A stretch of 64,000 nt of DNA from Curtobacterium luteum (lineage in GTDB: Bacteria > Actinomycetota > Actinomycetes > Actinomycetales > Microbacteriaceae): positions 1 through 64,000 of the forward strand of contig NZ_LDQC01000038.1 in the NCBI RefSeq assembly GCF_001475545.1, read 5' to 3'. Both the position numbers and the translations under genes were made by a program. The notes below the pieces were generated by a model that saw only the letters and a program-made list of their open reading frames with translations, was not told the origin of the DNA and searched no databases. Position 1 is the first letter of the stretch. The number at the start of each line of letters is the position of its first letter. Below are positions 1 through 64,000 of this stretch, one piece after another.

Positions 1-1
1 G

Positions 2-712
2 CGTATACGCATCACCACCGACCTCCGCTCCACGCCGGCCCCTGCGCGGGTCCCCGGCGGGCCACTCCGCTCGGCCGTCCCGGACCTGCCCGAACCCCGG
101 GTCTTCGCCTCGCTGCGGGCGCACCACGCGACGCACATCGACAACCTGCCGGACATCGTGTCCGCCGGCGCGGTCCTCGCCGCCACCGAGGCTGCGCCGA
201 CCATCGACGTCAGTTCCGACACGACCCGGGAAGCCCGTGCCGAGGCGTCCGCGCCGGACGGGTCGCCCGTCGCCGGCCACGTCACGTTCTCGCTGTCGCC
301 CGACGCGACGCGCTGGGACGAACTCCGCCGCGGTGCCGAGGGGGAGCGGTGGTCCGACGCCGCCCGTCGGTCCCGCGCGACCGACTACGTCGTGCTCGTC
401 GTCCCGGTGTCGGCGTTCGGCGCCTCCGTGATCGTGGCCGACCAGGATGCCGAGGCCGAGGACGTGCGCTTCGCTGTCGGTCCGGAGGCGGCGACGAACC
501 TCATCCGTCGCACCGACTTCACCGACCCGGAGATGCACGACCTCGAGCTGCTCGCCGGGCCGAGCGTGTCGTTCTCCGCCGTCGCCGTGATCGGCGTGCC
601 GAACGACCGCGCGCGCCAGCACGTGAAGGCGATCCTCGCCGAGCACGGCGGCCACGCTCCCCGGGTCGCCGTCTTCCCACCGTGGTTCGTGCCCCCGGTG
701 ACCGCCGAGTAG
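2..712 (+). CDS. DarT-like ADP-ribosyltransferase family protein, 5' end outside window
   Basis: The frame is open from the window edge, so the true start lies upstream; 236 residues are visible. About 45 residues in, the motif ATHIDNLPDIV followed by a Gly-Ala-Val-Leu turn matches the start of DarT-type (DUF4433) domains, which read HITHIDNL...G. A TREARAEA stretch could hold the NAD-binding Arg pair, and the C-terminal part (FSAVAVIGVPND, then RVAVFPPWF) resembles actinobacterial members. DarT enzymes ADP-ribosylate thymidine in single-stranded DNA and are usually paired with the DarG macrodomain antitoxin. No DarG lies downstream; the upstream neighbour is out of view. Family assignment is moderately sure. 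Toxin activity is not shown, because many actinobacterial relatives are solitary. Confidence 0.55.
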   Translation, partial: RIRITTDLRSTPAPARVPGGPLRSAVPDLPEPRVFASLRAHHATHIDNLPDIVSAGAVLAATEAAPTIDVSSDTTREARAEASAPDGSPVAGHVTFSLSPDATRWDELRRGAEGERWSDAARRSRATDYVVLVVPVSAFGASVIVADQDAEAEDVRFAVGPEAATNLIRRTDFTDPEMHDLELLAGPSVSFSAVAVIGVPNDRARQHVKAILAEHGGHAPRVAVFPPWFVPPVTAE

Positions 713-757
713 GACCGCGTCGCGAAGTCGGCCGCACGTCCGCCCGGCCGCGTCCGG

Positions 758-790
758 CGTGCCCTCCCGACGAAGTCGGGAGGGCACGTT
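758..790 (+). terminator. Intrinsic terminator after the DarT-like gene
   Basis: A perfect 14-bp stem (CGTGCCCTCCCGAC, loop GAA, then the exact complement) ends in TT. It lies 45 nt after the stop codon of the DarT-like gene and before the S10 leader, so it should insulate the ribosomal operon from upstream transcription. Confidence 0.8.
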
Positions 791-807
791 GCGTGGCGGG
801 GGCGGGT

Positions 808-822
808 CGTGCCTCCAGGCCA
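808..822. repeat. Dispersed intergenic element, single half-site
   Basis: CGTGCCTCCAGGCCA is one arm of a sequence that recurs, singly or as an inverted pair, at about 13752, 18620, 30431, 45721, 53593 and 59987, always between genes. Here it follows the terminator at 758-790. Confidence 0.55.
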
Positions 823-888
823 CCGATCCCCGTCGTTCCGGGGAAGCGCGCCGATTCCGACACGCCCACGATCCGCGACACGCCCGGG

Positions 889-917
889 TTGCACGGATGC
901 CGTGCCTATGGGAGACT
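889..917 (+). promoter_or_regulatory. Candidate promoter of the S10 operon
   Basis: TTGCAC (889-894), a 17-nt spacer and GAGACT (912-917) resemble a sigma-A promoter with a weak first -10 base. The spacing and the TNNACT-like end match better -10 boxes elsewhere in the window (for example TAGACT before the BTAD regulator). Transcription would begin near 924 and give a leader of about 335 nt. The site was chosen by inspection only. Confidence 0.4.
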
Positions 918-923
918 TGTCCG

Positions 924-1258
924 GTTCCGAATTCCGCAGGGCGTCCGCGCCCGCAGGATCACTGCTCTGGCAGTGCACAACCCCCTTGTTCAGCAGGGCT
1001 GGGTTGGGCCGCAGGCAGCAGAACACGATCGAATCCCCTGCGAAGCGCTGCGAGCACTGCTGTGTCCGGAGCGTGGGGGAAGCGACATGCCCACGCTGGA
1101 CGGCCCAGGTCGCCCGCGCGGTTGACAGGAGAACAGCGGTCATCCCCAGCGGATGCGGCCGGTTGGTTCAGGAAAACAGCCAAGCCCTGCAGGAATGCAC
1201 GGTGACGGCGGCGTCAGGCGGCCCGAGGGTGCGCGGCGCAGAGAGGACAAAGAGACAC
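924..1258 (+). promoter_or_regulatory. Long untranslated leader of the S10 operon
   Basis: No convincing gene lies between the candidate promoter and rpsJ. The stretch contains GC-rich segments able to pair (for example CTGCTCTGGCAG near 962) and ends with a purine-rich Shine-Dalgarno region, GAGAGGACAAAGAG, just before the rpsJ ATG. A leader this long in front of an S10 operon suggests post-transcriptional autoregulation, as L4 does in Enterobacteria, but I recognise no named leader motif. Confidence 0.4.
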
Positions 1259-1567
1259 ATGGCGGGACAGAAGATCCGCATCCGGCTCAAGTCGTACGAC
1301 CACGAGGTCATCGACACGTCGGCCCGGAAGATCGTCGACACGGTGACCCGTGCCGGTGCGACCGTGGTCGGCCCGGTGCCGCTCCCCACCGAGAAGAACG
1401 TGGTCACCGTGATCCGTTCTCCCCACAAGTACAAGGACTCGCGCGAGCACTTCGAGAAGCGCACGCACAAGCGGGTCATCGACATCGTCGACCCGACGCC
1501 GAAGGCCGTCGACTCGCTCATGCGACTCGACCTCCCGGCCGACGTCAACATCGAGATCAAGCTGTAA
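1259..1567 (+). CDS. rpsJ: 30S ribosomal protein S10
   Basis: First gene of the S10 operon; 102 residues, the usual length. It starts [19 protein letters not shown], the classic S10 N-terminus, and carries [20 protein letters not shown], the conserved loop that reaches into the 30S head. S10 sits in the head beside S3 and S14, and in many bacteria it also acts in antitermination as NusE. The ATG at 1259 follows a GAGAGGA Shine-Dalgarno; longer in-frame extensions upstream have no homology. rplC follows 12 nt later. Confidence 0.98.
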
Positions 1568-1579
1568 GGGGGCTGACCA

Positions 1580-2233
1580 ATGGCGAACTCCACCAAGACC
1601 GTCAAGGGCCTCCTCGGCAAGAAGCTCGGGATGACCCAGGTGTGGGATGAGAACAACAAGTTCATCCCCGTGACCGTGATCGAGGTCGGCCCGAACGTGG
1701 TCACCCAGATCCGCAACGTCGAGCGCGACGGCTACGAGGCGATCCAGATCGCCGCCGGCGCCATCGACCCGCGCAAGGTCAACAAGCCGACCGCCGGCCA
1801 CTTCGAGGCCGCAGGCGTGACCCCGCGTCGCACCCTCACCGAGATCCGTACCAACGACTCCGCTGAGTACACGCTCGGCCAGGAGCTCACCGTCGACACG
1901 TTCGAGGCGGGCCAGAAGGTCGACGTCGTCGGTACCTCCAAGGGCAAGGGCTTCGCCGGTGTCATGAAGCGCCACGGCTTCGCCGGCGTCTCCGCATCGC
2001 ACGGTGCGCACCGGAACCACCGCAAGCCCGGTTCGATCGGCGCCTCGTCGACCCCGTCGCGTGTCTTCAAGGGCATGCGCATGGCCGGTCGCATGGGTGG
2101 CGAGCGCGTGACCGTCCTCAACCTCACGGTGCACGCCGTCGACGCCGAGAAGGGTCTGCTGCTCGTCAAGGGCGCCGTCCCCGGTGCTCGTGGCCGCTCC
2201 GTCTTCGTCCGCACCGCCGTGAAGGGTAAGTGA
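1580..2233 (+). CDS. rplC: 50S ribosomal protein L3
   Basis: 217 residues, near the bacterial norm. The recognisable L3 features are the [14 protein letters not shown] start, the central [15 protein letters not shown] segment and the HRKPGSIG extension whose tip approaches the peptidyl-transferase centre. L3 binds 23S rRNA early and helps nucleate 50S assembly. The ATG lies 12 nt after rpsJ behind a GGGGG ribosome site. rplD begins 2 nt after the stop, so the two are probably translationally coupled. Confidence 0.98.
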
Positions 2234-2235
2234 TC

Positions 2236-2895
2236 ATGGCCACCGAGACCGCAACCACGATCGACGTCCTCGACGCGACCGGGGCCGTCGCCGGCAGCAT
2301 CGAGCTGCCCGCCGCGCTCTTCGACGTCGAGACCAACGTCCCGCTGATCCACCAGGTCGTCACCGCGCAGCTCGCCGCCGCGCGTCAGGGCACCCACAAG
2401 ACCAAGAACCGCGGCGAGGTCCGCGGTGCTGGTCGCAAGCCGTTCAAGCAGAAGGGCACCGGCCGCTCCCGTCAGGGTTCGGTCCGCGCTCCGGAGCACA
2501 CCGGCGGTGGCGTCGTCCACGGACCGACCCCGCGCGACTACTCGCAGCGCACCCCGAAGAAGATGATCGCCGCTGCTCTGCTCGGCTCGCTCTCGGACCG
2601 CGCCCGCGGTGGACGCATCTCCGCGGTTGAGTCCTTCGTCCCGGCCGAGGTGCCGTCGACCAAGACCGCCCGCACGCTCCTCGAGAAGGTCGCGCCCGTC
2701 AAGAACGTGCTCGTCGTGCTCGAGCAGGACGACGAGCTCGCGCTCAAGTCGATCCGCAACCTGCCGGGTGTCCACGCACTCTCGTACGGCCAGCTCAACG
2801 CCTACGACGTGCTCAAGTCCGACGCCCTCGTCTTCAGCAAGAGCGCACTCGACGCCTTCATCGCGTCGAAGTCCGCGAAGGAGGTCTCCGCATGA
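2236..2895 (+). CDS. rplD: 50S ribosomal protein L4
   Basis: 219 residues. The long loop rich in basic and Gly residues ([20 protein letters not shown]) is the part of L4 that lines the peptide exit tunnel; [10 protein letters not shown]-type sequence follows. In gamma-proteobacteria L4 also represses its own operon, but whether that holds here is unknown. The ATG at 2236 was preferred over a GTG at 2230, which would add only two residues inside the rplC stop region. The reading frame overlaps rplW by 4 nt. Confidence 0.97.
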
Positions 2896-3191
2896 GCGGC
2901 TTCAACAAGGACCCGCGCGACATCATCATCTCGCCGGTCGTCTCGGAGAAGAGCTACGGCCTGATCGACCAGGGCAAGTACACGTTCATCGTGGACCCCC
3001 GTTCGAACAAGACCGAGATCAAGCTCGCCATCGAGAAGATCTTCGACGTCAAGGTCGCGAGCATCAACACGCTGAACCGTCCGGGCAAGACCCGTCGCAC
3101 GCGTTTCGGCATGGGCAAGCGCAAGGACACCAAGCGCGCCATCGTGACGCTCAAGTCCGGTTCGATCGACATCTTCACGGCTGTCGGCTGA
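2892..3191 (+). CDS. rplW: 50S ribosomal protein L23
   Basis: 99 residues, typical of bacterial L23. It opens with [19 protein letters not shown], which matches the family start (IxxPVxTEKS), and contains [17 protein letters not shown] and the basic loop [16 protein letters not shown]23 sits at the exit-tunnel mouth, where trigger factor and SRP dock. A strong GAAGGAGG ribosome site lies at the end of rplD, and the ATGA overlap (2892-2895) indicates translational coupling. Confidence 0.97.
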
Positions 3192-3209
3192 GGACCAGAG
3201 GGATAAATC

Positions 3210-4049
<840 letters not shown>

Positions 4050-4060
4050 GAGTTCAGAAG

Positions 4061-4342
4061 ATGCCACGCAGTCTGAAGAAGGGCCCCTTCGTCGACGAGC
4101 ACCTGCTCCGCAAGGTCGTCACGCAGAACGAGGCCAACACCAAGAACGTGATCCGCACGTGGTCGCGTCGCTCGATGATCGTCCCGAACATGCTCGGGCA
4201 CACGATCGCCGTGCACGACGGCCGCAAGCACATCCCGGTGTTCGTCACCGAGTCGATGGTCGGTCACAAGCTCGGCGAGTTCGCGCCGACCCGCACCTTC
4301 CGTGGTCACGTGAAGGACGACAAGAAGGGCCGTCGCCGCTAA
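4061..4342 (+). CDS. rpsS: 30S ribosomal protein S19
   Basis: 93 residues. It starts [16 protein letters not shown], the highly conserved S19 N-terminus, and ends in [12 protein letters not shown]; the family motif [17 protein letters not shown] is intact. S19 forms a head complex with S13 close to the decoding site and the intersubunit bridge. AGGAG stands 9 nt before the ATG. The 25-nt gap to rplV carries the next ribosome site. Confidence 0.98.
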
Positions 4343-4367
4343 CGCGGGGACGCAGAGGAGGAACGAA

Positions 4368-4760
4368 ATGGTGGAGTCGATCGCACGCGTGCGACACATC
4401 CGCGTCACGCCTCAGAAGGCCCGTCGCGTCATCGAGCTGATCCGCGGCAAGCAGGCCCACGAGGCGCTCGCCATCCTGAAGTTCGCGCCGCAGGCCGCTT
4501 CGGAGCCCGTGTACAAGCTGGTCGCCTCGGCGATCGCGAACGCCCGGGTGAAGGCGGACTCGACGAACAGCTTCCTCGACGAGCGCGACCTCTACGTGAG
4601 CCGCGTCTTCGTCGACGAGGGCACGACCCTGAAGCGGTTCCAGCCGCGTGCCCAGGGCCGCGCCTTCCGCATCAACAAGCGCACCAGCCACATCACGGTC
4701 GTCCTCGCGACGCCGGAAGAGGCTGAGGCCGCCGCGACGAGCAAGAAGGCGAGCAAGTAA
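4368..4760 (+). CDS. rplV: 50S ribosomal protein L22
   Basis: 130 residues, longer than the 110 of E. coli because of an Ala/Lys/Glu-rich tail ([14 protein letters not shown]). The core is clear: [19 protein letters not shown] at the start and the tunnel hairpin region [15 protein letters not shown]. The hairpin tip lines the narrow part of the peptide tunnel next to L4, a known macrolide-resistance site. GAGGAGG precedes the ATG. The TAA shares one base with the rpsC ATG. Confidence 0.97.
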
Positions 4761-5557
4761 TGGGCCAGAAGGTCAACCCGTACGGCTTCCGTCTCGGGAT
4801 CACGACGGACCACGTCTCGCACTGGTTCACCGACAGCACCAAGGCCGGTCAGCGCTACGCCGACTACGTGGCCGAGGACATCAAGGTGCGCGAGTACCTG
4901 AAGAAGACCCTCGACCGTGCCGGCGTCGCCCGCATCGAGCTCGAGCGCACCCGTGACCGTGTCCGCGTGGACATCCACACGGCGCGTCCGGGCATCGTCA
5001 TCGGTCGTCGTGGTGCCGAGGCCGAGCGCGTCCGCGGTGAGCTCGAGAAGCTCACCAAGAAGCAGATCCAGCTCAACATCCTCGAGGTCAAGAACCCCGA
5101 GACCGAGGCCCAGCTCGTCGCGCAGGGCATCGCCGAGCAGCTCTCCGCCCGTGTCGCGTTCCGTCGCGCCATGCGCAAGGGCCTGCAGGGTGCGCAGCGC
5201 GCCGGCGCCAAGGGTGTCCGCATCCAGGTGTCGGGTCGTCTCGGCGGCGCCGAGATGTCGCGCTCGGAGTTCTACCGCGAGGGCCGCGTGCCCCTGCACA
5301 CGCTCCGCGCGAACATCGACTACGGCTTCTACGAGGCCCGGACCACGTTCGGCCGCATCGGCGTGAAGGTCTGGATCTACAAGGGCGACATCACGAACAA
5401 GGAGCTCGCTCGCGAGCAGGCGAACCAGCGTTCGTCGCGCCCGGAGCGTCGTGGCGGCCCCCGTGGCGAGCGCGGCGACCGTCGTGGCGGCGACCGTGGC
5501 GGCCGTCAGCAGCAGGCCCCGCAGGACGCGCCGGCCGGCGCAGGAGTTGAGGCGTAA
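4760..5557 (+). CDS. rpsC: 30S ribosomal protein S3 with RGG-rich C-terminal tail
   Basis: 265 residues. The first 210 or so are ordinary S3: the [15 protein letters not shown] start, a KH domain with GxxG ([12 protein letters not shown]) and the [10 protein letters not shown] end of the core. S3 lines the mRNA entry channel with S4 and S5 and takes part in helicase activity. Beyond the core comes a disordered tail of about 45 residues dominated by RGG and RRGG units, ending [14 protein letters not shown]5 in this window carries a similar stretch. rplP follows 2 nt after the stop. Confidence 0.97.
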
Positions 5558-5559
5558 CC

Positions 5560-5979
5560 ATGCTTATCCCCCGTCGAGTCAAGCACCGCAAGCAGCACCA
5601 CCCGAAGCGTTCGGGTCAGGCGACCGGTGGCACCAAGGTCAGCTTCGGCGACTTCGGTATCCAGGCGCTCACCCCGGCGTACGTGACGAACCGGCAGATC
5701 GAGTCCGCTCGTATCGCGATGACCCGTCACATCAAGCGTGGCGGCAAGGTCTGGATCAACATCTACCCGGACCGTCCGCTCACCAAGAAGCCCGCCGAGA
5801 CCCGCATGGGTTCCGGTAAGGGTTCCCCCGAGTGGTGGGTCGCCAACGTCAAGCCGGGTCGTGTGCTCTTCGAGCTCTCCGGCGTCAACGAGGACATCGC
5901 CCGCGAGGCGTTGACCCGTGCAATCCACAAGCTGCCCCTCAAGGCACGCATCATCAAGCGCGAGGAGGGCGACGCATAA
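5560..5979 (+). CDS. rplP: 50S ribosomal protein L16
   Basis: 139 residues, the normal length. Family marks are [17 protein letters not shown] at the start, the loop with TRMGSGKG and the [16 protein letters not shown] segment. L16 sits near the A-site tRNA elbow and is required for the peptidyl-transferase centre to mature. The TAA of this gene overlaps the ATG of rpmC by one base. Confidence 0.98.
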
Positions 5980-6299
5980 TGGCGATCGGTTCCAAGGAGC
6001 TCCGTCCGACTGAGCTCGACACGTTCGAGAACGAGCGGCTCGCCGACGAGCTGAAGAAGGCCAAGGAGGAGCTGTTCAACCTCCGCTTCCAGTCGGCCAC
6101 CGGCCAGCTGGAGAGCCACGGTCGTCTTCGTGCCGTCAAGCGCGACATCGCCCGCATCTACACCGTCCTCCGCGAGCGCGAGCTCGGCATCCGTGCCACC
6201 CCCGCGCCCGTCGAGACCGCCCCGAAGGCCAAGAAGTCGACGAAGAAGGCTGACAAGCCCGCCGAGTCGACCGCGGCCGAGACCGCCGAGGAGAACTGA
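5979..6299 (+). CDS. rpmC: 50S ribosomal protein L29 with C-terminal extension
   Basis: 106 residues against about 65-77 in most bacteria. The conserved two-helix core covers roughly residues 7-75 ([19 protein letters not shown], then [18 protein letters not shown] and a [14 protein letters not shown] helix). The remainder is a low-complexity tail of Ala, Lys and Glu ([15 protein letters not shown]). L29 lies at the exit-tunnel rim next to L23. The start at 5979 was fixed by homology; an upstream in-frame extension inside rplP is not credible. rpsQ overlaps by one base. Confidence 0.95.
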
Positions 6300-6583
6300 T
6301 GGCGAACGAAGAGAACACCTCCGCCGCCTCGACCCGCGGCTACCGCAAGACGCGCCGCGGCTACGTGACGAGCGACAAGATGGACAAGACCATCGTGGTC
6401 GAGGTCGAGGACCGCGTGAAGCACGCGCTCTACGGCAAGATCATCCGCCGCACGTCCAAGGTGAAGGCCCACGACGAGCTCGGCACCGCTGGTGTCGGCG
6501 ACCTCGTCGTGATCAGCGAGACCCGTCCCCTCAGCGCCTCCAAGCGCTGGCGCCTGGTCGAGATCCTCGAGAAGGCCAAGTAG
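6299..6583 (+). CDS. rpsQ: 30S ribosomal protein S17
   Basis: 94 residues. The OB-fold core shows the motif [20 protein letters not shown] and the [21 protein letters not shown] strand, both diagnostic for S17. It binds 16S rRNA early in assembly. The first 15 residues are a variable Ser/Ala-rich lead common in actinobacteria. GAGGAG lies inside the end of rpmC and the ATG overlaps the rpmC stop, so coupling is likely. A 31-nt gap before rplN contains an AGGAG site. Confidence 0.97.
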
Positions 6584-6614
6584 GCCACGGCCTGCTTCGG
6601 AACAGGAGACAACA

Positions 6615-6983
6615 GTGATTCAGCAGGAATCCCGCCTGAAGGTCGCCGACAACACGGGTGCCAAGGAGATCTTGACCATCCGCGTGCTCGGCGGCTCGGG
6701 CCGTCGCTACGCCGGTCTCGGTGACGTCATCGTCGCCACGGTGAAGGACGCCATCCCCGGCGGCAACGTGAAGAAGGGTGACGTCGTCAAGGCGGTCATC
6801 GTTCGCACCAAGAAGGAGACCCGTCGTCAGGACGGCTCCTACATCAAGTTCGACGAGAACGCGGCAGTGATCCTCAAGGCTGACGGCGACCCGCGCGGCA
6901 CGCGCATCTTCGGTCCGGTCGGTCGCGAGCTCCGTGACAAGAAGTTCATGAAGATCATCTCGCTCGCGCCGGAGGTGCTGTAA
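6615..6983 (+). CDS. rplN: 50S ribosomal protein L14
   Basis: 122 residues, exactly the usual length, read from a GTG start behind AGGAG. The signature [19 protein letters not shown] and the later [20 protein letters not shown] are unmistakable. L14 forms intersubunit bridges and is the docking site of the silencing factor RsfS. It marks the start of the spc part of the cluster; no promoter-like gap separates it from rpsQ. rplX begins 3 nt after the stop. Confidence 0.98.
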
Positions 6984-6986
6984 GCC

Positions 6987-7346
6987 ATGGCGAACATCAA
7001 GAAGGGTGACCTCGTCGAGGTCATCACGGGCGCCACGCAGGAGCGTGGCGGCGACCGCGGCAAGCAGGGCAAGGTCATCGAGGTGCTCGTTGACTCGGAG
7101 CGCGTCGTCGTGGAGGGCGTGAACTTCGTCACGAAGCACGTCCGCGTCGGCCAGACCCAGCGTGGTTCGAAGACCGGTGGCATCGAGCAGCACGAGGCTC
7201 CGATCCACGTCTCGAACGTCGCGATCGTCGACCCGAAGACCAAGAAGCCGACCCGCGTCGGCTTCCGTACCGAAGAGGTGGAGAAGGACGGCGTCAAGAA
7301 GACCGTCCGCGTCCGCTACGCCAAGAAGTCGGGTGAGAAGCTCTGA
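6987..7346 (+). CDS. rplX: 50S ribosomal protein L24
   Basis: 119 residues, slightly longer than the 105 of E. coli. The KOW motif is at the N-terminus ([20 protein letters not shown], then GKVIEVL) and the VNFVTKHVR strand follows. L24 initiates 50S assembly by binding 23S rRNA domain I. Its TGA overlaps the ATG of rplE by one base. Confidence 0.97.
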
Positions 7347-7936
7347 TGACCGACACGACTGCCGCGCCGGCGACCAAGGTCGAGCCGCGCCTCAAGCAGA
7401 AGTACAAGAACGAGATCAAGGCTGCCCTCACCGAGCAGTTCGGGTACGCGAACGTCAACCAGGTCCCCGGCCTGGTCAAGGTCGTCGTGAACACCGGCGT
7501 CGGCGAGGCGGCTCGTGACTCGAAGATCATCGAGGGGGCCATCAAGGACCTCACGGCGATCACGGGTCAGAAGCCCCAGGTCAACATCGCTCGCAAGTCC
7601 ATCGCGCAGTTCAAGCTGCGCGAGGGTCAGGCGATCGGTGCGCACGTCACCCTCCGCGGTGACCGCGCCTGGGAGTTCCTCGACCGCCTGATCTCCCTCG
7701 CCCTGCCCCGCATCCGCGACTTCCGCGGCCTCAGCGACAAGCAGTTCGACGGGAACGGCAACTACACGTTCGGTCTCACGGAGCAGTCCGTGTTCCACGA
7801 GATCGACCAGGACCGCATCGACCGCGTGCGTGGCTTCGACATCACCGTCGTGACCACCGCGAAGTCGGACGACGAGGGCCGCGCGCTGCTCAAGCAGCTC
7901 GGGTTCCCGTTCCGTTCTGCCGAGCAGACGGTCTAA
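7346..7936 (+). CDS. rplE: 50S ribosomal protein L5
   Basis: 196 residues, including a short variable lead before the L5 core that begins at [20 protein letters not shown]. Conserved segments are [40 protein letters not shown] and the C-terminal [21 protein letters not shown]5 carries 5S rRNA with L18 into the central protuberance. In most actinobacteria rpsN (type Z S14) follows; here a 150-nt gap with a hairpin leads directly to rpsH. Confidence 0.97.
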
Positions 7937-7949
7937 GATACTTCGGGCG

Positions 7950-7985
7950 GTGCGGGCCGGAGGATTCACGTCCTCCGGCCCGCAC
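7950..7985 (+). terminator. Strong hairpin between rplE and rpsH
   Basis: A perfect 15-bp stem (GTGCGGGCCGGAGGA, loop TTCACG, exact complement) lies 14 nt after the rplE stop. There is no U-tract, so it may be a partial terminator or an mRNA processing or stability element rather than a full stop. It occupies the place where rpsN stands in other bacteria. Confidence 0.6.
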
Positions 7986-8086
7986 GCACGAACACACAGG
8001 TCTCCGGGAACCGCCCGGGGACCCCGATCGCTCAGGTCGGCATTCGTGGAACGGGTGTCGAAACCAGGCGAGAATGGATACGCATC

Positions 8087-8485
8087 ATGACGATGACCGA
8101 TCCGGTCGCAGACATGCTGACCAGATTGCGGAACGCGAACTCGGCGCACCACGACGCCGTCTCGCTTCCCAGCTCCAAGCTGAAGAAGAACATCGCTGAG
8201 ATCCTCAAGCGCGAGGGCTACATCAGCGAGTGGAAGATCGAGGACGCCCGCGTCGGGCAGACCCTCACGATCGACCTGAAGTACGGCCCCGAGCGTGAGC
8301 GCTCGATCGCCGGCATCAAGCGCGTCTCGAAGCCGGGCCTCCGGGTCTACGCGAAGTCGACGGAGATCCCCCAGGTCCTCGGTGGCCTCGGTGTGGCGAT
8401 CCTCTCGACGTCGTCCGGCCTCCTGACCGACCGCGAAGCCGAGCAGAAGGGCGTGGGTGGGGAAGTCCTCGCCTACGTGTGGTGA
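8087..8485 (+). CDS. rpsH: 30S ribosomal protein S8
   Basis: 132 residues. It starts [20 protein letters not shown], the usual actinobacterial form, and ends [10 protein letters not shown] with the [12 protein letters not shown] loop that contacts 16S rRNA helix 21. S8 is a primary 16S binder and in E. coli the translational repressor of the spc operon. A second in-frame ATG two codons in is an alternative start. The 150-nt region upstream holds the hairpin at 7950-7985 and possibly an internal promoter, though none is clear. Confidence 0.97.
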
Positions 8486-8491
8486 TCGACA

Positions 8492-9028
8492 ATGTCTCGA
8501 ATCGGACGTCTTCCCATCGACATCCCCGCCGGCGTGACCGTCTCCATCGACGGCCAGAACGTGGCGGTCAAGGGCCCGAAGGGCGAGCTCGCGCTCGTCG
8601 TCGCTGAGCCCATCCAGGCCAAGGTCGAGGAGAACCAGGTCCTCGTCACCCGTCCGGACGACGAGCGCTCCTCGCGTTCGCTCCACGGCCTGACCCGCAC
8701 CCTCATCGCGAACAACATCGTCGGCGTGACCCAGGGGTACTCCAAGGGCCTCGAGGTCGTCGGCACCGGTTACCGCGTGCAGGCGAAGGGCACCAGCGTC
8801 GAGTTCGCGCTGGGCTACTCCCACCCGATCACGGTCGAGGCGCCCGCGGGCATCTCGTTCGCCGTCGAGGGCAACAACAAGCTCACCGTGACCGGCATCG
8901 ACAAGCAGGCCGTCGGCGAGGTGGCCGCCAACATCCGCAAGCTGCGCAAGCCCGAGCCCTACAAGGGCAAGGGTGTCCGCTACGCCGGCGAGATCGTGCG
9001 CCGCAAGGCCGGAAAGTCAGGTAAGTGA
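8492..9028 (+). CDS. rplF: 50S ribosomal protein L6
   Basis: 178 residues, the standard length. It begins [20 protein letters not shown] and ends with the diagnostic [19 protein letters not shown]. The duplicated L6 fold sits near the GTPase-associated centre and the sarcin-ricin loop. The gene starts 6 nt after rpsH and ends 2 nt before the rplR ATG. Confidence 0.98.
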
Positions 9029-9030
9029 TC

Positions 9031-9402
9031 ATGGCTCTCGGTATCCGAGGAAAGAGCAAGTCGGCCGCCAAGGCGCGCCGTCACAACCGACTCCGCAAGA
9101 AGATCACCGGCACCGAGGCGCGCCCGCGTCTGGCCGTCACGCGTTCGTCGCGTCACGTGTTCGTGCAGGTCATCGACGACGCGAAGGGTCACACCCTCGC
9201 CAGCGCATCGACGATGGAGGCCGACCTCCGCTCGTTCGACGGCGACAAGACCGCCAAGGCCCGTCGCGTCGGTGAGCTCCTCGCCGAGCGCGCGAAGGCC
9301 GCCGGCGTCGAGGCCGTGGTCTTCGACCGTGGTGGCAGCAAGTACGCCGGTCGCGTCGCCGCGATCGCCGATGGCGCCCGTGAAGGAGGGCTGAACCTGT
9401 GA
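9031..9402 (+). CDS. rplR: 50S ribosomal protein L18
   Basis: 123 residues. The Lys/Arg-rich N-terminus ([18 protein letters not shown]) and the conserved core [20 protein letters not shown] and [20 protein letters not shown] identify L18, which binds 5S rRNA. The ATG at 9031 is preferred to a GTG two codons earlier that overlaps the rplF stop. The C-terminal EGGLNL matches the family. rpsE overlaps by 4 nt behind GGAGG. Confidence 0.97.
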
Positions 9403-10130
9403 GCGACACCGCGAACACCACCAGCAACACCGCCAAGGAGACGACGACCGAGGCCGCGGCCACGGCCGAGCGTCCGGTCGAGACCGCCGCTGGCTCCGCG
9501 TCGAACAACCGCGACTCCGCCGACCAGCGCGGCCGTCGTGGCGGCGGGCGTGACCGCCAGCAGGGCCGCGACCGCAACAACCGCGGTGGCGACAGCCAGT
9601 TCCTCGAGCGCGTGGTGACCATCAACCGCGTCTCGAAGGTCGTCAAGGGTGGTCGTCGCTTCAGCTTCACGGCGCTCGTCGTCGTGGGTGACGGCAACGG
9701 CCTCGTGGGCGTCGGCTACGGCAAGGCCAAGGAGGTCCCGACGGCGATCTCCAAGGGCGTCGAGGAGGCGAAGAAGAACTTCTTCCGTGTCCCGCGCGTC
9801 GGCAACACCATCCCGCACCCGGTGCAGGGTGAGGCCGCTGCCGGTGTCGTGCTCCTGCGTCCGGCCGCTGCCGGTACCGGTGTCATCGCCGGTGGTCCGG
9901 TCCGCGCCGTGCTCGAGTGCGCCGGCATCCACGACGTCCTGAGCAAGTCGCTCGGCTCGTCGAACACCATCAACATCGTGCACGCGACCGTCGAGGCGCT
10001 GCAGCAGCTCGAGGAGCCCCGCGCGGTCGCAGTCCGCCGTGGCCTCGACGTCGACGCGGTCGTCCCGGCCCGTCTGCTGCGTGCCGAGGCCGCCGCAGCG
10101 CGTGCCGCGTCCGAGAAGGCAGGTGCGTGA
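9399..10130 (+). CDS. rpsE: 30S ribosomal protein S5 with long N-terminal RG-rich extension
   Basis: 243 residues against about 166 in E. coli. The extra length is N-terminal: about 35 Thr/Ala/Glu-rich residues followed by an Arg/Gly/Asn-rich stretch ([18 protein letters not shown]). The S5 core begins at [20 protein letters not shown], with the [21 protein letters not shown] motif. S5 forms the mRNA entry channel with S3 and S4 and affects decoding fidelity. It starts on a GTG overlapping rplR by 4 nt; rpmD overlaps the end by one base. Confidence 0.97.
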
Positions 10131-10315
10131 TGGCGACGCTGAAGATCACGCAGACGAAGTCCGTTATCAGCGAGAAGCAGTACCAGCGCGACACCCTCCG
10201 CAGCCTGGGTCTCAAGCGCATCGGCCAGACGGTCGAGCGCGAGGACAACTCCCAGAACCGCGGGTACGTCGCGACGGTCGCGCACCTTGTGAAGGTCGAG
10301 GAGGTCGACGCATGA
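10130..10315 (+). CDS. rpmD: 50S ribosomal protein L30
   Basis: 61 residues, the normal size of L30. The sequence [20 protein letters not shown] followed by [16 protein letters not shown] is the family pattern (S-x-I-G, then LGL-R). The ATG overlaps the rpsE stop by one base and the TGA overlaps the rplO ATG by 4 nt, so rpsE-rpmD-rplO are tightly coupled. Confidence 0.97.
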
Positions 10316-10776
10316 GCGACGAGAAGAACGAGCGCGTGCAGGTCCTGAAGCTGCACCACCTCCGCCCGGCCGCCGGTGCGAAGAAGGACCGCACCCGTGT
10401 GGGTCGCGGTGAGGGCTCGAAGGGCAAGACCGCAGGCCGCGGTACCAAGGGTCAGAAGGCTCGGTACCAGGTCAAGGTCGGCTTCGAGGGTGGGCAGATG
10501 CCGCTGCACATGCGCACCCCGAAGCTCCGCGGGTTCAAGAACCCGTTCCGTGTCGAGTACCAGGTCGTGAACCTGGACAAGATCGCGGAGCTCTACCCGA
10601 ACGGTGGCGACGTCACCGTCGCGGACCTGGTCGCCAAGGGCGCGGTCCGCAAGAACGAGAAGGTCAAGGTTCTCGGTCAGGGCGACATCAACGTGAAGCT
10701 CACGGTCTCGGTCGACAAGGTCTCGGCGTCCGCCGCCGAGAAGATCGCGGCTGCTGGCGGCACCGTCTCCCAGTAA
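10312..10776 (+). CDS. rplO: 50S ribosomal protein L15
   Basis: 154 residues. Typical features are [20 protein letters not shown], the glycine/lysine-rich [20 protein letters not shown] and [15 protein letters not shown]. The protein ends [15 protein letters not shown], as in other L15 proteins. L15 enters 50S assembly late and has a long extended N-terminal tail in 23S rRNA. The ATG at 10312 was set by overlap with rpmD and by homology. A strong hairpin follows the stop. Confidence 0.97.
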
Positions 10777-10783
10777 CACCCGT

Positions 10784-10815
10784 CGGCGGCCCGTGCGTTT
10801 GCGCACGGGCCGCCG
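10784..10815 (+). terminator. Hairpin between rplO and secY
   Basis: A perfect 14-bp stem (CGGCGGCCCGTGCG, loop TTTG, exact complement) lies 8 nt after the rplO stop. It separates the ribosomal block from secY-adk-map, a common place for partial termination that lowers secY expression relative to ribosomal protein genes. Confidence 0.7.
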
Positions 10816-10923
10816 TTACGGTTTCCTTGACAGTGGTCGACGTCCGTCGGCCTGGTCGGCCCTGCCGGCCGACACCGGAACGGTCGCGCTCGACGGCCCC
10901 GGTCCCAGAAGTTCGGAGTCCTC

Positions 10924-12246
10924 GTGTTCAGAGCGGTCGCGCGCATCATGCGCACCCCAGACCTTCGCAAGAAGATCGGCTTCACCCTCGCGATCATCGC
11001 GCTCTTCCGCCTGGGGTCGTACATCCCCGCCCCGTTCGTCGACTACGCGTCCGTGCAGAGCTGCCTCGCCAGCGCGTCCTCGCAGCAGGGTCTCTACGAC
11101 CTGATCAACCTCTTCTCCGGCGGCGCGCTGCTGAAGCTCTCCGTCTTCGCGCTCGGCATCATGCCGTACATCACCTCGTCGATCATCGTGCAGCTCCTGC
11201 GCGTGGTCATCCCGCACTTCGACGCCCTCTACAAGGAGGGCCAGTCCGGTCAGGCCAAGCTGACGCAGTACACGCGCTACCTCACCATCGCGCTCGGTGT
11301 CCTGCAGTCCACCACCCTGATCACCGTCGCACGCTCGGGTGCCCTGTTCGGCACGAACGCGTCGGCCTCCTGCTCGTCGATCATCTCGAACGACAGCTGG
11401 TACGCCATCATGCTGATGGTCATCACCCTGACCGCCGGCACCGGCCTCATCATGTGGATGGGCGAGCTCGTCACCGAGCGCGGCATCGGCAACGGCATGT
11501 CGCTCCTGATCTTCACGTCGATCGCGGCGCAGTTCCCCTCGGCCCTCTGGGCGATCGAGCAGTCGAACGGCTTCGAGCTGTTCCTGTTCGTGATCCTCGT
11601 CGGCCTGGTCATCATGATGGCCGTCGTCTTCGTCGAGCAGTCGCAGCGGCGCATCCCGGTCCAGTACGCGAAGCGCATGGTCGGGCGTCGGACCTTCGGC
11701 GGGAACAACACCTACATCCCCATCAAGGTGAACATGGCCGGCGTCGTGCCCGTCATCTTCGCCTCGTCCCTGCTGTACCTGCCGGCCCTGGTCGCGCAGT
11801 TCAACCAGCCCTCGGACGGTTCCGCGCCGGCCGCGTGGGTGACCTGGATCCAGAACAACCTGACCTCGGGTGACAACTGGTTCTACATGGTCCTGTACTT
11901 CCTGCTCATCGTCGGGTTCACCTACTTCTACGTCGCGATCACCTTCAACCCCGAAGAGGTCGCGGACAACATGAAGAAGTACGGCGGCTTCATCCCGGGC
12001 ATCCGCGCCGGACGCCCCACCGCCGAGTACCTCGACTACGTCCTGACCCGGGTGACGTTGCCCGGTTCGCTCTACCTCGGTCTGATCGCACTCATCCCGC
12101 TGGGCGCCCTGGCGTTCTTCGGTGCGAACCAGAACTTCCCGTTCGGTGGCGCCAGCATCCTGATCATCGTGGGTGTCGGCCTCGAGACGGTGAAGCAGAT
12201 CGACTCCCAGCTCCAGCAACGTCACTACGAAGGGCTTCTCCGTTGA
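10924..12246 (+). CDS. secY: Preprotein translocase subunit SecY
   Basis: 440 residues with ten hydrophobic segments, as in SecY. It starts on GTG as [20 protein letters not shown] followed by the first membrane helix. It carries the plug-side region after helix 1 and the cytoplasmic loop [11 protein letters not shown] (about residue 240), which binds SecA and ribosomes; the C-terminus is [16 protein letters not shown]. SecY with SecE and SecG forms the protein-conducting channel. A 147-nt gap with a hairpin precedes it and the adk TTG overlaps its stop by 4 nt. Confidence 0.98.
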
Positions 12247-12833
12247 GCGCACGTCTCATCATCGTCGGACCTCCCGGAGCCGGGAAGGGCACGCAGGCCG
12301 GCCGCATCGCCGAGGCCTTCGGCGTCCCGGCGATCTCGACGGGCGACATCTTCCGCAAGAACGTGGCCGAGGGCACCCCGCTCGGCATCGAGGCGAAGAA
12401 GCTGATGGACGCCGGCGAGTACGTGCCGGACCAGCTGACGAACGAACTCGTGAAGTCGCGGCTCGCCGAGCCGGACGCCGAGCACGGGTTCCTGCTCGAC
12501 GGATACCCACGCACGCTGAACCAGGTCGCGTACCTCGACACCATGCTGACCGAGCAGGGCACCCAGCTCGACGCCGTCGTGCAGCTCGTCGCGGACCAGG
12601 ACGAACTCGTCGGTCGCCTCCTCAAGCGCGCCGAGGACCAGGGTCGCAGCGACGACAACGAGGAGACGATCCGTCGTCGGCAGGAGGTCTACCTCGAGCA
12701 GACCGCTCCGATCGTCGGCGCCTACGCCGACCGCGGTCTCGTGCTCGACGTCGACGGACTCGGTGGCATCGACGAGGTCGGCGACCGCATCCAGTCGGCG
12801 CTCGTCTCGCGCGGTCTGACCGCGGGCGTCTGA
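12243..12833 (+). CDS. adk: Adenylate kinase
   Basis: 196 residues from a TTG start that overlaps secY. The P-loop [10 protein letters not shown] is near residue 9, the AMP-binding segment reads [11 protein letters not shown], and [10 protein letters not shown] is the conserved NMP/CORE motif. The LID region is short ([18 protein letters not shown]), so this is the short-LID form that lacks the zinc-binding Cys cluster and is common in actinobacteria. It converts ATP and AMP to two ADP. The gene lies in the usual secY-adk-map order. Confidence 0.96.
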
Positions 12834-12840
12834 CCCCGAC

Positions 12841-13674
12841 GTGGTCCGCTTCCGCAAGCCCTCGATCTACAAGACGCCCGAGGAGCTCCGTGCCATGGTG
12901 CGTCCGGGGCTCCTCACGGCCCAGGCGCTCGACGCGGTGCGTACCGCGATCCGGCCCGGCGTCACGACCGGTGAACTCGACGCGATCGCCGAGCGGACCA
13001 TCCGCGACGGCGGTGGCGTGCCGAACTTCCAGCTGGTCCCGGGCTACCGGCACACCCTGTGCGTCTCGGTGAACGACGAGGTCGTCCACGGCATCCCGGG
13101 CGACCGGGTCGTGCAGGCGGGCGACATCGTGTCGGTGGACGCGGGCGCCGAGGTCGACGGGTGGAACGGTGACAGCGCCTTCACGATCGTCGTCGCCGGC
13201 GGCGACGCTGCGGTCGCCGAGGCGCGGCGGAAGCTCTGCGACACGACCGAGCGGTCGCTCTGGCACGGCATCGCCGCCCTCGCGTCCGCGAAGCACCTGA
13301 ACGAGGTCGGTGCGGCGGTCGAGGACGCCATCGAGGAGACCGGCGCCTGGGGCATCGTCGAGGACTACACGGGCCACGGCATCGGACGGTCCATGCACGA
13401 GGACCCGCCGGTCTTCAACTACCGCGTGCGCGGCGGCGGTCCGGTGGTGAAGCCCGGTCTGGTCGTCGCCGTCGAGCCGATGGTGACCGCCGGGACGATC
13501 GACAGCTCGACCGACGACGACGACTGGACGGTCCGGACGCTGGACGGCTCCGACGCCGCGCACTGGGAGCACACCGTCGCGGTGCACGCCGACGGCATCT
13601 GGGTCACGACGGCGGCCGACGGCGGCGCTGCGGGCCTGGCCCCGCTGGGCGTGACGCCGGTCCCGATCCCGTAG
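12841..13674 (+). CDS. map: Methionine aminopeptidase, type I
   Basis: 277 residues from a GTG start 7 nt after adk. It removes the initiator Met from nascent proteins. The metal ligands are visible: VDAGAEVDGWNGDSAFT supplies the first two Asp, GHGIGRSMHEDP the His, and EPMVT and EHTVAVH the two Glu. The substrate His is in NDEVVHGIPGDR. No SH3-like or zinc-finger N-terminal extension is present (type Ia architecture). The last 20 residues, rich in Ala, Gly and Pro, are variable. Confidence 0.96.
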   Translation: MVRFRKPSIYKTPEELRAMVRPGLLTAQALDAVRTAIRPGVTTGELDAIAERTIRDGGGVPNFQLVPGYRHTLCVSVNDEVVHGIPGDRVVQAGDIVSVDAGAEVDGWNGDSAFTIVVAGGDAAVAEARRKLCDTTERSLWHGIAALASAKHLNEVGAAVEDAIEETGAWGIVEDYTGHGIGRSMHEDPPVFNYRVRGGGPVVKPGLVVAVEPMVTAGTIDSSTDDDDWTVRTLDGSDAAHWEHTVAVHADGIWVTTAADGGAAGLAPLGVTPVPIP

Positions 13675-13751
13675 GGCGGGCCTCCCGGCGGGTCGGTCCG
13701 TCCGGTCGCACCGCGGCTCAGGCGGCACCGGCCGCCACCGGGTCGCGTCCC

Positions 13752-13770
13752 GACCGGCCTGGAGGCGCGG
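13752..13770. repeat. Dispersed intergenic element, single arm, between convergent genes
   Basis: GACCGGCCTGGAGGCGCGG lies between map (plus) and the LCP gene (minus). It is the best conserved form of the recurring CCTGGAGGCGCGG core, here without its inverted partner. The 116-nt convergent gap holds nothing else I recognise. Confidence 0.55.
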
Positions 13771-13790
13771 TTCGCCCCCGGCGCGCCGGC

Positions 13791-15110
13791 TCAGTTGCCG
13801 ACGGAGCAGGTCTGCTCGCTCGCGCTCTGTCCCGTGATCGAGGACGGCAGCGGGGTCGCGCTGGTCGCGGGCGTCGCAGCGGTCGCCGGCGCGCTCGACG
13901 TCCCCGAGGCGGATCCGGAGGCGGACGTCCCGGACGAGGACGACCCCGACGAGGACGAGGCCGAGGACGAGGCCGATGACGAGGAGCCGGCGGCTCCGGC
14001 CGCGGGGGAGGACCCGGCCGACGCCGAATCCTTCGACTCCTCGGACGCCCGCCCGGTCGTGGAGTCGGACAGCGACGTCCTCTGGTCGGTCTGCAGCGCG
14101 ACGTTGAGGGTGTGCGCCGCCTCCTGCGAGACGATCACCCGGGCGTTGTCCGCCGGGTCGTCGACGACCGGGTACTGCACGAAGAGCATGTTCGCCGTGC
14201 TCATGCCGCGCAGCGTGGTCGCGAGTCCGACGAGGCTCTTCGCCTGCGCGAGCCCGTCCGAGAGGGTCATGTTGTGCAGCGCCGCGGACGCGAGGCGGTA
14301 CAGCGTCACCGGGTCGGACAACGTGTCGCCCGAGGTGATCTTGCGGAGGAGCGCGGAGAGGAACACCTGCTGCGAACTGATCCGTGCGAGGTCGCTGCCG
14401 TCGCCGACGCCGTGCCGGGTGCGGAGGAACGCGAGCGCGTCCGAGCCCTGCAGCGTGTGCTCCCCGGCGGTGAGGTGGAGCCCCGTGTAGGTGTCGTTGA
14501 TCGGCTGGGCCACGCAGACGTCGACGCCGCCGAGCGCGTTCGACATCGAGATCACGCCGTTGAACGTGATGAGCCCGGCGTAGGGGATCTGCAGCCCGGT
14601 GAGGTTCTCGACGGTGTCCACGACGCACGAGACGCCGCCGTTGCCGAGCGCCGTGTTGAACTGCGCGGAGGTCGATGCCGGGTACGTGGTCCCGGTGGCG
14701 GGGTTGCTGCACGCCGGGATCGGCACCATGAGGTCGCGCGGGAAGCTCACGGCGGTGAGCTGCTGGTGGTCCTGCGAGATGTGCACGAGGATCGTGACGT
14801 CGTTCCGGGCGCCCTGGACGTCCTCGTCCGAGTCGAACTGGCCGATCCGGGTGTCGCTGCCGATGAGCAGGATGTTCGCGCCGCCCTTCATCGCGGTGAT
14901 GTCCGCGGTGGAGGCGACCTGCTGGTCGTCCTTGCTCAGGGCGACGGTCTTCGGGGCCGCGGCGAGCGTGCCGCCGGCGATCGCGGCGACGCTCGTCCCG
15001 CTCACCAGCACGACCGCGAGGACGGACGCGACGATCCCGAGGGCCGACGCCCACGCTCGGTGACGGGGCAGGCGTCCGTGGCGGGCCAGGGGGCCGCGGG
15101 TCTTCGGCAC
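13791..15110 (-). CDS. LCP (LytR-CpsA-Psr) family cell-wall polymer ligase
   Basis: 439 residues. A cytoplasmic Arg-rich N-terminus and one membrane helix (about residues 20-48) are followed by the extracellular LCP domain: [10 protein letters not shown], then [22 protein letters not shown] and the C-terminal [19 protein letters not shown], which hold the conserved Asp and Arg residues that bind polyprenyl-phosphate. LCP enzymes attach teichoic-acid-like or other glycopolymers to peptidoglycan. The last 80 residues are Ser/Ala/Gly-rich and ends in a lone Cys. The GTG at 15110 is chosen because GGAGAG lies just upstream; a longer ATG form at 15158 is possible. It is transcribed against the ribosomal genes and is divergent from infA. 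Confidence 0.88.
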
Positions 15111-15250
15111 GGTTCTCTCCGTTCGGTGGGCTGCCGTGACACGGTACGGTCGGTGCACTCGAGACGGCCCAGAACGGGCCAGGCAACCACTGTGGAACGT
15201 TCAGGCTCGGACCGGGAAGCCCCAGGTCGAGGGGCCGGGGCCGCCCGCAC

Positions 15251-15279
15251 TTGGCAATCCGGCGTCTGGCCAGTAGGAT
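15251..15279 (+). promoter_or_regulatory. Promoter of infA operon
   Basis: TTGGCA (15251-15256), a 17-nt spacer and TAGGAT (15274-15279) form a good vegetative promoter. Transcription would start near 15286, about 90 nt before the infA ATG. It gives the infA-rpmJ-rpsM-rpsK group its own promoter, as expected because the LCP gene interrupts the superoperon. Confidence 0.65.
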
Positions 15280-15374
15280 CGATCCTTGGTGTGTCATGCC
15301 CTCCGGGCGTGGCGCCCGACCCGCAGACCGGCTCGGGGATCACACCGGTAATCCAACCAAGCGACAGTGAGGCT

Positions 15375-15596
15375 ATGGCCAAGAAAGACGGCGTCATCGA
15401 GATCGAGGGCTCGGTGCTCGAAGCTCTGCCCAACGCGATGTTCCGCGTTGAGCTGACCAACGGACACAAGGTCCTCGCGCACATCTCCGGGAAGATGCGC
15501 CAGCACTACATCCGCATCCTCCCCGAGGACCGCGTGATCGTGGAGCTGAGCCCGTACGACCTGACCCGCGGCCGGATCGTCTACCGCTACAAGTGA
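15375..15596 (+). CDS. infA: Translation initiation factor IF-1
   Basis: 73 residues, the canonical size. It starts [20 protein letters not shown] and ends [12 protein letters not shown], an almost invariant OB-fold protein. IF-1 blocks the A site of the 30S subunit during initiation. The ATG at 15375 follows GTGAGG; longer upstream readings are artefacts. It heads the second ribosomal transcription unit. Confidence 0.98.
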
Positions 15597-15666
15597 TCCG
15601 CGAGCTGGAAAGGAACGGCCCGGCGAACCCGCCGAGCACGAAGCCAGCGAGCAACAGGAAGCAACC

Positions 15667-15783
15667 ATGAAGGTCAACCCCAGCGTCAAGCCCATCTGCG
15701 AGCACTGCCGAGTGATCCGCCGGAAGGGCCGCGTCATGGTGATCTGCAAGAGCAACCCGCGCCACAAGCAGCGCCAGGGCTGA
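15667..15783 (+). CDS. rpmJ: 50S ribosomal protein L36 (zinc-binding form)
   Basis: 38 residues starting [19 protein letters not shown] and ending NPRHKQRQG. Cys11 and Cys14 with the later Cys and His (VICKSNPRH) form the zinc ribbon, so this is the C+ type used when zinc is plentiful. L36 is the smallest 50S protein and sits in 23S rRNA near L16. AGGAAG precedes the ATG. Confidence 0.97.
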
Positions 15784-15922
15784 GCTCCCAGCAGGACCCA
15801 CAACTCAACACCGAACACGCAGTACCAGAACCCGCGGCTCCGGCAGCGGGGGACACCTCGGGGCGGAGGCCCGGGCACCGGTACTGCGCCACACCTCCAC
15901 CAACCACAGGAGCAGCCAGCAC
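15784..15922 (+). other. Structured gap between rpmJ and rpsM
   Basis: No gene was seen. CGCAGTACC (15818-15826) pairs exactly with GGTACTGCG (15880-15888) and encloses a GC-rich internal region that can fold further. This would place an RNA structure 34 nt before the rpsM start, as expected for a leader element, though I recognise no named family. Confidence 0.35.
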
Positions 15923-16297
15923 ATGGCACGTCTAGCAGGCGTCGACATCCCGCGCGAGAAGCGCGTGGAGATCGCACTCACGTACATCTACGGCGTCGGC
16001 CGTACCCGGTCCGTCCAGGCTCTCGCCGAGACCGGCATCTCCGGCGACATCCGCGTCAAGGACCTCACCGACGACCAGCTCGTCGCCCTCCGCGACTACA
16101 TCGAGGGCAACTTCAAGGTGGAGGGTGACCTCCGCCGCGAGGTCGCCGCCGACATCCGCCGCAAGGTCGAGATCGGTAGCTACGAGGGTCTCCGCCACCG
16201 TCGTGGTCTCCCGGTGCGCGGTCAGCGCACCAAGACCAACGCGCGTACCCGCAAGGGACCGAAGCGCACCGTGGCAGGCAAGAAGAAGGCCCGATAG
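15923..16297 (+). CDS. rpsM: 30S ribosomal protein S13
   Basis: 124 residues. It begins [20 protein letters not shown] and ends with the basic tail [13 protein letters not shown]; the helix-hairpin segment [18 protein letters not shown] and [19 protein letters not shown] are diagnostic. S13 contacts the P-site tRNA and forms bridges with the 50S subunit. AGGAG lies upstream of the ATG; rpsK follows 9 nt later. Confidence 0.98.
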
Positions 16298-16306
16298 GAG
16301 ATCATC

Positions 16307-16705
16307 ATGGCTACCCCCAAGACTGCCGCGCGCAAGCCGCGTCGCAAGGAGAAGAAGAACGTCGCCGTGGGCCAGGCCCACATCAAGAGCACGTTCAACA
16401 ACACGATCGTCAGCATCACCGACCCGTCGGGTGCCGTCCTCAGCTGGGCGTCCTCGGGTGCCGTCGGCTTCAAGGGTTCGCGCAAGTCGACGCCGTTCGC
16501 GGCGCAGCTCGCCGCCGAGTCCGCTGCGCGTCAGGCGCAGGAGCACGGCGTCAAGAAGGTCGACGTCTTCGTGAAGGGTCCGGGTTCGGGCCGCGAGACC
16601 GCGATCCGCTCCCTCCAGGCCGCCGGCCTCGAGGTCGGTTCGATCAACGACGTCACGCCGCAGGCGCACAACGGGTGCCGCCCGCCGAAGCGTCGCCGCG
16701 TCTGA
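16307..16705 (+). CDS. rpsK: 30S ribosomal protein S11
   Basis: 132 residues. The core begins at [20 protein letters not shown] and ends with [15 protein letters not shown], both near invariant in S11. The first 20 residues are Lys/Arg-rich. S11 forms part of the platform and the mRNA exit site. AGGAG precedes the ATG. In most bacteria rpsD (S4) stands between rpsK and rpoA; here it is absent and a 205-nt gap with a hairpin follows. Confidence 0.98.
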
Positions 16706-16726
16706 CGCGAGGAGCAACCGGCCGTT

Positions 16727-16758
16727 CCCCGCTCGTTCCCTGACCGGGACGAGCGGGG
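16727..16758 (+). terminator. Hairpin between rpsK and rpoA
   Basis: CCCCGCTCGTTCCC (16727-16740), loop TGACC and GGGACGAGCGGGG form a 13-bp stem with one bulged T, about 20 nt after the rpsK stop. Probably a partial terminator or attenuator. The following 150 nt contain an AT-rich spot (GTCATATAG near 16874) that could be a -10 for rpoA, but no clear -35 was found. Confidence 0.55.
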
Positions 16759-16910
16759 CCGGCCATTCCTGGTCGTTCGATCGCGCACGACGAGCCGTTC
16801 GTGGCCGTCGGTGCGCGTGATCACAACTCAACAGACCCGTCGGGGCCCGGTCGGCCCCGTCGTACCGCCGAGTGTCATATAGCGGACACTCCGCCGAAAG
16901 GAATCCCACA

Positions 16911-17906
16911 GTGCTCATTGCACAGCGCCCCACCCTGACCGAGGAGTCGATCTCCGAGCACCGCTCGCGCTTCGTCATCGAGCCGCTCGAGCCGGGCTTC
17001 GGTTACACCCTCGGCAACTCGCTGCGCCGCACGCTCCTCTCCTCGATCCCCGGCGCGGCCGTCACCAGCATCCGCATCGACGGCGTCCTCCACGAGTTCA
17101 GCACCGTGCCCGGTGTCAAGGAAGACGTCACCGAGATCATCCTCAACATCAAGAGCCTCGTCGTCTCCAGCGAGCACGACGAGCCGATCACCGCGTACCT
17201 GCGCAAGCAGGGTGCCGGTCAGGTCACCGCGGCGGACATCTCCGCCCCGGCCGGCGTCGAGATCCACAACCCGGACCTCGTCATCGCGACCCTGAACGAC
17301 ACCGCGCGGTTCGAGCTCGAGCTCACGATCGAGCGTGGCCGCGGCTACGTGTCGGCGACGCAGAACCGCTCGGAGTTCTCCGAGGCCGGTCAGATCCCGA
17401 TCGACTCGATCTACTCGCCGGTCCTCAAGGTCACCTACCGCGTCGAGGCGACGCGTGCCGGTGAGCGCACGGACTTCGACCGTCTGGTCGTCGACGTCGA
17501 GACGAAGCCGGCGATCTCGCCGCGCGACGCCATCGCCTCGGCCGGCCGCACGCTGGTCGAGCTGTTCGGTCTCGCCCGCGAGCTGAACACGGCGGCCGAG
17601 GGCATCGAGATCGGCCCCGCGCCGGTCGACGCGGTGCTCTCGAACGAGCTGCAGACCCCCATCGAGGACCTCGACCTGTCGGTCCGCAGCTACAACTGCC
17701 TCAAGCGGGAGGGCATCAACACGGTGTCCGAGCTCGTCGCCCTCTCGGAGACGCAGCTCATGAACATCCGCAACTTCGGTCAGAAGTCGGTGGACGAGGT
17801 CAAGGACAAGCTCACCGAGCTCGGCCTGTCCCTCAAGGACACCGTCCCCGGATTCGACGGCGCCCACTTCTACAGCGGGTACGACGAGGACGAGTCCAAC
17901 AACTGA
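16911..17906 (+). CDS. rpoA: RNA polymerase alpha subunit
   Basis: 331 residues. The N-terminal dimerisation domain starts [20 protein letters not shown] and includes [21 protein letters not shown] linker near residue 240 leads to the C-terminal domain with [20 protein letters not shown] and [14 protein letters not shown], the helix-hairpin-helix that binds UP elements and activators. The C-terminal tail is acidic. The GTG at 16911 behind AAAGGA was chosen; a 13-codon ATG extension lacks homology. rplQ follows after 63 nt. Confidence 0.98.
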
Positions 17907-17969
17907 CCTCGCGCGCGAGCGCACGCGTGCTGAGTCAGCGCGCACCACATTCACCACTGGAGAACTGAC

Positions 17970-18542
17970 ATGCCGAAGCCCACCAAGGGCCCCCGCCTCG
18001 GTGGCGGTCCCGCCCACGAGCGCCTGCTCCTGAGCAACCTCGCCAACGCCCTCTTCACGCACGGCCGCATCACCACGACCGAGACGAAGGCCAAGCGCCT
18101 CCGCCCGGTCGCCGAGCGGCTCATCACGTTCGCGAAGCGCGGCGACCTGCACGCCCGTCGTCGCGTGATCAGCATCCTGCGCGACAAGTCCGTCGTGCAC
18201 ACGCTGTTCACCGAGATCGCCCCGCAGGTCGAGGACCGTCAGGGCGGCTACACCCGCATCACGAAGCTCGGCTTCCGCAAGGGCGACAACGCTCCCCTCG
18301 CGTCGATCGAGCTCGTCCTCGAGCCGGTGTCGGGCAAGCCCGCCCCGGTCAAGCGCGACGCTGCTCCGGCTGCCGCCGCTGCCCCGGTCGAGGAGACCCC
18401 GGCCGAGGACACCACCGAGGAGGCTCCGGTCGACGCGACCGAGACCACCGAGGAGTCCGCGCCGGTCGAGGCCGAGACCGAGACCGACGCTGCCGCCGAG
18501 GTCGAGGACGACGCCGCCGCCAAGGCCGACGACGCCAAGTAG
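17970..18542 (+). CDS. rplQ: 50S ribosomal protein L17 with acidic tail
   Basis: 190 residues against about 120-130 in most bacteria. The core is normal ([20 protein letters not shown], then [17 protein letters not shown] and [18 protein letters not shown]). From about residue 125 the chain is a disordered Ala/Glu/Thr/Pro-rich tail (for example [17 protein letters not shown]) ending [10 protein letters not shown]17 lies at the exit side of the 50S subunit. GGAG precedes the ATG. A strong terminator ends the superoperon after this gene. Confidence 0.97.
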
Positions 18543-18557
18543 TCATCTGCGCCACAT

Positions 18558-18597
18558 CGAGGAAGCCCCCGCGACGCACGTCGCGGGGGCTTCCTCG
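18558..18597 (+). terminator. Terminator of the ribosomal superoperon
   Basis: A perfect 17-bp stem (CGAGGAAGCCCCCGCGA, loop CGCACG, exact complement) begins 15 nt after the rplQ stop. It is the strongest hairpin in this part of the window and a natural end for the alpha operon. Confidence 0.85.
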
Positions 18598-18619
18598 CGT
18601 TGCAGGGTGACCGACAGGC

Positions 18620-18661
18620 GGCCTGGAGGCGCAGTGCGGGCCCGCCCCGCGCCTCCAGTCC
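18620..18661. repeat. Dispersed intergenic element, inverted pair
   Basis: GGCCTGGAGGCGCAGTGCGG and CCCCGCGCCTCCAGTCC face each other across a short GC-rich loop, forming a hairpin of about 18 imperfect bp. It is one of three paired copies in the window (others at 30431 and 59987). It lies just after the rplQ terminator and before the FUSC gene. Confidence 0.6.
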
Positions 18662-18728
18662 GTCGCGTGGCGGTGCGGCGCGCGGGTGGCACGCCTCACA
18701 GGCCGCCGTGCGTAACCTGACCGGCCGT

Positions 18729-19862
18729 ATGGCACGAGCAGAACGCATCACAGGCGCCGCGCGGCGCATCTGGCGGTGGAGCCGCGACTCCGGCACCCAG
18801 CCGCGGCTGCTGCTCGCCGGGAAGGCGGCACTGGCCGCGACCATCGCGTGGGTCCTCGCCAAGTACGCCCCGGGCGTCGCGGCCGAGTACCCGTACTACG
18901 CGCCGCTCGGCGCGATCGTCGCGATGCGCACGACCGTGTTCGCCGGCATCCGTTCCGGCGTGCAGACGCTCGTGGGCATCACCCTCGGCGTCCTGATCGC
19001 CTGGTTGACGATGCTCGTCGGCGACCCGGGCGTGATCGCGGTCGCCCTCGCGGTCGGTCTCGGCGTCCTCGTGAGCGGGTTCCGGATCCTCGGCGAGGGG
19101 TACTCGTGGGTGCCGATGGCGGCGCTCTTCGTGCTGCTCGTCGGCGGCGGCAACGCGGAGGGGTACTCGTTCGCGTACATCGTCCAGATGGCGATCGGGA
19201 TCACGATCGGCCTCGCGGTGAACTTCGCCGTGTTCCCGCCGCTGCACTTCTGGGACGCGGAGCGACGCATCGACCAGGTGAACGGGGTCCTTGCGCAGCA
19301 GCTCGACGACCTCGCGGACGTGCTCGTCGACGGCGAGCCCGACACGGCCGCGTGGGACCGGCAGCAGGAGCGGCTCGACAAGGCGATCGCGGACGTACGG
19401 GACCGGGTCGCGACCGCGCAGGAGAGCCGGCGGATGAACCCCCGTGGCGCGCTCCGTGGCTCCCGGGCACGTCTGCAGTCGGACGGTGCTCGGTTCCGGG
19501 CGGTCGAGCGGGCGGCCTGGTACACGACGGACCTCACCGAACTCGTGGCGCGCTCCGGGCCGGTGGCTGACAACATCGGTCGGCCGGACTCCGCGTTCGC
19601 CGAGCCCTTCGCGGCGGCGCTGCGGCAGGTCGCGTGCGTGGTCCGTGGCGACTGCCCGGCGGAGGAGGGCGACGAGGCCCTCGCGGTACTCGAACGAGCG
19701 CTCGACGCCAGTCGGTCGAACCCGTCGCGGGTGACGGTCACGGCGAGTGCGATCGTCGCGCTGCGGGGGGTCATCGAGTCGGAGAAGCGTGCGACGGAGG
19801 ACGTGGACACCGAGACCGGGCCGTTCGGCAAGAAGCAGCGCGGCGGTCCTCGACAACGATAA
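18729..19862 (+). CDS. FUSC / aromatic-acid exporter family membrane protein
   Basis: 377 residues. The first 170 or so contain five or six hydrophobic segments (KAALAATIAWVLAKYAPG, then a short polar turn PYYAPLGAIVAMRTTV, which is the FUSC-domain signature near the second helix). The rest is a soluble, mostly helical cytoplasmic domain rich in Arg, Asp and Glu. Members of this family are thought to export aromatic carboxylates or unknown compounds. The ATG at 18729 follows GTAACCT about 10 nt upstream; earlier in-frame codons cross the repeat at 18620 and are unlikely. It starts the accessory block between rplQ and truA. Confidence 0.75.
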   Translation: MARAERITGAARRIWRWSRDSGTQPRLLLAGKAALAATIAWVLAKYAPGVAAEYPYYAPLGAIVAMRTTVFAGIRSGVQTLVGITLGVLIAWLTMLVGDPGVIAVALAVGLGVLVSGFRILGEGYSWVPMAALFVLLVGGGNAEGYSFAYIVQMAIGITIGLAVNFAVFPPLHFWDAERRIDQVNGVLAQQLDDLADVLVDGEPDTAAWDRQQERLDKAIADVRDRVATAQESRRMNPRGALRGSRARLQSDGARFRAVERAAWYTTDLTELVARSGPVADNIGRPDSAFAEPFAAALRQVACVVRGDCPAEEGDEALAVLERALDASRSNPSRVTVTASAIVALRGVIESEKRATEDVDTETGPFGKKQRGGPRQR

Positions 19863-19892
19863 CGTCCAGGTTATATAGTACGTGCATGCACG
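19850..19892 (+). promoter_or_regulatory. Promoter and candidate operator of the arsR-type gene
   Basis: TCGACA (19850-19855), 18 nt and TATAGT (19874-19879) form a promoter whose predicted start coincides with the ATG at 19886, so the mRNA should be leaderless. An inverted repeat ATAAC-N6-GTTAT (19859-19874) lies in the spacer, and a 12-bp palindrome CGTGCATGCACG (19881-19892) covers the start codon. Either could be the autoregulatory ArsR site. The -35 sits in the last codons of the FUSC gene. Confidence 0.55.
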
Positions 19893-20275
19893 CCTTCGAC
19901 GTCCTCGGTGATCCCGTCAGGCGACGCCTGACCGAGCTCCTCGCCACCGGCGACCGAGCCGCGGGCGAGCTGGTCGACGTCATCGCGGCGGAGTTCGGGA
20001 TCTCGCAGCCGGCGGTCTCGCGGCACTTGCGGATCCTCCGCGAGGCAGGGTTCGCGTCGTCGGAACCTCGCGGGACGGCTCGCGTGTACCGCCTCGAGCC
20101 CCGTGTGGTGGCCGAGCTCGACGGCGCCGTCGAACGCTACCGCGCGCTCTGGCGACAACGACTCGATGCGCTCGGCACCGAGATCGCACGGGGGCAGCGC
20201 GAAGCTCGGCCGGCGGCACCCGAGCCGGCGTCCACGGCACCCGGGCCATCCACACGACACGACGAGGAGTCCTGA
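19886..20275 (+). CDS. ArsR-family winged-helix repressor
   Basis: 129 residues. It begins MHAFDVLGDPVRRRLTELLA, the usual ArsR start, with the recognition helix in ISQPAVSRHLRILREAGFAS and the wing in RGTARVYRLEP. No ArsR-type metal-binding Cys pair (such as CVC) is present. This non-metal subtype (SdpR/PadR-neighbour style) typically sits directly upstream of a SRPBCC/AHSA1-domain gene and controls it. Here too the next gene is a SRPBCC gene, 1 nt after the stop. The C-terminal 30 residues are Pro/Ala/Arg-rich and disordered. Confidence 0.88.
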   Translation: MHAFDVLGDPVRRRLTELLATGDRAAGELVDVIAAEFGISQPAVSRHLRILREAGFASSEPRGTARVYRLEPRVVAELDGAVERYRALWRQRLDALGTEIARGQREARPAAPEPASTAPGPSTRHDEES

Positions 20276-20276
20276 C

Positions 20277-20795
20277 ATGCGCACCACCGACGGCACCGCA
20301 GAACCGCTCTCCGAGGGCGGGTACCTCATCCGCTTCGCCCAGACCTACCCGACCAGCCCGGAGGACCTCTGGCACGCGGTGACCGACCGCGAGCGGCTCT
20401 CCCGGTGGATGGCCCCGTACGAGGGCGACCTGCGACTCGGCGGGCACTGGACCGCCCGGTACGACGACGGCAGCGTCTTCACCGTCGGGCAGGTCACAGC
20501 GTGCGACCCGCCCCGGAGCTTCACGACCACCTGACACGCCGTCGAGGAACAGCAGACCACGATCACGGTGACGGTCGAGCCGACCGAGTTCGGTGCCGCA
20601 CTCCGGCTCGTGCACGAGGGGGTCGGGAGCGTCGACTACCTCGCCGGGTGGCACACGTACCTCCAGCTGCTCGAGCTCGATCTGGACGGCGACGTGGACG
20701 CGGCCGCGACGTTCGACTGGGACGCCCGGTACCGGGAACTCCGGACGCGGTACCGGGAGAACGGCGCGCGAGGCGTGACGCCCGAGCGTCCGTAG
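20277..20795 (+). pseudogene. SRPBCC (AHSA1-like) domain protein interrupted by an in-frame TGA
   Basis: Read through, the frame encodes 172 residues of a START/AHSA1-type ligand-binding domain: YPTSPEDLWHAVTDRERLSRW, then GDLRLGGHW, YDDGSVFTVGQVTACDPPRS, and a C-terminal helix GWHTYLQLLELDLDG. A TGA at 20532-20534 stands at residue 86, exactly where the family usually has Trp (FTTTW-type strand), so one TGG to TGA change explains it. Both halves keep family-like sequence and codon bias, so the loss is recent or a sequencing error. A restart product from the second half would lack the binding cavity. It lies 1 nt after the ArsR gene. Confidence 0.85.
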
Positions 20796-20798
20796 ACT
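20793..20798 (+). promoter_or_regulatory. -10 hexamer of leaderless BTAD-regulator transcript
   Basis: TAGACT ends 6 nt before the GTG at 20805, the spacing that puts the transcription start on the start codon. It overlaps the TAG stop of the SRPBCC pseudogene. No strong -35 is evident. Confidence 0.45.
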
Positions 20799-20804
20799 CG
20801 GGAC

Positions 20805-23800
20805 GTGACCGCGCGTCCCCGTCTCGCCGTCCTCGGACCCGTGCTCGTCGAGGGGGCGTCGGGGACGCCCACCGCGGTCACCGGAGCGCTCGCGCGGTCG
20901 TTCCTCACCGCGCTGGTCCTCGCGCCCGGTCGGAGCCTGTCGACCAGCGCGCTCATCCGCGACCTCTGGCCCGACGAGCAGCCCCGTGCGGCACGGGCGG
21001 CGCTCCAGACCATGGTGTCGCGCCTGCGCCGCACGACCGCCGAGGGACTCGTCCGCTCCACCACGTCGGGCTACGCCCTGGGGTGCGACGCGGACGACGT
21101 CGACCTGCTCCGGGCGGAGCACGCGGCGTCGTCGACCGACGTCGGCGCCGTGGAGGGCGCTCTTGCGCTCTGGCGGGGTGCTCCCGGCGAGGACGTCGAC
21201 GGTGACCTCGGCGATGCGCTCGCCGCGCGGGCCGCCACCGCGCGCGGCGCCCTGCGACGATCGCTCGGTGCGGTCCTGCTCGAGACCGGGCGGGCGGACG
21301 AGGCGGTCGCGGTGTGGCGGTCCGCCGCCGAGGCGGACCCCTTCGACGAGGTCAGCGTCGCGGGCACGATGCGTGCGCTCGACGCTGCCGGGCGCCCGGC
21401 CGAGGCGCTCGCCGTGTTCGCCGCGCACCGCGACCGGCTGGTCGACGAGCTCGGTGCCGACCCCTCGGGTGACCTCGTCCGACTGAACGCGGACCTGCTG
21501 CGTCGGTCGGCCGACCAGGTGCAGCGGGCGCGACGCATCGGCCTCCGGGCTGCGCCGAACCGGTTGGTCGGACGGGAGGCCGACCTCGCCGCCGTCACGG
21601 ACCTCCTGTCGCGAGACCGGTTGGTCACGGTCCTCGGTTCGGGTGGGCTCGGGAAGACCCGCCTCGCGCAGGCGGTCGCTGCGGGTCTGCCGGACGACGT
21701 CGGCGTCGTCGTCGTGGAGCTCGCGTCGGTCGCGGCGGCCGAGGACGTCCTCCCCGCGCTCGGTGCCGTGCTCGGGATCGTGGAGGTCCGATCGGCCCGG
21801 ACGCTGCGCGACGCCGTGGTGACGGACCTGTCGGCCAGGGTCGTGCGCTCGCTGTCGGACGGCCCGACGGTGCTCGTGCTCGACAACTGCGAGCACCTCC
21901 TCGGCCCGGTCGCCACGCTGACCGCCGAGCTGCTCGCCGCGGCGCCGGACCTGCGGGTGCTCGCGACGTCGAGGGCGCCCCTCGCGATCGCCGGCGAGGT
22001 CGTGGCGCCCCTGGCGCCCCTGCCGGTCGAGGCCGACGGTGCCGCGGTGCGCCTCTTCACCGAGCGTGCCCGCGCGGCCCGGCCCGGCGCCGTGCTGCCC
22101 GTGGACGCCGTCCGCCGGATCTGCACCCGTCTCGACGGCTCACCCCTCGCGATCGAGCTCGCCGCCGCACGCATCCGCGGCATGAGCACCGACGAGATCG
22201 AACGCCGGCTCGACGACCGCTTCGCGTTGCTGCGCGGCGGCGACCGGAGCGCCCCGGAACGACACCGCACCCTGCTCGCGGTCATCGAGTGGAGCTGGCG
22301 TCTGCTCGACGACGGCGCCCGCGATCTCCTGCCCCGACTCGCGCTCTTCCCCGACGGGCTCGCGGTCGACGCGGTGGAGGCGGTCGCGGCTCCGGGCCAG
22401 CCCGACGCACTGGACGACCTCGCCGACCTCGTCGAACAGTCCCTCGTGCAGCTCGTCGAACACGAGGGCGAACCGGTCCGCTACCGCCTGCTCGAGACCG
22501 TCCGGGAGTTCGGCGCGGCGCGGCTCCGCGACCTCGGACGCACGGACGACGTCCGACGTGCGATGCTCGGGTGGGCGCACGACTTCGGTGCCGCGCACGA
22601 CCTGTTCGCCATCACCGGCCCGGAGCAGCTCGCCCGGTTCCACGAGGTCCGCCGCGAAGCCGACAACCTCGTCGGGCTCCTGCGATGGGCGCTCCGCGAC
22701 CAGGACGTCGGGGCGACCGCGACGCTGTTCGGCGCTCTGGGCGCCTACTGGACGCTCCGGGGCACGCAGGAGGAGATCACCGCGGTCGCCCCGGACGTCG
22801 TGACCGTCCTGCGGTCCCGCGAGCCGGCAGCGGCAGACCGCACCGCCGCGTACATCGGGCTCGTCGTGGCCGGCGGTGCGTCCGCGTTCGACGACCGACG
22901 CACCACCGCATGGGCCGTGTCGACGCTCCGCCGGTGGCGCCGGACCTCGACCGCCGACGATCCCGTCGTCGAGGCACTCGCCGCGCTCTTCGCCGAGCTC
23001 GGTCGCCCGGAGGCCGCGACCGCACTCCTCGCGGGATTCCGTGGCGACCCGGACGACCGCGTCGCATGCATCGGCAACCTGCTCAGCGCGCCGCTCGCCG
23101 AGAACGGCGGGGAGCCGGCCGAGGCGCTCCGCTTCGCCGTCGCCGCCCAGGAGCTCGCGAACCGCGCCGGTGACGTGTGGACCACAGGGACCTCCGCGGT
23201 GACGATGACGCAGCTCCTCGCGCAGACGGGGCGGTACCGGGACGCCCTCGACGCGGCCGATCGGGCGCGGGGGCGTCTCGAGATCCTGGGTGCCGACGAC
23301 GACCTGTCCGAGATCGCGTGGTCCGTCGGACTCTGCGCCGCTGCGACCGGCGACGTCGACCGGGCCCGGACGGTCGCCCGCGAGTTGCAGCACCGACCGT
23401 CCGGCGGTCGTGGCCCCGAGGCCGACGGCGCGATGGTGGCCCTCATCGCGCTGGCGATCGAGGCGGAGTGCCGGCGGGCGGAGGGCGACCCGGCGGCGGC
23501 CGCCGAGCGGTACACGGCGGCGTGGGAGGCGGCATCGGAGCGGCGCGGCCCCGCCCCGAACTGGCGGCTCATGGCCGGTGCGGCCCGCATCGCCGCGGTC
23601 GACGAGACCGCGGGTGGTCTCGACGGACTCCGCCCGGCCGAGCGAGCGGTCGCGCGACGCATGCGGAACGCGACACTCGCCCTGCTCCGGGTCCGCCCGT
23701 GGTGGACCGACCTCCCCGTGGTCGGGACGACCCTCGCCGGCCTGGCGCTCGCTGCCGCTCGTGAGGGTGCCCTCGACGCGGCCGCGCGGTGCTGGGCGCT

Positions 23801-24002
23801 CGCCGTGCGCTTCGGCACCCGGCAGGACTTCGCCGTGCTCGCGCACGAGCGGCTCCGGCCACTGCTGGCGGCCGCGGTCGGCGCCGAGGTGCTCCGGGAC
23901 GCCGAGACGGCCTCGTCCCGGTGGGACCGGGACGAGGCCGAGGCGGCCACGCGGGGCGTGCTCGGAGACCTCAGGTCGGGACCTCAGGCCTTCCGCATGT
24001 AG
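20805..24002 (+). CDS. BTAD/NB-ARC transcriptional regulator (AfsR/SARP-like)
   Basis: 1065 residues. The N-terminal winged helix (about 1-90) has LSTSALIRDLWPDEQPRAAR and TMVSRLRR, typical of SARP DNA-binding domains. A bacterial transcriptional activation domain (about 95-245) follows. Next is an NB-ARC-type ATPase with P-loop GSGGLGKTR near residue 280 and Walker B VLVLDNCEHL. The C-terminal half is helical and TPR-like, rich in Ala, Arg and Leu. Such large regulators sense signals through ATP binding and often control secondary metabolism or transport. Its target is unknown; the convergent ABC exporter is the nearest candidate. Its stop overlaps the permease stop by 19 nt on opposite strands. 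Confidence 0.88.
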   Translation: MTARPRLAVLGPVLVEGASGTPTAVTGALARSFLTALVLAPGRSLSTSALIRDLWPDEQPRAARAALQTMVSRLRRTTAEGLVRSTTSGYALGCDADDVDLLRAEHAASSTDVGAVEGALALWRGAPGEDVDGDLGDALAARAATARGALRRSLGAVLLETGRADEAVAVWRSAAEADPFDEVSVAGTMRALDAAGRPAEALAVFAAHRDRLVDELGADPSGDLVRLNADLLRRSADQVQRARRIGLRAAPNRLVGREADLAAVTDLLSRDRLVTVLGSGGLGKTRLAQAVAAGLPDDVGVVVVELASVAAAEDVLPALGAVLGIVEVRSARTLRDAVVTDLSARVVRSLSDGPTVLVLDNCEHLLGPVATLTAELLAAAPDLRVLATSRAPLAIAGEVVAPLAPLPVEADGAAVRLFTERARAARPGAVLPVDAVRRICTRLDGSPLAIELAAARIRGMSTDEIERRLDDRFALLRGGDRSAPERHRTLLAVIEWSWRLLDDGARDLLPRLALFPDGLAVDAVEAVAAPGQPDALDDLADLVEQSLVQLVEHEGEPVRYRLLETVREFGAARLRDLGRTDDVRRAMLGWAHDFGAAHDLFAITGPEQLARFHEVRREADNLVGLLRWALRDQDVGATATLFGALGAYWTLRGTQEEITAVAPDVVTVLRSREPAAADRTAAYIGLVVAGGASAFDDRRTTAWAVSTLRRWRRTSTADDPVVEALAALFAELGRPEAATALLAGFRGDPDDRVACIGNLLSAPLAENGGEPAEALRFAVAAQELANRAGDVWTTGTSAVTMTQLLAQTGRYRDALDAADRARGRLEILGADDDLSEIAWSVGLCAAATGDVDRARTVARELQHRPSGGRGPEADGAMVALIALAIEAECRRAEGDPAAAAERYTAAWEAASERRGPAPNWRLMAGAARIAAVDETAGGLDGLRPAERAVARRMRNATLALLRVRPWWTDLPVVGTTLAGLALAAAREGALDAAARCWALAVRFGTRQDFAVLAHERLRPLLAAAVGAEVLRDAETASSRWDRDEAEAATRGVLGDLRSGPQAFRM

Positions 24003-24814
24003 GTCCGCACCGTCAGCGGGGCGAACACGGCGACGACGATCGCTGCTCCGAGGAGACTGATCCAGAGGTCGCCGGTCACCGCACCGTGGTTGACCAGCTC
24101 GCGCACCGCGGTGATGAGGTGCGAGATCGGGTTGACCTCGGTGAACCACCGCAGCCAGCTCGGGAGGGTGTCGACGGGGACGAACGCGTTCGAGAGGAAC
24201 GTCAGCGGGAACAGCACGAGGTTCGCGATGCCGGAGACGCTCGACGCGGTGCGGGCCACCACGCCGAAGTAGGCGAAGATCCAGCTGATCGCCCACGCGA
24301 CGACGATCACGAGGAGTCCGGCGAGCACGACGGCCGCGGGGCCGCCCTCGGGGCGCAGGCCCATGATGATCCCGACGGTGAAGGTGATCGTGGTCGCGAT
24401 GGCGTACCGGACGGTGTCGGCGAGCAGGGCCCCGGCGAGCGGGGCGATCCGCGCGATCGGGAGCGACTTGAAGCGGTCGAAGACGCCCTTGTCCATGTCC
24501 TCGCGGAGCTGCACGCCGGTCACGATCGACGACGTGATGTTCGTCTGCACGAGGATGCCGGGGATGATCACGGGCAGGTAGCTGCCGATGTCGCCGGAGA
24601 TCGCGCCACCGAAGATGTACGTGAACATCACGGTGAAGACGATCGGCATGAGCGTCACGTCGAAGAGCTGCTCGGGCGTGCGGCGGATCTTCACGAGGCC
24701 GCGGTAGGCCATCGTGAACGACTGCCGGACCGTCGCGCCGAGTCCGGTGCTGCCGACGCCGGCGCGGGGCGTGACACGCGGCGTCGAGGTCGGGGTGGGG
24801 GCGATGGTGGTCAT
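23984..24814 (-). CDS. ABC-2 type transporter permease (drug/antibiotic exporter family)
   Basis: 276 residues with six hydrophobic segments. The cytoplasmic N-terminus is Thr/Pro-rich. The conserved ABC-2 region LREDMDKGVFDRFKSLPIAR lies between helices 2 and 3, and NAFVPVDTLPSWLRWFTEVNP precedes the last helix, as in DrrB-like permeases. It probably dimerises and works with the ATPase encoded just upstream, whose frame overlaps by 4 nt, to export a hydrophobic compound or lipid. The substrate cannot be told. The gene ends inside the 3' end of the BTAD regulator on the other strand. Confidence 0.88.
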   Translation of the reverse strand: MTTIAPTPTSTPRVTPRAGVGSTGLGATVRQSFTMAYRGLVKIRRTPEQLFDVTLMPIVFTVMFTYIFGGAISGDIGSYLPVIIPGILVQTNITSSIVTGVQLREDMDKGVFDRFKSLPIARIAPLAGALLADTVRYAIATTITFTVGIIMGLRPEGGPAAVVLAGLLVIVVAWAISWIFAYFGVVARTASSVSGIANLVLFPLTFLSNAFVPVDTLPSWLRWFTEVNPISHLITAVRELVNHGAVTGDLWISLLGAAIVVAVFAPLTVRTYMRKA

Positions 24815-25806
24815 GCGATGCTCCCTTCGAGCTCGCGGTCGGCGCCGTCGGACGCGTCGGCGTCCGTCGGCCTGCCGGTGATGGTCAGGAAGACCTCGTC
24901 GAGTGTCGGCTTCTGCACGCTCATCTCGGCGAGGGAGATGCCGGCCTCGCGGAACGAGACGAGCAGGTCGGTCACGCGGTCGGGGTCGGTCATCGGAGCG
25001 GTCAGGCGGGAGCCCTCGGGGCTGGCGACCGCGTCGACGCCGAGCGTGGTGCGCACGATCGTCCGTGCGGCGTCCGACCGGAGTCCGTCGGTCAGCCGGA
25101 GCTGCAGGGACGAGGTGCCGATCGACGCCTTGAGCTCGTCGCCCGTGCCCTCGGCGACGACGCGACCGTGGTCGATGACGGCGATGCGGTCGGCGAGCTG
25201 GTCGGCCTCGTCGAGGTACTGCGTGGTCAGCAGGACGGTCGAACCGGTCGCGACGAGCTCCCGGATGGTGTCCCACATCTGCGCCCGGGTCCGTGGGTCG
25301 AGCCCGGTCGTGGGCTCGTCGAGGAAGATCAGCGGCGGCTGGGCGATGAGGCTCGCCGCGAGGTCGAGGCGACGACGCATGCCGCCGGAGAACGCCTTGA
25401 GCGGTCGGGACGCCGCCTCGGTCAGGCCGAAGCGGTCGAGCAGCTCGGACGACTTGGCCTTGGCCTCGCGACGGGAGAGCCCGAGCAGCCGCGAGAAGAT
25501 CACGAGGTTCTCGGTCGCGCTGAGGGTCTCGTCGACGCTCGCGTACTGGCCGGTCACGCCGATGAGCGACCGGACCGTCTGGGCTTCGCGCCGGACGTCG
25601 TGCCCGAACACGCGGGCCTCGCCGGCGTCCGCCGCGAGCAGGGTCGCCAGCATCGAGATCGTGGTGGTCTTCCCGGCGCCGTTCGGGCCGAGCACGCCGT
25701 ACACCGTGCCGGCCTCCACGCGGAGGTCGACACCGTCCACGGCGCGGTTCGTCCCGAAGGTCTTCACGAGGCCGGATGCCTCCACCGCGAGGGGGGTCGT
25801 GGTCAT
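24811..25806 (-). CDS. ABC transporter ATP-binding protein, DrrA family
   Basis: 331 residues. Walker A is GPNGAGKTTTI, the Q-loop falls in VTGQYASVDETL, the signature FSGGMRRRLDLA and Walker B PPLIFLDEPTTGLDP are intact, followed by the switch region TTQYLDEADQL. The C-terminal extension after residue 225 is the DrrA-type regulatory domain, with a KPTLDEVFLTITGR end. The ATG at 25806 lies behind GAAAGGAACC. Together with the permease it forms a two-gene exporter of the daunorubicin-resistance type. Its start is 90 nt from truA, so the two genes are divergent. Confidence 0.92.
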   Translation of the reverse strand: MTTTPLAVEASGLVKTFGTNRAVDGVDLRVEAGTVYGVLGPNGAGKTTTISMLATLLAADAGEARVFGHDVRREAQTVRSLIGVTGQYASVDETLSATENLVIFSRLLGLSRREAKAKSSELLDRFGLTEAASRPLKAFSGGMRRRLDLAASLIAQPPLIFLDEPTTGLDPRTRAQMWDTIRELVATGSTVLLTTQYLDEADQLADRIAVIDHGRVVAEGTGDELKASIGTSSLQLRLTDGLRSDAARTIVRTTLGVDAVASPEGSRLTAPMTDPDRVTDLLVSFREAGISLAEMSVQKPTLDEVFLTITGRPTDADASDGADRELEGSIA

Positions 25807-25896
25807 CGCAGGTTCCTTTCGTCGATGTCGGGGTCGATCGTGCAGCCACCCGCTCACACGCCACTGACGCGTCGCTGACACCGCTACCGTGGGGGC

Positions 25897-26802
25897 GTGA
25901 GCGACACCGAGACCCCCGACGGCGTGCGGCTCCGGCTCGACATCGCGTACGACGGAGCAGCCTTCTCCGGGTGGGCCCGTCAACCGGGGCTCCGCACGGT
26001 GCAGGGTGCGCTCGAGTCGGCGCTCGCCACGGTGTTCACGCGGTGGGGTGAGCCGCCCGTGCTGACCGTCGCCGGCCGGACCGACGCCGGGGTGCACGCC
26101 ACCGGTCAGGTCGCCCACCTCGACCTCTCCGGCGAGCAGTGGGCAGCACTGCGGTCGAAGCGCGGCAGCACCGGGCGCTCGCCGCTGGACGGCCTCGTGA
26201 AGCGTGTGAACGGCATCGCGGCACCGGAGGGTGACGTCGTCGTCACGCGGGCATCGGTCGCCCCCGAGGGTTTCGACGCCCGGTTCTCCCCGCTCTGGCG
26301 TCGCTACCAGTACCGGGTCGCCGACGCCGGGGCGCCCCGCGACCCACGTCGTCGTGGGCACACCACCTGGCACCCGACGCGCCTCGACCCCGCGGCGATG
26401 GAGCGCGGTGCGCTGGTGCTGCTCGGGCTGCACGACTTCGCGACCTTCTGCAAGCCGCGGGAGGGCGCGACCACGATCCGGACGCTCCAGGAGTTCCGCT
26501 GGGACCGCGAGCCGGACGGCACGCTGGTGGCGAGCCTCCAGGCCGATGCCTTCTGCCACTCCATGGTGCGCGCGATGGTCGGGGCGACCATCGCCGTCGG
26601 TGAGGGCCGTTTCGGCCCGGACCGTCTCGAGGAGCTGCGGACCGCGCAGCGGCGGACGAGCGAGTTCAAGGTTGCGCCAGCCCGCGGCCTCACCCTGACC
26701 GAGGTCGGGTACCCCGCCGACGACGAGCTCGCAGCCCGGGCCGACCAGACACGAGCGCGCCGGACCGAGGACGCGGCGGACGCCGGTACGGTCGGGGGAT
26801 GA
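25897..26802 (+). CDS. truA: tRNA pseudouridine(38-40) synthase
   Basis: 301 residues from GTG. The catalytic Asp is in AGRTDAGVHATGQVAH (around residue 64), and RRYQYRV and FCHSMVRAMVGATIAVG are conserved C-terminal motifs. TruA modifies uridines 38-40 of the anticodon stem. A central insertion (SKRGSTGRSPLDGLVK) is typical of actinobacterial forms. TACCGT (25885-25890) stands 6 nt before the GTG, with ACTGAC 17 nt further up, so the message is probably leaderless. The MBL gene overlaps its end by 4 nt. It normally follows rplQ directly in related genomes. Confidence 0.95.
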   Translation: MSDTETPDGVRLRLDIAYDGAAFSGWARQPGLRTVQGALESALATVFTRWGEPPVLTVAGRTDAGVHATGQVAHLDLSGEQWAALRSKRGSTGRSPLDGLVKRVNGIAAPEGDVVVTRASVAPEGFDARFSPLWRRYQYRVADAGAPRDPRRRGHTTWHPTRLDPAAMERGALVLLGLHDFATFCKPREGATTIRTLQEFRWDREPDGTLVASLQADAFCHSMVRAMVGATIAVGEGRFGPDRLEELRTAQRRTSEFKVAPARGLTLTEVGYPADDELAARADQTRARRTEDAADAGTVGG

Positions 26803-27545
26803 GTCCCCGCGCCGCCCGGTCCGTCGTCTCCGTCGCCCCCGGCGTGGTGTTCGTCGAGGGTCCGGTGTCGAACTGGGTCGTCCTCGCCGAGGAGGACGGC
26901 GTCGCCCTCATCGACGCCGGGTACCCCGCGGACACGGACCTCGTGCTCGACACGGTCCGGTGGGCGGGACACGACCTCGACGACCTCCGTCGGGTGTACG
27001 TCACCCACGGGCACGTCGACCACGTCGGTGGCGTCCCGGGGATCCTCGAACGCTTCCCGCACGTCGAGGTCCTCGCGCACGCGGACGAGGTCGACAACGT
27101 GCGCGGACCGTCGCGCCAGCAGGTCACGCCCGCGGAGATCGGCGGTCGGCTCGCTGCACCGCGGACACTGCGGTGGCTCCTGCGGGCGCTCGGCTCCGAC
27201 GCGCTGCGTCCGACCGAGGTGCCGACGGTCCGGGCGTTCACCGCCGCGGACTTCGACGGCCGCGCGATCACGCCGTTCCCCGCCGACGGCCACACCGCCG
27301 GGTCGACGGCGTACCTGCTCCCCGCTGCCGACGCCATCGTGACCGGTGACGCGGTGGTCTCGCGGCACGACACCCAGCCGGCGTCCTGGGCGCCGCGGCC
27401 GCGCATGATCACGCCGTTCTTCACGGCCGACCAGGAGCGTGCCCTGGAGTCAGCGCGCGCGTTGCCGATGCCGGGCATCCTGCTCCCCGGCCACGGTCCG
27501 GCGGTCCACCGCGTCGGCGCCGAGTGGTTGCCGGTCGCGCACTGA
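26799..27545 (+). CDS. Metallo-beta-lactamase fold hydrolase
   Basis: 248 residues. The MBL motif VTHGHVDHVGG supplies the HxHxDH metal ligands around residue 69, and the later metal His and Asp are in DGHTAGSTAY and TGDAVV. GHGP near the end fits the last ligand. This is the glyoxalase-II-like branch of the superfamily; the substrate is unknown and it need not have anything to do with antibiotics. The ATG overlaps the truA stop. A TACGGT hexamer 6 nt upstream suggests an internal leaderless start as well as read-through from truA. Confidence 0.82.
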   Translation: MSPRAARSVVSVAPGVVFVEGPVSNWVVLAEEDGVALIDAGYPADTDLVLDTVRWAGHDLDDLRRVYVTHGHVDHVGGVPGILERFPHVEVLAHADEVDNVRGPSRQQVTPAEIGGRLAAPRTLRWLLRALGSDALRPTEVPTVRAFTAADFDGRAITPFPADGHTAGSTAYLLPAADAIVTGDAVVSRHDTQPASWAPRPRMITPFFTADQERALESARALPMPGILLPGHGPAVHRVGAEWLPVAH

Positions 27546-27580
27546 GCCCCCCGTGACTTCGTACCGGGACGCAATCATTT

Positions 27581-27620
27581 ACCTGACCGCAACCTGAGCG
27601 ACCGGTCAGGCGGGTAGGTT
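27581..27620 (+). promoter_or_regulatory. Candidate control region of the secreted nuclease gene
   Basis: ACCTGA occurs twice with an 11-bp period (27581-27586, 27592-27597). CCTGACCG (27582-27589) also pairs with CGGTCAGG (27603-27610). TAGGTT (27615-27620) is a plausible -10, giving a leader of about 50 nt. Direct repeats at 11-bp spacing are the geometry of PhoP-type sites, but the bases do not match a consensus I can state. Confidence 0.35.
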
Positions 27621-27676
27621 CCGAGGGTCGTTGCCCCCCGACCGGGGGGAACCAACCCACGAACGCGAAGGTCCTC

Positions 27677-30400
27677 ATGCTCCGAACCGAACGCTCGGCG
27701 GGGGTGACGAGCCGCACGCTGGTGTGCGCCGTCACCGCCGCAGCCCTCCTCGCCGCCCCGCTCGTCGCCACCGCCCCGGCGTCCGCGAACCCGGACGGCA
27801 CCGGCCTCGTCATCGAGGAGGCCTACCTCAAGGGCGGCAGCGCGAACCAGCCGTTCACGAACAAGTTCGTCGAACTCGGCAACCCCACCGACGCCCCCGT
27901 CAGCGTGGACGGGTGGTCGCTCCAGTACCGCGCCGCGACGAGCACGGGGGCGCCGTCGGTCGGCAAGCTCGCCGGCTCCGTACCCGCGCACGGCACGTAC
28001 CTCGTGCAGATGGGGTCGAACGGGTCGACCGGCCAGGCGCTGCCCGAGCCCGACGCGGTCACGGGCCTCAACCCGTCGGGGTCGACGGGCACGCTCGTCC
28101 TCGCCGACCAGGCGACCGCGCTGACCCTGCCCGCCGGTGCGGTGACGACCGGCACGCCCGGCGTCGTCGACCTGCTCGGCTACGGGACGTCGAACACCTT
28201 CGAGACGGCGGTCGCGACGACCGGCACCGCCAACTCGGTGCCCGACGCGCTGACCCGCACGGGGACGACCGACACCGACTCGAACGCGGCGGACTTCTCG
28301 CTCACGAGCACGGTCACGCCGGAGAACGCCGCTGGCGAGACGACCCAGCCGACCGAGCCCACCGACCCGACGGAGCCGACCGATCCGGGCACGCCTGCGA
28401 CACCGGCCCAGCAGGTCACCATCGCGCAGCTGCAGGGCACGACGGACACGTCGCCGTACGTCGGCACGACCGTCCGCACCGACGGCGTCGTCACCGCGGT
28501 CTACGCCACGGGCGGCTTCAACGGCTACACGATCCAGACCGCAGGCACCGGCGGCGCCCTCGACCTCGCGACGCACACGGCGTCGGACGCGGTGTTCGTG
28601 TACTCCGCGGCCACCGTCGGGAAGGTCGCGGTCGGCGACGTCGTGCGCCTCACGGGCACGGTCTCCGAGTTCAACGGGCTGACCGAGCTCACCGTCCCGA
28701 GCACCGCGGGCCTCGAGCAGCTGCCGAAGGACGGCGTCGCGAAGCCGGTCCCGGCCACGCTCACCCTCCCGCGCACCGACGCGCAGCGGGAGTCGCTCGA
28801 GAGCATGCTCGTCGCGCCGCAGGGCGACTACACGGTCGCGGACAACTACACGACCAACCAGTACGGCGAGATCGTGCTCGCCAGCGGGAAGCAGCGCCTG
28901 CTCCAGCCGACCGAGGTCGCCCGCCCCGGCAGTGCCGAGGCCGCTGCGGTCGCCGCCGACAACGCCGCCCGCCAGGTCACCCTCGACGACGGTGCGAGCA
29001 CGAACTTCCTCAGCGCCGCGAACCAGTCGATCCCCGTGTCCTGGCTGACCCAGGGCCCGGTCACGGTCGGTGCCGCCGCGACCTTCGACGAGCCGGTCGT
29101 CCTCGACTTCCGGAACGACTCGTGGAAGTTCCAGCCGACGACGCCCATCACCGGTGCCACCCCGGCGGCCGACCTGCCCGTGTCGTTCTCGAACGTCCGC
29201 ACCGCGGCGCCGGAGAACGTCGGCGGCGACATCCGCCTCGCCGGCTTCAACGTCCTCAACTACTTCCCGACGACCGGCGACCAGCTCACCGGGTGCACGT
29301 ACTACACCGACCGTGACGGCGACCCCGTGACGGTGCGCGGTGGCTGCGACGCCCGTGGTGCCGCGAACGCGGACGACCTCGCGCGGCAGCAGGTGAAGAT
29401 CGTCAAGGCGATCAACGGTCTCGGTGCCGACGTCGTCTCGCTCGAGGAGATCGAGAACTCGGCCCGGTTCGGTCAGGACCGCGACGCGGCCGTGGCCACC
29501 CTCGTCGCAGCCCTGAACGCTGCGACCGGCAAGGACACCTGGGCCTACGCGAAGTCGCCGGCGAAGCTCCCTGCCAGCGAGGACGTCATCCGCCTCGCGC
29601 TGATCTACAAGAAGGACCGTGTGCAGCCGGTCGGCGGTTCGACGATCCTCACCGACTCGGAGGCGTTCGCCAACGCCCGGCAGCCGCTCGCCCAGGCCTT
29701 CGCGCCGGTGGTGGCCAAGCCCGGCAAGGGCAAGGGCGTCGAGAAGCCGAAGCAGGCGGACACGTTCCTCGTGATCGCGAACCACTTCAAGTCCAAGGGG
29801 TCCGGGACGGGCGCGGACGCCGACCAGGGCGACGGTCAGGGTGCCTCCAACGCCTCCCGTGTCGCGCAGTCGAAGGCGCTGGTGGCGTTCTCGACGACGA
29901 TGCAGAAGACCGCCGGCACCGACAAGGTGTTCATGCTCGGCGACTTCAACGCCTACAGCCAGGAGGACCCGGTCACGGTGCTCGACGACGCCGGCTACAC
30001 GGACCTCGGCCCGTCCGAGGACCCGACCGAGTGGTCGTACGTCTTCAGCGGGCTGAGTGGCTCGCTCGACCACGTGTTCGCGTCGAAGGCTGCCCTGAAG
30101 ACCGTGACGGGCGTGGACATCTGGAACATCAACTCGGTCGAGTCGGTCGGTCTCGAGTACTCGCGCTACGACTACAACGTCACGGACCTGTACCGCGACG
30201 ACGTCTACCGCGCGAGCGACCACGACCCGATCCTGGTCGGCATCGACCTGCCTGGCGTGGGCCAGCCCGGCAAGCCCGGCGACGGACCCGGGAAGCCCGG
30301 TGACGGACCCGGCAAGCCCGGCCACGGCCACGCGGGCAGCGGCCCCGTCGCCGCTGCGATCGCAGCGCTGATCGCGTGGTTGCGCGGCCTCTTCGGCTGA
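27677..30400 (+). CDS. Secreted ExeM/NucH-type extracellular endonuclease
   Basis: 907 residues. A signal peptide (about 1-38, ending PASAN) is followed by a lamin-tail domain (about 40-190; EEAYLKGGSANQPFTNKFVE), a TEPTDPT-rich linker, an OB-fold of the YhcR/NucH type (about 245-350) and the endonuclease/exonuclease/phosphatase domain (about 510-870). In the last, LEEIEN, HFKSKGSG, GDFNAY and SDHDP mark metal and phosphate binding. The tail has KPGDGPGKPGDGPGKPG repeats and a short hydrophobic end (ALIAWLRGLFG), perhaps for membrane or wall retention. It would degrade extracellular DNA for phosphate or nucleoside supply, or in competition. Confidence 0.88.
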   Translation: MLRTERSAGVTSRTLVCAVTAAALLAAPLVATAPASANPDGTGLVIEEAYLKGGSANQPFTNKFVELGNPTDAPVSVDGWSLQYRAATSTGAPSVGKLAGSVPAHGTYLVQMGSNGSTGQALPEPDAVTGLNPSGSTGTLVLADQATALTLPAGAVTTGTPGVVDLLGYGTSNTFETAVATTGTANSVPDALTRTGTTDTDSNAADFSLTSTVTPENAAGETTQPTEPTDPTEPTDPGTPATPAQQVTIAQLQGTTDTSPYVGTTVRTDGVVTAVYATGGFNGYTIQTAGTGGALDLATHTASDAVFVYSAATVGKVAVGDVVRLTGTVSEFNGLTELTVPSTAGLEQLPKDGVAKPVPATLTLPRTDAQRESLESMLVAPQGDYTVADNYTTNQYGEIVLASGKQRLLQPTEVARPGSAEAAAVAADNAARQVTLDDGASTNFLSAANQSIPVSWLTQGPVTVGAAATFDEPVVLDFRNDSWKFQPTTPITGATPAADLPVSFSNVRTAAPENVGGDIRLAGFNVLNYFPTTGDQLTGCTYYTDRDGDPVTVRGGCDARGAANADDLARQQVKIVKAINGLGADVVSLEEIENSARFGQDRDAAVATLVAALNAATGKDTWAYAKSPAKLPASEDVIRLALIYKKDRVQPVGGSTILTDSEAFANARQPLAQAFAPVVAKPGKGKGVEKPKQADTFLVIANHFKSKGSGTGADADQGDGQGASNASRVAQSKALVAFSTTMQKTAGTDKVFMLGDFNAYSQEDPVTVLDDAGYTDLGPSEDPTEWSYVFSGLSGSLDHVFASKAALKTVTGVDIWNINSVESVGLEYSRYDYNVTDLYRDDVYRASDHDPILVGIDLPGVGQPGKPGDGPGKPGDGPGKPGHGHAGSGPVAAAIAALIAWLRGLFG

Positions 30401-30430
30401 CGGCCGTCCTGACGGCCGGAACCACCTGAC

Positions 30431-30472
30431 GGACTGGAGGCGCGGTGCCAGCGGGCACCGTGCCTCCAGTCC
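30431..30472. terminator. Terminator formed by a paired dispersed element
   Basis: GGACTGGAGGCGCGGTGCC (30431-30449) pairs with GGCACCGTGCCTCCAGTCC (30454-30472), mismatched at one position, and forms a 19-bp stem 30 nt after the nuclease stop. It is a full inverted copy of the recurring CTGGAGGCGCGG element, which supports a terminator role for the element. Confidence 0.7.
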
Positions 30473-30485
30473 GTTGCTGGGTGCG

Positions 30486-30515
30486 TTCGACAACGCGAGT
30501 CGCGTCGGGTAGGCT
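30486..30515 (+). promoter_or_regulatory. Promoter of rplM-rpsI-glmM
   Basis: TTCGAC (30486-30491), 18 nt and TAGGCT (30510-30515) make a convincing promoter, with the start near 30522 and a leader of about 130 nt before rplM. Confidence 0.6.
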
Positions 30516-30653
30516 CTCTCCTTGGTCTGTGCGCCCCGTGCGCCGGACAGTCAGATGAGCCCTCCACCGGGCAGTTCCACGTGCATCGCGCGGGGAACAC
30601 CCACCGGAGCGGGATTCACGGACTCCTCACCTCGACACGAAAGCAGCACACCT

Positions 30654-31100
30654 GTGACTCGTACGTTCTCCCCGAAGCCGGCAGACGTCCAGCACGACTG
30701 GATCGTCATCGACGCGACCGACGTCGTCCTCGGCCGCCTCGCCACCCACGCGGCTGCGCTCCTGCGCGGCAAGCACAAGGCCACCTTCGCCCAGCACATG
30801 GACATGGGTGACTACGTCATCATCATCAACGCGGACAAGGTCGCCCTCACCGGCTCCAAGCTCGCCAAGAAGGTCTACTACCGTCACTCGGGCTACCCGG
30901 GCGGCCTCACGGCGACCTCCTACCCGGAGATGCTCGAGAAGCACCCCACCCGCGCCGTCGAGAAGGCGATCCGCGGCATGCTGCCGAAGAACACCCTCGG
31001 CCGTGAGCAGCTCAAGAAGCTGAAGGTCTACGCCGGCGCGGAGCACCCGCACGCCGCGCAGCAGCCCAAGGCGTACACCTTCGACCAGGTCGCGCAGTAA
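30654..31100 (+). CDS. rplM: 50S ribosomal protein L13
   Basis: 148 residues from GTG. It starts [20 protein letters not shown] and includes [20 protein letters not shown] and the later [21 protein letters not shown], all diagnostic of L13. L13 is an early 50S assembly protein. The longer upstream reading begins in the promoter region and lacks homology. rpsI follows after 36 nt, the universal rplM-rpsI pair. Confidence 0.97.
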
Positions 31101-31136
31101 CGACGGCCACGACGACTTCAAGGACTGATACAACTC

Positions 31137-31622
31137 ATGGCACAGATCGCTGACTCCCTCGACCAGACCCCGGAGAGCTTCACCACGGAGAGCGCACCCG
31201 TCGCTGCCGAGGCCGCTCCCCGCCAGATCCTCAACGTCTCGGGCGGTGCCGTCGGGCGCCGCAAGGAGGCCATCGCCCGCGTCCGCCTCGTCCCCGGTGG
31301 CGGCGCGTTCACGGTCAACGGCCGCACGCTCGAGGACTACTTCCCGAACAAGCTGCACCAGCAGCTGATCAACGACCCGTTCAAGGTGCTCGAGCTCCTC
31401 GGCGCCTACGACGTCACCGCCCGCATCACCGGTGGTGGCCCCTCGGGTCAGGCCGGTGCGCTCCGCCTCGCCATCGCGCGTGCGCTGAACGAGATCGACC
31501 GCGAGAACAACCGCCCGGCGCTCAAGAAGGCCGGCTTCCTCACCCGTGACGCCCGCGTCATCGAGCGCAAGAAGGCCGGTCTCAAGAAGGCCCGCAAGGC
31601 GTCGCAGTTCTCGAAGCGCTAG
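31137..31622 (+). CDS. rpsI: 30S ribosomal protein S9
   Basis: 161 residues; the first 30 are a variable Ser/Thr/Ala-rich lead. The S9 core runs from [20 protein letters not shown] to the C-terminal [12 protein letters not shown], whose final Lys-Arg reaches the P-site t[22 protein letters not shown] is the conserved middle. AAGGA lies before the ATG. glmM starts 22 nt after the stop. Confidence 0.97.
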
Positions 31623-31644
31623 TCGCTCACCGAACCCGATCGCA

Positions 31645-33021
31645 ATGCCGCGTCTGTTCGGTACCGACGGTGTTCGTGGTCTCGCCAATGGCGAGCTGAC
31701 GGCCGCGCTGGCGCTGGGTCTCGCCCAGGCCAGCGCGGCCGTGCTCACACACGGACACCATGCGGACGCCCGTCGGGCGTCCGGTCGACCGCGCCCCCGT
31801 GCGGTCCTGGCGCGCGACCCGCGCGTCTCCGGTGAGTTCCTCGGTGCGGCCGTCGCCGCCGGGCTCGCCTCCGCCGGCGTCGACGTGCTCGACGCCGGGG
31901 TCATCCCCACCCCCGCCGCCGCGTTCCTCGTCGCGGACATCGACGCCGACTTCGGTGTGATGATCTCCGCGTCCCACAACCCGGCCCCCGACAACGGGAT
32001 CAAGTTCTTCGCCGCCGGCGGTCGCAAGCTGCCGGACGAGGTCGAGGACCGCATCGAGGCGGCCATGCACGACCACTCGGCGCCCACCCCGACCGGCGGC
32101 GACGTCGGACGGATCACCCGGTTCGCCGATGCCGAGGACCGCTACGTGGTGCACCTGCTCGGCACGCTCCCGGCGCGGCTCGACGGCATCCACGTGGTGC
32201 TCGACTGCGCCAACGGTGCGGCCTCCGCCGTCTCCCCCGAGGTCTTCGTCAACGCCGGCGCCCGTGTCACCCTGATCGGTGCGGACCCGGACGGCGTGAA
32301 CATCAACGACGGCGTGGGCTCGACGCACATCGACAACCTCGCGCGCGCGGTGCTCGAGGCCGGAGCCGACGTGGGCATCGCGCACGACGGTGACGCCGAC
32401 CGCTGCCTCGCGGTGGACGCCGCGGGCAACGCCGTCGACGGTGACCAGATCATGGCGATCCTCGCGCTGTCCCTCAAGGAGCGCGGGCGTCTGGCGAACG
32501 ACACCCTCGTCGCGACGATCATGTCGAACCTCGGGCTCATCCGGGCGATGGCGGACAACGGCATCGCGGTCGAGCAGACCGCGGTAGGGGACCGCTACGT
32601 GCTCGAGCGCATGAACGAGGGTGGGTTCTCCCTCGGCGGCGAGCAGTCCGGCCACGTCATCTTCAACGAGTACGCCACCACGGGCGACGGCATCCTCACC
32701 GGGCTGCACCTGGTCGCGGAGATGGCACGTACGGGCAAGTCGCTCGCGCAGCTCGCGGAGTGCATGACCGTCTTCCCGCAGGTGCTGCTCAACGTCCGGG
32801 GCGTCGACCGCACCGGGCTCGCCGACCAGGGCGTGCAGGACGCCGTCGCGGCGCACACCGCTGCCCTCGGTGATTCCGGGCGCGTGCTGCTGCGGCCGTC
32901 CGGCACCGAGCCCGTCGTGCGGGTCATGGTGGAGGCTGCGTCGCAGGCCGACGCCGAGCGGATCGCGGAGGACCTCGCGGACGTCGTGCGCGCGCGGCTC
33001 GCGATCGAGGACGCCGCGTAG
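31645..33021 (+). CDS. glmM: Phosphoglucosamine mutase
   Basis: 458 residues. It starts [18 protein letters not shown]. The catalytic phosphoserine is Ser110 in [13 protein letters not shown], the metal loop is DGDADRCL, the sugar-binding loop [10 protein letters not shown] and the phosphate-binding loop [12 protein letters not shown]. It interconverts glucosamine-6-P and glucosamine-1-P for UDP-GlcNAc synthesis; glmS, the preceding step, lies 1.7 kb downstream. It is the third gene of the rplM-rpsI-glmM unit, an order common in actinobacteria. Confidence 0.96.
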
Positions 33022-33040
33022 GGTACGGACGGCACTTCCG

Positions 33041-33109
33041 CGTCGAACCACGAAACCGACGTCGAACCAGGCTCAGCAGCTGGTTCGACGTCGGTTTCCT
33101 GGTTCGACG
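33041..33109. terminator. Bidirectional terminator between glmM and coaA
   Basis: A 30-bp stem with one mismatch: CGTCGAACCA plus GAAACCGACGTCGAACCAG on the left pairs with CTGGTTCGACGTCGGTTTC plus TGGTTCGACG on the right, around a 9-nt loop. The inner 19 bp are perfect. GTCGAACCA is itself repeated within each arm. It sits between convergent genes and can serve both. Confidence 0.85.
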
Positions 33110-33133
33110 CCAGGGAAGCTGCGCCCGCGCCTG

Positions 33134-34078
33134 CTAGATCTTGCGGAGCAGCACCGAGTTGACCGTGTGGTTCGCACCCTTCTTGAGCACGAGGGTCGCC
33201 CGGGAGCGCGTCGGCAGCACGTTCTCGACGAGGTTCGGCTCGTTGATCGCCCGCCACACCTCGGTCGCCGTGCGCACCGCGTCCTCGCGTGAGAGCGAGG
33301 CGAAACGGTGGAAGAACGAGTCCGGACTGGAGAACGCTTCCTCCTGCAGGGCGAGGAACCGGTCGACGTACCAGGACTCGATGTCCTTCGTCTTCGCGTC
33401 GACGTAGATGGTGAAGTCGAACAGGTCGGACAGCGCGAGCCGCCCGTTCGTCGGCGCCGCGAGCACGTTCAGCCCCTCGACGATGAGGATGTCCGGCTGT
33501 CGGACGACCACCTCGGCGTCGGGCACGATGTCGTACACGAGGTGCGAGTAGAACGGCGCCCGGACCTCGGCTGCCCCGCTCTTGACCTGGCTCACGAAGC
33601 GGAGCAGCGACCGGCGGTCGTACGACTCCGGGAAGCCCTTCCGGTCCATGATCCCGCGGCGCTCGAGCTCGGCGTTCGGGTACAGGAACCCGTCGGTCGT
33701 CACGAGTTCGACCCGTGGCGTGTCCGGCCACCGTTTCGTCAGTTCGCGCAGCAGTCGCGCGACGGTGGACTTGCCGACCGCGACCGAGCCTGCGACGCCG
33801 ATGACGAACGGCGTCCGGCTCGCGCGCTCCCCGAGGAAGGCGGAGGTCGACGCGTGCAGGTTGCGGGCGCCGGCGGCGTACAGCGTCAGGAGGCGCGACA
33901 GCGGCAGGTAGACCTCTTGCACCTCCTGCATGTCCAACCGGTCGCCGAGCCCGCGCAGCTGCACGATCTCGGTCTCGGTGAGGGACAGGTGCTCCCTCGG
34001 TGCGAGCTGCGCCCACTCGTCGCGGGGGATCTCCACGAAGGGGGTCGGGTGCGCGACGGCGGTGTCCGTGATCGGCAT
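33134..34078 (-). CDS. coaA: Pantothenate kinase, type I
   Basis: 314 residues, the usual size of bacterial CoaA. The P-loop is [17 protein letters not shown] near residue 95; [20 protein letters not shown] and [15 protein letters not shown] are the substrate motifs, and [10 protein letters not shown] is Walker B-like. It phosphorylates pantothenate, the first step of CoA synthesis, and is feedback-inhibited by CoA in the family. TACGCT on the minus strand (34086-34091) ends 7 nt before the ATG, so the transcript may be leaderless. Confidence 0.96.
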
Positions 34079-34093
34079 GGGGACGAGCGTACC

Positions 34094-34149
34094 GACGGGA
34101 GGCCCGGATCACGTGAGCGGGCGCGCTCACCTGATCCGGGCCTCCCGTC
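34094..34149 (-). terminator. Terminator of the glutathione-peroxidase-like gene
   Basis: GACGGGAGGCCCGGATCA plus GTGAGCG pairs with CGCTCAC plus TGATCCGGGCCTCCCGTC, giving a 25-26 bp stem with one mismatch and a 4-nt loop. It lies between the end of gpx and the start of coaA, both on the minus strand. Confidence 0.8.
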
Positions 34150-34200
34150 CGGTCCGCGGTGCGCGACCGCGCGACGCTGGCCGGCCTGCTCGGGAGGCGA

Positions 34201-34686
34201 TCAGGCGGGCAGGGCCGCCTCGATCGCAGCGATGACCTCGGGGGCGTCCGGCTTCGTGGTCGGGCGGAACCGCGTGACGGTGCCGTCCGGGGCGACGAGG
34301 AACTTCTCGAAGTTCCAGCTCACCCGACCGGCCTTGCCCGCGCTGTCCGGGGTCTCCTTGAGCGCCTGGTAGAGCGGGTGGGCGCCCTTGCCGTTGACCT
34401 TGACCTTCTCGGACATCGGGAACGTCACGCCCCAGGTCGTCGAGCAGTACTCCTCGATCGCCTCGGAAGAGCCGAGCTCCTGCAGGAACTGGTTGCTCGG
34501 GAAGCCGAGGACCGTGAAGCCCCGCGGGCCGTACTCCTTCTGGAGTGCCTCGAGTTGCTCGTACTGCGGCGCCAGCCCGCAGCGCGACGCGACGTTCACC
34601 ACGAGCACGGCCTTGTCGGAGAACTGCCCGAACGTGGTGTGCTCACCGTGCAGTGTCGTGATCTCGATGTCGTCGAACCGTCCCAT
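34201..34686 (-). CDS. Thiol peroxidase of the glutathione peroxidase family
   Basis: 161 residues. The peroxidatic residue is Cys36 in NVASRCGLAPQY, with Gln66 (GFPSNQF) and Trp124-Asn125 (SWNFEKFL) completing the tetrad. Cys81 in EEYCSTTWGV is placed to be the resolving Cys, which suggests a thioredoxin-dependent 2-Cys enzyme rather than a true glutathione peroxidase; actinobacteria generally lack glutathione. The ATG at 34686 is preferred to an upstream one because homology begins there and TAACGT lies 7 nt before it, so the transcript may be leaderless. Confidence 0.9.
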   Translation of the reverse strand: MGRFDDIEITTLHGEHTTFGQFSDKAVLVVNVASRCGLAPQYEQLEALQKEYGPRGFTVLGFPSNQFLQELGSSEAIEEYCSTTWGVTFPMSEKVKVNGKGAHPLYQALKETPDSAGKAGRVSWNFEKFLVAPDGTVTRFRPTTKPDAPEVIAAIEAALPA

Positions 34687-34756
34687 GGCCCAAACGTTAT
34701 CCGCGACCCCGGGGCTTCGCAGGGTGGGGTCCCAGGCAGACCGTAGGATCGATGCC

Positions 34757-36604
34757 ATGTGTGGAATCGTCGGCTACGTCGGCAGCAACAGCAGCCAGGA
34801 CGTGCTCCTGGGAGGACTCCGTCGGCTCGAGTACCGCGGGTACGACTCGGCGGGCATCGCCGTCGTGGACGCTACATCGGACCTCGCCTCGGCGAAGAAG
34901 GCCGGCAAGCTCCAGGCACTCGTCGACGAGCTCGAGTCGCACCCCATCGCCGACGGCGGCACCGGCATCGGCCACACCCGGTGGGCGACGCACGGCGGTC
35001 CGACCGACGGCAACGCGCACCCGCACCTCGCTGACGGCGGCAAGCTCGCCCTCATCCACAACGGCATCATCGAGAACTTCGCCGAGCTCCGCGCCGAGCT
35101 GCAGGCCGAGGGCGTCGAGTTCACCAGCGAGACGGACTCCGAGGTCGCGGCGCACCTCGTCGCGAAGTCGTTCCGGGCCACCGGTGACCTGACGGACGCC
35201 ATGCAGCAGGCCGTGCAGCGGCTCGAGGGCGCGTTCACGCTCCTCGTCGTGCACGCCGACCAGCCCGGTGTCGTCGTCGGCGCCCGTCGCAACTCCCCGC
35301 TCGTGGTCGGCCTCGGCGAGGGCGAGAACTTCATGGGCTCGGACGTCGCGGCGTTCGTCGCGTACACGCAGCGGGCCCTCGCCATCGGGCAGGACGAGAT
35401 CGCGACGATCCGCCCCGACGGCGTGGACGTCATCCACTTCGACGGCAGCCCGGCGTCGCCGAGCGAGTTCGAGGTCAACTGGGACGCCTCCGCTGCCGAC
35501 AAGGGCGGCTGGTCGTCCTTCATGGCGAAGGAGATCAGCGAGGAGCCCGAAGCCGTCGCGAAGACGATCCTCGGTCGCGTGCACGACGGCGCGGTGACCC
35601 TGACGGACCTCGACCCGATCGCCGAGCGCCTCGCGACCGTCGAGCGTGTCATCGTCATCGCCTGCGGGACCGCCGCGTACGCCGGCATCCTCGGCAAGTA
35701 CGCCATCGAGCAGTGGGCCCGCGTCCCCGTCGAGGTCGAGCTCGCGCACGAGTTCCGGTACCGCGACCCCGTGCTCGACGAGCGCACCCTCGTGGTCTCG
35801 ATCAGCCAGTCGGGCGAGACCATGGACACGCTCATGGCCGTGAAGTACGCCCGCGAGCAGGGCGCGCAGGTCCTCTCGATCTGCAACACCCAGGGCGCGA
35901 CGATCCCGCGCGAGTCCGACGCCGTCATCTACACGCACGCCGGGCCCGAGGTCGCCGTGGCCTCGACGAAGGCGTTCATCGCGCAGGGCGTCGCGCTGTA
36001 CCTGCTCGGACTGCACCTCGCGACCCTGCGTGGGACGCTGACGGCCGAACAGATCGCGGAGCAGGTCGCCGAGCTCGAGGGCCTCGCCCCGAAGCTGCAG
36101 CAGACCATCGACGACGCATCCGGCATCAAGGACCTCGCCCGTTGGATGGCCGACACCAGGAGCGTCCTGTTCCTGGGCCGTCACGTCGGGTACCCGATCG
36201 CGCTCGAGGGTGCGCTGAAGCTCAAGGAGCTCGCGTACATCCACGCCGAGGGCTTCGCCGCCGGTGAGCTCAAGCACGGACCGATCGCGCTGATCGAGCC
36301 CGGGCAGATCGTCTTCGTGATCGTGCCGTCGCCGCGCGACAGCCGTTCGCTCCACCCGAAGGTGGTGTCGAACATCCAGGAGATCCGCGCCCGCGGCGCC
36401 CGGGTGATCGCCATCGCGGAAGAGGGCGACGCCGCCGTGCTGCCCTTCGCCGACGAGGTCCTGCGGATCCCGCTCGCGACGCCGCTGTTCGAGCCGCTGC
36501 TCGCGGTCGCGCCGCTGCACATGTTCGGCATGGAGCTCGCCGCGGCCAAGGGCCTCGACGTCGACCAGCCGCGCAACCTCGCGAAGTCGGTCACCGTCGA
36601 GTAG
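34757..36604 (+). CDS. glmS: Glutamine-fructose-6-phosphate aminotransferase (isomerising)
   Basis: 615 residues. It starts MCGIVGYVG with the N-terminal nucleophile Cys; GHTRWATHG and the SDVAA loop belong to the glutaminase domain (1-240). Two SIS domains follow (SISQSGETMDT and GRHVGYPIALEGALKLKE), and the C-terminus is KSVTVE. It makes glucosamine-6-P for cell-wall synthesis and pairs with glmM upstream. TAGGAT (34744-34749) ends 7 nt before the ATG, so the mRNA is probably leaderless; there is no room for a glmS ribozyme. acpS follows after 6 nt. Confidence 0.97.
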   Translation: MCGIVGYVGSNSSQDVLLGGLRRLEYRGYDSAGIAVVDATSDLASAKKAGKLQALVDELESHPIADGGTGIGHTRWATHGGPTDGNAHPHLADGGKLALIHNGIIENFAELRAELQAEGVEFTSETDSEVAAHLVAKSFRATGDLTDAMQQAVQRLEGAFTLLVVHADQPGVVVGARRNSPLVVGLGEGENFMGSDVAAFVAYTQRALAIGQDEIATIRPDGVDVIHFDGSPASPSEFEVNWDASAADKGGWSSFMAKEISEEPEAVAKTILGRVHDGAVTLTDLDPIAERLATVERVIVIACGTAAYAGILGKYAIEQWARVPVEVELAHEFRYRDPVLDERTLVVSISQSGETMDTLMAVKYAREQGAQVLSICNTQGATIPRESDAVIYTHAGPEVAVASTKAFIAQGVALYLLGLHLATLRGTLTAEQIAEQVAELEGLAPKLQQTIDDASGIKDLARWMADTRSVLFLGRHVGYPIALEGALKLKELAYIHAEGFAAGELKHGPIALIEPGQIVFVIVPSPRDSRSLHPKVVSNIQEIRARGARVIAIAEEGDAAVLPFADEVLRIPLATPLFEPLLAVAPLHMFGMELAAAKGLDVDQPRNLAKSVTVE

Positions 36605-36610
36605 TCGCTC

Positions 36611-36985
36611 GTGATCATCGGCATCGGGGTGGACGTCGTCGACCTGGAACGGTTCCGGGGTGTGCTCGAGCGCACCCCGGCGCTCCGGACGCGGCTCTTC
36701 ACCCCGGCCGAGCTCGTCCGCGACGGTGAACCGCGTCCGGCCGCGTCGCTCGCCGCCCGGTTCGCCGCGAAGGAAGCCCTCATCAAGGCCTTCGGGTCGA
36801 GTGCGGGGCTCAGCTGGCAGGAGCTCGAGGTCGTCGCGGACGACCAGCGGAACCCGTCGCTGACGCTCCACGAGGGCGCGCGCCGGGTCGCGGAGCAGCG
36901 CGGCGTGACGAGCGTGCACCTGTCGCTGTCACACGATGGAGGGATCGCGACGGCGTTCGTGGTCATCGAAGGGAACAACACGTGA
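36611..36985 (+). CDS. acpS: Holo-[acyl-carrier-protein] synthase
   Basis: 124 residues from GTG. It has the two signature motifs of the AcpS fold: GIGVDVVDLERFRGVL near the start, with the magnesium Asp, and ARFAAKEALIKAFG, with the Glu and Lys. It transfers phosphopantetheine from CoA to acyl carrier protein. It lies between glmS and the first alanine racemase, whose GTG overlaps its stop by 4 nt; an acpS-alr neighbourhood is common in Gram-positive bacteria. Confidence 0.93.
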   Translation: MIIGIGVDVVDLERFRGVLERTPALRTRLFTPAELVRDGEPRPAASLAARFAAKEALIKAFGSSAGLSWQELEVVADDQRNPSLTLHEGARRVAEQRGVTSVHLSLSHDGGIATAFVVIEGNNT

Positions 36986-38085
36986 GCGCGTTCACCGGCA
37001 TCACGGTCGATCGGGAGGCGTTGATCGCCAACTACGCGACCGTCGCCGAGCAGGTGGCACCGTCCGGCGTCATCGCGGTCGTCAAGGCCAACGCGTACGG
37101 CCACGGCGCGGCCGACGCCGCGAGGGCGTTCGTGGACGCCGGTGCGGAGTGGCTCGGCGTGGCGGACATCGACGAGGGCATCGCCCTGCGCGAGGCCGGC
37201 ATCGACGAGGGCACCCGCATCCTGGCGTGGTTGCACGCACCCGACGAGGACTTCCGTCGCGCCGCGCAGTACGGCATCACCCCGGCGGTCTCGAGCGTCT
37301 CGCAGCTGTCGGCGGCGGCCGACTCCGAGGTGCCCGCCGTGCACGTGTGCGTCGACACCGGGCTGAGCCGCAACGGCGCCGTCGAGTCCGAGTGGCCCGA
37401 GCTCTTCGAGACCGCCGGTCGGCTCGCCCGCGGCGGCTCGCGCACCCGGGTCGAGGGGCTCATGTCGCACCTGGCGAACGCCTCACGGGACGACGACCTC
37501 GACCAGGACGCCGCGCTCCAGCGGGCGCTCGACGGCCTCGCGGCGAACGGCGTCGTGCCGGACATGGTGCACCTCGCGGCCAGCGCGGCGAGCATCGCCG
37601 TGCCGGAGACCCGGCGGGACATCGCGCGTGTCGGCGTCGCGCTGTACGGGCTGAGCCCGTTCGCGGACCGCACCTCGGCCGACCTCGGGCTCCGACCCGC
37701 GATGCGAGTGACCGCGGCGGTGCTCCGGACCGTCCCCGTCCACGCCGGCGAGGGCGCCAGCTACGGGTTCACCTGGCGCGCCGAGCAGGACACCCGTCTC
37801 GCGGTCATCGGGCTCGGCTACGCCGACGGCTTCGACCGGGCACTCGGCAACCACGTCTCGGTCCGCATCGGCGACCGCCGCTTCCCGGTGGTGGGCCGTG
37901 TCGCCATGAACGCCATGCACATCGACATCGGCGACGCCGCGGTGCAGGTCGGCGACGAGGTCGTCCTCTGGGGCGACCCGGCCGACGGCGATCCGGCGGT
38001 CGAGGAGTGGGCCGACGCGATCGGCACGATCAACTACGAGGTCGTCGCCCGCATCGGGCGCAGCGTCGAGCGGAGGACCACGTGA
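36982..38085 (+). CDS. alr: Alanine racemase (first of two tandem copies)
   Basis: 367 residues. The PLP Lys is Lys35 in VVKANAYGHG, the second catalytic base Tyr261 in GASYGFTWRAEQD, and the substrate-carboxylate Arg is Arg130 in VDTGLSRNG. The motif that usually reads MDQ near the active-site entrance is MNAM here (Asn310 instead of Asp). It makes D-alanine from L-alanine for peptidoglycan. It overlaps acpS and the second racemase by 4 nt each, so acpS-alr-alr-tsaE form one coupled operon. It is the most canonical copy by its YGFTW signature, except at Asn310. Confidence 0.9.
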   Translation: MSAFTGITVDREALIANYATVAEQVAPSGVIAVVKANAYGHGAADAARAFVDAGAEWLGVADIDEGIALREAGIDEGTRILAWLHAPDEDFRRAAQYGITPAVSSVSQLSAAADSEVPAVHVCVDTGLSRNGAVESEWPELFETAGRLARGGSRTRVEGLMSHLANASRDDDLDQDAALQRALDGLAANGVVPDMVHLAASAASIAVPETRRDIARVGVALYGLSPFADRTSADLGLRPAMRVTAAVLRTVPVHAGEGASYGFTWRAEQDTRLAVIGLGYADGFDRALGNHVSVRIGDRRFPVVGRVAMNAMHIDIGDAAVQVGDEVVLWGDPADGDPAVEEWADAIGTINYEVVARIGRSVERRTT

Positions 38086-39242
38086 GCGCGTCACTGCGAC
38101 AGGCATCGGTCGACCTGGACGCGTACCGGGCGAACCTCGACCTCGTCCGCGAGTGGATGGAACCGGTCGAGCTCATGGCGATCATGAAGGCCGACGCGTA
38201 CGGCCACGGGCTCGAACCGATCGCGCTCGCCGCGGTCGACGCCGGGGTGCGGTGGATCGGCGTGCTGACCGTCCCGGCCGCCCTCCGGCTCCGCGCCATC
38301 GGCGTCGACGAGGACGTCCGCGTGTTCACGTGGCAGCACGCTGCGGACCTCGACTTCCGCGACGCGATCGACTCCGCGATCGACCTCGGGGTCTCGAACG
38401 TGCCCGAGCTGCAGCGGGTCGTCGACGCCGTGGACCACCGTCCAGCGCGCGTGCACCTCGGCTTCGACTCCGGCCTCCACCGCGACGGTGCGACGCCGGA
38501 GGACTGGCCGGCCCTCGTCGCCGCCGCGCTCGCCGCCCAGCGCGCCGGTCGGATCGAGGTCGTGGCCGCCTACACGCACCTCGCGGAGTCGTCGGACGAC
38601 GAGGACACCGCCGCCGTCGCCGCGTTCGACGCCGCCGTCGAGCAGGCCGAGGACGTCGGGCTCGACATCCCCGTGCGGCACGTCGCCGCGTCGCTCGCGG
38701 GACTGGAGCGCAAGGAGTTCCGCAAGGACATGGTCCGGATGGGCGCGAACCTGTTCGGCATCCCCGGCGCTGACGGCGTCTCGGCCGCCGACCTCGGGCT
38801 CGAGGCCGTGATGACGCTGCGCGCCTCCGTCGCGAAGACGAAGCGGGTGCCCGTCGACACCGGTGTCTCGTACGACTACACCTACCGCACCGCCGCCGAG
38901 ACGACGCTCGCACTCGTCCCGGTCGGGTACGCGGACGGTGTCCCGCGGCTCGCGCAGGGACGGGTGCAGGTGGCGATCAACGGGAAGCGCTACCCGATCG
39001 CGGGTCGGGTAGCGATGGACCAGTTCCTCGTGGACGTCGGCGACGACGAGGTGCGGGTCGGCGACGTCGTGACGCTGTTCGGCACCGGGGAGCACGGCGA
39101 GATGACGGTGCTCGAGTGGGGTGCCGCCCTCGACACGATCGGCGAGGAGATCGTCTGCCGCATCGGTGAGCGCGTGCCCCGCGTGTACGAGGGCCACGAG
39201 GCCGAGGGGCACGTGGCCGAGTACCTCCGGGGTGAGCGGTGA
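38082..39242 (+). CDS. Alanine racemase-fold protein (second tandem copy)
   Basis: 386 residues from GTG. The PLP Lys is Lys36 in MKADAYGHG, Arg134 lies in FDSGLHRDG, Tyr264 in VSYDYTYRT and Asp313 in AMDQFLVDVG, so all catalytic residues are present. The Tyr motif is YDYTY rather than YGxTY, and the insert LERKEFRKDMVRMG follows the AAS motif. It may be a second alanine racemase or act on another amino acid. In this family of organisms D-ornithine or other D-diamino acids are needed for type B peptidoglycan, so a diamino-acid substrate is worth testing. tsaE overlaps its stop by 4 nt. Confidence 0.85.
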   Translation: MSASLRQASVDLDAYRANLDLVREWMEPVELMAIMKADAYGHGLEPIALAAVDAGVRWIGVLTVPAALRLRAIGVDEDVRVFTWQHAADLDFRDAIDSAIDLGVSNVPELQRVVDAVDHRPARVHLGFDSGLHRDGATPEDWPALVAAALAAQRAGRIEVVAAYTHLAESSDDEDTAAVAAFDAAVEQAEDVGLDIPVRHVAASLAGLERKEFRKDMVRMGANLFGIPGADGVSAADLGLEAVMTLRASVAKTKRVPVDTGVSYDYTYRTAAETTLALVPVGYADGVPRLAQGRVQVAINGKRYPIAGRVAMDQFLVDVGDDEVRVGDVVTLFGTGEHGEMTVLEWGAALDTIGEEIVCRIGERVPRVYEGHEAEGHVAEYLRGER

Positions 39243-39748
39243 CCGAGCCGCGCGTCCTCGTCGACACCACCGTCGCCACGACGGAGGGGATGGGCGAGCT
39301 CGGTGCTCGTCTCGCGGGCGTCCTGCGCGCCGGGGACCTCGTCGTGCTGACCGGTCCCCTCGGAGCGGGCAAGACGACGCTCACCCGCGGCCTCGGGGCA
39401 GCGCTCGGAGCCCGCGGGCAGGTGTCCAGCCCGACGTTCGTGCTCGCCCGGACCCACCCGACGACGAGCGGCCCGGACCTCGTGCACGTCGACGCCTACC
39501 GCCTGTCCGACCCGGTGGAGCTCGACGACCTCGACCTCGACTGGGACGGCTCCATCGTCGTGGTCGAGTGGGGGCGGGGGTTCGTCGACGGGATCTCCGA
39601 CGACGTGCTCGACGTCGAGATCGTCCGGGCGACGGGAAGCGCCGGTGACAGCGCAGCCGACGACCTCGACCCGGACGACGTGCCCGACGAGCCCCGGCGG
39701 GTCATCGTCACGGGTACCGGCAGCCGCTGGGCCGACGTCCGGCTCTGA
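39239..39748 (+). CDS. tsaE: tRNA threonylcarbamoyladenosine biosynthesis ATPase TsaE
   Basis: 169 residues. The P-loop GPLGAGKTTLTRGLG is near residue 40, followed by SSPTFVLARTH and HVDAYRLSDPVELDDLDLD, the conserved TsaE motifs, and VVVEWGRGF. It works with TsaB and TsaD to make t6A37 in tRNAs. The C-terminal 40 residues (SAGDSAADDLDPDDVPDE) are acidic and variable. A 68-nt gap separates it from tsaB, whose own -10 lies there. Confidence 0.93.
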   Translation: MTEPRVLVDTTVATTEGMGELGARLAGVLRAGDLVVLTGPLGAGKTTLTRGLGAALGARGQVSSPTFVLARTHPTTSGPDLVHVDAYRLSDPVELDDLDLDWDGSIVVVEWGRGFVDGISDDVLDVEIVRATGSAGDSAADDLDPDDVPDEPRRVIVTGTGSRWADVRL

Positions 39749-39816
39749 GGCCGGTCACCGCAGCGCGGGCTCCTGCTCCGCCACGAGGCCCCTGGCAGGA
39801 CGCCTACGATGGACGG

Positions 39817-40443
39817 GTGCTGCTCGCGATCGACACCTCCGCCGGGACGTCCGTCGCCCTCGTCGACCCGGCCACCGGACGCGAGCTCGCGAACCGGAGC
39901 ACTGACGACTCCCGTCGTCACGCCGAGGTGATCGGCCCGTTCCTCACCGAGGTCCTGACGGAGGCCGGGGTCACACCAGCAGAGGTCACCGGAGTGGTGG
40001 CCGGCATGGGCCCGGGGCCGTTCACGGGCCTCCGCGTCGGCATCGCCGCCGCCCGTACCTTCGCCGCCGCACGCGGCGTCGCCTTCCTCCCGCTCGTCAG
40101 CCACGACGCCGTCGCGGCCGACCAGCCCCACACCGGCCCGTTCATCGTCATCACGGACGCCCGCCGCCGCGAGGTCTACTGGTCGGCGTACGACGTCGAC
40201 GGCGTCCGCGTCGCCGGCCCGGGACTCGCCAAGCCGGCGGACCTCGACGAGGTGATCCGCGCCTCCCGTCCGGAAGCGGCCACCTGGGAGCGCGTCACCG
40301 CCGTCGAGATCCCGGCCGGGAGGCTCGGCGCGCTCGCCGCGGATCGTCTCGCCTCCGGCGCTCCCCTCGCCGACGACACCCCGCTCTACCTGCGCGATCC
40401 CGACGTGACGATGCCGGGAGCCCCGAAGCGGGTCGTCCGGTGA
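39817..40443 (+). CDS. tsaB: tRNA threonylcarbamoyladenosine biosynthesis protein TsaB
   Basis: 208 residues from GTG. It starts LLAIDTSAGTSVALVD, the actin-like ATPase phosphate-1 motif, and has the conserved GPGPFTGLRVGIAAARTFA and ITDARRREVYW. TsaB is the inactive ASKHA-fold partner of TsaD. TACGAT (39805-39810) ends 6 nt before the GTG, which indicates leaderless initiation in addition to any read-through. rimI overlaps by 4 nt. Confidence 0.93.
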   Translation: MLLAIDTSAGTSVALVDPATGRELANRSTDDSRRHAEVIGPFLTEVLTEAGVTPAEVTGVVAGMGPGPFTGLRVGIAAARTFAAARGVAFLPLVSHDAVAADQPHTGPFIVITDARRREVYWSAYDVDGVRVAGPGLAKPADLDEVIRASRPEAATWERVTAVEIPAGRLGALAADRLASGAPLADDTPLYLRDPDVTMPGAPKRVVR

Positions 40444-40982
40444 CGGGCCTCCCCGACGGGCTGCGGCTCCGACCGGCCCACCCACAGGACCTCGACGACA
40501 TCATGTGGCTCGAGCACGTGTCGTTCCCCACGGACGCCTGGTCGGCGTCGCAGATGTCCGGCGAGCTGTACTCGCCGCACGGGTACTACGTGGTCGTCGA
40601 GACCGTGGCCGAGGGCACGGCGCCGACGGTCGTCGGGTACGCCGGGCTGTCCTCGCTCGCGGGCAACCCGGTCGCCGACGTGCAGACGATCGCCGTCGCC
40701 GCCGACCATCGCGGGCGCGGCATCGGCAGGGTGCTCTTCGCGGAGCTGCTCGACGAAGCGCGTCGTCGCGGCGTGCACGAGGTCTTCCTCGAGGTGCGGG
40801 CGGACAACCCGGTGGCGCAGGCGATGTACACCGCGTTCGGCTTCGAGCACATCGCCACGCGGCCTCGCTACTACCAGCCGGACGGCGTCGACGCGTGGGT
40901 GATGCGCGCGGAGCTGCCCGCCGGAGCCGGCAGCGGTTCCGTCGGGCCGATCGGACAGGAGGCGCTCGATGAGCACCGCTGA
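40440..40982 (+). CDS. rimI: Ribosomal protein S18-alanine N-acetyltransferase (GNAT family)
   Basis: 180 residues. The GNAT acetyl-CoA loop is [20 protein letters not shown], followed by [22 protein letters not shown] and the [17 protein letters not shown] end, the RimI pattern. It probably acetylates the N-terminus of S18. It sits between tsaB and tsaD, as in many Gram-positive genomes, overlapping tsaB by 4 nt and tsaD by 14 nt. Confidence 0.9.
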
Positions 40983-42024
40983 ACCACTCGTGCTCGGCAT
41001 CGAGACGAGCTGTGACGAGACCGGCGTGGGCATCGTCCGGGGGAACACCCTGCTCGCGAACGTCATCGCGTCGAGCATGGACGAGCACGCCCGGTACGGC
41101 GGCGTCGTGCCCGAGGTCGCCGCACGGGCGCACCTCGAGGCCATGACGCCGACGTTGCACGAAGCGCTCGACCGCGCCGGTGTCACCCTCGACGAGCTCG
41201 ACGCCGTCGCGGTCACCGCGGGGCCCGGCCTCGCCGGGGCGCTCATGGTCGGGGTCGGCGCGGCGAAGGCCCTGGCGGTCGCGACGGGCAAGCCGCTGTA
41301 CGGGGTGAACCACCTCGTCGGGCACGTCGGTGCTGACGTCCTGCGGGCGGACGGCTCCGAGATCGAACTGCCGACCGTCGCGCTGCTCGTCTCCGGTGGT
41401 CACACGTCGCTGTTGCTCGTGCGGGACCTCGTCGGTGACGTGGAACTCCTCGGCGAGACGATCGACGACGCCGCGGGTGAGGCGTTCGACAAGGTCGCGC
41501 GGCTCCTCGGCCTGCCGTACCCGGGCGGCCCGCAGATCGACGAGGCGGCAGCCGAAGGGGACACGACGGCGATCCGGTTCCCCCGCGGCCTGACGCTGCC
41601 GAAGGACATGGCGGCGCACCGCTACGACTTCTCGTTCTCCGGCCTGAAGACCGCGGTCGCCCGATGGGTCGAGAAGTGCCGCGACGAGGGCCGCGAGGTA
41701 CCCGTCGCCGACGTCGCCGCGTCCTTCCGCGAGGCCGTGGTCGACGTGCTCCTCACGAAGGCCCTGAACGCCTGCCGCGACACCGGGGTCGACCGACTCC
41801 TGCTCGGCGGCGGTGTCGTGGCGAACGCCCGTCTGCGTGCCGTCGCGACCGAACGGTGCGCGGCCTCCGGCATCGCGCTCAGGATCCCGCCGTTCGACCT
41901 CTGCACCGACAACGGCGCGATGATCGCTGCGGTCGCCGCACGGCTCGTCGCCGACGGACACGCGCCGAGCGACCTCGGGATCGCCGCAGACTCGACGCTG
42001 CCGGTCACGACCGTCCAGGTCTGA
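40969..42024 (+). CDS. tsaD: tRNA N6-adenosine threonylcarbamoyltransferase TsaD
   Basis: 351 residues. It starts [17 protein letters not shown]. The metal-binding pair HxxxH is in [13 protein letters not shown] near residue 115, and later signatures are [13 protein letters not shown] and the [19 protein letters not shown] segment. It transfers threonylcarbamoyl to A37 of ANN-decoding tRNAs with TsaB and TsaE. It closes the tsaE-tsaB-rimI-tsaD unit. The ATG lies inside rimI. Confidence 0.96.
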
Positions 42025-42122
42025 CGTCCGACGGCACCGCTCGGCGTCCTGCACGGGCTCGGGCTCCGTGTGGAACGATGGGGGCCGGTACCCGACCAAC
42101 GGTGCCGGGAGGGGTGGACACG

Positions 42123-42872
42123 GTGTCCGATCAGAACCAGTGGCCGAGGCCGGGGCAGCCCGACGAGCAGCCGAGCAGCGGGTACCCCGGCGCCGCGCAG
42201 CCCGACGGCACCCGTGCGTCCGAGCCGGCGTCGACCCCGGCGCCCGGTGAGGCACCGAGCGCCCCGCAACCCCCGAGCGCGCCGCAGCCGCCCGAGAACC
42301 CGTACGGCCAGAACCCGTACGGCTCGCAGCAGACCGGCTCGCAGCAGACCGGCTCGCAGCAGAACCCCTACGCCGCGCCGAGCAACCCGTACGCTGCGCC
42401 GAACCAGCAGCAGTACGGGCAGCAGCAGTACGGACAGCCGCAGTACAGGCAGTCGCAGTACGGGCAGCAGCAGTACGGGCAGTCGCAGTACGGGCAGCCG
42501 CAGTACGGCGGCCAGCAGCCGTACGGCGGTCCGTACGCCGCGGCGGGCTACCAGCCGTACGCGCAGCGCCCGAAGACGAACACCCTCGCGATCCTCTCGA
42601 TCGTGTTCGCGTTCGGCGGCATCCTGATCTGGCCGATCGTCATCCTCACGAGCCCGGCGGGCGCGATCATGGGCCACGTCGCCCTCGGCAAGATCAGGGA
42701 GACCGGGGAGGGCGGCCGCGGACTCGCGCTCGCCGGCATCATCGGCGGCTGGGCGCTGACCGGTCTGTACGTCCTGGGCGCGCTCGCGTTCTTCGCGCTC
42801 ATCGGTGTCGCGAACTCCCACGGGACCAGCGTGTACGGCGACCCCGGGACCTCGGGGGCCTTCATCGGCTAG
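42123..42872 (+). CDS. DUF4190-type membrane protein with QYGQ-repeat N-terminus
   Basis: 249 residues. The first 150 are low-complexity: Pro/Ala/Ser-rich sequence, three GSQQT units and seven 5-residue units of the form [QPS]QYGQ (about residues 96-130), then YGGPYAAAGYQPYAQ. Two hydrophobic segments follow (ILSIVFAFGGILIWPIVILT and LYVLGALAFFALIGVA) with GHVALGKIRETGEGGRGLALAG between them, the DUF4190 signature. No enzymatic role is known. The GTG at 42123 was chosen because GGGAGGGG precedes it. It is convergent with the methyltransferase gene. Confidence 0.8.
   Translation: MSDQNQWPRPGQPDEQPSSGYPGAAQPDGTRASEPASTPAPGEAPSAPQPPSAPQPPENPYGQNPYGSQQTGSQQTGSQQNPYAAPSNPYAAPNQQQYGQQQYGQPQYRQSQYGQQQYGQSQYGQPQYGGQQPYGGPYAAAGYQPYAQRPKTNTLAILSIVFAFGGILIWPIVILTSPAGAIMGHVALGKIRETGEGGRGLALAGIIGGWALTGLYVLGALAFFALIGVANSHGTSVYGDPGTSGAFIG
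42321..42512 (+). repeat. Short in-frame tandem repeats in the DUF4190 gene
   Basis: Three copies of a 15-bp unit (GGCTCGCAGCAGACC, 42321-42365, the last diverged) are followed after 42 nt by seven degenerate 15-bp units encoding [QPS]QYGQ or a close variant (42408-42512). The periods keep the frame. Such tracts can gain or lose units by slippage. Confidence 0.8.
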
Positions 42873-42893
42873 CCCGTCTCCGAACGGACTGCG

Positions 42894-42927
42894 CGACGGC
42901 GGGTTCCCGGTCGGGTCCCCGCCGTCG
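42894..42927. terminator. Bidirectional terminator between DUF4190 and methyltransferase genes
   Basis: CGACGGCGGG (42894-42903) pairs exactly with CCCGCCGTCG (42918-42927) across a 14-nt loop. The genes on both sides converge here. Confidence 0.7.
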
Positions 42928-42933
42928 TCGTGA

Positions 42934-44136
42934 TCAGCTCGCCACGTCCGAGAGCCGCTCGCACAGGATCGCGGTGTGCCGTCCATCCACGCGGGTGAGC
43001 ACGAGCGTGACCGCACGCCGCCCCCGGAGCCGCAGCCGCTTCCGGAACTGCGCCGGGTCGACGTCGACCCCGCGCTTCTTGATCTCCACGGTGCCGACGT
43101 CGTCCGCGGCCAGTCGTGCCGCGAGCTGCTTCACGTCGAGGGGCATCGTGTCGACGACCCGGAACCCCTGGGCGAACGGCGTCGAGACGGCGCGGTCCGA
43201 CGTGACGTAGGCGATGCCGTCCGAGAGCATGCGACCGTCGATCGACCGCGCGAGGTCCCCGATGAGGCGTGCGCGGATCACGGCGCCGTCGGGCTCGTAG
43301 AGGTACGTCCCCAGTGCACCGACGGGCACGTCGGGTGCATCGGCCGCCGCGGTCAGTTCGGCCACTCCGTGCGCCCCGATCACGGTGGCAGCGCGCCGGA
43401 CCCCGTCGCGGGCGAGCGGGCCGAACCAGAGGGCGAGCTCGACGACCTCGCGGTCGACGGACACCCACTGCGCCTCGGCCGTGTCGGGGACGAGGTCGCG
43501 GTCGATGCCCGGGCCGAGCTTCACGCCGGTGGGGGGCGTCGTCGCGGCGGCGAACACGGTGTCGAGCGACGGCGACCAGTCGTCCGGGTCGGCCAGGCGT
43601 CGGGTGTTCCCGTGTCCGGCGGTGCGACGCGCGGGGTCCATCCACACGCCGTCGACGCGCGAGAGGTCGAACGCTGCGGCGTCGCCGAGTTCCACGCGGG
43701 CATCGGGCCACGGCGCGAGGTTGTGCGTCGCGACCGCCGCGGTGACCTCGTCGCGGTCCACCGCGGTGACGTCGAGGTCGAGCGCTGCCATCGCCATCGC
43801 GTCACCGCCGATCCCGCACCCGAGGTCGGCCACCCGTGTCAGCCCGGCGGCGGCGAACCGGCCGGCGTGCTGCGCGGCGACCTGCAGCCGGGTCGCCTGC
43901 TCGAGCCCGGCCTCGGTGAACAGCATGCGCGCGGCGAACGGGCCGAACTTCGCGGCCGCCCTCTGCCGGAGCTTCGCCTGGGTCAGGACGGCGGCGACGA
44001 GCCCGGGGTCGTGCCCCTCGCCACGGAGGCGCGAGACGACCCGGACGATCTCGCCACCGTCGGAGACGCTCGGAGTACGGTCGAGCAGGGCCATCCCCTC
44101 GGGGGTGAGCAGCTGGGCGAGTTCGGCGGCGTCCAC
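42934..44136 (-). CDS. Class I SAM-dependent methyltransferase with THUMP-like C-terminal domain
   Basis: 400 residues. The SAM-binding motif is [20 protein letters not shown], followed by [14 protein letters not shown] and the motif-IV-like [15 protein letters not shown]-like C-terminal part ends [20 protein letters not shown] and [15 protein letters not shown]. Such proteins are conserved in actinobacteria; the substrate is unknown, with RNA most likely from the THUMP-like domain. The GTG at 44136 lies behind GGGAGGA on the minus strand. Its start is 40 nt from the first CIRCE, so it is divergent from groES and may share HrcA control. Confidence 0.78.
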
Positions 44137-44175
44137 CCGACGATCCTCCCAGGTCGCCGGCGAGCCCGACACGTG

Positions 44176-44202
44176 CTGGCACTCGGATTGACCGAGTGCC
44201 AG
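44176..44202 (+). promoter_or_regulatory. CIRCE operator 1 (HrcA binding site)
   Basis: CTGGCACTC-N9-GAGTGCCAG is a perfect inverted repeat matching the actinobacterial form of CIRCE. It overlaps the -35 (TTGACC) of the groES promoter and lies 40 nt from the start of the divergent methyltransferase gene. Confidence 0.92.
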
Positions 44203-44216
44203 ACTGTCCCTAGAGT
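44188..44216 (+). promoter_or_regulatory. groES promoter
   Basis: TTGACC (44188-44193), 17 nt and TAGAGT (44211-44216) make a vegetative promoter lying between and within the two CIRCE sites; the predicted start near 44223 falls in the second one. HrcA bound to either would block it, giving heat-shock induction. Confidence 0.75.
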
Positions 44217-44221
44217 TGGCG

Positions 44222-44248
44222 TTGGCACTCTCCTGTGCGTAGTGCCAA
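44222..44248 (+). promoter_or_regulatory. CIRCE operator 2 (HrcA binding site)
   Basis: TTGGCACTC-N9-TAGTGCCAA matches CIRCE with one base changed in the right arm. It sits at the expected transcription start, 47 nt before the groES GTG. Confidence 0.9.
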
Positions 44249-44295
44249 CCGGTTCCCATCTGTACCGAGTCAGTACCGAGAAAGAAGAGGTCACC

Positions 44296-44592
44296 GTGGC
44301 CGTCAGCATCAAGCCGCTCGAGGATCGCATCGTCATCCGCCAGGTCGAGGCGGAGCAGACCACCGCTTCCGGTCTGGTCATCCCGGACACCGCCAAGGAG
44401 AAGCCCCAGGAGGGCGAGGTCGTGGCCGTGGGTCCGGGCCGCGTCGACGACAACGGCAACCGCATCCCGCTGGACATCGCCGTCGGCGACAAGGTCATCT
44501 ACTCCAAGTACGGCGGCACCGAGGTCAAGTACTCGGGCGAGGACCTGCTGGTCCTCTCGGCCCGCGACGTCCTCGCGGTCGTCGTGCGCTGA
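44296..44592 (+). CDS. groES: Co-chaperonin GroES
   Basis: 98 residues from GTG. It starts [20 protein letters not shown], has the mobile loop [19 protein letters not shown] and the [15 protein letters not shown]-type roof ([19 protein letters not shown]). It caps GroEL. No groEL follows: a terminator comes after 16 nt, so the chaperonin gene must lie elsewhere. Two CIRCE sites control it. GAAGAGG is the ribosome site. Confidence 0.97.
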
Positions 44593-44608
44593 TCCAGCCC
44601 ACACTGCG

Positions 44609-44643
44609 AACGCCCCGTCGGCCACCTGGTCGGCGGGGCGTTT
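44609..44643 (+). terminator. groES terminator
   Basis: AACGCCCCG (44609-44617) pairs with CGGGGCGTT (44634-44642) and TTTGT follows, a textbook intrinsic terminator shape. Confidence 0.85.
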
Positions 44644-44740
44644 GTCCGTCCGCGCTCGGTCCGGCGGTGCGCTCCGCGCCTTCCGTCCGGGAGGCACGGT
44701 GCCGGTCCGCAGCGTCGGCGTGGCTTCCTAGGATGGTTCC

Positions 44741-45703
44741 GTGAGTGAACCGACGACCACGCGACCCGTCCGCAGCGAGGCATCCGTCGGGGTCCTCCAG
44801 GCGATCGTGGCCTACGGGCTGTGGGGACTCATGCCGCTGCTCTTCGCGGCGATGTCCCCGGCCGGAGCGTTCGAGATCGTCGCCTGGCGGATCGTCTTCG
44901 GGCTGGTGTTCTGCGCGGTCGCCATCGCCGTCACCCGCTCGTGGCTGCGCACCCGTTCCCTGGTCGCCCAGCGCCGGGTGATGCTCGTGATGGGGCTCGC
45001 GGCGGTGCTCATCCTGGTGAACTGGACGGTGTACGTCGCGGCGACGACCACCGGGCACACGGTCGAGGCGGCCCTCGGCTACTTCATCAACCCGCTCGTC
45101 ACGATCGCGCTCGGCGTCGTCGTGCTCCGTGAGCGGCTTCGTCCGGCGCAGTGGGCCGCGGTCGGCATCAGTGTCGTCGCGGTGGTCGTGATCGCGGTCG
45201 GGTACGGGCAGATGCCGTGGATCTCCCTCGCGCTGGCGTTCTCGTTCGGACTGTACGGGCTCGTGAAGAAGCGGGTCGGCGGGACGGTCGACGCACTGAG
45301 TGGTCTGACGATCGAGACCGTGTGGCTGCTGCCGATCGCGGTCGTCGCGCTCGTGGTGATGGGGGTGACGGGCCTCGGCGGCGGCGTGACGTTCACGAGC
45401 GAAGGGTGGGCGCACGTCCTCGTCACGGTGCTGACCGGACCGGCGACCGCGGTGCCGCTGCTGCTCTTCGCGTCGTCGGCGCGGCGGGTGAGCCTGTCGA
45501 CGCTCGGGTTGACGCAGTACCTCGCGCCGGTGGTGCAGCTGCTCGTCGGTGTGGTCGTGCAGCACGAGCCGATGCCGCCCGAACGGTGGATCGGCTTCGC
45601 GATCGTGTGGCTGGCGCTCGTCGTGCTCACGGTGGACAGCTTCGCTGCGGCACGGTCCTCGCGGCGTCGTGCCCGGGCAGCACCGGTTGCTGACCCGGCC
45701 TGA
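44741..45703 (+). CDS. rarD: EamA-family transporter, RarD type
   Basis: 320 residues with about ten hydrophobic segments in two EamA halves. Conserved RarD features are VGVLQAIVAYGLWGLMPLLF at the start, the WRIVFGLVF helix, VNWTVYVAATTTGHTVEAAL, GYFINPLV and SLSTLGLTQYLAPVVQLLVG. It is presumed to be a drug/metabolite exporter; chloramphenicol sensitivity was the original phenotype in other bacteria. TAGGAT (44729-44734) ends 6 nt before the GTG, so transcription is probably leaderless. No paralogue is visible nearby. Confidence 0.9.
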   Translation: MSEPTTTRPVRSEASVGVLQAIVAYGLWGLMPLLFAAMSPAGAFEIVAWRIVFGLVFCAVAIAVTRSWLRTRSLVAQRRVMLVMGLAAVLILVNWTVYVAATTTGHTVEAALGYFINPLVTIALGVVVLRERLRPAQWAAVGISVVAVVVIAVGYGQMPWISLALAFSFGLYGLVKKRVGGTVDALSGLTIETVWLLPIAVVALVVMGVTGLGGGVTFTSEGWAHVLVTVLTGPATAVPLLLFASSARRVSLSTLGLTQYLAPVVQLLVGVVVQHEPMPPERWIGFAIVWLALVVLTVDSFAAARSSRRRARAAPVADPA

Positions 45704-45720
45704 CCTGTCGGCCGTGCGCC

Positions 45721-45934
45721 GTGCCTCCAGGCCGTCCCGCGGTGGGCCGGAGGTCCTGGCCTGGCGCGCGCAGCGGGCCGAGTCTCGGCCCCGCGGACAG
45801 TTTCCCGCCCTCGCGGCCGCGAAACCGTCCGCGGAGGCGAGTCTCGGGGTCGGCGACCGACCGTGCGCCGAGGAGCCACGAGACATGACGCCGGCCCCGA
45901 GTCTCGGCTGCGTGCAGCCGAGACTCGGGGCCGG
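45721..45934. repeat. Cluster of intergenic repeats and nested hairpins
   Basis: The 247-nt convergent gap between rarD and the amino-acid binding-protein gene contains a half-site GTGCCTCCAGGCCG (45721-45734); a hairpin CCGCGGACAGTTTC (45791-45804) with GAAACCGTCCGCGG (45821-45834), one mismatch; and a 20-bp perfect hairpin CCGGCCCCGAGTCTCGGCTG (45891-45910) with its complement (45915-45934). The word GAGTCTCGG occurs three more times in direct orientation. The last hairpin should terminate both genes. Confidence 0.65.
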
Positions 45935-45950
45935 TCGTCGTGAGCCGGAC

Positions 45951-47285
45951 CTACTTCGAGACCGAGCCCTGGATGGCGCTCTGGTACACAGGCTTGTTGT
46001 CCGCGTCGAACTTGTAGATGCCGATGTAGGCGCTCGACGGGTCGTTGTTCTCGTCGAACGGCCCGATGCCGGAGGGACCGGTGTAGTGAATGTCCTTGCC
46101 GTCACCGAGGAGCGTCGAGCACTCCTTGAACGTCGAGCACTCGGTGCCGCCGTCCGCGCCGGAGACCGCAGCCATGTTGGCCTGGATCGTGCCGGAATCG
46201 GTGCCCTTGCCCTTCACCGCGGCGAGGGCGGCGAGCATCGTGGCGTCGTAGGACTCGGCCGCGTACGAGTAGTCGGCGAGCTCCTTGCCCGAGGACTGCT
46301 TGTAGAACGCGGCGAGCTTCTTCTTCAGGTCGTCCTTCGGCGAGGCGCCGGGGATGGTGCCCTGCGCGCCCTCGAGGGTGCCCTTGTCGAAGTCCTTCGA
46401 GTAGTCAGCGGTGTTGCCGTCGGACATGTAGATGCTCGACATCTTCGCGTTCTGCGCCTTGAGCTCCGGGATGATCGACTTCGTCTCGTCGAAGGCCAGG
46501 ACGACGATCGCGTCCGGCTTCGAGTCGAGCGCTGCGGTCACCTCGGACGAGAACGTGGTCTGTCCGGGCGGGAACTCCTGACCCTTGCCCTTGCCGCCGT
46601 AGACGACCTGGCCACCGGACGCCTCGACCGCGGCCTGGACCGAGTTGCGCAAGCCCGTGCCGTAGGTGTCGTTGAAGACGAGGAACGCGACCTTGGCGTT
46701 GCCGTCACCCGTGATGAGCTGGCCGAGCGCCGAACCCTGCACCGAGTCCGGCGGTGCCGTCCGGAAGTAGTACGACGAGTAGCCGGAGAGGTCGGTCGCA
46801 GTGTTCGCGGGGGAGATCTCCACGATGCAGTTGCTCGTGAGCTGGTCGATCACGTTGAGCGTGACGGACGAGGACTCGGCGCCGATCGCGACCGGGACCT
46901 TCGCGTTGACCAGCTTGTTCGCAGCGGCGCTCGACACGGTCATGTCGTTGCTGTCGCCGGAGTCCGTCGCCGGGCTGATCGAGACGTCCTTGCCCAGCAC
47001 GCCGCCGGCGGCGTTGATGTCCTCGACCGCGAGACCCACACCGGACTCGGCGGGCGGGTTGAGGTACGCGAGCGAACCGGTGAGCGGCAGGATCGTGCCG
47101 ATCTTCAGCGCGTCGGTGCTGCGGGAGTCCGGAGCCTTGCAGCTCGCGGCCGGGTCCTTCTTCGCGCCGCCGGAGGCGGACTCCGAAGGCGAGCTGCCGC
47201 CCGAGGTGGTGGAACACGCGGCGAGCAGGAGTGCTGCAACTCCCGCCACTGCCAGTGCCGAGGTGGCACGGGTGGTTCTGATCAT
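45951..47285 (-). CDS. Branched-chain amino acid ABC transporter substrate-binding lipoprotein
   Basis: 444 residues. A lipoprotein signal (ALLLAAC, Cys near residue 23) is followed by a Ser/Gly/Lys linker and a Leu/Ile/Val-binding-protein fold (type I periplasmic): KIGTILPLTGSLAYLNPPAE, then VAIGAESSSVTLNVID and the second lobe DSVQGSALGQLITG. It would deliver branched-chain amino acids or related ligands to the LivHMGF permease encoded 2 kb away on the other strand. guaB separates them. The ATG at 47285 was chosen for the signal peptide; a start 13 codons earlier is possible. Confidence 0.88.
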   Translation of the reverse strand: MIRTTRATSALAVAGVAALLLAACSTTSGGSSPSESASGGAKKDPAASCKAPDSRSTDALKIGTILPLTGSLAYLNPPAESGVGLAVEDINAAGGVLGKDVSISPATDSGDSNDMTVSSAAANKLVNAKVPVAIGAESSSVTLNVIDQLTSNCIVEISPANTATDLSGYSSYYFRTAPPDSVQGSALGQLITGDGNAKVAFLVFNDTYGTGLRNSVQAAVEASGGQVVYGGKGKGQEFPPGQTTFSSEVTAALDSKPDAIVVLAFDETKSIIPELKAQNAKMSSIYMSDGNTADYSKDFDKGTLEGAQGTIPGASPKDDLKKKLAAFYKQSSGKELADYSYAAESYDATMLAALAAVKGKGTDSGTIQANMAAVSGADGGTECSTFKECSTLLGDGKDIHYTGPSGIGPFDENNDPSSAYIGIYKFDADNKPVYQSAIQGSVSK

Positions 47286-47475
47286 CCGTGGAGCCCTTTC
47301 TCTGCGCGGGGGACCGGACCGCATCGGGTCGAGCGCGGTGTCCTCCGCGTGGGATGTCGAGAAAGCTAGAGCGGATCTGTTTCGCCCGTGTGACGATCAT
47401 CCACCCCTGGATGTTTCGTTACAGAGCCGTGATGCAAGCTGAGCAGCCGCACAACCGCCCTGTCCCCCGGACGCG

Positions 47476-47512
47476 CGAGCGCCCCGCTCCTCGTGGAGGA
47501 ACGGGGCGCTCG
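47476..47512 (-). terminator. guaB terminator
   Basis: CGAGCGCCCCG (47476-47486) pairs with CGGGGCGCTCG (47502-47512), and CTCC and GGAG in the loop can extend the stem. It lies 11 nt after the guaB stop on the minus strand. The 190 nt from here to the binding-protein gene show TAGCTT (minus strand, near 47366) as a possible -10. Confidence 0.75.
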
Positions 47513-47522
47513 GAGGGTCGGG

Positions 47523-50709
<3,187 letters not shown>

Positions 50710-50720
50710 GGGAGCGCGTC

Positions 50721-51707
50721 ATGGACTACTTCGTCAACCTGCTCAGCAGCCTCAGCCAGGAGGCCCTGGCACCCACCACGGCCGCGTTCGCCCTCGCCGC
50801 GATCGGCCTGAACGTGCACTTCGGCCTCACCGGACTCGTCAACATGGGCCAGGCGGCGTTCCTGCTGCTCGGCGCCTACGGCTTCGCGATCTCGATCACG
50901 AACGGTCTGCCCTTCGTGGTGGCGGTGCTCATCGCCCTCGCCATCGCCATCGTCTTCGCGATCATCCTCGGCATCCCGACCCTGCGGCTCCGCGGTGACT
51001 ACCTGGCGATCGTGACGATCTCCGGCGCCGAGATCATCCGCATGGTCGGCCGGTCGAGCCTGCTCACGGACACCACCGGCGGCTCGAACGGCATCGCCGG
51101 ATCGACCTACCGCGACCCGTTCAACGCGATCAGCCCGCTGCCGGACGGCACCACGACCATCCTGTGGTTCACGTACTCGAACAACGGCGTCAACGGCTGG
51201 TGGATCCGACTCGCGGCGTGGGGACTCGTCGCCCTCTTCACCCTCGTGCTCTTCCTCCTCATGCGCAGCCCGTGGGGCCGCGTCGTGAAGGCGATCCGCG
51301 AGGACGAGGACGCCGTCCGCTCCCTCGGCAAGAACGTCTACTCGTACAAGATGCAGGCGCTCGTCTTCGGTGGCGCACTCGGAGCCCTGGCCGGCGTCAT
51401 CTACGTCCTGCCGAGTTCCGTGCAACCGGACGCCATGGGCCGCTCGATGACGTTCTTCATCTGGACGGCGCTCATCCTCGGCGGTGCGGCGACGGTGTTC
51501 GGGCCGGTGCTCGGCGCGGTGCTGTTCTTCGTCGTCCGGCTCTTCATCCGCACGGTCGCGAGCGACTTCATCCCCGACTCGATCATGAACCAGCAGCAGG
51601 CGGAGCAGTTCTCCTACGTGCTCGTCGGCGTCGCGCTCATGCTCCTCATCGTGTTCCGTCCACAGGGACTCCTCGGCAACAAGAAGGAGCTGACGTTCAG
51701 TGTCTGA
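50721..51707 (+). CDS. livM: Branched-chain amino acid ABC transporter permease LivM
   Basis: 328 residues with eight or more membrane segments. It contains FALAAIGLNVHFGLTGLVNMG, IPTLRLRGDYLAIVTISGAE and the cytoplasmic coupling motif WGRVVKAIREDEDAVRSLGK, which match LivM; the end is FRPQGLLGNKKELTFSV. It pairs with LivH in the membrane to pass the amino acid. The livG GTG overlaps its 3' end by 8 nt. Confidence 0.94.
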   Translation: MDYFVNLLSSLSQEALAPTTAAFALAAIGLNVHFGLTGLVNMGQAAFLLLGAYGFAISITNGLPFVVAVLIALAIAIVFAIILGIPTLRLRGDYLAIVTISGAEIIRMVGRSSLLTDTTGGSNGIAGSTYRDPFNAISPLPDGTTTILWFTYSNNGVNGWWIRLAAWGLVALFTLVLFLLMRSPWGRVVKAIREDEDAVRSLGKNVYSYKMQALVFGGALGALAGVIYVLPSSVQPDAMGRSMTFFIWTALILGGAATVFGPVLGAVLFFVVRLFIRTVASDFIPDSIMNQQQAEQFSYVLVGVALMLLIVFRPQGLLGNKKELTFSV

Positions 51708-52584
51708 GTACAGCCACCCCAAGGCCGACCCGATCCTGACGGTCGACACCGTCACCCGGCGCTTCGGCGGCATGACCGCGGTCGACGTCGACCACCTCGA
51801 GGTCCAGCGGGGCTCGATCACCGCCCTCATCGGCCCGAACGGCGCGGGCAAGACGACCTTCTTCAACCTGCTCACCGGGTTCGACAAGCCGAGCCCCGGC
51901 GCGACGACCCGCTTCAACGGCGACACGCTGCAGAAGACGAGCGCGACGCACATCGCGAACAAGGGCATGGTCCGCACGTTCCAGCTCACCAAGGCGCTCT
52001 CGCGGCTCACAGTGATGCAGAACATGCTGCTCGGAGCACGCGACCAGCCGGGCGAGAACTTCTTCGCCGCACTCGTCCCCGCTCTCTGGCGACCCCGTGA
52101 GCGGGCGATCACCGCGAAGGCCGAGGAGATCCTCGCCCGCTTCAAGCTCGACACGAAGGCCGACGACTACGCCGGCTCGCTGTCCGGCGGTCAGCGGAAG
52201 CTCCTCGAGATGGCCCGCGCGCTCATGTCCGACCCGACGATGATCATGCTCGACGAGCCGATGGCCGGCGTGAACCCCGCGCTGACCCAGTCGCTCCTCG
52301 GGCACATCCAGTCCCTCCGCGACGACGGCATGACCGTGCTGTTCGTCGAGCACGACATGCACATGGTCCGGCACATCTCGGACTGGGTGGTCGTGATGGC
52401 CGAGGGCAAGGTCGTGGCCGAGGGGCCGGCCGACACCGTGATGGACGACCAGGCCGTCATCGACGCGTACCTCGGTGCCCACCACGACACCGACCTGGGC
52501 GACGACTCGCTCCTCACCGAGGAGACCTACGAGGAGCTCGCCGAGGAAGTCAAGGAAGAAGACGAGCAGGAGGCGACCCGATGA
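51700..52584 (+). CDS. livG: Branched-chain amino acid ABC transporter ATPase LivG
   Basis: 294 residues. Walker A is GPNGAGKTTFFNLL, the signature LSGGQRKLLEMA and Walker B PTMIMLDEPMAGV are present, followed by FVEHDMHMVRHISDWVVVMA. It ends in an acidic tail (EELAEEVKEEDEQEATR). It powers transport with LivF. Overlaps of 8 nt upstream and 4 nt downstream show tight coupling in livHMGF. Confidence 0.95.
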   Translation: MSEYSHPKADPILTVDTVTRRFGGMTAVDVDHLEVQRGSITALIGPNGAGKTTFFNLLTGFDKPSPGATTRFNGDTLQKTSATHIANKGMVRTFQLTKALSRLTVMQNMLLGARDQPGENFFAALVPALWRPRERAITAKAEEILARFKLDTKADDYAGSLSGGQRKLLEMARALMSDPTMIMLDEPMAGVNPALTQSLLGHIQSLRDDGMTVLFVEHDMHMVRHISDWVVVMAEGKVVAEGPADTVMDDQAVIDAYLGAHHDTDLGDDSLLTEETYEELAEEVKEEDEQEATR

Positions 52585-53426
52585 CCGACGCACCGAACGC
52601 TGCCGACGCGAGCCGCGCCTCCAGTCCGACGTCGGCGGCTGCCGAGACCGGCGCGACCGCAGCGCCGACCGCCACCGCCACCCTGGACCGCGAGCCGGTC
52701 CTGAGCGCGAAGAACCTCGTCGCCGGCTACCTGCCCGGGGTCAACATCCTCAACGGGTGCGACCTCGACTGCTACCCCGGCGAGCTCATCGGCATCATCG
52801 GCCCGAACGGTGCCGGCAAGTCGACGCTCCTCAAGGCGCTCTTCGGTCTCGTGTCCATCCGCGAGGGGTCGGTGAGCCTGCAGGGTGAGGACATCACGAA
52901 CCTCAAGGCGAACAAGCTCGTCCAGGCGGGTGTCGGCTTCGTCCCGCAGACGAACAACGTCTTCCCGTCGCTCTCCATCGAGGAGAACCTGCAGATGGGG
53001 CTGTACCTCCGTCCCCGGAAGTTCGCCGAGCGCCTGGAGGTCATCTACGACCTCTTCCCGGTGCTCGCGCAGCGCCGCAACCAGCGGGCCGGATCGCTCT
53101 CCGGCGGTGAGCGGCAGTCGGTCGCGATGGCCAGGGCGCTCATGATGGACCCCAAGGTGCTGCTCCTCGACGAGCCGAGCGCAGGCCTGTCGCCGGTGCG
53201 GCAGGACGAGACGTTCATCCGCACGCGCCGGATCAACAAGGCCGGTGTGTCGATCATCATGGTGGAGCAGAACGCGCGACGCTGTCTGCAGATCTGCGAT
53301 CGTGGGTACGTGCTCGACCAGGGGAGGAACGCGTACTCGGGCACCGGGCGCGAGCTCGCCGACGACCCGAAGGTCATCGAGCTGTACCTGGGGACGCTCG
53401 CCAAGGACGTCGACTCGGCGCGGTAG
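52581..53426 (+). CDS. livF: Branched-chain amino acid ABC transporter ATPase LivF
   Basis: 281 residues. The first 35 are a Thr/Ala-rich lead. Then come KNLVAGYLPGVNILNGCDL, Walker A GPNGAGKSTLLKAL, the Q-loop VPQTNNVFPSL, signature LSGGERQSVAMARAL, Walker B LLLDEPSAGLSP and VEQNARRCLQICDRGYVL, the usual LivF order. It is the second ATPase of the transporter and the last gene of the operon; a hairpin follows at 53474. Confidence 0.95.
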   Translation: MTDAPNAADASRASSPTSAAAETGATAAPTATATLDREPVLSAKNLVAGYLPGVNILNGCDLDCYPGELIGIIGPNGAGKSTLLKALFGLVSIREGSVSLQGEDITNLKANKLVQAGVGFVPQTNNVFPSLSIEENLQMGLYLRPRKFAERLEVIYDLFPVLAQRRNQRAGSLSGGERQSVAMARALMMDPKVLLLDEPSAGLSPVRQDETFIRTRRINKAGVSIIMVEQNARRCLQICDRGYVLDQGRNAYSGTGRELADDPKVIELYLGTLAKDVDSAR

Positions 53427-53473
53427 CGCCGGTCGGCCGCGGGTCCCGCTGTGGGGGTGGGATCCGCACCGGG

Positions 53474-53511
53474 TGGGGCCGTGCGTGGACGCTCCGCGCC
53501 GCACGGCCCCA
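53474..53511 (+). terminator. liv operon terminator
   Basis: TGGGGCCGTGCG (53474-53485) pairs exactly with CGCACGGCCCCA (53500-53511), 48 nt after the livF stop. Confidence 0.7.
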
Positions 53512-53592
53512 TTCCCGTGTGCGCCCGGTCCCGGTGTCCCGGGTGCGGCTCCCGGTGGTCCCGGCGGGTCGGCCGCCGGGTCGCGCCGTGCA

Positions 53593-53609
53593 CCGGCCTG
53601 GAGGCACGG
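53593..53609. repeat. Dispersed intergenic element, single arm
   Basis: CCGGCCTGGAGGCACGG is a single arm of the recurring element, placed between the liv operon terminator and a small membrane-protein gene. Confidence 0.55.
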
Positions 53610-53641
53610 GTCTGCCCCGACGGTCGGCTACCGTTGCGCAG

Positions 53642-53851
53642 GTGCGCACCCCCGGTCCCCGTCCGCGCGGCTCCCGCCCGCTCGGGCCCCTCGCGCTCGA
53701 CGCCGTCGTCTGGCTGCTCTTCGTGGCGCTGTTCGTCGGGGCCGCACTGCTCGTGAAGGTCGCCGCGGTGCTCCTCGTCGTCCTCGTGGTGCTCGCGGTG
53801 CTGCTCGGCCTCACCCTCCGGGTCCTGCGGAAGCGTCGGTCGCGCGGCTGA
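53642..53851 (+). CDS. Small membrane protein of unknown function
   Basis: 69 residues from GTG. A Pro/Arg-rich start (RTPGPRPRGSRPLGPLAL) leads into two close hydrophobic segments (VVWLLFVALFVGAALLVKVA and VLLVVLVVLAVLLGLTL), ending RVLRKRRSRG, so both ends are predicted cytoplasmic. I recognise no family. The coding bias at the third position is like its neighbours, and the reading frame is free of stops, so it is probably real though short. CTACCGT stands about 8 nt before the start. Confidence 0.45.
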   Translation: MRTPGPRPRGSRPLGPLALDAVVWLLFVALFVGAALLVKVAAVLLVVLVVLAVLLGLTLRVLRKRRSRG

Positions 53852-53930
53852 TCGCACTTCATCCTCCGGGACGACCGCGCTCACCCGCCGCCCCGATCCG
53901 CCACGTGCACCCTGCCGCCACCCTGAGGGT

Positions 53931-54578
53931 GTGACCACGCTCATCAACGATCCGCGCGTCCTCGCGGTCCCCGTCCGCCCGACGCACGAGCCGCTCGTTC
54001 GCCTGGCCGACCTCGGTGTCCGCAGCGCGTCGTCCGGTCCCGGTGGGCTCGTCCGGCCCGGCGTGGCCGACCGGCTCGTGCGTGCCGACCGATCGCTCCC
54101 CGCCGGCGTGCACCTGCTCGTGGTAGAGGGGTACCGCACGCTCGAGGCCCAGTGCGCGATCATCGCCGACTACCGGGCGACCCTGGCCGCCCTGCACCCC
54201 GACGCCACCGCCGGCGACCTCGACGACCTCGTCTCCCGCTTCGTCGCACCCGCGCAGGCCGCGCCGCACGTCGCCGGGGCCGCGGTCGACTGCACCCTCG
54301 TGGACGACGACGGCGTCGAGCTCTGGCTGGGGACGGCGATCGACGACACCCCGGAGCAGAGCGGCGGCCGGTGCTTCACCGGCTCCCCGGACATCGACGA
54401 CGAGGCCCGGGCGAACCGAGCGGTGATGGCCTCGGCCCTCGAACCGGTCGGCATGGTGAACTACGAGACCGAGTGGTGGCACTGGAGCCACGGCGACCGG
54501 TACTGGGCGCACCGGACGGGTGCCGCCGCCGCCCGGTACGAGGCGGTCCCCGCTGCCGCGTCGGGAGCGGCGGCGTGA
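53931..54578 (+). CDS. D-alanyl-D-alanine dipeptidase, VanX family
   Basis: 215 residues. All VanX zinc and catalytic residues are visible at nearly the VanX numbering: His113 and Asp120 in PHVAGAAVD, Glu181 and His184 in YETEWWHWSHGDRYW, and Arg69 in VVEGYRT, the transition-state Arg. The segment LGTAIDDTPEQS matches the VanX GTDFDD region. VanX cleaves D-Ala-D-Ala and so removes the vancomycin target precursor or salvages D-alanine. There is no signal peptide, so it is cytoplasmic. The racemase GTG overlaps its stop by 4 nt. Confidence 0.88.
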   Translation: MTTLINDPRVLAVPVRPTHEPLVRLADLGVRSASSGPGGLVRPGVADRLVRADRSLPAGVHLLVVEGYRTLEAQCAIIADYRATLAALHPDATAGDLDDLVSRFVAPAQAAPHVAGAAVDCTLVDDDGVELWLGTAIDDTPEQSGGRCFTGSPDIDDEARANRAVMASALEPVGMVNYETEWWHWSHGDRYWAHRTGAAAARYEAVPAAASGAAA

Positions 54579-55876
54579 CCGTCCGGGGTCGCGGTGCGGC
54601 CGTCGGCGCGGTGCTGGCGCCGGCGGCTGGGCCCGAGCGGGTGGCGACGTCGGCAGCCGGGCCCGCTCCGGTGACGACCCCCCGGACGGTCGGTCCGCTC
54701 CGCACGGTGCACCCCGCCGCGATCGCCGCGAACGTCCGCCGGGTCACCGCCCGCGGGCACGACCTCGTCGCCGTGGTGAAGGCCGACGGGTACGGACACG
54801 GCGCCGCGGTCGTCGGTCGCACGGCGCTCGCCGCGGGTGCCGTCGCGCTCGGCACCGCCACCCTGGCCGAGGCGCTCACGCTCCGGGCCGCCGGCATCGA
54901 CGCCCGCGTGCTCTGCTGGCTGCACCTCCCCGGAGCCGACTTCGCCGCCGCCGCGCGGGACCGGATCGAGGTCGCGGTCGGGGACGAGGACACGCTGGCC
55001 GCCGTCTCGGCCGCCGGGCGGCGCACCCGCACCGCCGTCGTCGTGCACCTCCACATCGACACCGGCATGGCGCGCGAAGGTGCCGAGCCGCACCGCTGGC
55101 AAGGACTCCTCGACGCCGCGGCCGCCGCCGAACGCGCCGGGGAGGTCGTCGTCCGAGCGGTGATGGGTCACGTCCCGAACGCCGACCGCCCCTCCGCGGC
55201 GCGTGCAGCGACCCTGCTGCGGCTCGCCGGACTCGCCGCAGACCTCACGCTCGGACACCCGGTCGACCTGCACCTCGGCGGCACCCCGGCGGCGTTCGCC
55301 GGAGCCGACCTGACCGGCATCGCCGTGCGGGTCGGCGCTGCACTCGTCGGCATCGGGCCCTCCGACGCCGACCTCGTGCCGGCGATGACGGTCACCGCCC
55401 CGGTCGTCGCGGTGCGCTCGGTCCGTGCCGGCACCCCGGTCGGGTACGACGGGACGTGGACCACGCCGCGGGACGCCGCGCTCGCCGTGCTGCCGGTCGG
55501 GTACGCCGACGGGGTCCCCCGTGCCGCGTCGGGGTCGGCGCGGGTGCGCCTCCGCGAGGGCCTCGTGCCGGTGGTCGGGCGGATCAACATGGACCAGGTC
55601 GTGCTCGACGTGACCGGGGTGCCCGGGCCGCCGGTGGTGCCGGGCGAGGTCGCCACGCTGATCGGTCCCGCCGACGCCGCCGGAAGTGCCGGGCAGCCCG
55701 GCGCCGGGGCTGCCGTGGCCGTGCCCGCCGTCACGGCCGTGCCCGCCAGCGCGGGCGCGCCCACGGCCGCGGACTGGGCCGCCTGGGCCGGTACCAACGC
55801 CCACGAGATCGTCACCGGACTCGGCGGCCGCATCGCGCGCACCGTCGACACCACGAACAGCAGGAGCACCGCATGA
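54575..55876 (+). CDS. Alanine racemase-fold protein of the VanX-ligase cassette
   Basis: 433 residues; the first 40 are an Ala/Gly/Pro-rich lead with no membrane helix. PLP Lys69 is in VVKADGYGHG, Arg167 in IDTGMAREG, Tyr291 in PVGYDGTWTT and Asp340 in INMDQVVLDV. The family motif usually ANSAA is GGTPAAF here, a clear departure at a substrate-side loop. It may racemise alanine or another small amino acid such as serine for the ligase encoded next. There are two paralogues at 36982 and 38082. Overlaps of 4 nt on both sides bind it to its neighbours. Confidence 0.85.
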   Translation: MTVRGRGAAVGAVLAPAAGPERVATSAAGPAPVTTPRTVGPLRTVHPAAIAANVRRVTARGHDLVAVVKADGYGHGAAVVGRTALAAGAVALGTATLAEALTLRAAGIDARVLCWLHLPGADFAAAARDRIEVAVGDEDTLAAVSAAGRRTRTAVVVHLHIDTGMAREGAEPHRWQGLLDAAAAAERAGEVVVRAVMGHVPNADRPSAARAATLLRLAGLAADLTLGHPVDLHLGGTPAAFAGADLTGIAVRVGAALVGIGPSDADLVPAMTVTAPVVAVRSVRAGTPVGYDGTWTTPRDAALAVLPVGYADGVPRAASGSARVRLREGLVPVVGRINMDQVVLDVTGVPGPPVVPGEVATLIGPADAAGSAGQPGAGAAVAVPAVTAVPASAGAPTAADWAAWAGTNAHEIVTGLGGRIARTVDTTNSRSTA

Positions 55877-56931
55877 GCACCACCGAGCCCGTCCGAGTCG
55901 TCGTCATCGGCGGGGGCGCCAACAGCGAGCACGAGGTGGGGCTCGCGAGTGCCGCCTCGGTCGCGGCCGCCCTCGACCCGAGCCGGTACGAGGTCGTCCG
56001 CCTGACGATCGACCGTGACGGCCGGTGGCGCTCGGCCGACCTGCCGTGCTCGTACCCCGAGGCCGCCGCCGTGCTCGCCTCCGCCGACGTCGTCTTCCCC
56101 GCGGTCCACGGACCGGACGGCGAGGACGGGTCGCTCGCCGCCCTCGCCCGCCTCGCCGGGGTCCCGGTCGTCGGGTCGCCCGTCGGTGCCGGGGCGATCG
56201 CGATGGACAAGTGGGTGACGAAGCTCGTCGCCCAGGCCTCCGGCGTCGCCGTCGCACCGGGTGCGATGCTGACGCGCGACGAAGGTCGGGACGCGGACGC
56301 TTCGTCACTCGAGGCGTCGGTCGGTCCGATGCCCTGGATCGTCAAGCCCGTGGCGGGCGGATCGAGCTTCGGCGTGAGCCGGGTCGACGCCCCCGAGCAG
56401 CTCGACGCGGCGCTCGCCGAGGCCTTCGCCCACGACGACCGCGTGCTCGTCGAGCGGATGGTCTCCGGCCGGGAGGTCGACGTCGCCGTGCTCGAACGGC
56501 CGGACGGCGAGGTCGTGGTGGGGCCGCCGCTCGAGGTGCTGAACGACGCAGACGGCTTCTTCGACGCGGACACCAAGTACGACGGCTCCGCACGGTTCGT
56601 GCTCCCAGCCCGGCTCGATGCCGCGGTTGCCGCTCGGATCGAGGTCGTCGCCCGCGCCCTGTTCACCCGTCTCGGCTGCGCCGGCCTCGCGCGGGTGGAC
56701 TGCTTCGTCACCCCCGAGGGTCAGGTCGTGCTCAACGAGGTGAACACGATGCCCGGCCTGACCGCGCAGTCCCAGCTGCCGAAGATGTTCGCGTCGGTCG
56801 GCATCGACTACCCCGACCTGCTGTCCGGCCTGGTCGAGACCGCACTCCGGACGACGACCCGCACGACGGCCCGCACGGGCGGTCCGGCACCGTCCACCCG
56901 GTCCGGGACCCCCGCGGAGGCCGCCCGCTAG
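55873..56931 (+). CDS. D-alanine-D-alanine (or D-Ala-D-X) ligase
   Basis: 352 residues of the ATP-grasp fold. Glu21 (EHEVGLAS), Ser164-Ser165 (GGSSFGVS) and Tyr236 (omega-loop DADTKYDG) match the catalytic Glu-Ser-Tyr triad of Ddl. MDKWVTK and NEVNTMPG carry ATP and metal ligands. The subsite-2 position after SHS/FS in Ddl (Leu/Met) and in VanA or VanC (Arg) is Gln301 here (SQLPKM). The sequence resembles VanG/VanC-type ligases in its LPARLDAA and LGCAGLARVD stretch. It makes the dipeptide that ends peptidoglycan precursors. The tail after residue 325 is Thr/Arg/Pro-rich. The second residue added is not determined. Confidence 0.88.
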   Translation: MSTTEPVRVVVIGGGANSEHEVGLASAASVAAALDPSRYEVVRLTIDRDGRWRSADLPCSYPEAAAVLASADVVFPAVHGPDGEDGSLAALARLAGVPVVGSPVGAGAIAMDKWVTKLVAQASGVAVAPGAMLTRDEGRDADASSLEASVGPMPWIVKPVAGGSSFGVSRVDAPEQLDAALAEAFAHDDRVLVERMVSGREVDVAVLERPDGEVVVGPPLEVLNDADGFFDADTKYDGSARFVLPARLDAAVAARIEVVARALFTRLGCAGLARVDCFVTPEGQVVLNEVNTMPGLTAQSQLPKMFASVGIDYPDLLSGLVETALRTTTRTTARTGGPAPSTRSGTPAEAAR

Positions 56932-56940
56932 GCTGTGTGC

Positions 56941-58062
56941 GTGAGTGAAGTCGAGATCGGTGCAGGCAAGCGCGGACGGCGGGCGTACGCGTTCGACGAC
57001 ATCGCGGTGGTCCCCTCGCGACGCACGCGTGACCCGCGCGACGTCAACGTCCAGTGGACGATCGACGCGTTCACCTTCGAGTCGCCGATCCTCTCCGCCC
57101 CGATGGACTCCGTCGCCTCCCCGGCCACGGTCATCCAGATGGGCAAGCTCGGCATCCTCGGAGTGCTCGACCTCGAGGGCCTGTGGACCCGCTACGAGGA
57201 CCCGGCGCCGTACTACGAGGAGATCAAGGCCCTCGCCGACGGCAACGTCACCAAGCGCATGCAGGAGATCTACTCGGAGCCGATCAAGGCCGAGCTGATC
57301 ACCGCGCGCCTGGCCGAGATCCGCGCCGCGGGCGTCCCCGTCGCCGGCTCGCTCAGCCCCCAGCGCACGCAGGAGTTCTCGCAGACCGTCGTCGACGCCG
57401 GTGTGGACCTGTTCGTCATCCGCGGCACGACCGTCTCGGCCGAGCACGTCTCGCAGGACGAGGAACCGCTCAACCTCAAGAAGTTCATCTACGAGCTCGA
57501 CGTCCCCGTGATCGTCGGCGGCGCCTCGACGTACACGTCGGCACTCCACCTCATGCGCACCGGTGCGGCCGGTGTCCTCGTCGGCTTCGGTGGCGGCGCC
57601 GCGTCGACCACCCGGGCCGCGCTCGGCATCCACGCGCCGATGGCGACCGCGGTGGCGGACGTCGCCGGTGCACGCCGCGACTACATGGACGAGTCCGGCG
57701 GCCGGTACGTGCACGTCATCGCCGACGGCGGCCTCGACACCGCGGGCGACGTCGTCAAGGCCATCGCCACGGGCGCCGACGCCGTCATGCTCGGCACTGC
57801 CCTGGCCCGCGCGACCGAGGCCCCCGGTGGTGGCTTCCACTGGGGTGCCGAGGCGCACCACCCCGAGCTGCCCCGCGGGCGCCGGGTCGAGGTCGGCACG
57901 ATCGCCCCGCTCGAGAACGTCCTGCACGGTCCGACGCCCACGTGGGACGGCCGCGCGAACATCGTCGGCGCCCTGCGGCGGTCGATGGCGACGACCGGAT
58001 ACTCCGACGTCAAGGAGTTCCAGCGAGTAGAAGTGGTCGTGGCGCCGTACCACCAGCAGTGA
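56941..58062 (+). CDS. GuaB3 family IMP dehydrogenase-related protein
   Basis: 373 residues from GTG, without CBS domains. The barrel start is RAYAFDDIAVVPSRRTRDP and SAPMDSVASPATVIQMG. The loop that carries the catalytic Cys in GuaB (GSICTTR) reads GGGAASTTRAALGI here, so that Cys is missing. This is the actinobacterial GuaB3 type; some members act as GMP reductase and others are unassigned. TAGGCT (56929-56934) ends 6 nt before the GTG, which suggests a leaderless start. guaB and guaA are in the same window. glpD follows after 33 nt. Confidence 0.9.
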   Translation: MSEVEIGAGKRGRRAYAFDDIAVVPSRRTRDPRDVNVQWTIDAFTFESPILSAPMDSVASPATVIQMGKLGILGVLDLEGLWTRYEDPAPYYEEIKALADGNVTKRMQEIYSEPIKAELITARLAEIRAAGVPVAGSLSPQRTQEFSQTVVDAGVDLFVIRGTTVSAEHVSQDEEPLNLKKFIYELDVPVIVGGASTYTSALHLMRTGAAGVLVGFGGGAASTTRAALGIHAPMATAVADVAGARRDYMDESGGRYVHVIADGGLDTAGDVVKAIATGADAVMLGTALARATEAPGGGFHWGAEAHHPELPRGRRVEVGTIAPLENVLHGPTPTWDGRANIVGALRRSMATTGYSDVKEFQRVEVVVAPYHQQ

Positions 58063-58095
58063 CGCTCCGGCGCCGACCGTGAACCGGAGGCGACC

Positions 58096-59967
58096 ATGGC
58101 GAAGGCAACGACCACCAGCACCACGACCGACGGGCTGCCCGGCGGTGTCGGGTTCGACCCGACCGTGAAGCTCGGCCCCGACGAACGCGCGGCGGCGATC
58201 GCGGCGCTCAAGGAGCACGAGGTCGACGTCCTCGTCGTCGGCGGCGGCATCGTCGGTGCCGGCAGTGCGCTCGACGCCGCCACCCGCGGTCTGAGCGTCG
58301 GCATCGTCGAGGCACGCGACTGGGGATCGGGCACGTCGAGCCGGTCGTCGAAGCTCGTGCACGGCGGCATCCGCTACCTCGAGCAGCTCAACTTCGCCCT
58401 CGTCCGCGAGGCACTCATCGAACGCGGCCTGCTCCTCCAGCGCATCGCCCCGCACCTGGTGAAGCCCGTCCGCTTCCTCTACCCGCTCAACCACCGGGTG
58501 TGGGAGCGCTTCTACATCGGCATCGGCATGGCGATGTACGACGTGTTCAGCTGGTCCGGCGGGCGTCCGCCCGGGGTCCCGCACCACCGGCACCTCAGTC
58601 GCAAGCAGGTGCTCAAGAACATGCCGGGCCTGAAGAAGGACGCCTTCGTCGGCGGCATGACCTACTACGACGCCCAGGTCGACGACGCCCGGTACGTCGC
58701 CTCACTCGTCCGGACGGCGGCGTCCTACGGGGCACACGCCGCCAGCCGTGTCCGCATCGAGGGCTTCATCAAGGTCGGGGAGCGGGTCGTCGGGGCACAC
58801 GCGCACGACATCCAGACCGGCAAGAAGTTCGACATCCGGGCGAAGCAGGTCGTCAACGCGACGGGCGTCTGGACCGACGACACCCAGGCGATGGTCGGCA
58901 CCCGCGGCCAGTTCAAGGTCCGCGCGTCGAAGGGCGTGCACCTCGTCATCCCCCGTGACCGCTTCCAGTCGAACACGGGGATGATCCTCCGCACCGAGAA
59001 GAGCGTCCTCTTCGTGATCCCGTGGGGTCGGCACTGGCTCGTCGGCACCACCGACACCGACTGGAACCTCGACAAGGCGCACCCGGCGGCGACCGCGGCG
59101 GACATCGACTACATCCTCGAGCACGTCAACAAGGTGCTCGCGGTCCCGCTCACCCGCGAGGACGTCGAGGGTGTCTACGCCGGCCTCCGACCGCTGCTCG
59201 CGGGGGAGTCGGACCAGACCTCGCAGCTCAGCCGCGAGCACGTCGTCGCGCACACCGCCCCGGGCCTGGTGGTGGTCGCGGGCGGCAAGTGGACGACCTA
59301 CCGCGTGATGGGGAAGGACGCCATCGACGAGGCCGTCGCCGCGATGGACGGCAGGATCCCGGAGTCCACCACCGAGGACATCCCCCTGCTCGGCGCCGAG
59401 GGCTACCCGGCCGCGTGGAACCGCCGCGGTCGGACGGCCCGGCAGGTCGGCGTGCACAAGGTCCGGATCGAGCACCTGCTCAACCGCTACGGCACCCTCG
59501 CGACCGAGGTCCTCCAGCTCGTCGAGCAGGACCCGTCGCTGGCCGAACCCCTGCCCCAGGCGGACGACTACATCGGTGCCGAGGTCGTCTACGCGGCCTC
59601 GCACGAGGGGGCCCTGCACCTCGAGGACGTCCTCGCCCGCCGCACCCGCATCTCGATCGAGGCCTGGGACCGCGGTGAGTCGGCAGCCCCGGTCGCCGCG
59701 AAGCTCATGGCCGACGTCCTCGGGTGGGACCAGGAGACGACCGAGAACGAGGTCTCGAACTACCTCAAGCGCGTCGCCGCCGAGCGCGCGTCGCAGCTCC
59801 AGCCCGACGACGAGTCGGCTGACCGCGTCCGGCTCGAGGCGCCCGACATCGCGTTCGGCTTCGACGAGGACGACGTCGTCGTCGGCGGCGGCCGGTCGGA
59901 CGGTGCGGACGGCGCGAAGGCGTCCGACGAGCAGGTGGTCGGGGAGAAGACGAGCGAACCCCGCTAG
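58096..59967 (+). CDS. glpD: Glycerol-3-phosphate dehydrogenase/oxidase
   Basis: 623 residues. The FAD-binding motif is VLVVGGGIVGAGSALDAATRG near residue 46, followed by SRSSKLVHGGIRYLEQLNFA, the GlpD/GlpO signature, and the substrate region GRHWLVGTTDTDWN and VAGGKWTTYRVMGKDAIDEA. A C-terminal helical domain (about 430-560) is present, then an acidic tail (DEDDVVVGGGRSDGADG). It oxidises glycerol-3-phosphate to dihydroxyacetone phosphate and passes electrons to the membrane quinone pool. Its ATG follows ACCGGAGG. Confidence 0.95.
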   Translation: MAKATTTSTTTDGLPGGVGFDPTVKLGPDERAAAIAALKEHEVDVLVVGGGIVGAGSALDAATRGLSVGIVEARDWGSGTSSRSSKLVHGGIRYLEQLNFALVREALIERGLLLQRIAPHLVKPVRFLYPLNHRVWERFYIGIGMAMYDVFSWSGGRPPGVPHHRHLSRKQVLKNMPGLKKDAFVGGMTYYDAQVDDARYVASLVRTAASYGAHAASRVRIEGFIKVGERVVGAHAHDIQTGKKFDIRAKQVVNATGVWTDDTQAMVGTRGQFKVRASKGVHLVIPRDRFQSNTGMILRTEKSVLFVIPWGRHWLVGTTDTDWNLDKAHPAATAADIDYILEHVNKVLAVPLTREDVEGVYAGLRPLLAGESDQTSQLSREHVVAHTAPGLVVVAGGKWTTYRVMGKDAIDEAVAAMDGRIPESTTEDIPLLGAEGYPAAWNRRGRTARQVGVHKVRIEHLLNRYGTLATEVLQLVEQDPSLAEPLPQADDYIGAEVVYAASHEGALHLEDVLARRTRISIEAWDRGESAAPVAAKLMADVLGWDQETTENEVSNYLKRVAAERASQLQPDDESADRVRLEAPDIAFGFDEDDVVVGGGRSDGADGAKASDEQVVGEKTSEPR

Positions 59968-59986
59968 GCGACGCACGTCGCCGACC

Positions 59987-60024
59987 CGCACCGTGCCTCC
60001 AGACCGGCCTGGAGGCGCGGTGCG
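59987..60024. terminator. Bidirectional terminator formed by a paired dispersed element
   Basis: CGCACCGTGCCTCCAG (59987-60002) pairs with CTGGAGGCGCGGTGCG (60009-60024) with one mismatch, 20 nt after the glpD stop and 6 nt before the end of the convergent gene. It is the most compact copy of the recurring element. Confidence 0.75.
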
Positions 60025-60030
60025 CGCCCG

Positions 60031-60534
60031 TCACACGCCCGCGCCCCCGTCGGATGCGCCCGCCCGGCGTCGCGTGCGGTCGGCGGCGGCCGTCAGGACC
60101 GCCAGGATCGCGACGACCGCGAGTGCGCTCGTGCAGCCGAGCACCGTCGGCCAGACGGTGTGCGGGCCGTCGGAGCCCGGGTAGGAGTCCGCGAGGTCCA
60201 TCCCGAGGAACCACGACGACTGGAAGACCGCGCCCGCGCCGAGGACCACCAGGCCGAGGTGCATGATCACGACGACGGTGGCGGGCAGGTGCTGCCGGAC
60301 GCCGAGCACCGCGACGCCGATGCCGAGCAGCGCGCCGATCCCGGCGACGACGAGCACGCCGACGGCGTCCTGTGCGGAGGAGTTCCCCATCGCGTCCACG
60401 TGCGCGTACACCGACGCGAGCGGGCGGTCCGGGGCGACCGAGAGCGGCTCGGCCACGAGCGCGTTCACCGCGAGCAGTGCTGCGTAGGCGACGACGACGG
60501 CGGCGCCCGCGGTCGGGACGGTCCTGGAGGTCAT
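60031..60534 (-). CDS. Hypothetical four-helix membrane protein
   Basis: 167 residues. Four hydrophobic segments are visible (AGAAVVVAYAALLAVNALVA, then GVLVVAGIGALLGIGVAVLG, ATVVVIMHLGLVVLGAGAVF and TSALAVVAILAVLTAAA), with an external loop MDLADSYPGSDGPHTVWPTV. I recognise no family. The C-terminus is Arg-rich then Gly-rich. The ATG at 60534 was chosen because TACGGT on the minus strand (60541-60546) ends 6 nt before it, the leaderless arrangement seen elsewhere here. Confidence 0.65.
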   Translation of the reverse strand: MTSRTVPTAGAAVVVAYAALLAVNALVAEPLSVAPDRPLASVYAHVDAMGNSSAQDAVGVLVVAGIGALLGIGVAVLGVRQHLPATVVVIMHLGLVVLGAGAVFQSSWFLGMDLADSYPGSDGPHTVWPTVLGCTSALAVVAILAVLTAAADRTRRRAGASDGGAGV

Positions 60535-60655
60535 GCGGCGACCGTAGCCTCGCCGCGCGGCCACCCGCATCGGCCCGGAGGACGATGCCGACCGCCGGAA
60601 TGCCCCGACCCCGCCGGTGGTTATCATCGTGGTACTCGGAAAGGGAGGCCATCTC

Positions 60656-61186
60656 ATGGTCGACGTCCATCGCGTCAAGCTCCCCGGAGTCGGCGTGCTG
60701 CACAGCTTCTACACCGACGACGGTGGCAAGTGCGGTGTCATCACGCACCGGTCGGGACACTCCGACCTCATCTCCTTCGCGGACGTCTCGGACGGCGCGG
60801 ACAAGTCGGAGAAGGTGTCGCTGCGCCTCAGTGAGGACGAAGCGCACACCCTCGCGGAGCTGCTCGGCGGCACCCGCATCACCGAGGGCCTCGACAAGCT
60901 CGACGAGATCCCCGGCCTCAGCATCGACTGGTTCTCCGTCGACTACGAGGACGCCATCGCGGGCAAGCCCCTCGGTGATCTGCACGACTCGGGGTTCATC
61001 GGACTGACCGTCGTCGCGGTGGTCCGTGGTGACAGCGCCAACCCCGCCCCCTCCCCGGACTTCGTCGTGTTCCCCGGCGACACCATCGTCGTGGCCGGAG
61101 CGCCCGAGAAGGTCGCGAAGGCGTTCTCGTTCTACCGCAGCGGAGAGCTTGCGGCCGCCTCGGCCGAGGCCCCGCGCCGGAGCTGA
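60656..61186 (+). CDS. Cation/proton antiporter regulatory subunit with TrkA-C domain
   Basis: 176 residues. The N-terminal half (VKLPGVGVLHSFYTDDGGKC, then GVITHRSGHSDLISFADV) is the KhtT-like N-domain; the C-terminal half (about 90-165) is a TrkA-C/RCK_C fold ending in VFPGDTIVVAGAPEKVAKAF. In KhtTU systems this soluble subunit gates the antiporter in response to nucleotides such as c-di-AMP. The ATG at 60656 follows AAAGGGAGG, and TATCAT (60622-60627) is a plausible -10. The antiporter gene begins 3 nt after the stop. Confidence 0.85.
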   Translation: MVDVHRVKLPGVGVLHSFYTDDGGKCGVITHRSGHSDLISFADVSDGADKSEKVSLRLSEDEAHTLAELLGGTRITEGLDKLDEIPGLSIDWFSVDYEDAIAGKPLGDLHDSGFIGLTVVAVVRGDSANPAPSPDFVVFPGDTIVVAGAPEKVAKAFSFYRSGELAAASAEAPRRS

Positions 61187-61189
61187 CGC

Positions 61190-62683
61190 GTGCACCTGGG
61201 TGGTGAGCTGCTCACCATCGGTGTGCTCTTCGTCATCGCCTACGTCCTCGGACGCCTCGGCAAGACCATCGGCCTGCCGGCCATCCCGATCTACATGGTC
61301 GTCGGCCTCGTCGCGAGCCCGCACACGCCCTGGTTCGGCCTGAGCGTCGAGTCCGACACGATCGAGCTCATCGCGACCTTCGGGCTCGTGCTCCTCCTGT
61401 TTAACCTCGGACTCGAGTTCGACCAAGAGGAGTTCTACGGCAACGCCGGCAAGCTCCTCGTGTCGGGCGGCACCTACGTCGCGATCAACATGGGCATCGG
61501 CTTCGCCTTCGGGTTCTCGCTCGGCTGGGGCACCCGCGAAGCCCTCATCATCGCGGGCATGACCGCGACGTCGTCGAGTGCGATCGTGACGAAGCTCCTC
61601 ATCGAGCTGCGGCGCCTCGCGAACGACGAGACGCCGATGATCCTCGGCGTCACCGTCATCGAGGACGTCTTCATCGCCATCTACCTGGCGATCGTGTCCG
61701 TCGTGCTCTCCGGCGACACGAACATCTGGGGCGTCGTCGGCAAGCTCGCGCTGGCGTTCGGCTTCCTCATCGTGATGTTCACGCTCGCCCGGTTCGCCGG
61801 CAAGTGGGTCTCCCGGATCTTCGCCACGCGCGACGACGAGCTCTTCACCGTGCTGTTCTTCGGCCTCGCGGTCATGTTCGGCGGCATCGGCGAGATCCTC
61901 GGCGTGACCGACGCGATCGGCGCGTTCGTGATCGGCCTGCTCTGCGGTGCCACCCGCTACCGCGACCGGATCGAGCAGCTCGCCCTGCCGATGCGTGACG
62001 TCTTCGCGGCGTTCTTCTTCGTGAACTTCGGCCTCGGGCTCGACCTGTCGACCTTCGGCGAGGTGCTCTGGCCGGTCCTCGGCGCGATCGGCATGACCGT
62101 GGTGCTCAACGCCGTCGCCGGGCAGATCGTCGCCCGCATGAACGGCTTCAACGTGCAGCAGGGCATCAACACCGCGGTCATCCTCGTGAACCGTGGCGAG
62201 TTCGCGCTGATCCTCGCGACGCTCTCGGCTGCCGCCGGCCTGGAGGCCCGGATCACCGCGTTCGCGGGCCTCTACGTCCTCGTGATGGCCGTCCTCGGTC
62301 CGCTGCTCGCGGTGAACTCGGACCGGATCGGCCGCCTCGTGGTGCGTCCGGCGCGCGTCGCGCGGCTGCGCCAGCGCCTCCGCGCGCGACTCGGGTCCCG
62401 CGGTGGTCGCGGCGTGCCCGTGGGGGCGTCCGGGCCGGCCCTCGACGAGGCCATCGACGCCGCCGCCACCGCCGGGGTCGCCGACGAGGACGCCGCGCGC
62501 GCGGCTCGTCGCGCGGAACGCGATCGGCAGTTCGCGGAGGAGTTCGCCCTCGTGGAGGCCGCTGGGAGGGAAGAGCGCGACAATGGTGCACCGGAGCCCC
62601 GCGACGAACCCGTGACCTCGTCGGTGGAGATCCCCGCCGAGCGTCCCGAACGCCCGGTGCGACAGCGCGATCCGGAGTACTGA
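61190..62683 (+). CDS. CPA2-type cation/proton antiporter (KhtU-like)
   Basis: 497 residues with about 12 membrane helices between residues 1 and 385. GLVLLLFNLGLEFDQEEF and MTATSSSAIVTKLL are conserved CPA2 motifs, and FFFVNFGLGLDLSTF is the later substrate-site helix. A cytoplasmic tail of about 100 residues, rich in Arg, Ala and Glu, has no RCK domain, in keeping with a separate regulatory subunit encoded just before. It probably exports potassium in exchange for protons. It starts on GTG. SURF1 follows after 5 nt. Confidence 0.9.
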   Translation: MHLGGELLTIGVLFVIAYVLGRLGKTIGLPAIPIYMVVGLVASPHTPWFGLSVESDTIELIATFGLVLLLFNLGLEFDQEEFYGNAGKLLVSGGTYVAINMGIGFAFGFSLGWGTREALIIAGMTATSSSAIVTKLLIELRRLANDETPMILGVTVIEDVFIAIYLAIVSVVLSGDTNIWGVVGKLALAFGFLIVMFTLARFAGKWVSRIFATRDDELFTVLFFGLAVMFGGIGEILGVTDAIGAFVIGLLCGATRYRDRIEQLALPMRDVFAAFFFVNFGLGLDLSTFGEVLWPVLGAIGMTVVLNAVAGQIVARMNGFNVQQGINTAVILVNRGEFALILATLSAAAGLEARITAFAGLYVLVMAVLGPLLAVNSDRIGRLVVRPARVARLRQRLRARLGSRGGRGVPVGASGPALDEAIDAAATAGVADEDAARAARRAERDRQFAEEFALVEAAGREERDNGAPEPRDEPVTSSVEIPAERPERPVRQRDPEY

Positions 62684-62688
62684 TACGA

Positions 62689-63468
62689 ATGTGGGCCGTT
62701 GCCCGACGACCGAAGTGGATCGCACTGCTGCTGCTCGCGCTCGTGCTCGCGGCGGTGTTCGCGTTCCTGGGCAAGTGGCAGCTCGAGCGGAGCATCCAGA
62801 ACGGCAAGCCCCTCCCCGCGACCACCGAGACCCAGCGGACGCTCGACGACGCCCTCGCACCCATGGAGCCCGTGACGGAGGCGCTCGCCGGGCAGAAGAT
62901 CACCGTCACCGGCACGTTCGTCGCGGGTGACACCACCGTCCTGACCGGTCGCAGCGGCGGCGGGACGTACCAGACCGTCGGACACCTCGTCGACTCCGGC
63001 ACGGGCGCGAGCCTCCCGGTCGTGATCGGGTGGTCCGACCAGCGTGCGGCCGCGGTCGCCGGCGGAGACCGACTGGCCGACGGGCAGACGATGACGATCG
63101 AGGGGCGGCTCTACCCGGAGGAGTCCCCCGACCAGGACACCTACGACGAGGGCGAGTACTCGGCGGTGGCGCCGTCCCGGTTCGTGAACACGTGGAAGCA
63201 GTTCGACGACCGCATGTACCTCGGGTACGTGGTCGCCGACGCATCCACCGCGAAGGCCGCTGACCTCGGCACCATCGCCGACCGCGCCCCGACGCGCGAG
63301 GTCCAGTTCGACTGGCTGAACCTCTTCTACGCGATCGAGTGGGTCGTCTTCGCCGGGTTCGCCGTCTTCCTCTGGTACCGCTTCGTGAAGGACGCCTTCG
63401 AGCGCGAGGAAGAGGAGCGTCGTGAGCGCCTCCACAGCGCCGACGGGGCGCTCGTCGACCGACGGTAG
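62689..63468 (+). CDS. SURF1 family protein
   Basis: 259 residues. An N-terminal membrane helix (KWIALLLLALVLAAVFAFLG) is followed by GKWQLERSIQNG, the SURF1 signature, an extracytoplasmic domain with ITVTGTFVAGDTTVLTGRS, and a C-terminal helix (YAIEWVVFAGFAVFLWYRFV). SURF1 helps insert haem a into cytochrome c oxidase. The C-terminus is acidic and Arg-rich. Its last part overlaps nothing; the DUF3817 gene follows after 10 nt. Confidence 0.9.
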   Translation: MWAVARRPKWIALLLLALVLAAVFAFLGKWQLERSIQNGKPLPATTETQRTLDDALAPMEPVTEALAGQKITVTGTFVAGDTTVLTGRSGGGTYQTVGHLVDSGTGASLPVVIGWSDQRAAAVAGGDRLADGQTMTIEGRLYPEESPDQDTYDEGEYSAVAPSRFVNTWKQFDDRMYLGYVVADASTAKAADLGTIADRAPTREVQFDWLNLFYAIEWVVFAGFAVFLWYRFVKDAFEREEEERRERLHSADGALVDRR

Positions 63469-63478
63469 GATGGCCGAT

Positions 63479-63925
63479 ATGGCTCTGACCGTCCGACCGC
63501 GCGACGTCCCGAAGATCCCGGGCGCGGTGAAGTGGTACCGCGTCTCCGCGTACATCACCGGTGTGCTGCTCCTGGCCCTCGTGGTCGAGGTCATCATCAA
63601 GTACACGCCGCTGCAGCTCGAGATGCAGCTCGGCAACGGCCCGTTCTTCGTCCCGAACGGCACGGCCGGCGAAGCCCCCGGCACGTTCAACCTGTCGATC
63701 GCGATCCTCATCGCGCACGGCTGGCTGTACGTCCTCTACCTCTTCACGGACTTCCGTCTGTGGAGCATCATGCGCTGGAGGCCCTCGCGCTTCCTGCTCA
63801 TCGCCCTCGGCGGCATCATCCCGTTCATGTCCTTCGTGGTCGAGCACCGCATGCAGCAGAAGGCCATGGACACCTACAACGAGCTGACCGCTGCCCAGCA
63901 GCGTGAGAAGGAGGCCGCTCGGTGA
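63479..63925 (+). CDS. DUF3817 domain membrane protein
   Basis: 148 residues. Three hydrophobic segments are seen ([20 protein letters not shown], then [20 protein letters not shown] and [20 protein letters not shown]), with [11 protein letters not shown] before the first and HGW near the second, as in DUF3817 proteins. The function is unknown. TAGGAT (63466-63471) ends 7 nt before the ATG at 63479, which supports this start over an ATG three codons earlier. The guaA GTG overlaps its stop by 4 nt, an arrangement common in related actinobacteria. Confidence 0.85.
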
Positions 63926-64000
63926 GCGAGACCGACCAGCGTCCCGTCCTCGTCGTCGACTTCGGAGCCCAGTACGCGCAGCTCATCGCTCGCCGCGTGC
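63922..64000 (+). CDS. guaA: GMP synthase, start only (3' end outside window)
   Basis: 26 residues are visible from the GTG. After SETDQRP the sequence [18 protein letters not shown] is the start of the class I glutamine amidotransferase domain of GuaA (DFGxQYxQLIARRVRE). GuaA makes GMP from XMP, the product of guaB. The gene overlaps the DUF3817 stop. Confidence 0.93.

Follow-up and report, generated by a model that had tools for sequence, protein, structure and literature searches.

A candidate D-Ala-D-X module of VanX-like, racemase, and ligase genes in Curtobacterium luteum, with relatives in other actinobacteria

A three-gene cassette between livF and guaB3

The window analyzed, 64,000 nt of Curtobacterium luteum contig NZ_LDQC01000038.1 (assembly GCF_001475545.1, positions 1 to 64,000, forward strand), carries a cassette of three genes encoding a VanX-like protein, a racemase, and an ATP-grasp ligase (Table 1). 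The overlap between consecutive genes described earlier was borne out, with 4 nt common to both genes at each of the two junctions. Compared with cassette-free genomes, the cassette is an insertion of ~3.1 kb separating livF from guaB3; at the seven sites with edges read, homology stops at 53,821 to 53,846 and restarts at 56,884 to 56,922. The guaB3-like gene starts 10 nt past the ligase stop and is possibly cotranscribed with the cassette. In close relatives, all three cassette genes are under purifying selection (dN/dS, 0.16 to 0.29), and the guaB3 neighbor is under tighter constraint (0.02 to 0.11). A chance neighborhood was ruled out because the three genes recur as a group in other genera and show this level of constraint.

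Table 1 Features of the cassette and its surroundings in the window
Feature	Position	Strand	Basis
vanX-like gene, 215 aa, M15-family D,D-dipeptidase	53931..54578	+	Pfam, catalytic residues, predicted fold
Alr-fold PLP racemase gene, 433 aa, N-terminal extension	54575..55876	+	Pfam, NCBIfam alr, residue comparison, tree
ATP-grasp D-Ala-D-X ligase gene (predicted), 352 aa	55873..56931	+	Pfam Dala_Dala_lig_N and _C; own clade
Codon of racemase His410, motif GTNAHEIV, alanine-specificity site	55802..55804	+	Residue comparison; PMC3485190 (available part)
Codon of ligase Phe230 (VanC1 Phe243 in the alignment); housekeeping Ddl have Tyr	56560..56562	+	Residue comparison
Codon of ligase Gln301 (VanC1 Arg315 in the alignment); housekeeping Ddl mostly have Met	56773..56775	+	Residue comparison
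Inserted DNA, approximate extent	53839..56922	.	Comparison with cassette-free genomes
Left neighbor, livF-like ABC ATPase gene, outside module	52581..53426	+	Name read from sequence
Right neighbor, guaB3-like gene, outside module	56941..58062	+	Name read from sequence

Properties of the three cassette proteins

The VanX-like protein matched Pfam Peptidase_M15 at 53 bits (cutoff, 27) and has the catalytic Arg, His, Asp, Glu, and His of the VanX D,D-dipeptidase (M15D). These residues, listed in the preliminary description as Arg69, His113, Asp120, Glu181, and His184, are all present and are invariant in 13 of 13 aligned relatives. The NCBIfam VanX equivalog scored 30 bits against a cutoff of 320, so the protein belongs to a distant subfamily; the top NCBIfam model was D-Ala-D-Ala dipeptidase PRK10178 (51 bits; cutoff, 176). 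The predicted structure (pLDDT, 91.7) was closest to VanX (1r44; Z, 16.7; 4.2 Å; 170 residues), with VanYB as the second match (Z, 11.6), and the model has the VanX fold. Assignment to VanY or VanXY was rejected since the structure match favors VanX. No membrane or signal segment was readable in the translation.

Within the racemase, Pfam found the Ala_racemase_N and _C domains only. The protein passed the NCBIfam alr model (198 bits; cutoff, 168) and conserves the alanine racemase catalytic residues Lys69 and Tyr291, and it has His410 at the site of Tyr354 in Geobacillus alanine racemase. Tyr at this site is held to define alanine specificity in the part of PMC3485190 available. The 51 readable racemases paired with a ligase have His (49), Gln (1), or Asn (1) there. 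Elsewhere, the site is Asn in both of two VanT proteins and Tyr in 28 of 29 class Alr; one class Alr, from locus L264 with an alr-like neighborhood, likewise has His. The paired racemases formed a clade apart in the racemase tree, from which 14 of 87 rows were omitted, including L054 and L151 with racemase matches in two pieces. The diverged loop GGTPAAF emphasized previously is present, but among 18 aligned racemases it is confined to the window and its three nearest relatives (L091 to L093), and it was dropped as the key difference; by sequence comparison, His410 is the more telling change.

The preliminary description had asked whether the genome holds a second ddl, and two further Ddl-type genes were found, a canonical housekeeping ddl at C191 and another Ddl-like gene, which makes the window ligase the third. 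Its best NCBIfam model was D-Ala-D-Ala ligase (317 bits; cutoff, 262), and the D-Ala-D-Ser ligase model reached 233 of 520 bits. After near-identical ligases were collapsed (86 to 73), site 230 was Phe in 53/53 paired ligases, 10/10 ligases of pdx operons, and 6/6 Van ligases, and Tyr in 35/36 housekeeping Ddl. Site 301 was Gln in 51 of the 53 paired ligases and Met in all 10 pdx ligases; the earlier remark that Gln301 departs both from Ddl, mostly Met, and from Van ligases, Arg, held good. Since the pdx ligases combine Phe230 with Met301, the two sites do not change together. Ligase Phe230 and racemase His410 are probable specificity marks additional to those in the preliminary description. 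Lys235-Tyr236 are retained, a feature shared with VanC1 and the VanG-like ligase, whereas Glu and another residue occupy these positions in VanA, VanB, and VanI. For the Phe250/Arg322 rule on ligase residues, no statement was found in the literature searched. The available part of a study of the VanC2 ligase (PMC12004154) gives kinetics, and no residue rule was found in it.

In the ligase tree (21 of 108 rows omitted), the paired ligases formed a clade of their own that includes neither housekeeping Ddl nor VanA/B/C/G. A branch with 97/95 support divides them from VanC1 and the VanG-like ligase with VanA/B/I; its bootstrap is not fully settled and VanC1 has a long branch. The phylogeny suggested earlier thus separated the ligase from housekeeping Ddl but did not group it with VanC/VanG. 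Membership of the VanC/VanG group was rejected on this tree, and identity as housekeeping Ddl was rejected on the separate clade and the canonical ddl elsewhere. The case that would have told against the preliminary description, a ligase within housekeeping Ddl and the sole ddl of its genome, fails on both counts, and a predicted D-Ala-D-X module separate from housekeeping Ddl is supported.

Relatives, partner genes, and known systems

VanX, racemase, and ligase genes occurred as a group in 25 of the 80 named actinobacterial loci, a proportion that is no frequency in nature because these are the best 80 of 159 relatives, and in 5 of 9 strong VanX genomes of the window's family. L172 and L038 lie on one contig, so that a single genome enters both the 25 named loci and the family search, and at L181 the racemase and ligase matches are ~3 kb apart. 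An acyltransferase-3 (AT3) gene followed the ligase in at least 11 of the 25 cassette loci, compared to none of 45 loci with VanX alone when the same query was used (named loci among the best 80 of 159), these counts being lower bounds and the control only as sensitive as the query, because other AT3 types are missed. The queries, taken from L139, L116, and the VanT N terminus, missed the AT3 of L088 and the AT3-PALP fusions in L155, L159, L160, and L166, which a different query detected. Pfam confirmed AT3 in all six of those 11 loci that were scanned and in VanT, which has AT3 and racemase domains in one protein. A NarL-type kinase gene lay downstream in 17 of the 25 cassette loci (same best 80 of 159).

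The window copy has no adjoining AT3 gene and no adjoining VanRS genes of the kind found in D-Ala-D-Ser operons; relatives of two query kinase types were found nowhere in the window and none was read next to the cassette. The earlier statement that VanRS is missing is therefore true of this copy but not of its relatives, many of which have two-component genes. Similarly, the notion of a soluble racemase in place of VanT stands for the racemase, which lacks AT3, and was changed to that of a split VanT, given the AT3 gene located after the ligase in 11 of the 25 named relatives. Among 25 racemase-ligase loci of the window's genus, VanY stands in for VanX in 8, and neither was present in the stretch examined in 14; in genome G308, VanX was lost and the racemase-ligase pair was kept under purifying selection. 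These loci and G308 imply that D-Ala-D-Ala need not always be removed.

The VanC/E/G/L/N (D-Ala-D-Ser) operons consist of a ligase, VanXY, VanT, and VanRS, and the cassette encodes an equal set of predicted activities. Shared features are ligase Phe at site 230 with Lys-Tyr kept, a racemase altered at the Tyr354 site, and, in many cassette relatives, AT3 associated with the racemase. In contrast, the cassette ligase belongs to another clade and has Gln for Arg, the racemase is soluble and separate, with two racemase domains where VanT is fused to AT3 and His for the Asn of VanT, the modeled hydrolase fold is closer to VanX than to VanXY, and AT3 and two-component genes are absent beside the window copy. 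As far as sequences tell, the likeness to VanC/VanG is convergence and not membership, because the ligase does not group with them. With vanHAX (D-Ala-D-Lac), the cassette shares a cytoplasmic VanX and the predicted destruction of D-Ala-D-Ala with new ligation, but no vanH adjoins it in the window, and its ligase has Lys-Tyr instead of the Glu and another residue of VanA, VanB, and VanI.

The available part of a 2021 survey (PMC8698665) describes VanY and pdx versions. According to it, some Streptosporangiales and Geodermatophilales carry vanRSY together with Ddl genes and genes for alanine or aspartate racemase, with D-Ala-D-Ser suggested as the product. Compared by that partial description only, both have a racemase-Ddl pair with a Van-type hydrolase, and VanY versions of the cassette ligase clade occur in the window's genus; the cassette differs in having VanX for VanY and a NarL-type kinase or none. 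The same source gives the pdx operon of Micromonosporales as a PALP dehydratase-like enzyme, Ddl, VanX, and VanRS. Its VanX is of one subfamily with that of the cassette (50 to 52% identity in ten pdx loci) and its ligase shares Phe at site 230, but a PALP protein stands where the cassette has the Alr-fold enzyme (10/10 pdx loci), and the pdx ligases form a separate clade with Met at site 301. The window lacks the PALP-type serine/threonine dehydratase gene that replaces vanH in pdx. A VanX-racemase-ligase version of the operon was not found in the literature searched, that is, in titles and the starts of abstracts.

Proposed function and alternatives

From sequence, the cassette is predicted, with a probability of about 0.62, to be a D-Ala-D-X module that resembles VanC/VanG by convergence, with D-Ala-D-Ser as the likeliest product. 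It would provide a different dipeptide to terminate the cell wall precursor, and the last building block of the D-Ala-D-Ala ending is probably replaced with D-serine. The racemase would supply not D-alanine but another D-amino acid, D-serine being the most likely, and the ligase, judged from Phe230 and Gln301, would join D-Ala to it, while VanX, given its fold and catalytic residues, would destroy competing D-Ala-D-Ala from housekeeping Ddl. MurF would then produce precursors ending in D-Ala-D-X with poor glycopeptide binding. In enterococci, D-Ala-D-Ser precursors bind glycopeptides poorly. The different ligase clade, the separate soluble racemase, and AT3 as a separate neighboring gene in many relatives point to evolution separate from VanC/VanG. 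Since the window copy has no adjoining AT3 or sensor gene, its expression may be constant or driven from upstream. Counted against the D-Ala-D-X reading were the alr and ddl names given by NCBIfam models, the many relatives without VanX and VanY together with the loss in G308, the Phe230-Met301 combination of pdx ligases, the predominance of His in racemases where VanT has Asn and its occurrence in the class Alr of L264, and the missing AT3 and kinase genes of the window copy.

Salvage of D-alanine with resynthesis, in which VanX splits imported D-Ala-D-Ala, the racemase keeps D- and L-Ala in balance, and D-Ala-D-Ala is made again by the ligase, is unlikely. E. coli DdpX is thought to split imported D-Ala-D-Ala, and a VanX with no readable membrane or signal segment, the first rank of PRK10178, and upstream livF-type transporter genes that might import peptides or amino acids are in keeping with such a role. 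However, the livF-type genes are present in cassette-free genomes too, one operon cutting and rebuilding the identical dipeptide would be futile, ligase and racemase differ from D-Ala enzymes in their specificity residues, and in the relatives looked at, the module's partners are VanS-like and NarL-type kinases and AT3 genes rather than dipeptide permeases.

Alr and Ddl are the two classical targets of D-cycloserine, and spare copies of both, with the Alr altered, might confer tolerance to it or to similar D-Ala mimics, VanX being incidental. Racemase-ligase pairs without VanX/VanY are common in the window's genus (the 14 of 25 loci above), but this explanation, quite improbable in our view, accounts neither for the VanX/VanY partners and AT3 nor for the regular change of Phe230 and the Tyr354 site. 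We give as little credence to a spare housekeeping pathway, in which an additional Alr and Ddl would supply ordinary D-Ala-D-Ala in certain conditions and VanX would adjust the pool; the family model names favor it, and the separate clades and consistent specificity changes contradict it. Very unlikely indeed is a biosynthetic pathway for a free D-amino-acid dipeptide or other metabolite in which VanX would serve for processing or self-protection: on Streptomyces plasmid pFRL4, a relative of this VanX adjoins a gene for an FxLD-system methyltransferase, but no gene for biosynthesis or export was read immediately next to the cassette in the window.

Taking the D-Ala-D-X reading further, we see roughly even odds that the cassette represents a widespread, independently evolved class of Van-type wall-remodeling operons in Actinomycetota, comprising VanX, a soluble serine racemase, a new ligase clade, a separate AT3 gene (the membrane half of VanT), and a NarL-type sensor. 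Such operons would make D-Ala-D-Ser or another D-Ala-D-X and switch precursor endings, with AT3 having become linked on several occasions to the supply of D-serine (as VanT fusion, as AT3-PALP fusion, and as stand-alone gene). In its predicted function, a three-gene cassette common to many actinobacteria would parallel vancomycin-resistant enterococci with independently evolved parts. If so, D-Ala-D-X wall remodeling would be commoner in actinobacteria than surveys with vanHAX or vanRSY queries show, the cassette being easily missed because family models name its genes alr and ddl, and the ligase Tyr-to-Phe change and the racemase gate residue would have evolved repeatedly and independently. 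The role of the AT3 domain in VanT is called unknown in the available part of a 2022 review (PMC9558356); the relatives would be natural systems for studying this domain as a separate gene, making its role testable. On a Streptomyces plasmid, racemase and ligase form a single protein, with an AT3 gene adjoining.

Insertion and recurrence of the cassette

The VanX, racemase and ligase genes overlap by 4 nt each, coordinates and sequence bearing out the preliminary description, and the cassette is an insertion between livF and guaB3. In 20 genomes of the genus examined at guaB3, no VanX, racemase or ligase was present in the 1.5 kb upstream of this gene, and livF lay just upstream of it in 19; the twentieth (L114) had no livF match in the stretch examined. 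Homology of the window with cassette-free sites stops and restarts at two edges, read at seven sites. Some cassette-free genomes have, ahead of guaB3, sequence similar to the 3' terminus of the ligase gene, whose tail may therefore derive from DNA already at the insertion site.

Coordinates of the cassette and of related features in the window and in other loci
Sequence	Coordinates	Strand	Feature
Window	36982-38085		Alr-type gene, first copy
Window	38082-39242		Alr-type gene, second copy
Window	53821-53846		homology with cassette-free sites stops
Window	53931-54578	+	VanX
Window	54575-55876	+	racemase
Window	55873-56931	+	ligase
Window	56884-56922		homology with cassette-free sites restarts
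Window	about 56884-56931		ligase 3' end resembling pre-guaB3 sequence
L042 (G029)	7621-9314		VanA-type ligase and VanX-like gene
L091 (G308)	8718-9881		VanX start and racemase
L116 (Streptomyces anthocyanicus plasmid)	4879-8165		racemase-ligase protein and AT3 gene
L118 (Streptomyces plasmid pFRL4)	4980-7992		VanX and methyltransferase gene
L151 (Frondihabitans sucicola)	6687-9907		racemase and kinase matches
L155 (Micromonospora)	2739-4865		AT3-PALP fusion

A racemase and ligase occupied the livF/guaB3 site in five genomes, with VanX in three (the window, L092 and L093) and without it in two (L091 and L094). In L091 the first VanX residues continue directly into the racemase, which points to secondary loss, and VanX of this genome appears to have been removed by an in-frame deletion. 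Pairwise dN/dS was 0.20-0.26 for VanX, 0.17-0.22 for the racemase, 0.16-0.29 for the ligase and 0.02-0.11 for guaB3.

Clear cassette-type ligases turned up at 25 loci in 24 of the 60 genomes from the genus; one further genome, G305 (65% complete), gave fragments only. The racemase match adjoined it at all 25 loci, and the ligases other than the window's own shared 47-89% identity with it. Within the genus, 4 of 66 genomes gave a VanX match, one of them weak and partial; within the family, 18 of 299 did. Nine of the latter were strong (≥50% identity, the window's included): five with VanX, racemase and ligase (the window, G201, G225, G159 and G097) and four, from one genus, with VanX alone in the 14-15 kb covered.

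The VanX alignment was then scanned against one genome per species (84,980 species). Among the best 80 of at least 159 relatives, VanX occurred with racemase and ligase in 25 loci, with a more distant ligase and no Alr-type match in 10, and without either in 45. The three-gene loci come from Nocardioides, Marmoricola, Actinopolymorpha, Lentzea, Frankia, Actinokineospora, Actinopolyspora, Cellulomonas, Jiangella, Frondihabitans, Tessaracoccus, Oerskovia, Virgisporangium and two family-level bins. In Frondihabitans sucicola the racemase and kinase matches each fall in two pieces, so these genes may be broken or misread.

Ligase, racemase and VanX groups

The genome (3,585,292 bases, 209 contigs) holds three Ddl-type genes, which settles the earlier question of a second ddl: besides the cassette ligase there is a housekeeping ddl at C191, within a leuC-leuD-murA-plsC-gpsA-ddl gene row, and at C125 a more distant Ddl-like gene in the neighbourhood of parAB and trx genes (gene names taken from the translations). 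The alternative that the ligase is the sole ddl and groups within housekeeping Ddl did not hold, given the canonical gene at C191 and the separate side of the tree. In the unrooted ligase tree, a branch supported at 97/95 separated the 41 paired ligases, those side by side with a cassette-type racemase, from housekeeping Ddl, Van ligases, a Streptomyces racemase-ligase fusion and ligases of the Micromonosporales pdx operon; the bootstrap was unsettled (correlation 0.962) and the C125 type, VanC1 and DdlA had long branches. Likewise, a branch with SH-aLRT 99 set the 39 paired racemases apart in a quick-search tree, where long branches occurred in the VanT group and the window's own Alr copies.

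In the window ligase, positions 230 and 301 are the alignment counterparts of VanC1 Phe243 and Arg315; Phe250 and Arg322 of VanC2 match the same sites and are presumably tied to the choice of D-Ser. Site 230 was Phe in all paired ligases (53/53), the Streptomyces fusion, pdx ligases (10/10) and Van ligases (6/6), and Tyr in actinobacterial housekeeping Ddl (35/36), E. coli DdlA and the C125 type. Of the 53 paired ligases, 51 had Gln at site 301 and the other two Gly; the fusion had Gln, Van ligases Arg (6/6) and pdx ligases Met (10/10), whereas the 36 housekeeping Ddl had Met (31), Leu (3), Val (1) or Ala (1). The window ligase retains Lys235-Tyr236, a pair shared with VanC1 and a VanG-like ligase; VanA, VanB and VanI differ here.

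At the position of Geobacillus alanine racemase Tyr354 (His410 in the window racemase), the 53 paired racemases had His (49), Gln (1) or Asn (1), with two unreadable; both VanT had Asn, and of 29 class Alr, 28 had Tyr and one had His. Tyr at this site has been linked to alanine specificity, and Asn noted in VanT (PMC3485190).

The window also carries two Alr-type genes with a 4-nt overlap, the first with Tyr at this site and the second with Glu355. Glu or Asp stood there in 9 of 38 Microbacteriaceae racemases examined, the window's own included, and for 8 of the 9 the same locus also contained a copy with Tyr. The Glu355 copy could act on a basic amino acid (Orn, Lys or Dab) used in type-B peptidoglycan, the presumed wall type here. 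In genome G373, an actinobacterial Ddl next to a gpsA-like gene (L223) carries Phe and Val at the two subsite-2 sites, and the sole strong Alr match, near tsaE (L264), has His at the Tyr354 site; by these residues, its housekeeping wall ending may be altered.

VanX of the window scored 30 bits against the 320 demanded by the VanX model and is, judged by sequence, a distant VanX subfamily. Its predicted model (pLDDT 91.7) matched VanX 1r44 (Z 16.7, 4.2 A, 170 residues) above VanYB (Z 11.6) and VanXYc (Z 11.1).

Exchange of partner genes

The partners of the racemase-ligase pair are swapped among loci. In the 25 loci of the genus, VanX was present in 3 (the window, L092 and L093), a VanY-like gene lay directly upstream in 8 (L053, L061, L063, L064, L069, L070, L071 and L083), and neither was present in 14, with coverage in about half of these limited to 1.5 kb around the ligase. 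Two VanY proteins were scanned with Pfam, those of L079 and L087 (longer versions of L053 and L070), and both exceeded its VanY cut-off. Beyond VanY, a divergent kinase gene was present in 6 of 7 VanY loci with more flank (L083-L087 and L089), the one scanned (L087) matching VanS-O best with 310 bits against a cut-off of 720; the seventh, L079, had a NarL-type kinase gene downstream.

In the 25 three-gene loci among the best 80 of at least 159 VanX relatives, a NarL-type kinase gene lay downstream on the same strand in 17, and a gene for an acyltransferase-3 membrane domain (AT3) followed the ligase on the same strand in 11, Pfam confirming all six scanned. The same query found AT3 in none of the 45 VanX-alone loci; the chance of all 11 falling among the 25 is 2e-6 if loci are independent, a figure that overstates the case since they are related. 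The ligase is also followed by an AT3 gene in G338 (L088), and in the S. anthocyanicus plasmid racemase and ligase form one annotated protein with AT3 as the next gene. In three further Streptomyces plasmid records, the region matched by the ligase is labelled alr.

A PALP-type (dehydratase-like) gene preceded the ligase in 10/10 Micromonosporaceae loci and was continuous with AT3 in four (L155, Pfam-confirmed, L159, L160 and L166), the fusion directly before the ligase. In enterococcal VanT, Pfam shows AT3 joined to an Alr-type racemase; the Micromonospora fusion has a VanT-like layout with an unrelated enzyme. AT3 thus goes with the supply of D-amino acids to Van-like ligases in several distinct forms: within VanT, in AT3-PALP and as stand-alone genes. 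A review calls the AT3 role in VanT unknown and mentions proposed L-serine transport (PMC9558356).

Possible function and earlier reports

We infer a racemase substrate and ligase product other than those of the housekeeping enzymes, and likewise the VanX target and any antibiotic effect; resemblance to VanT, and to the dehydratase-type partner in pdx, suggests D-Ser as the D-amino acid of the cassette. Against such altered specificity, family models place the ligase as D-Ala-D-Ala ligase and the racemase as alanine racemase, both above cut-off. A simple resistance function is opposed by the many racemase-ligase pairs without VanX or VanY and by the VanX loss in G308.

In a 2021 phylum survey that queried vanSRHAX and vanSRY, vanRSY with racemase and Ddl genes was reported as rare, the pdx operon (with VanX and VanRS) was also reported, and D-Ala-D-Ser was suggested for both (PMC8698665). 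Its main text lacks the terms 'VanT', 'Microbacteri', 'Curtobacterium' and 'Nocardioides', and the portions consulted describe no VanX with an Alr-type racemase; the literature search found no other report of such an operon.

Elsewhere in the family, L042 carries a VanA-type ligase with Arg at 301 and without Lys-Tyr, adjoining a VanX-like gene, which points to a D-Ala-D-Lac type cluster. On plasmid pFRL4, a VanX of the window's subfamily adjoins an FxLD-system methyltransferase gene.
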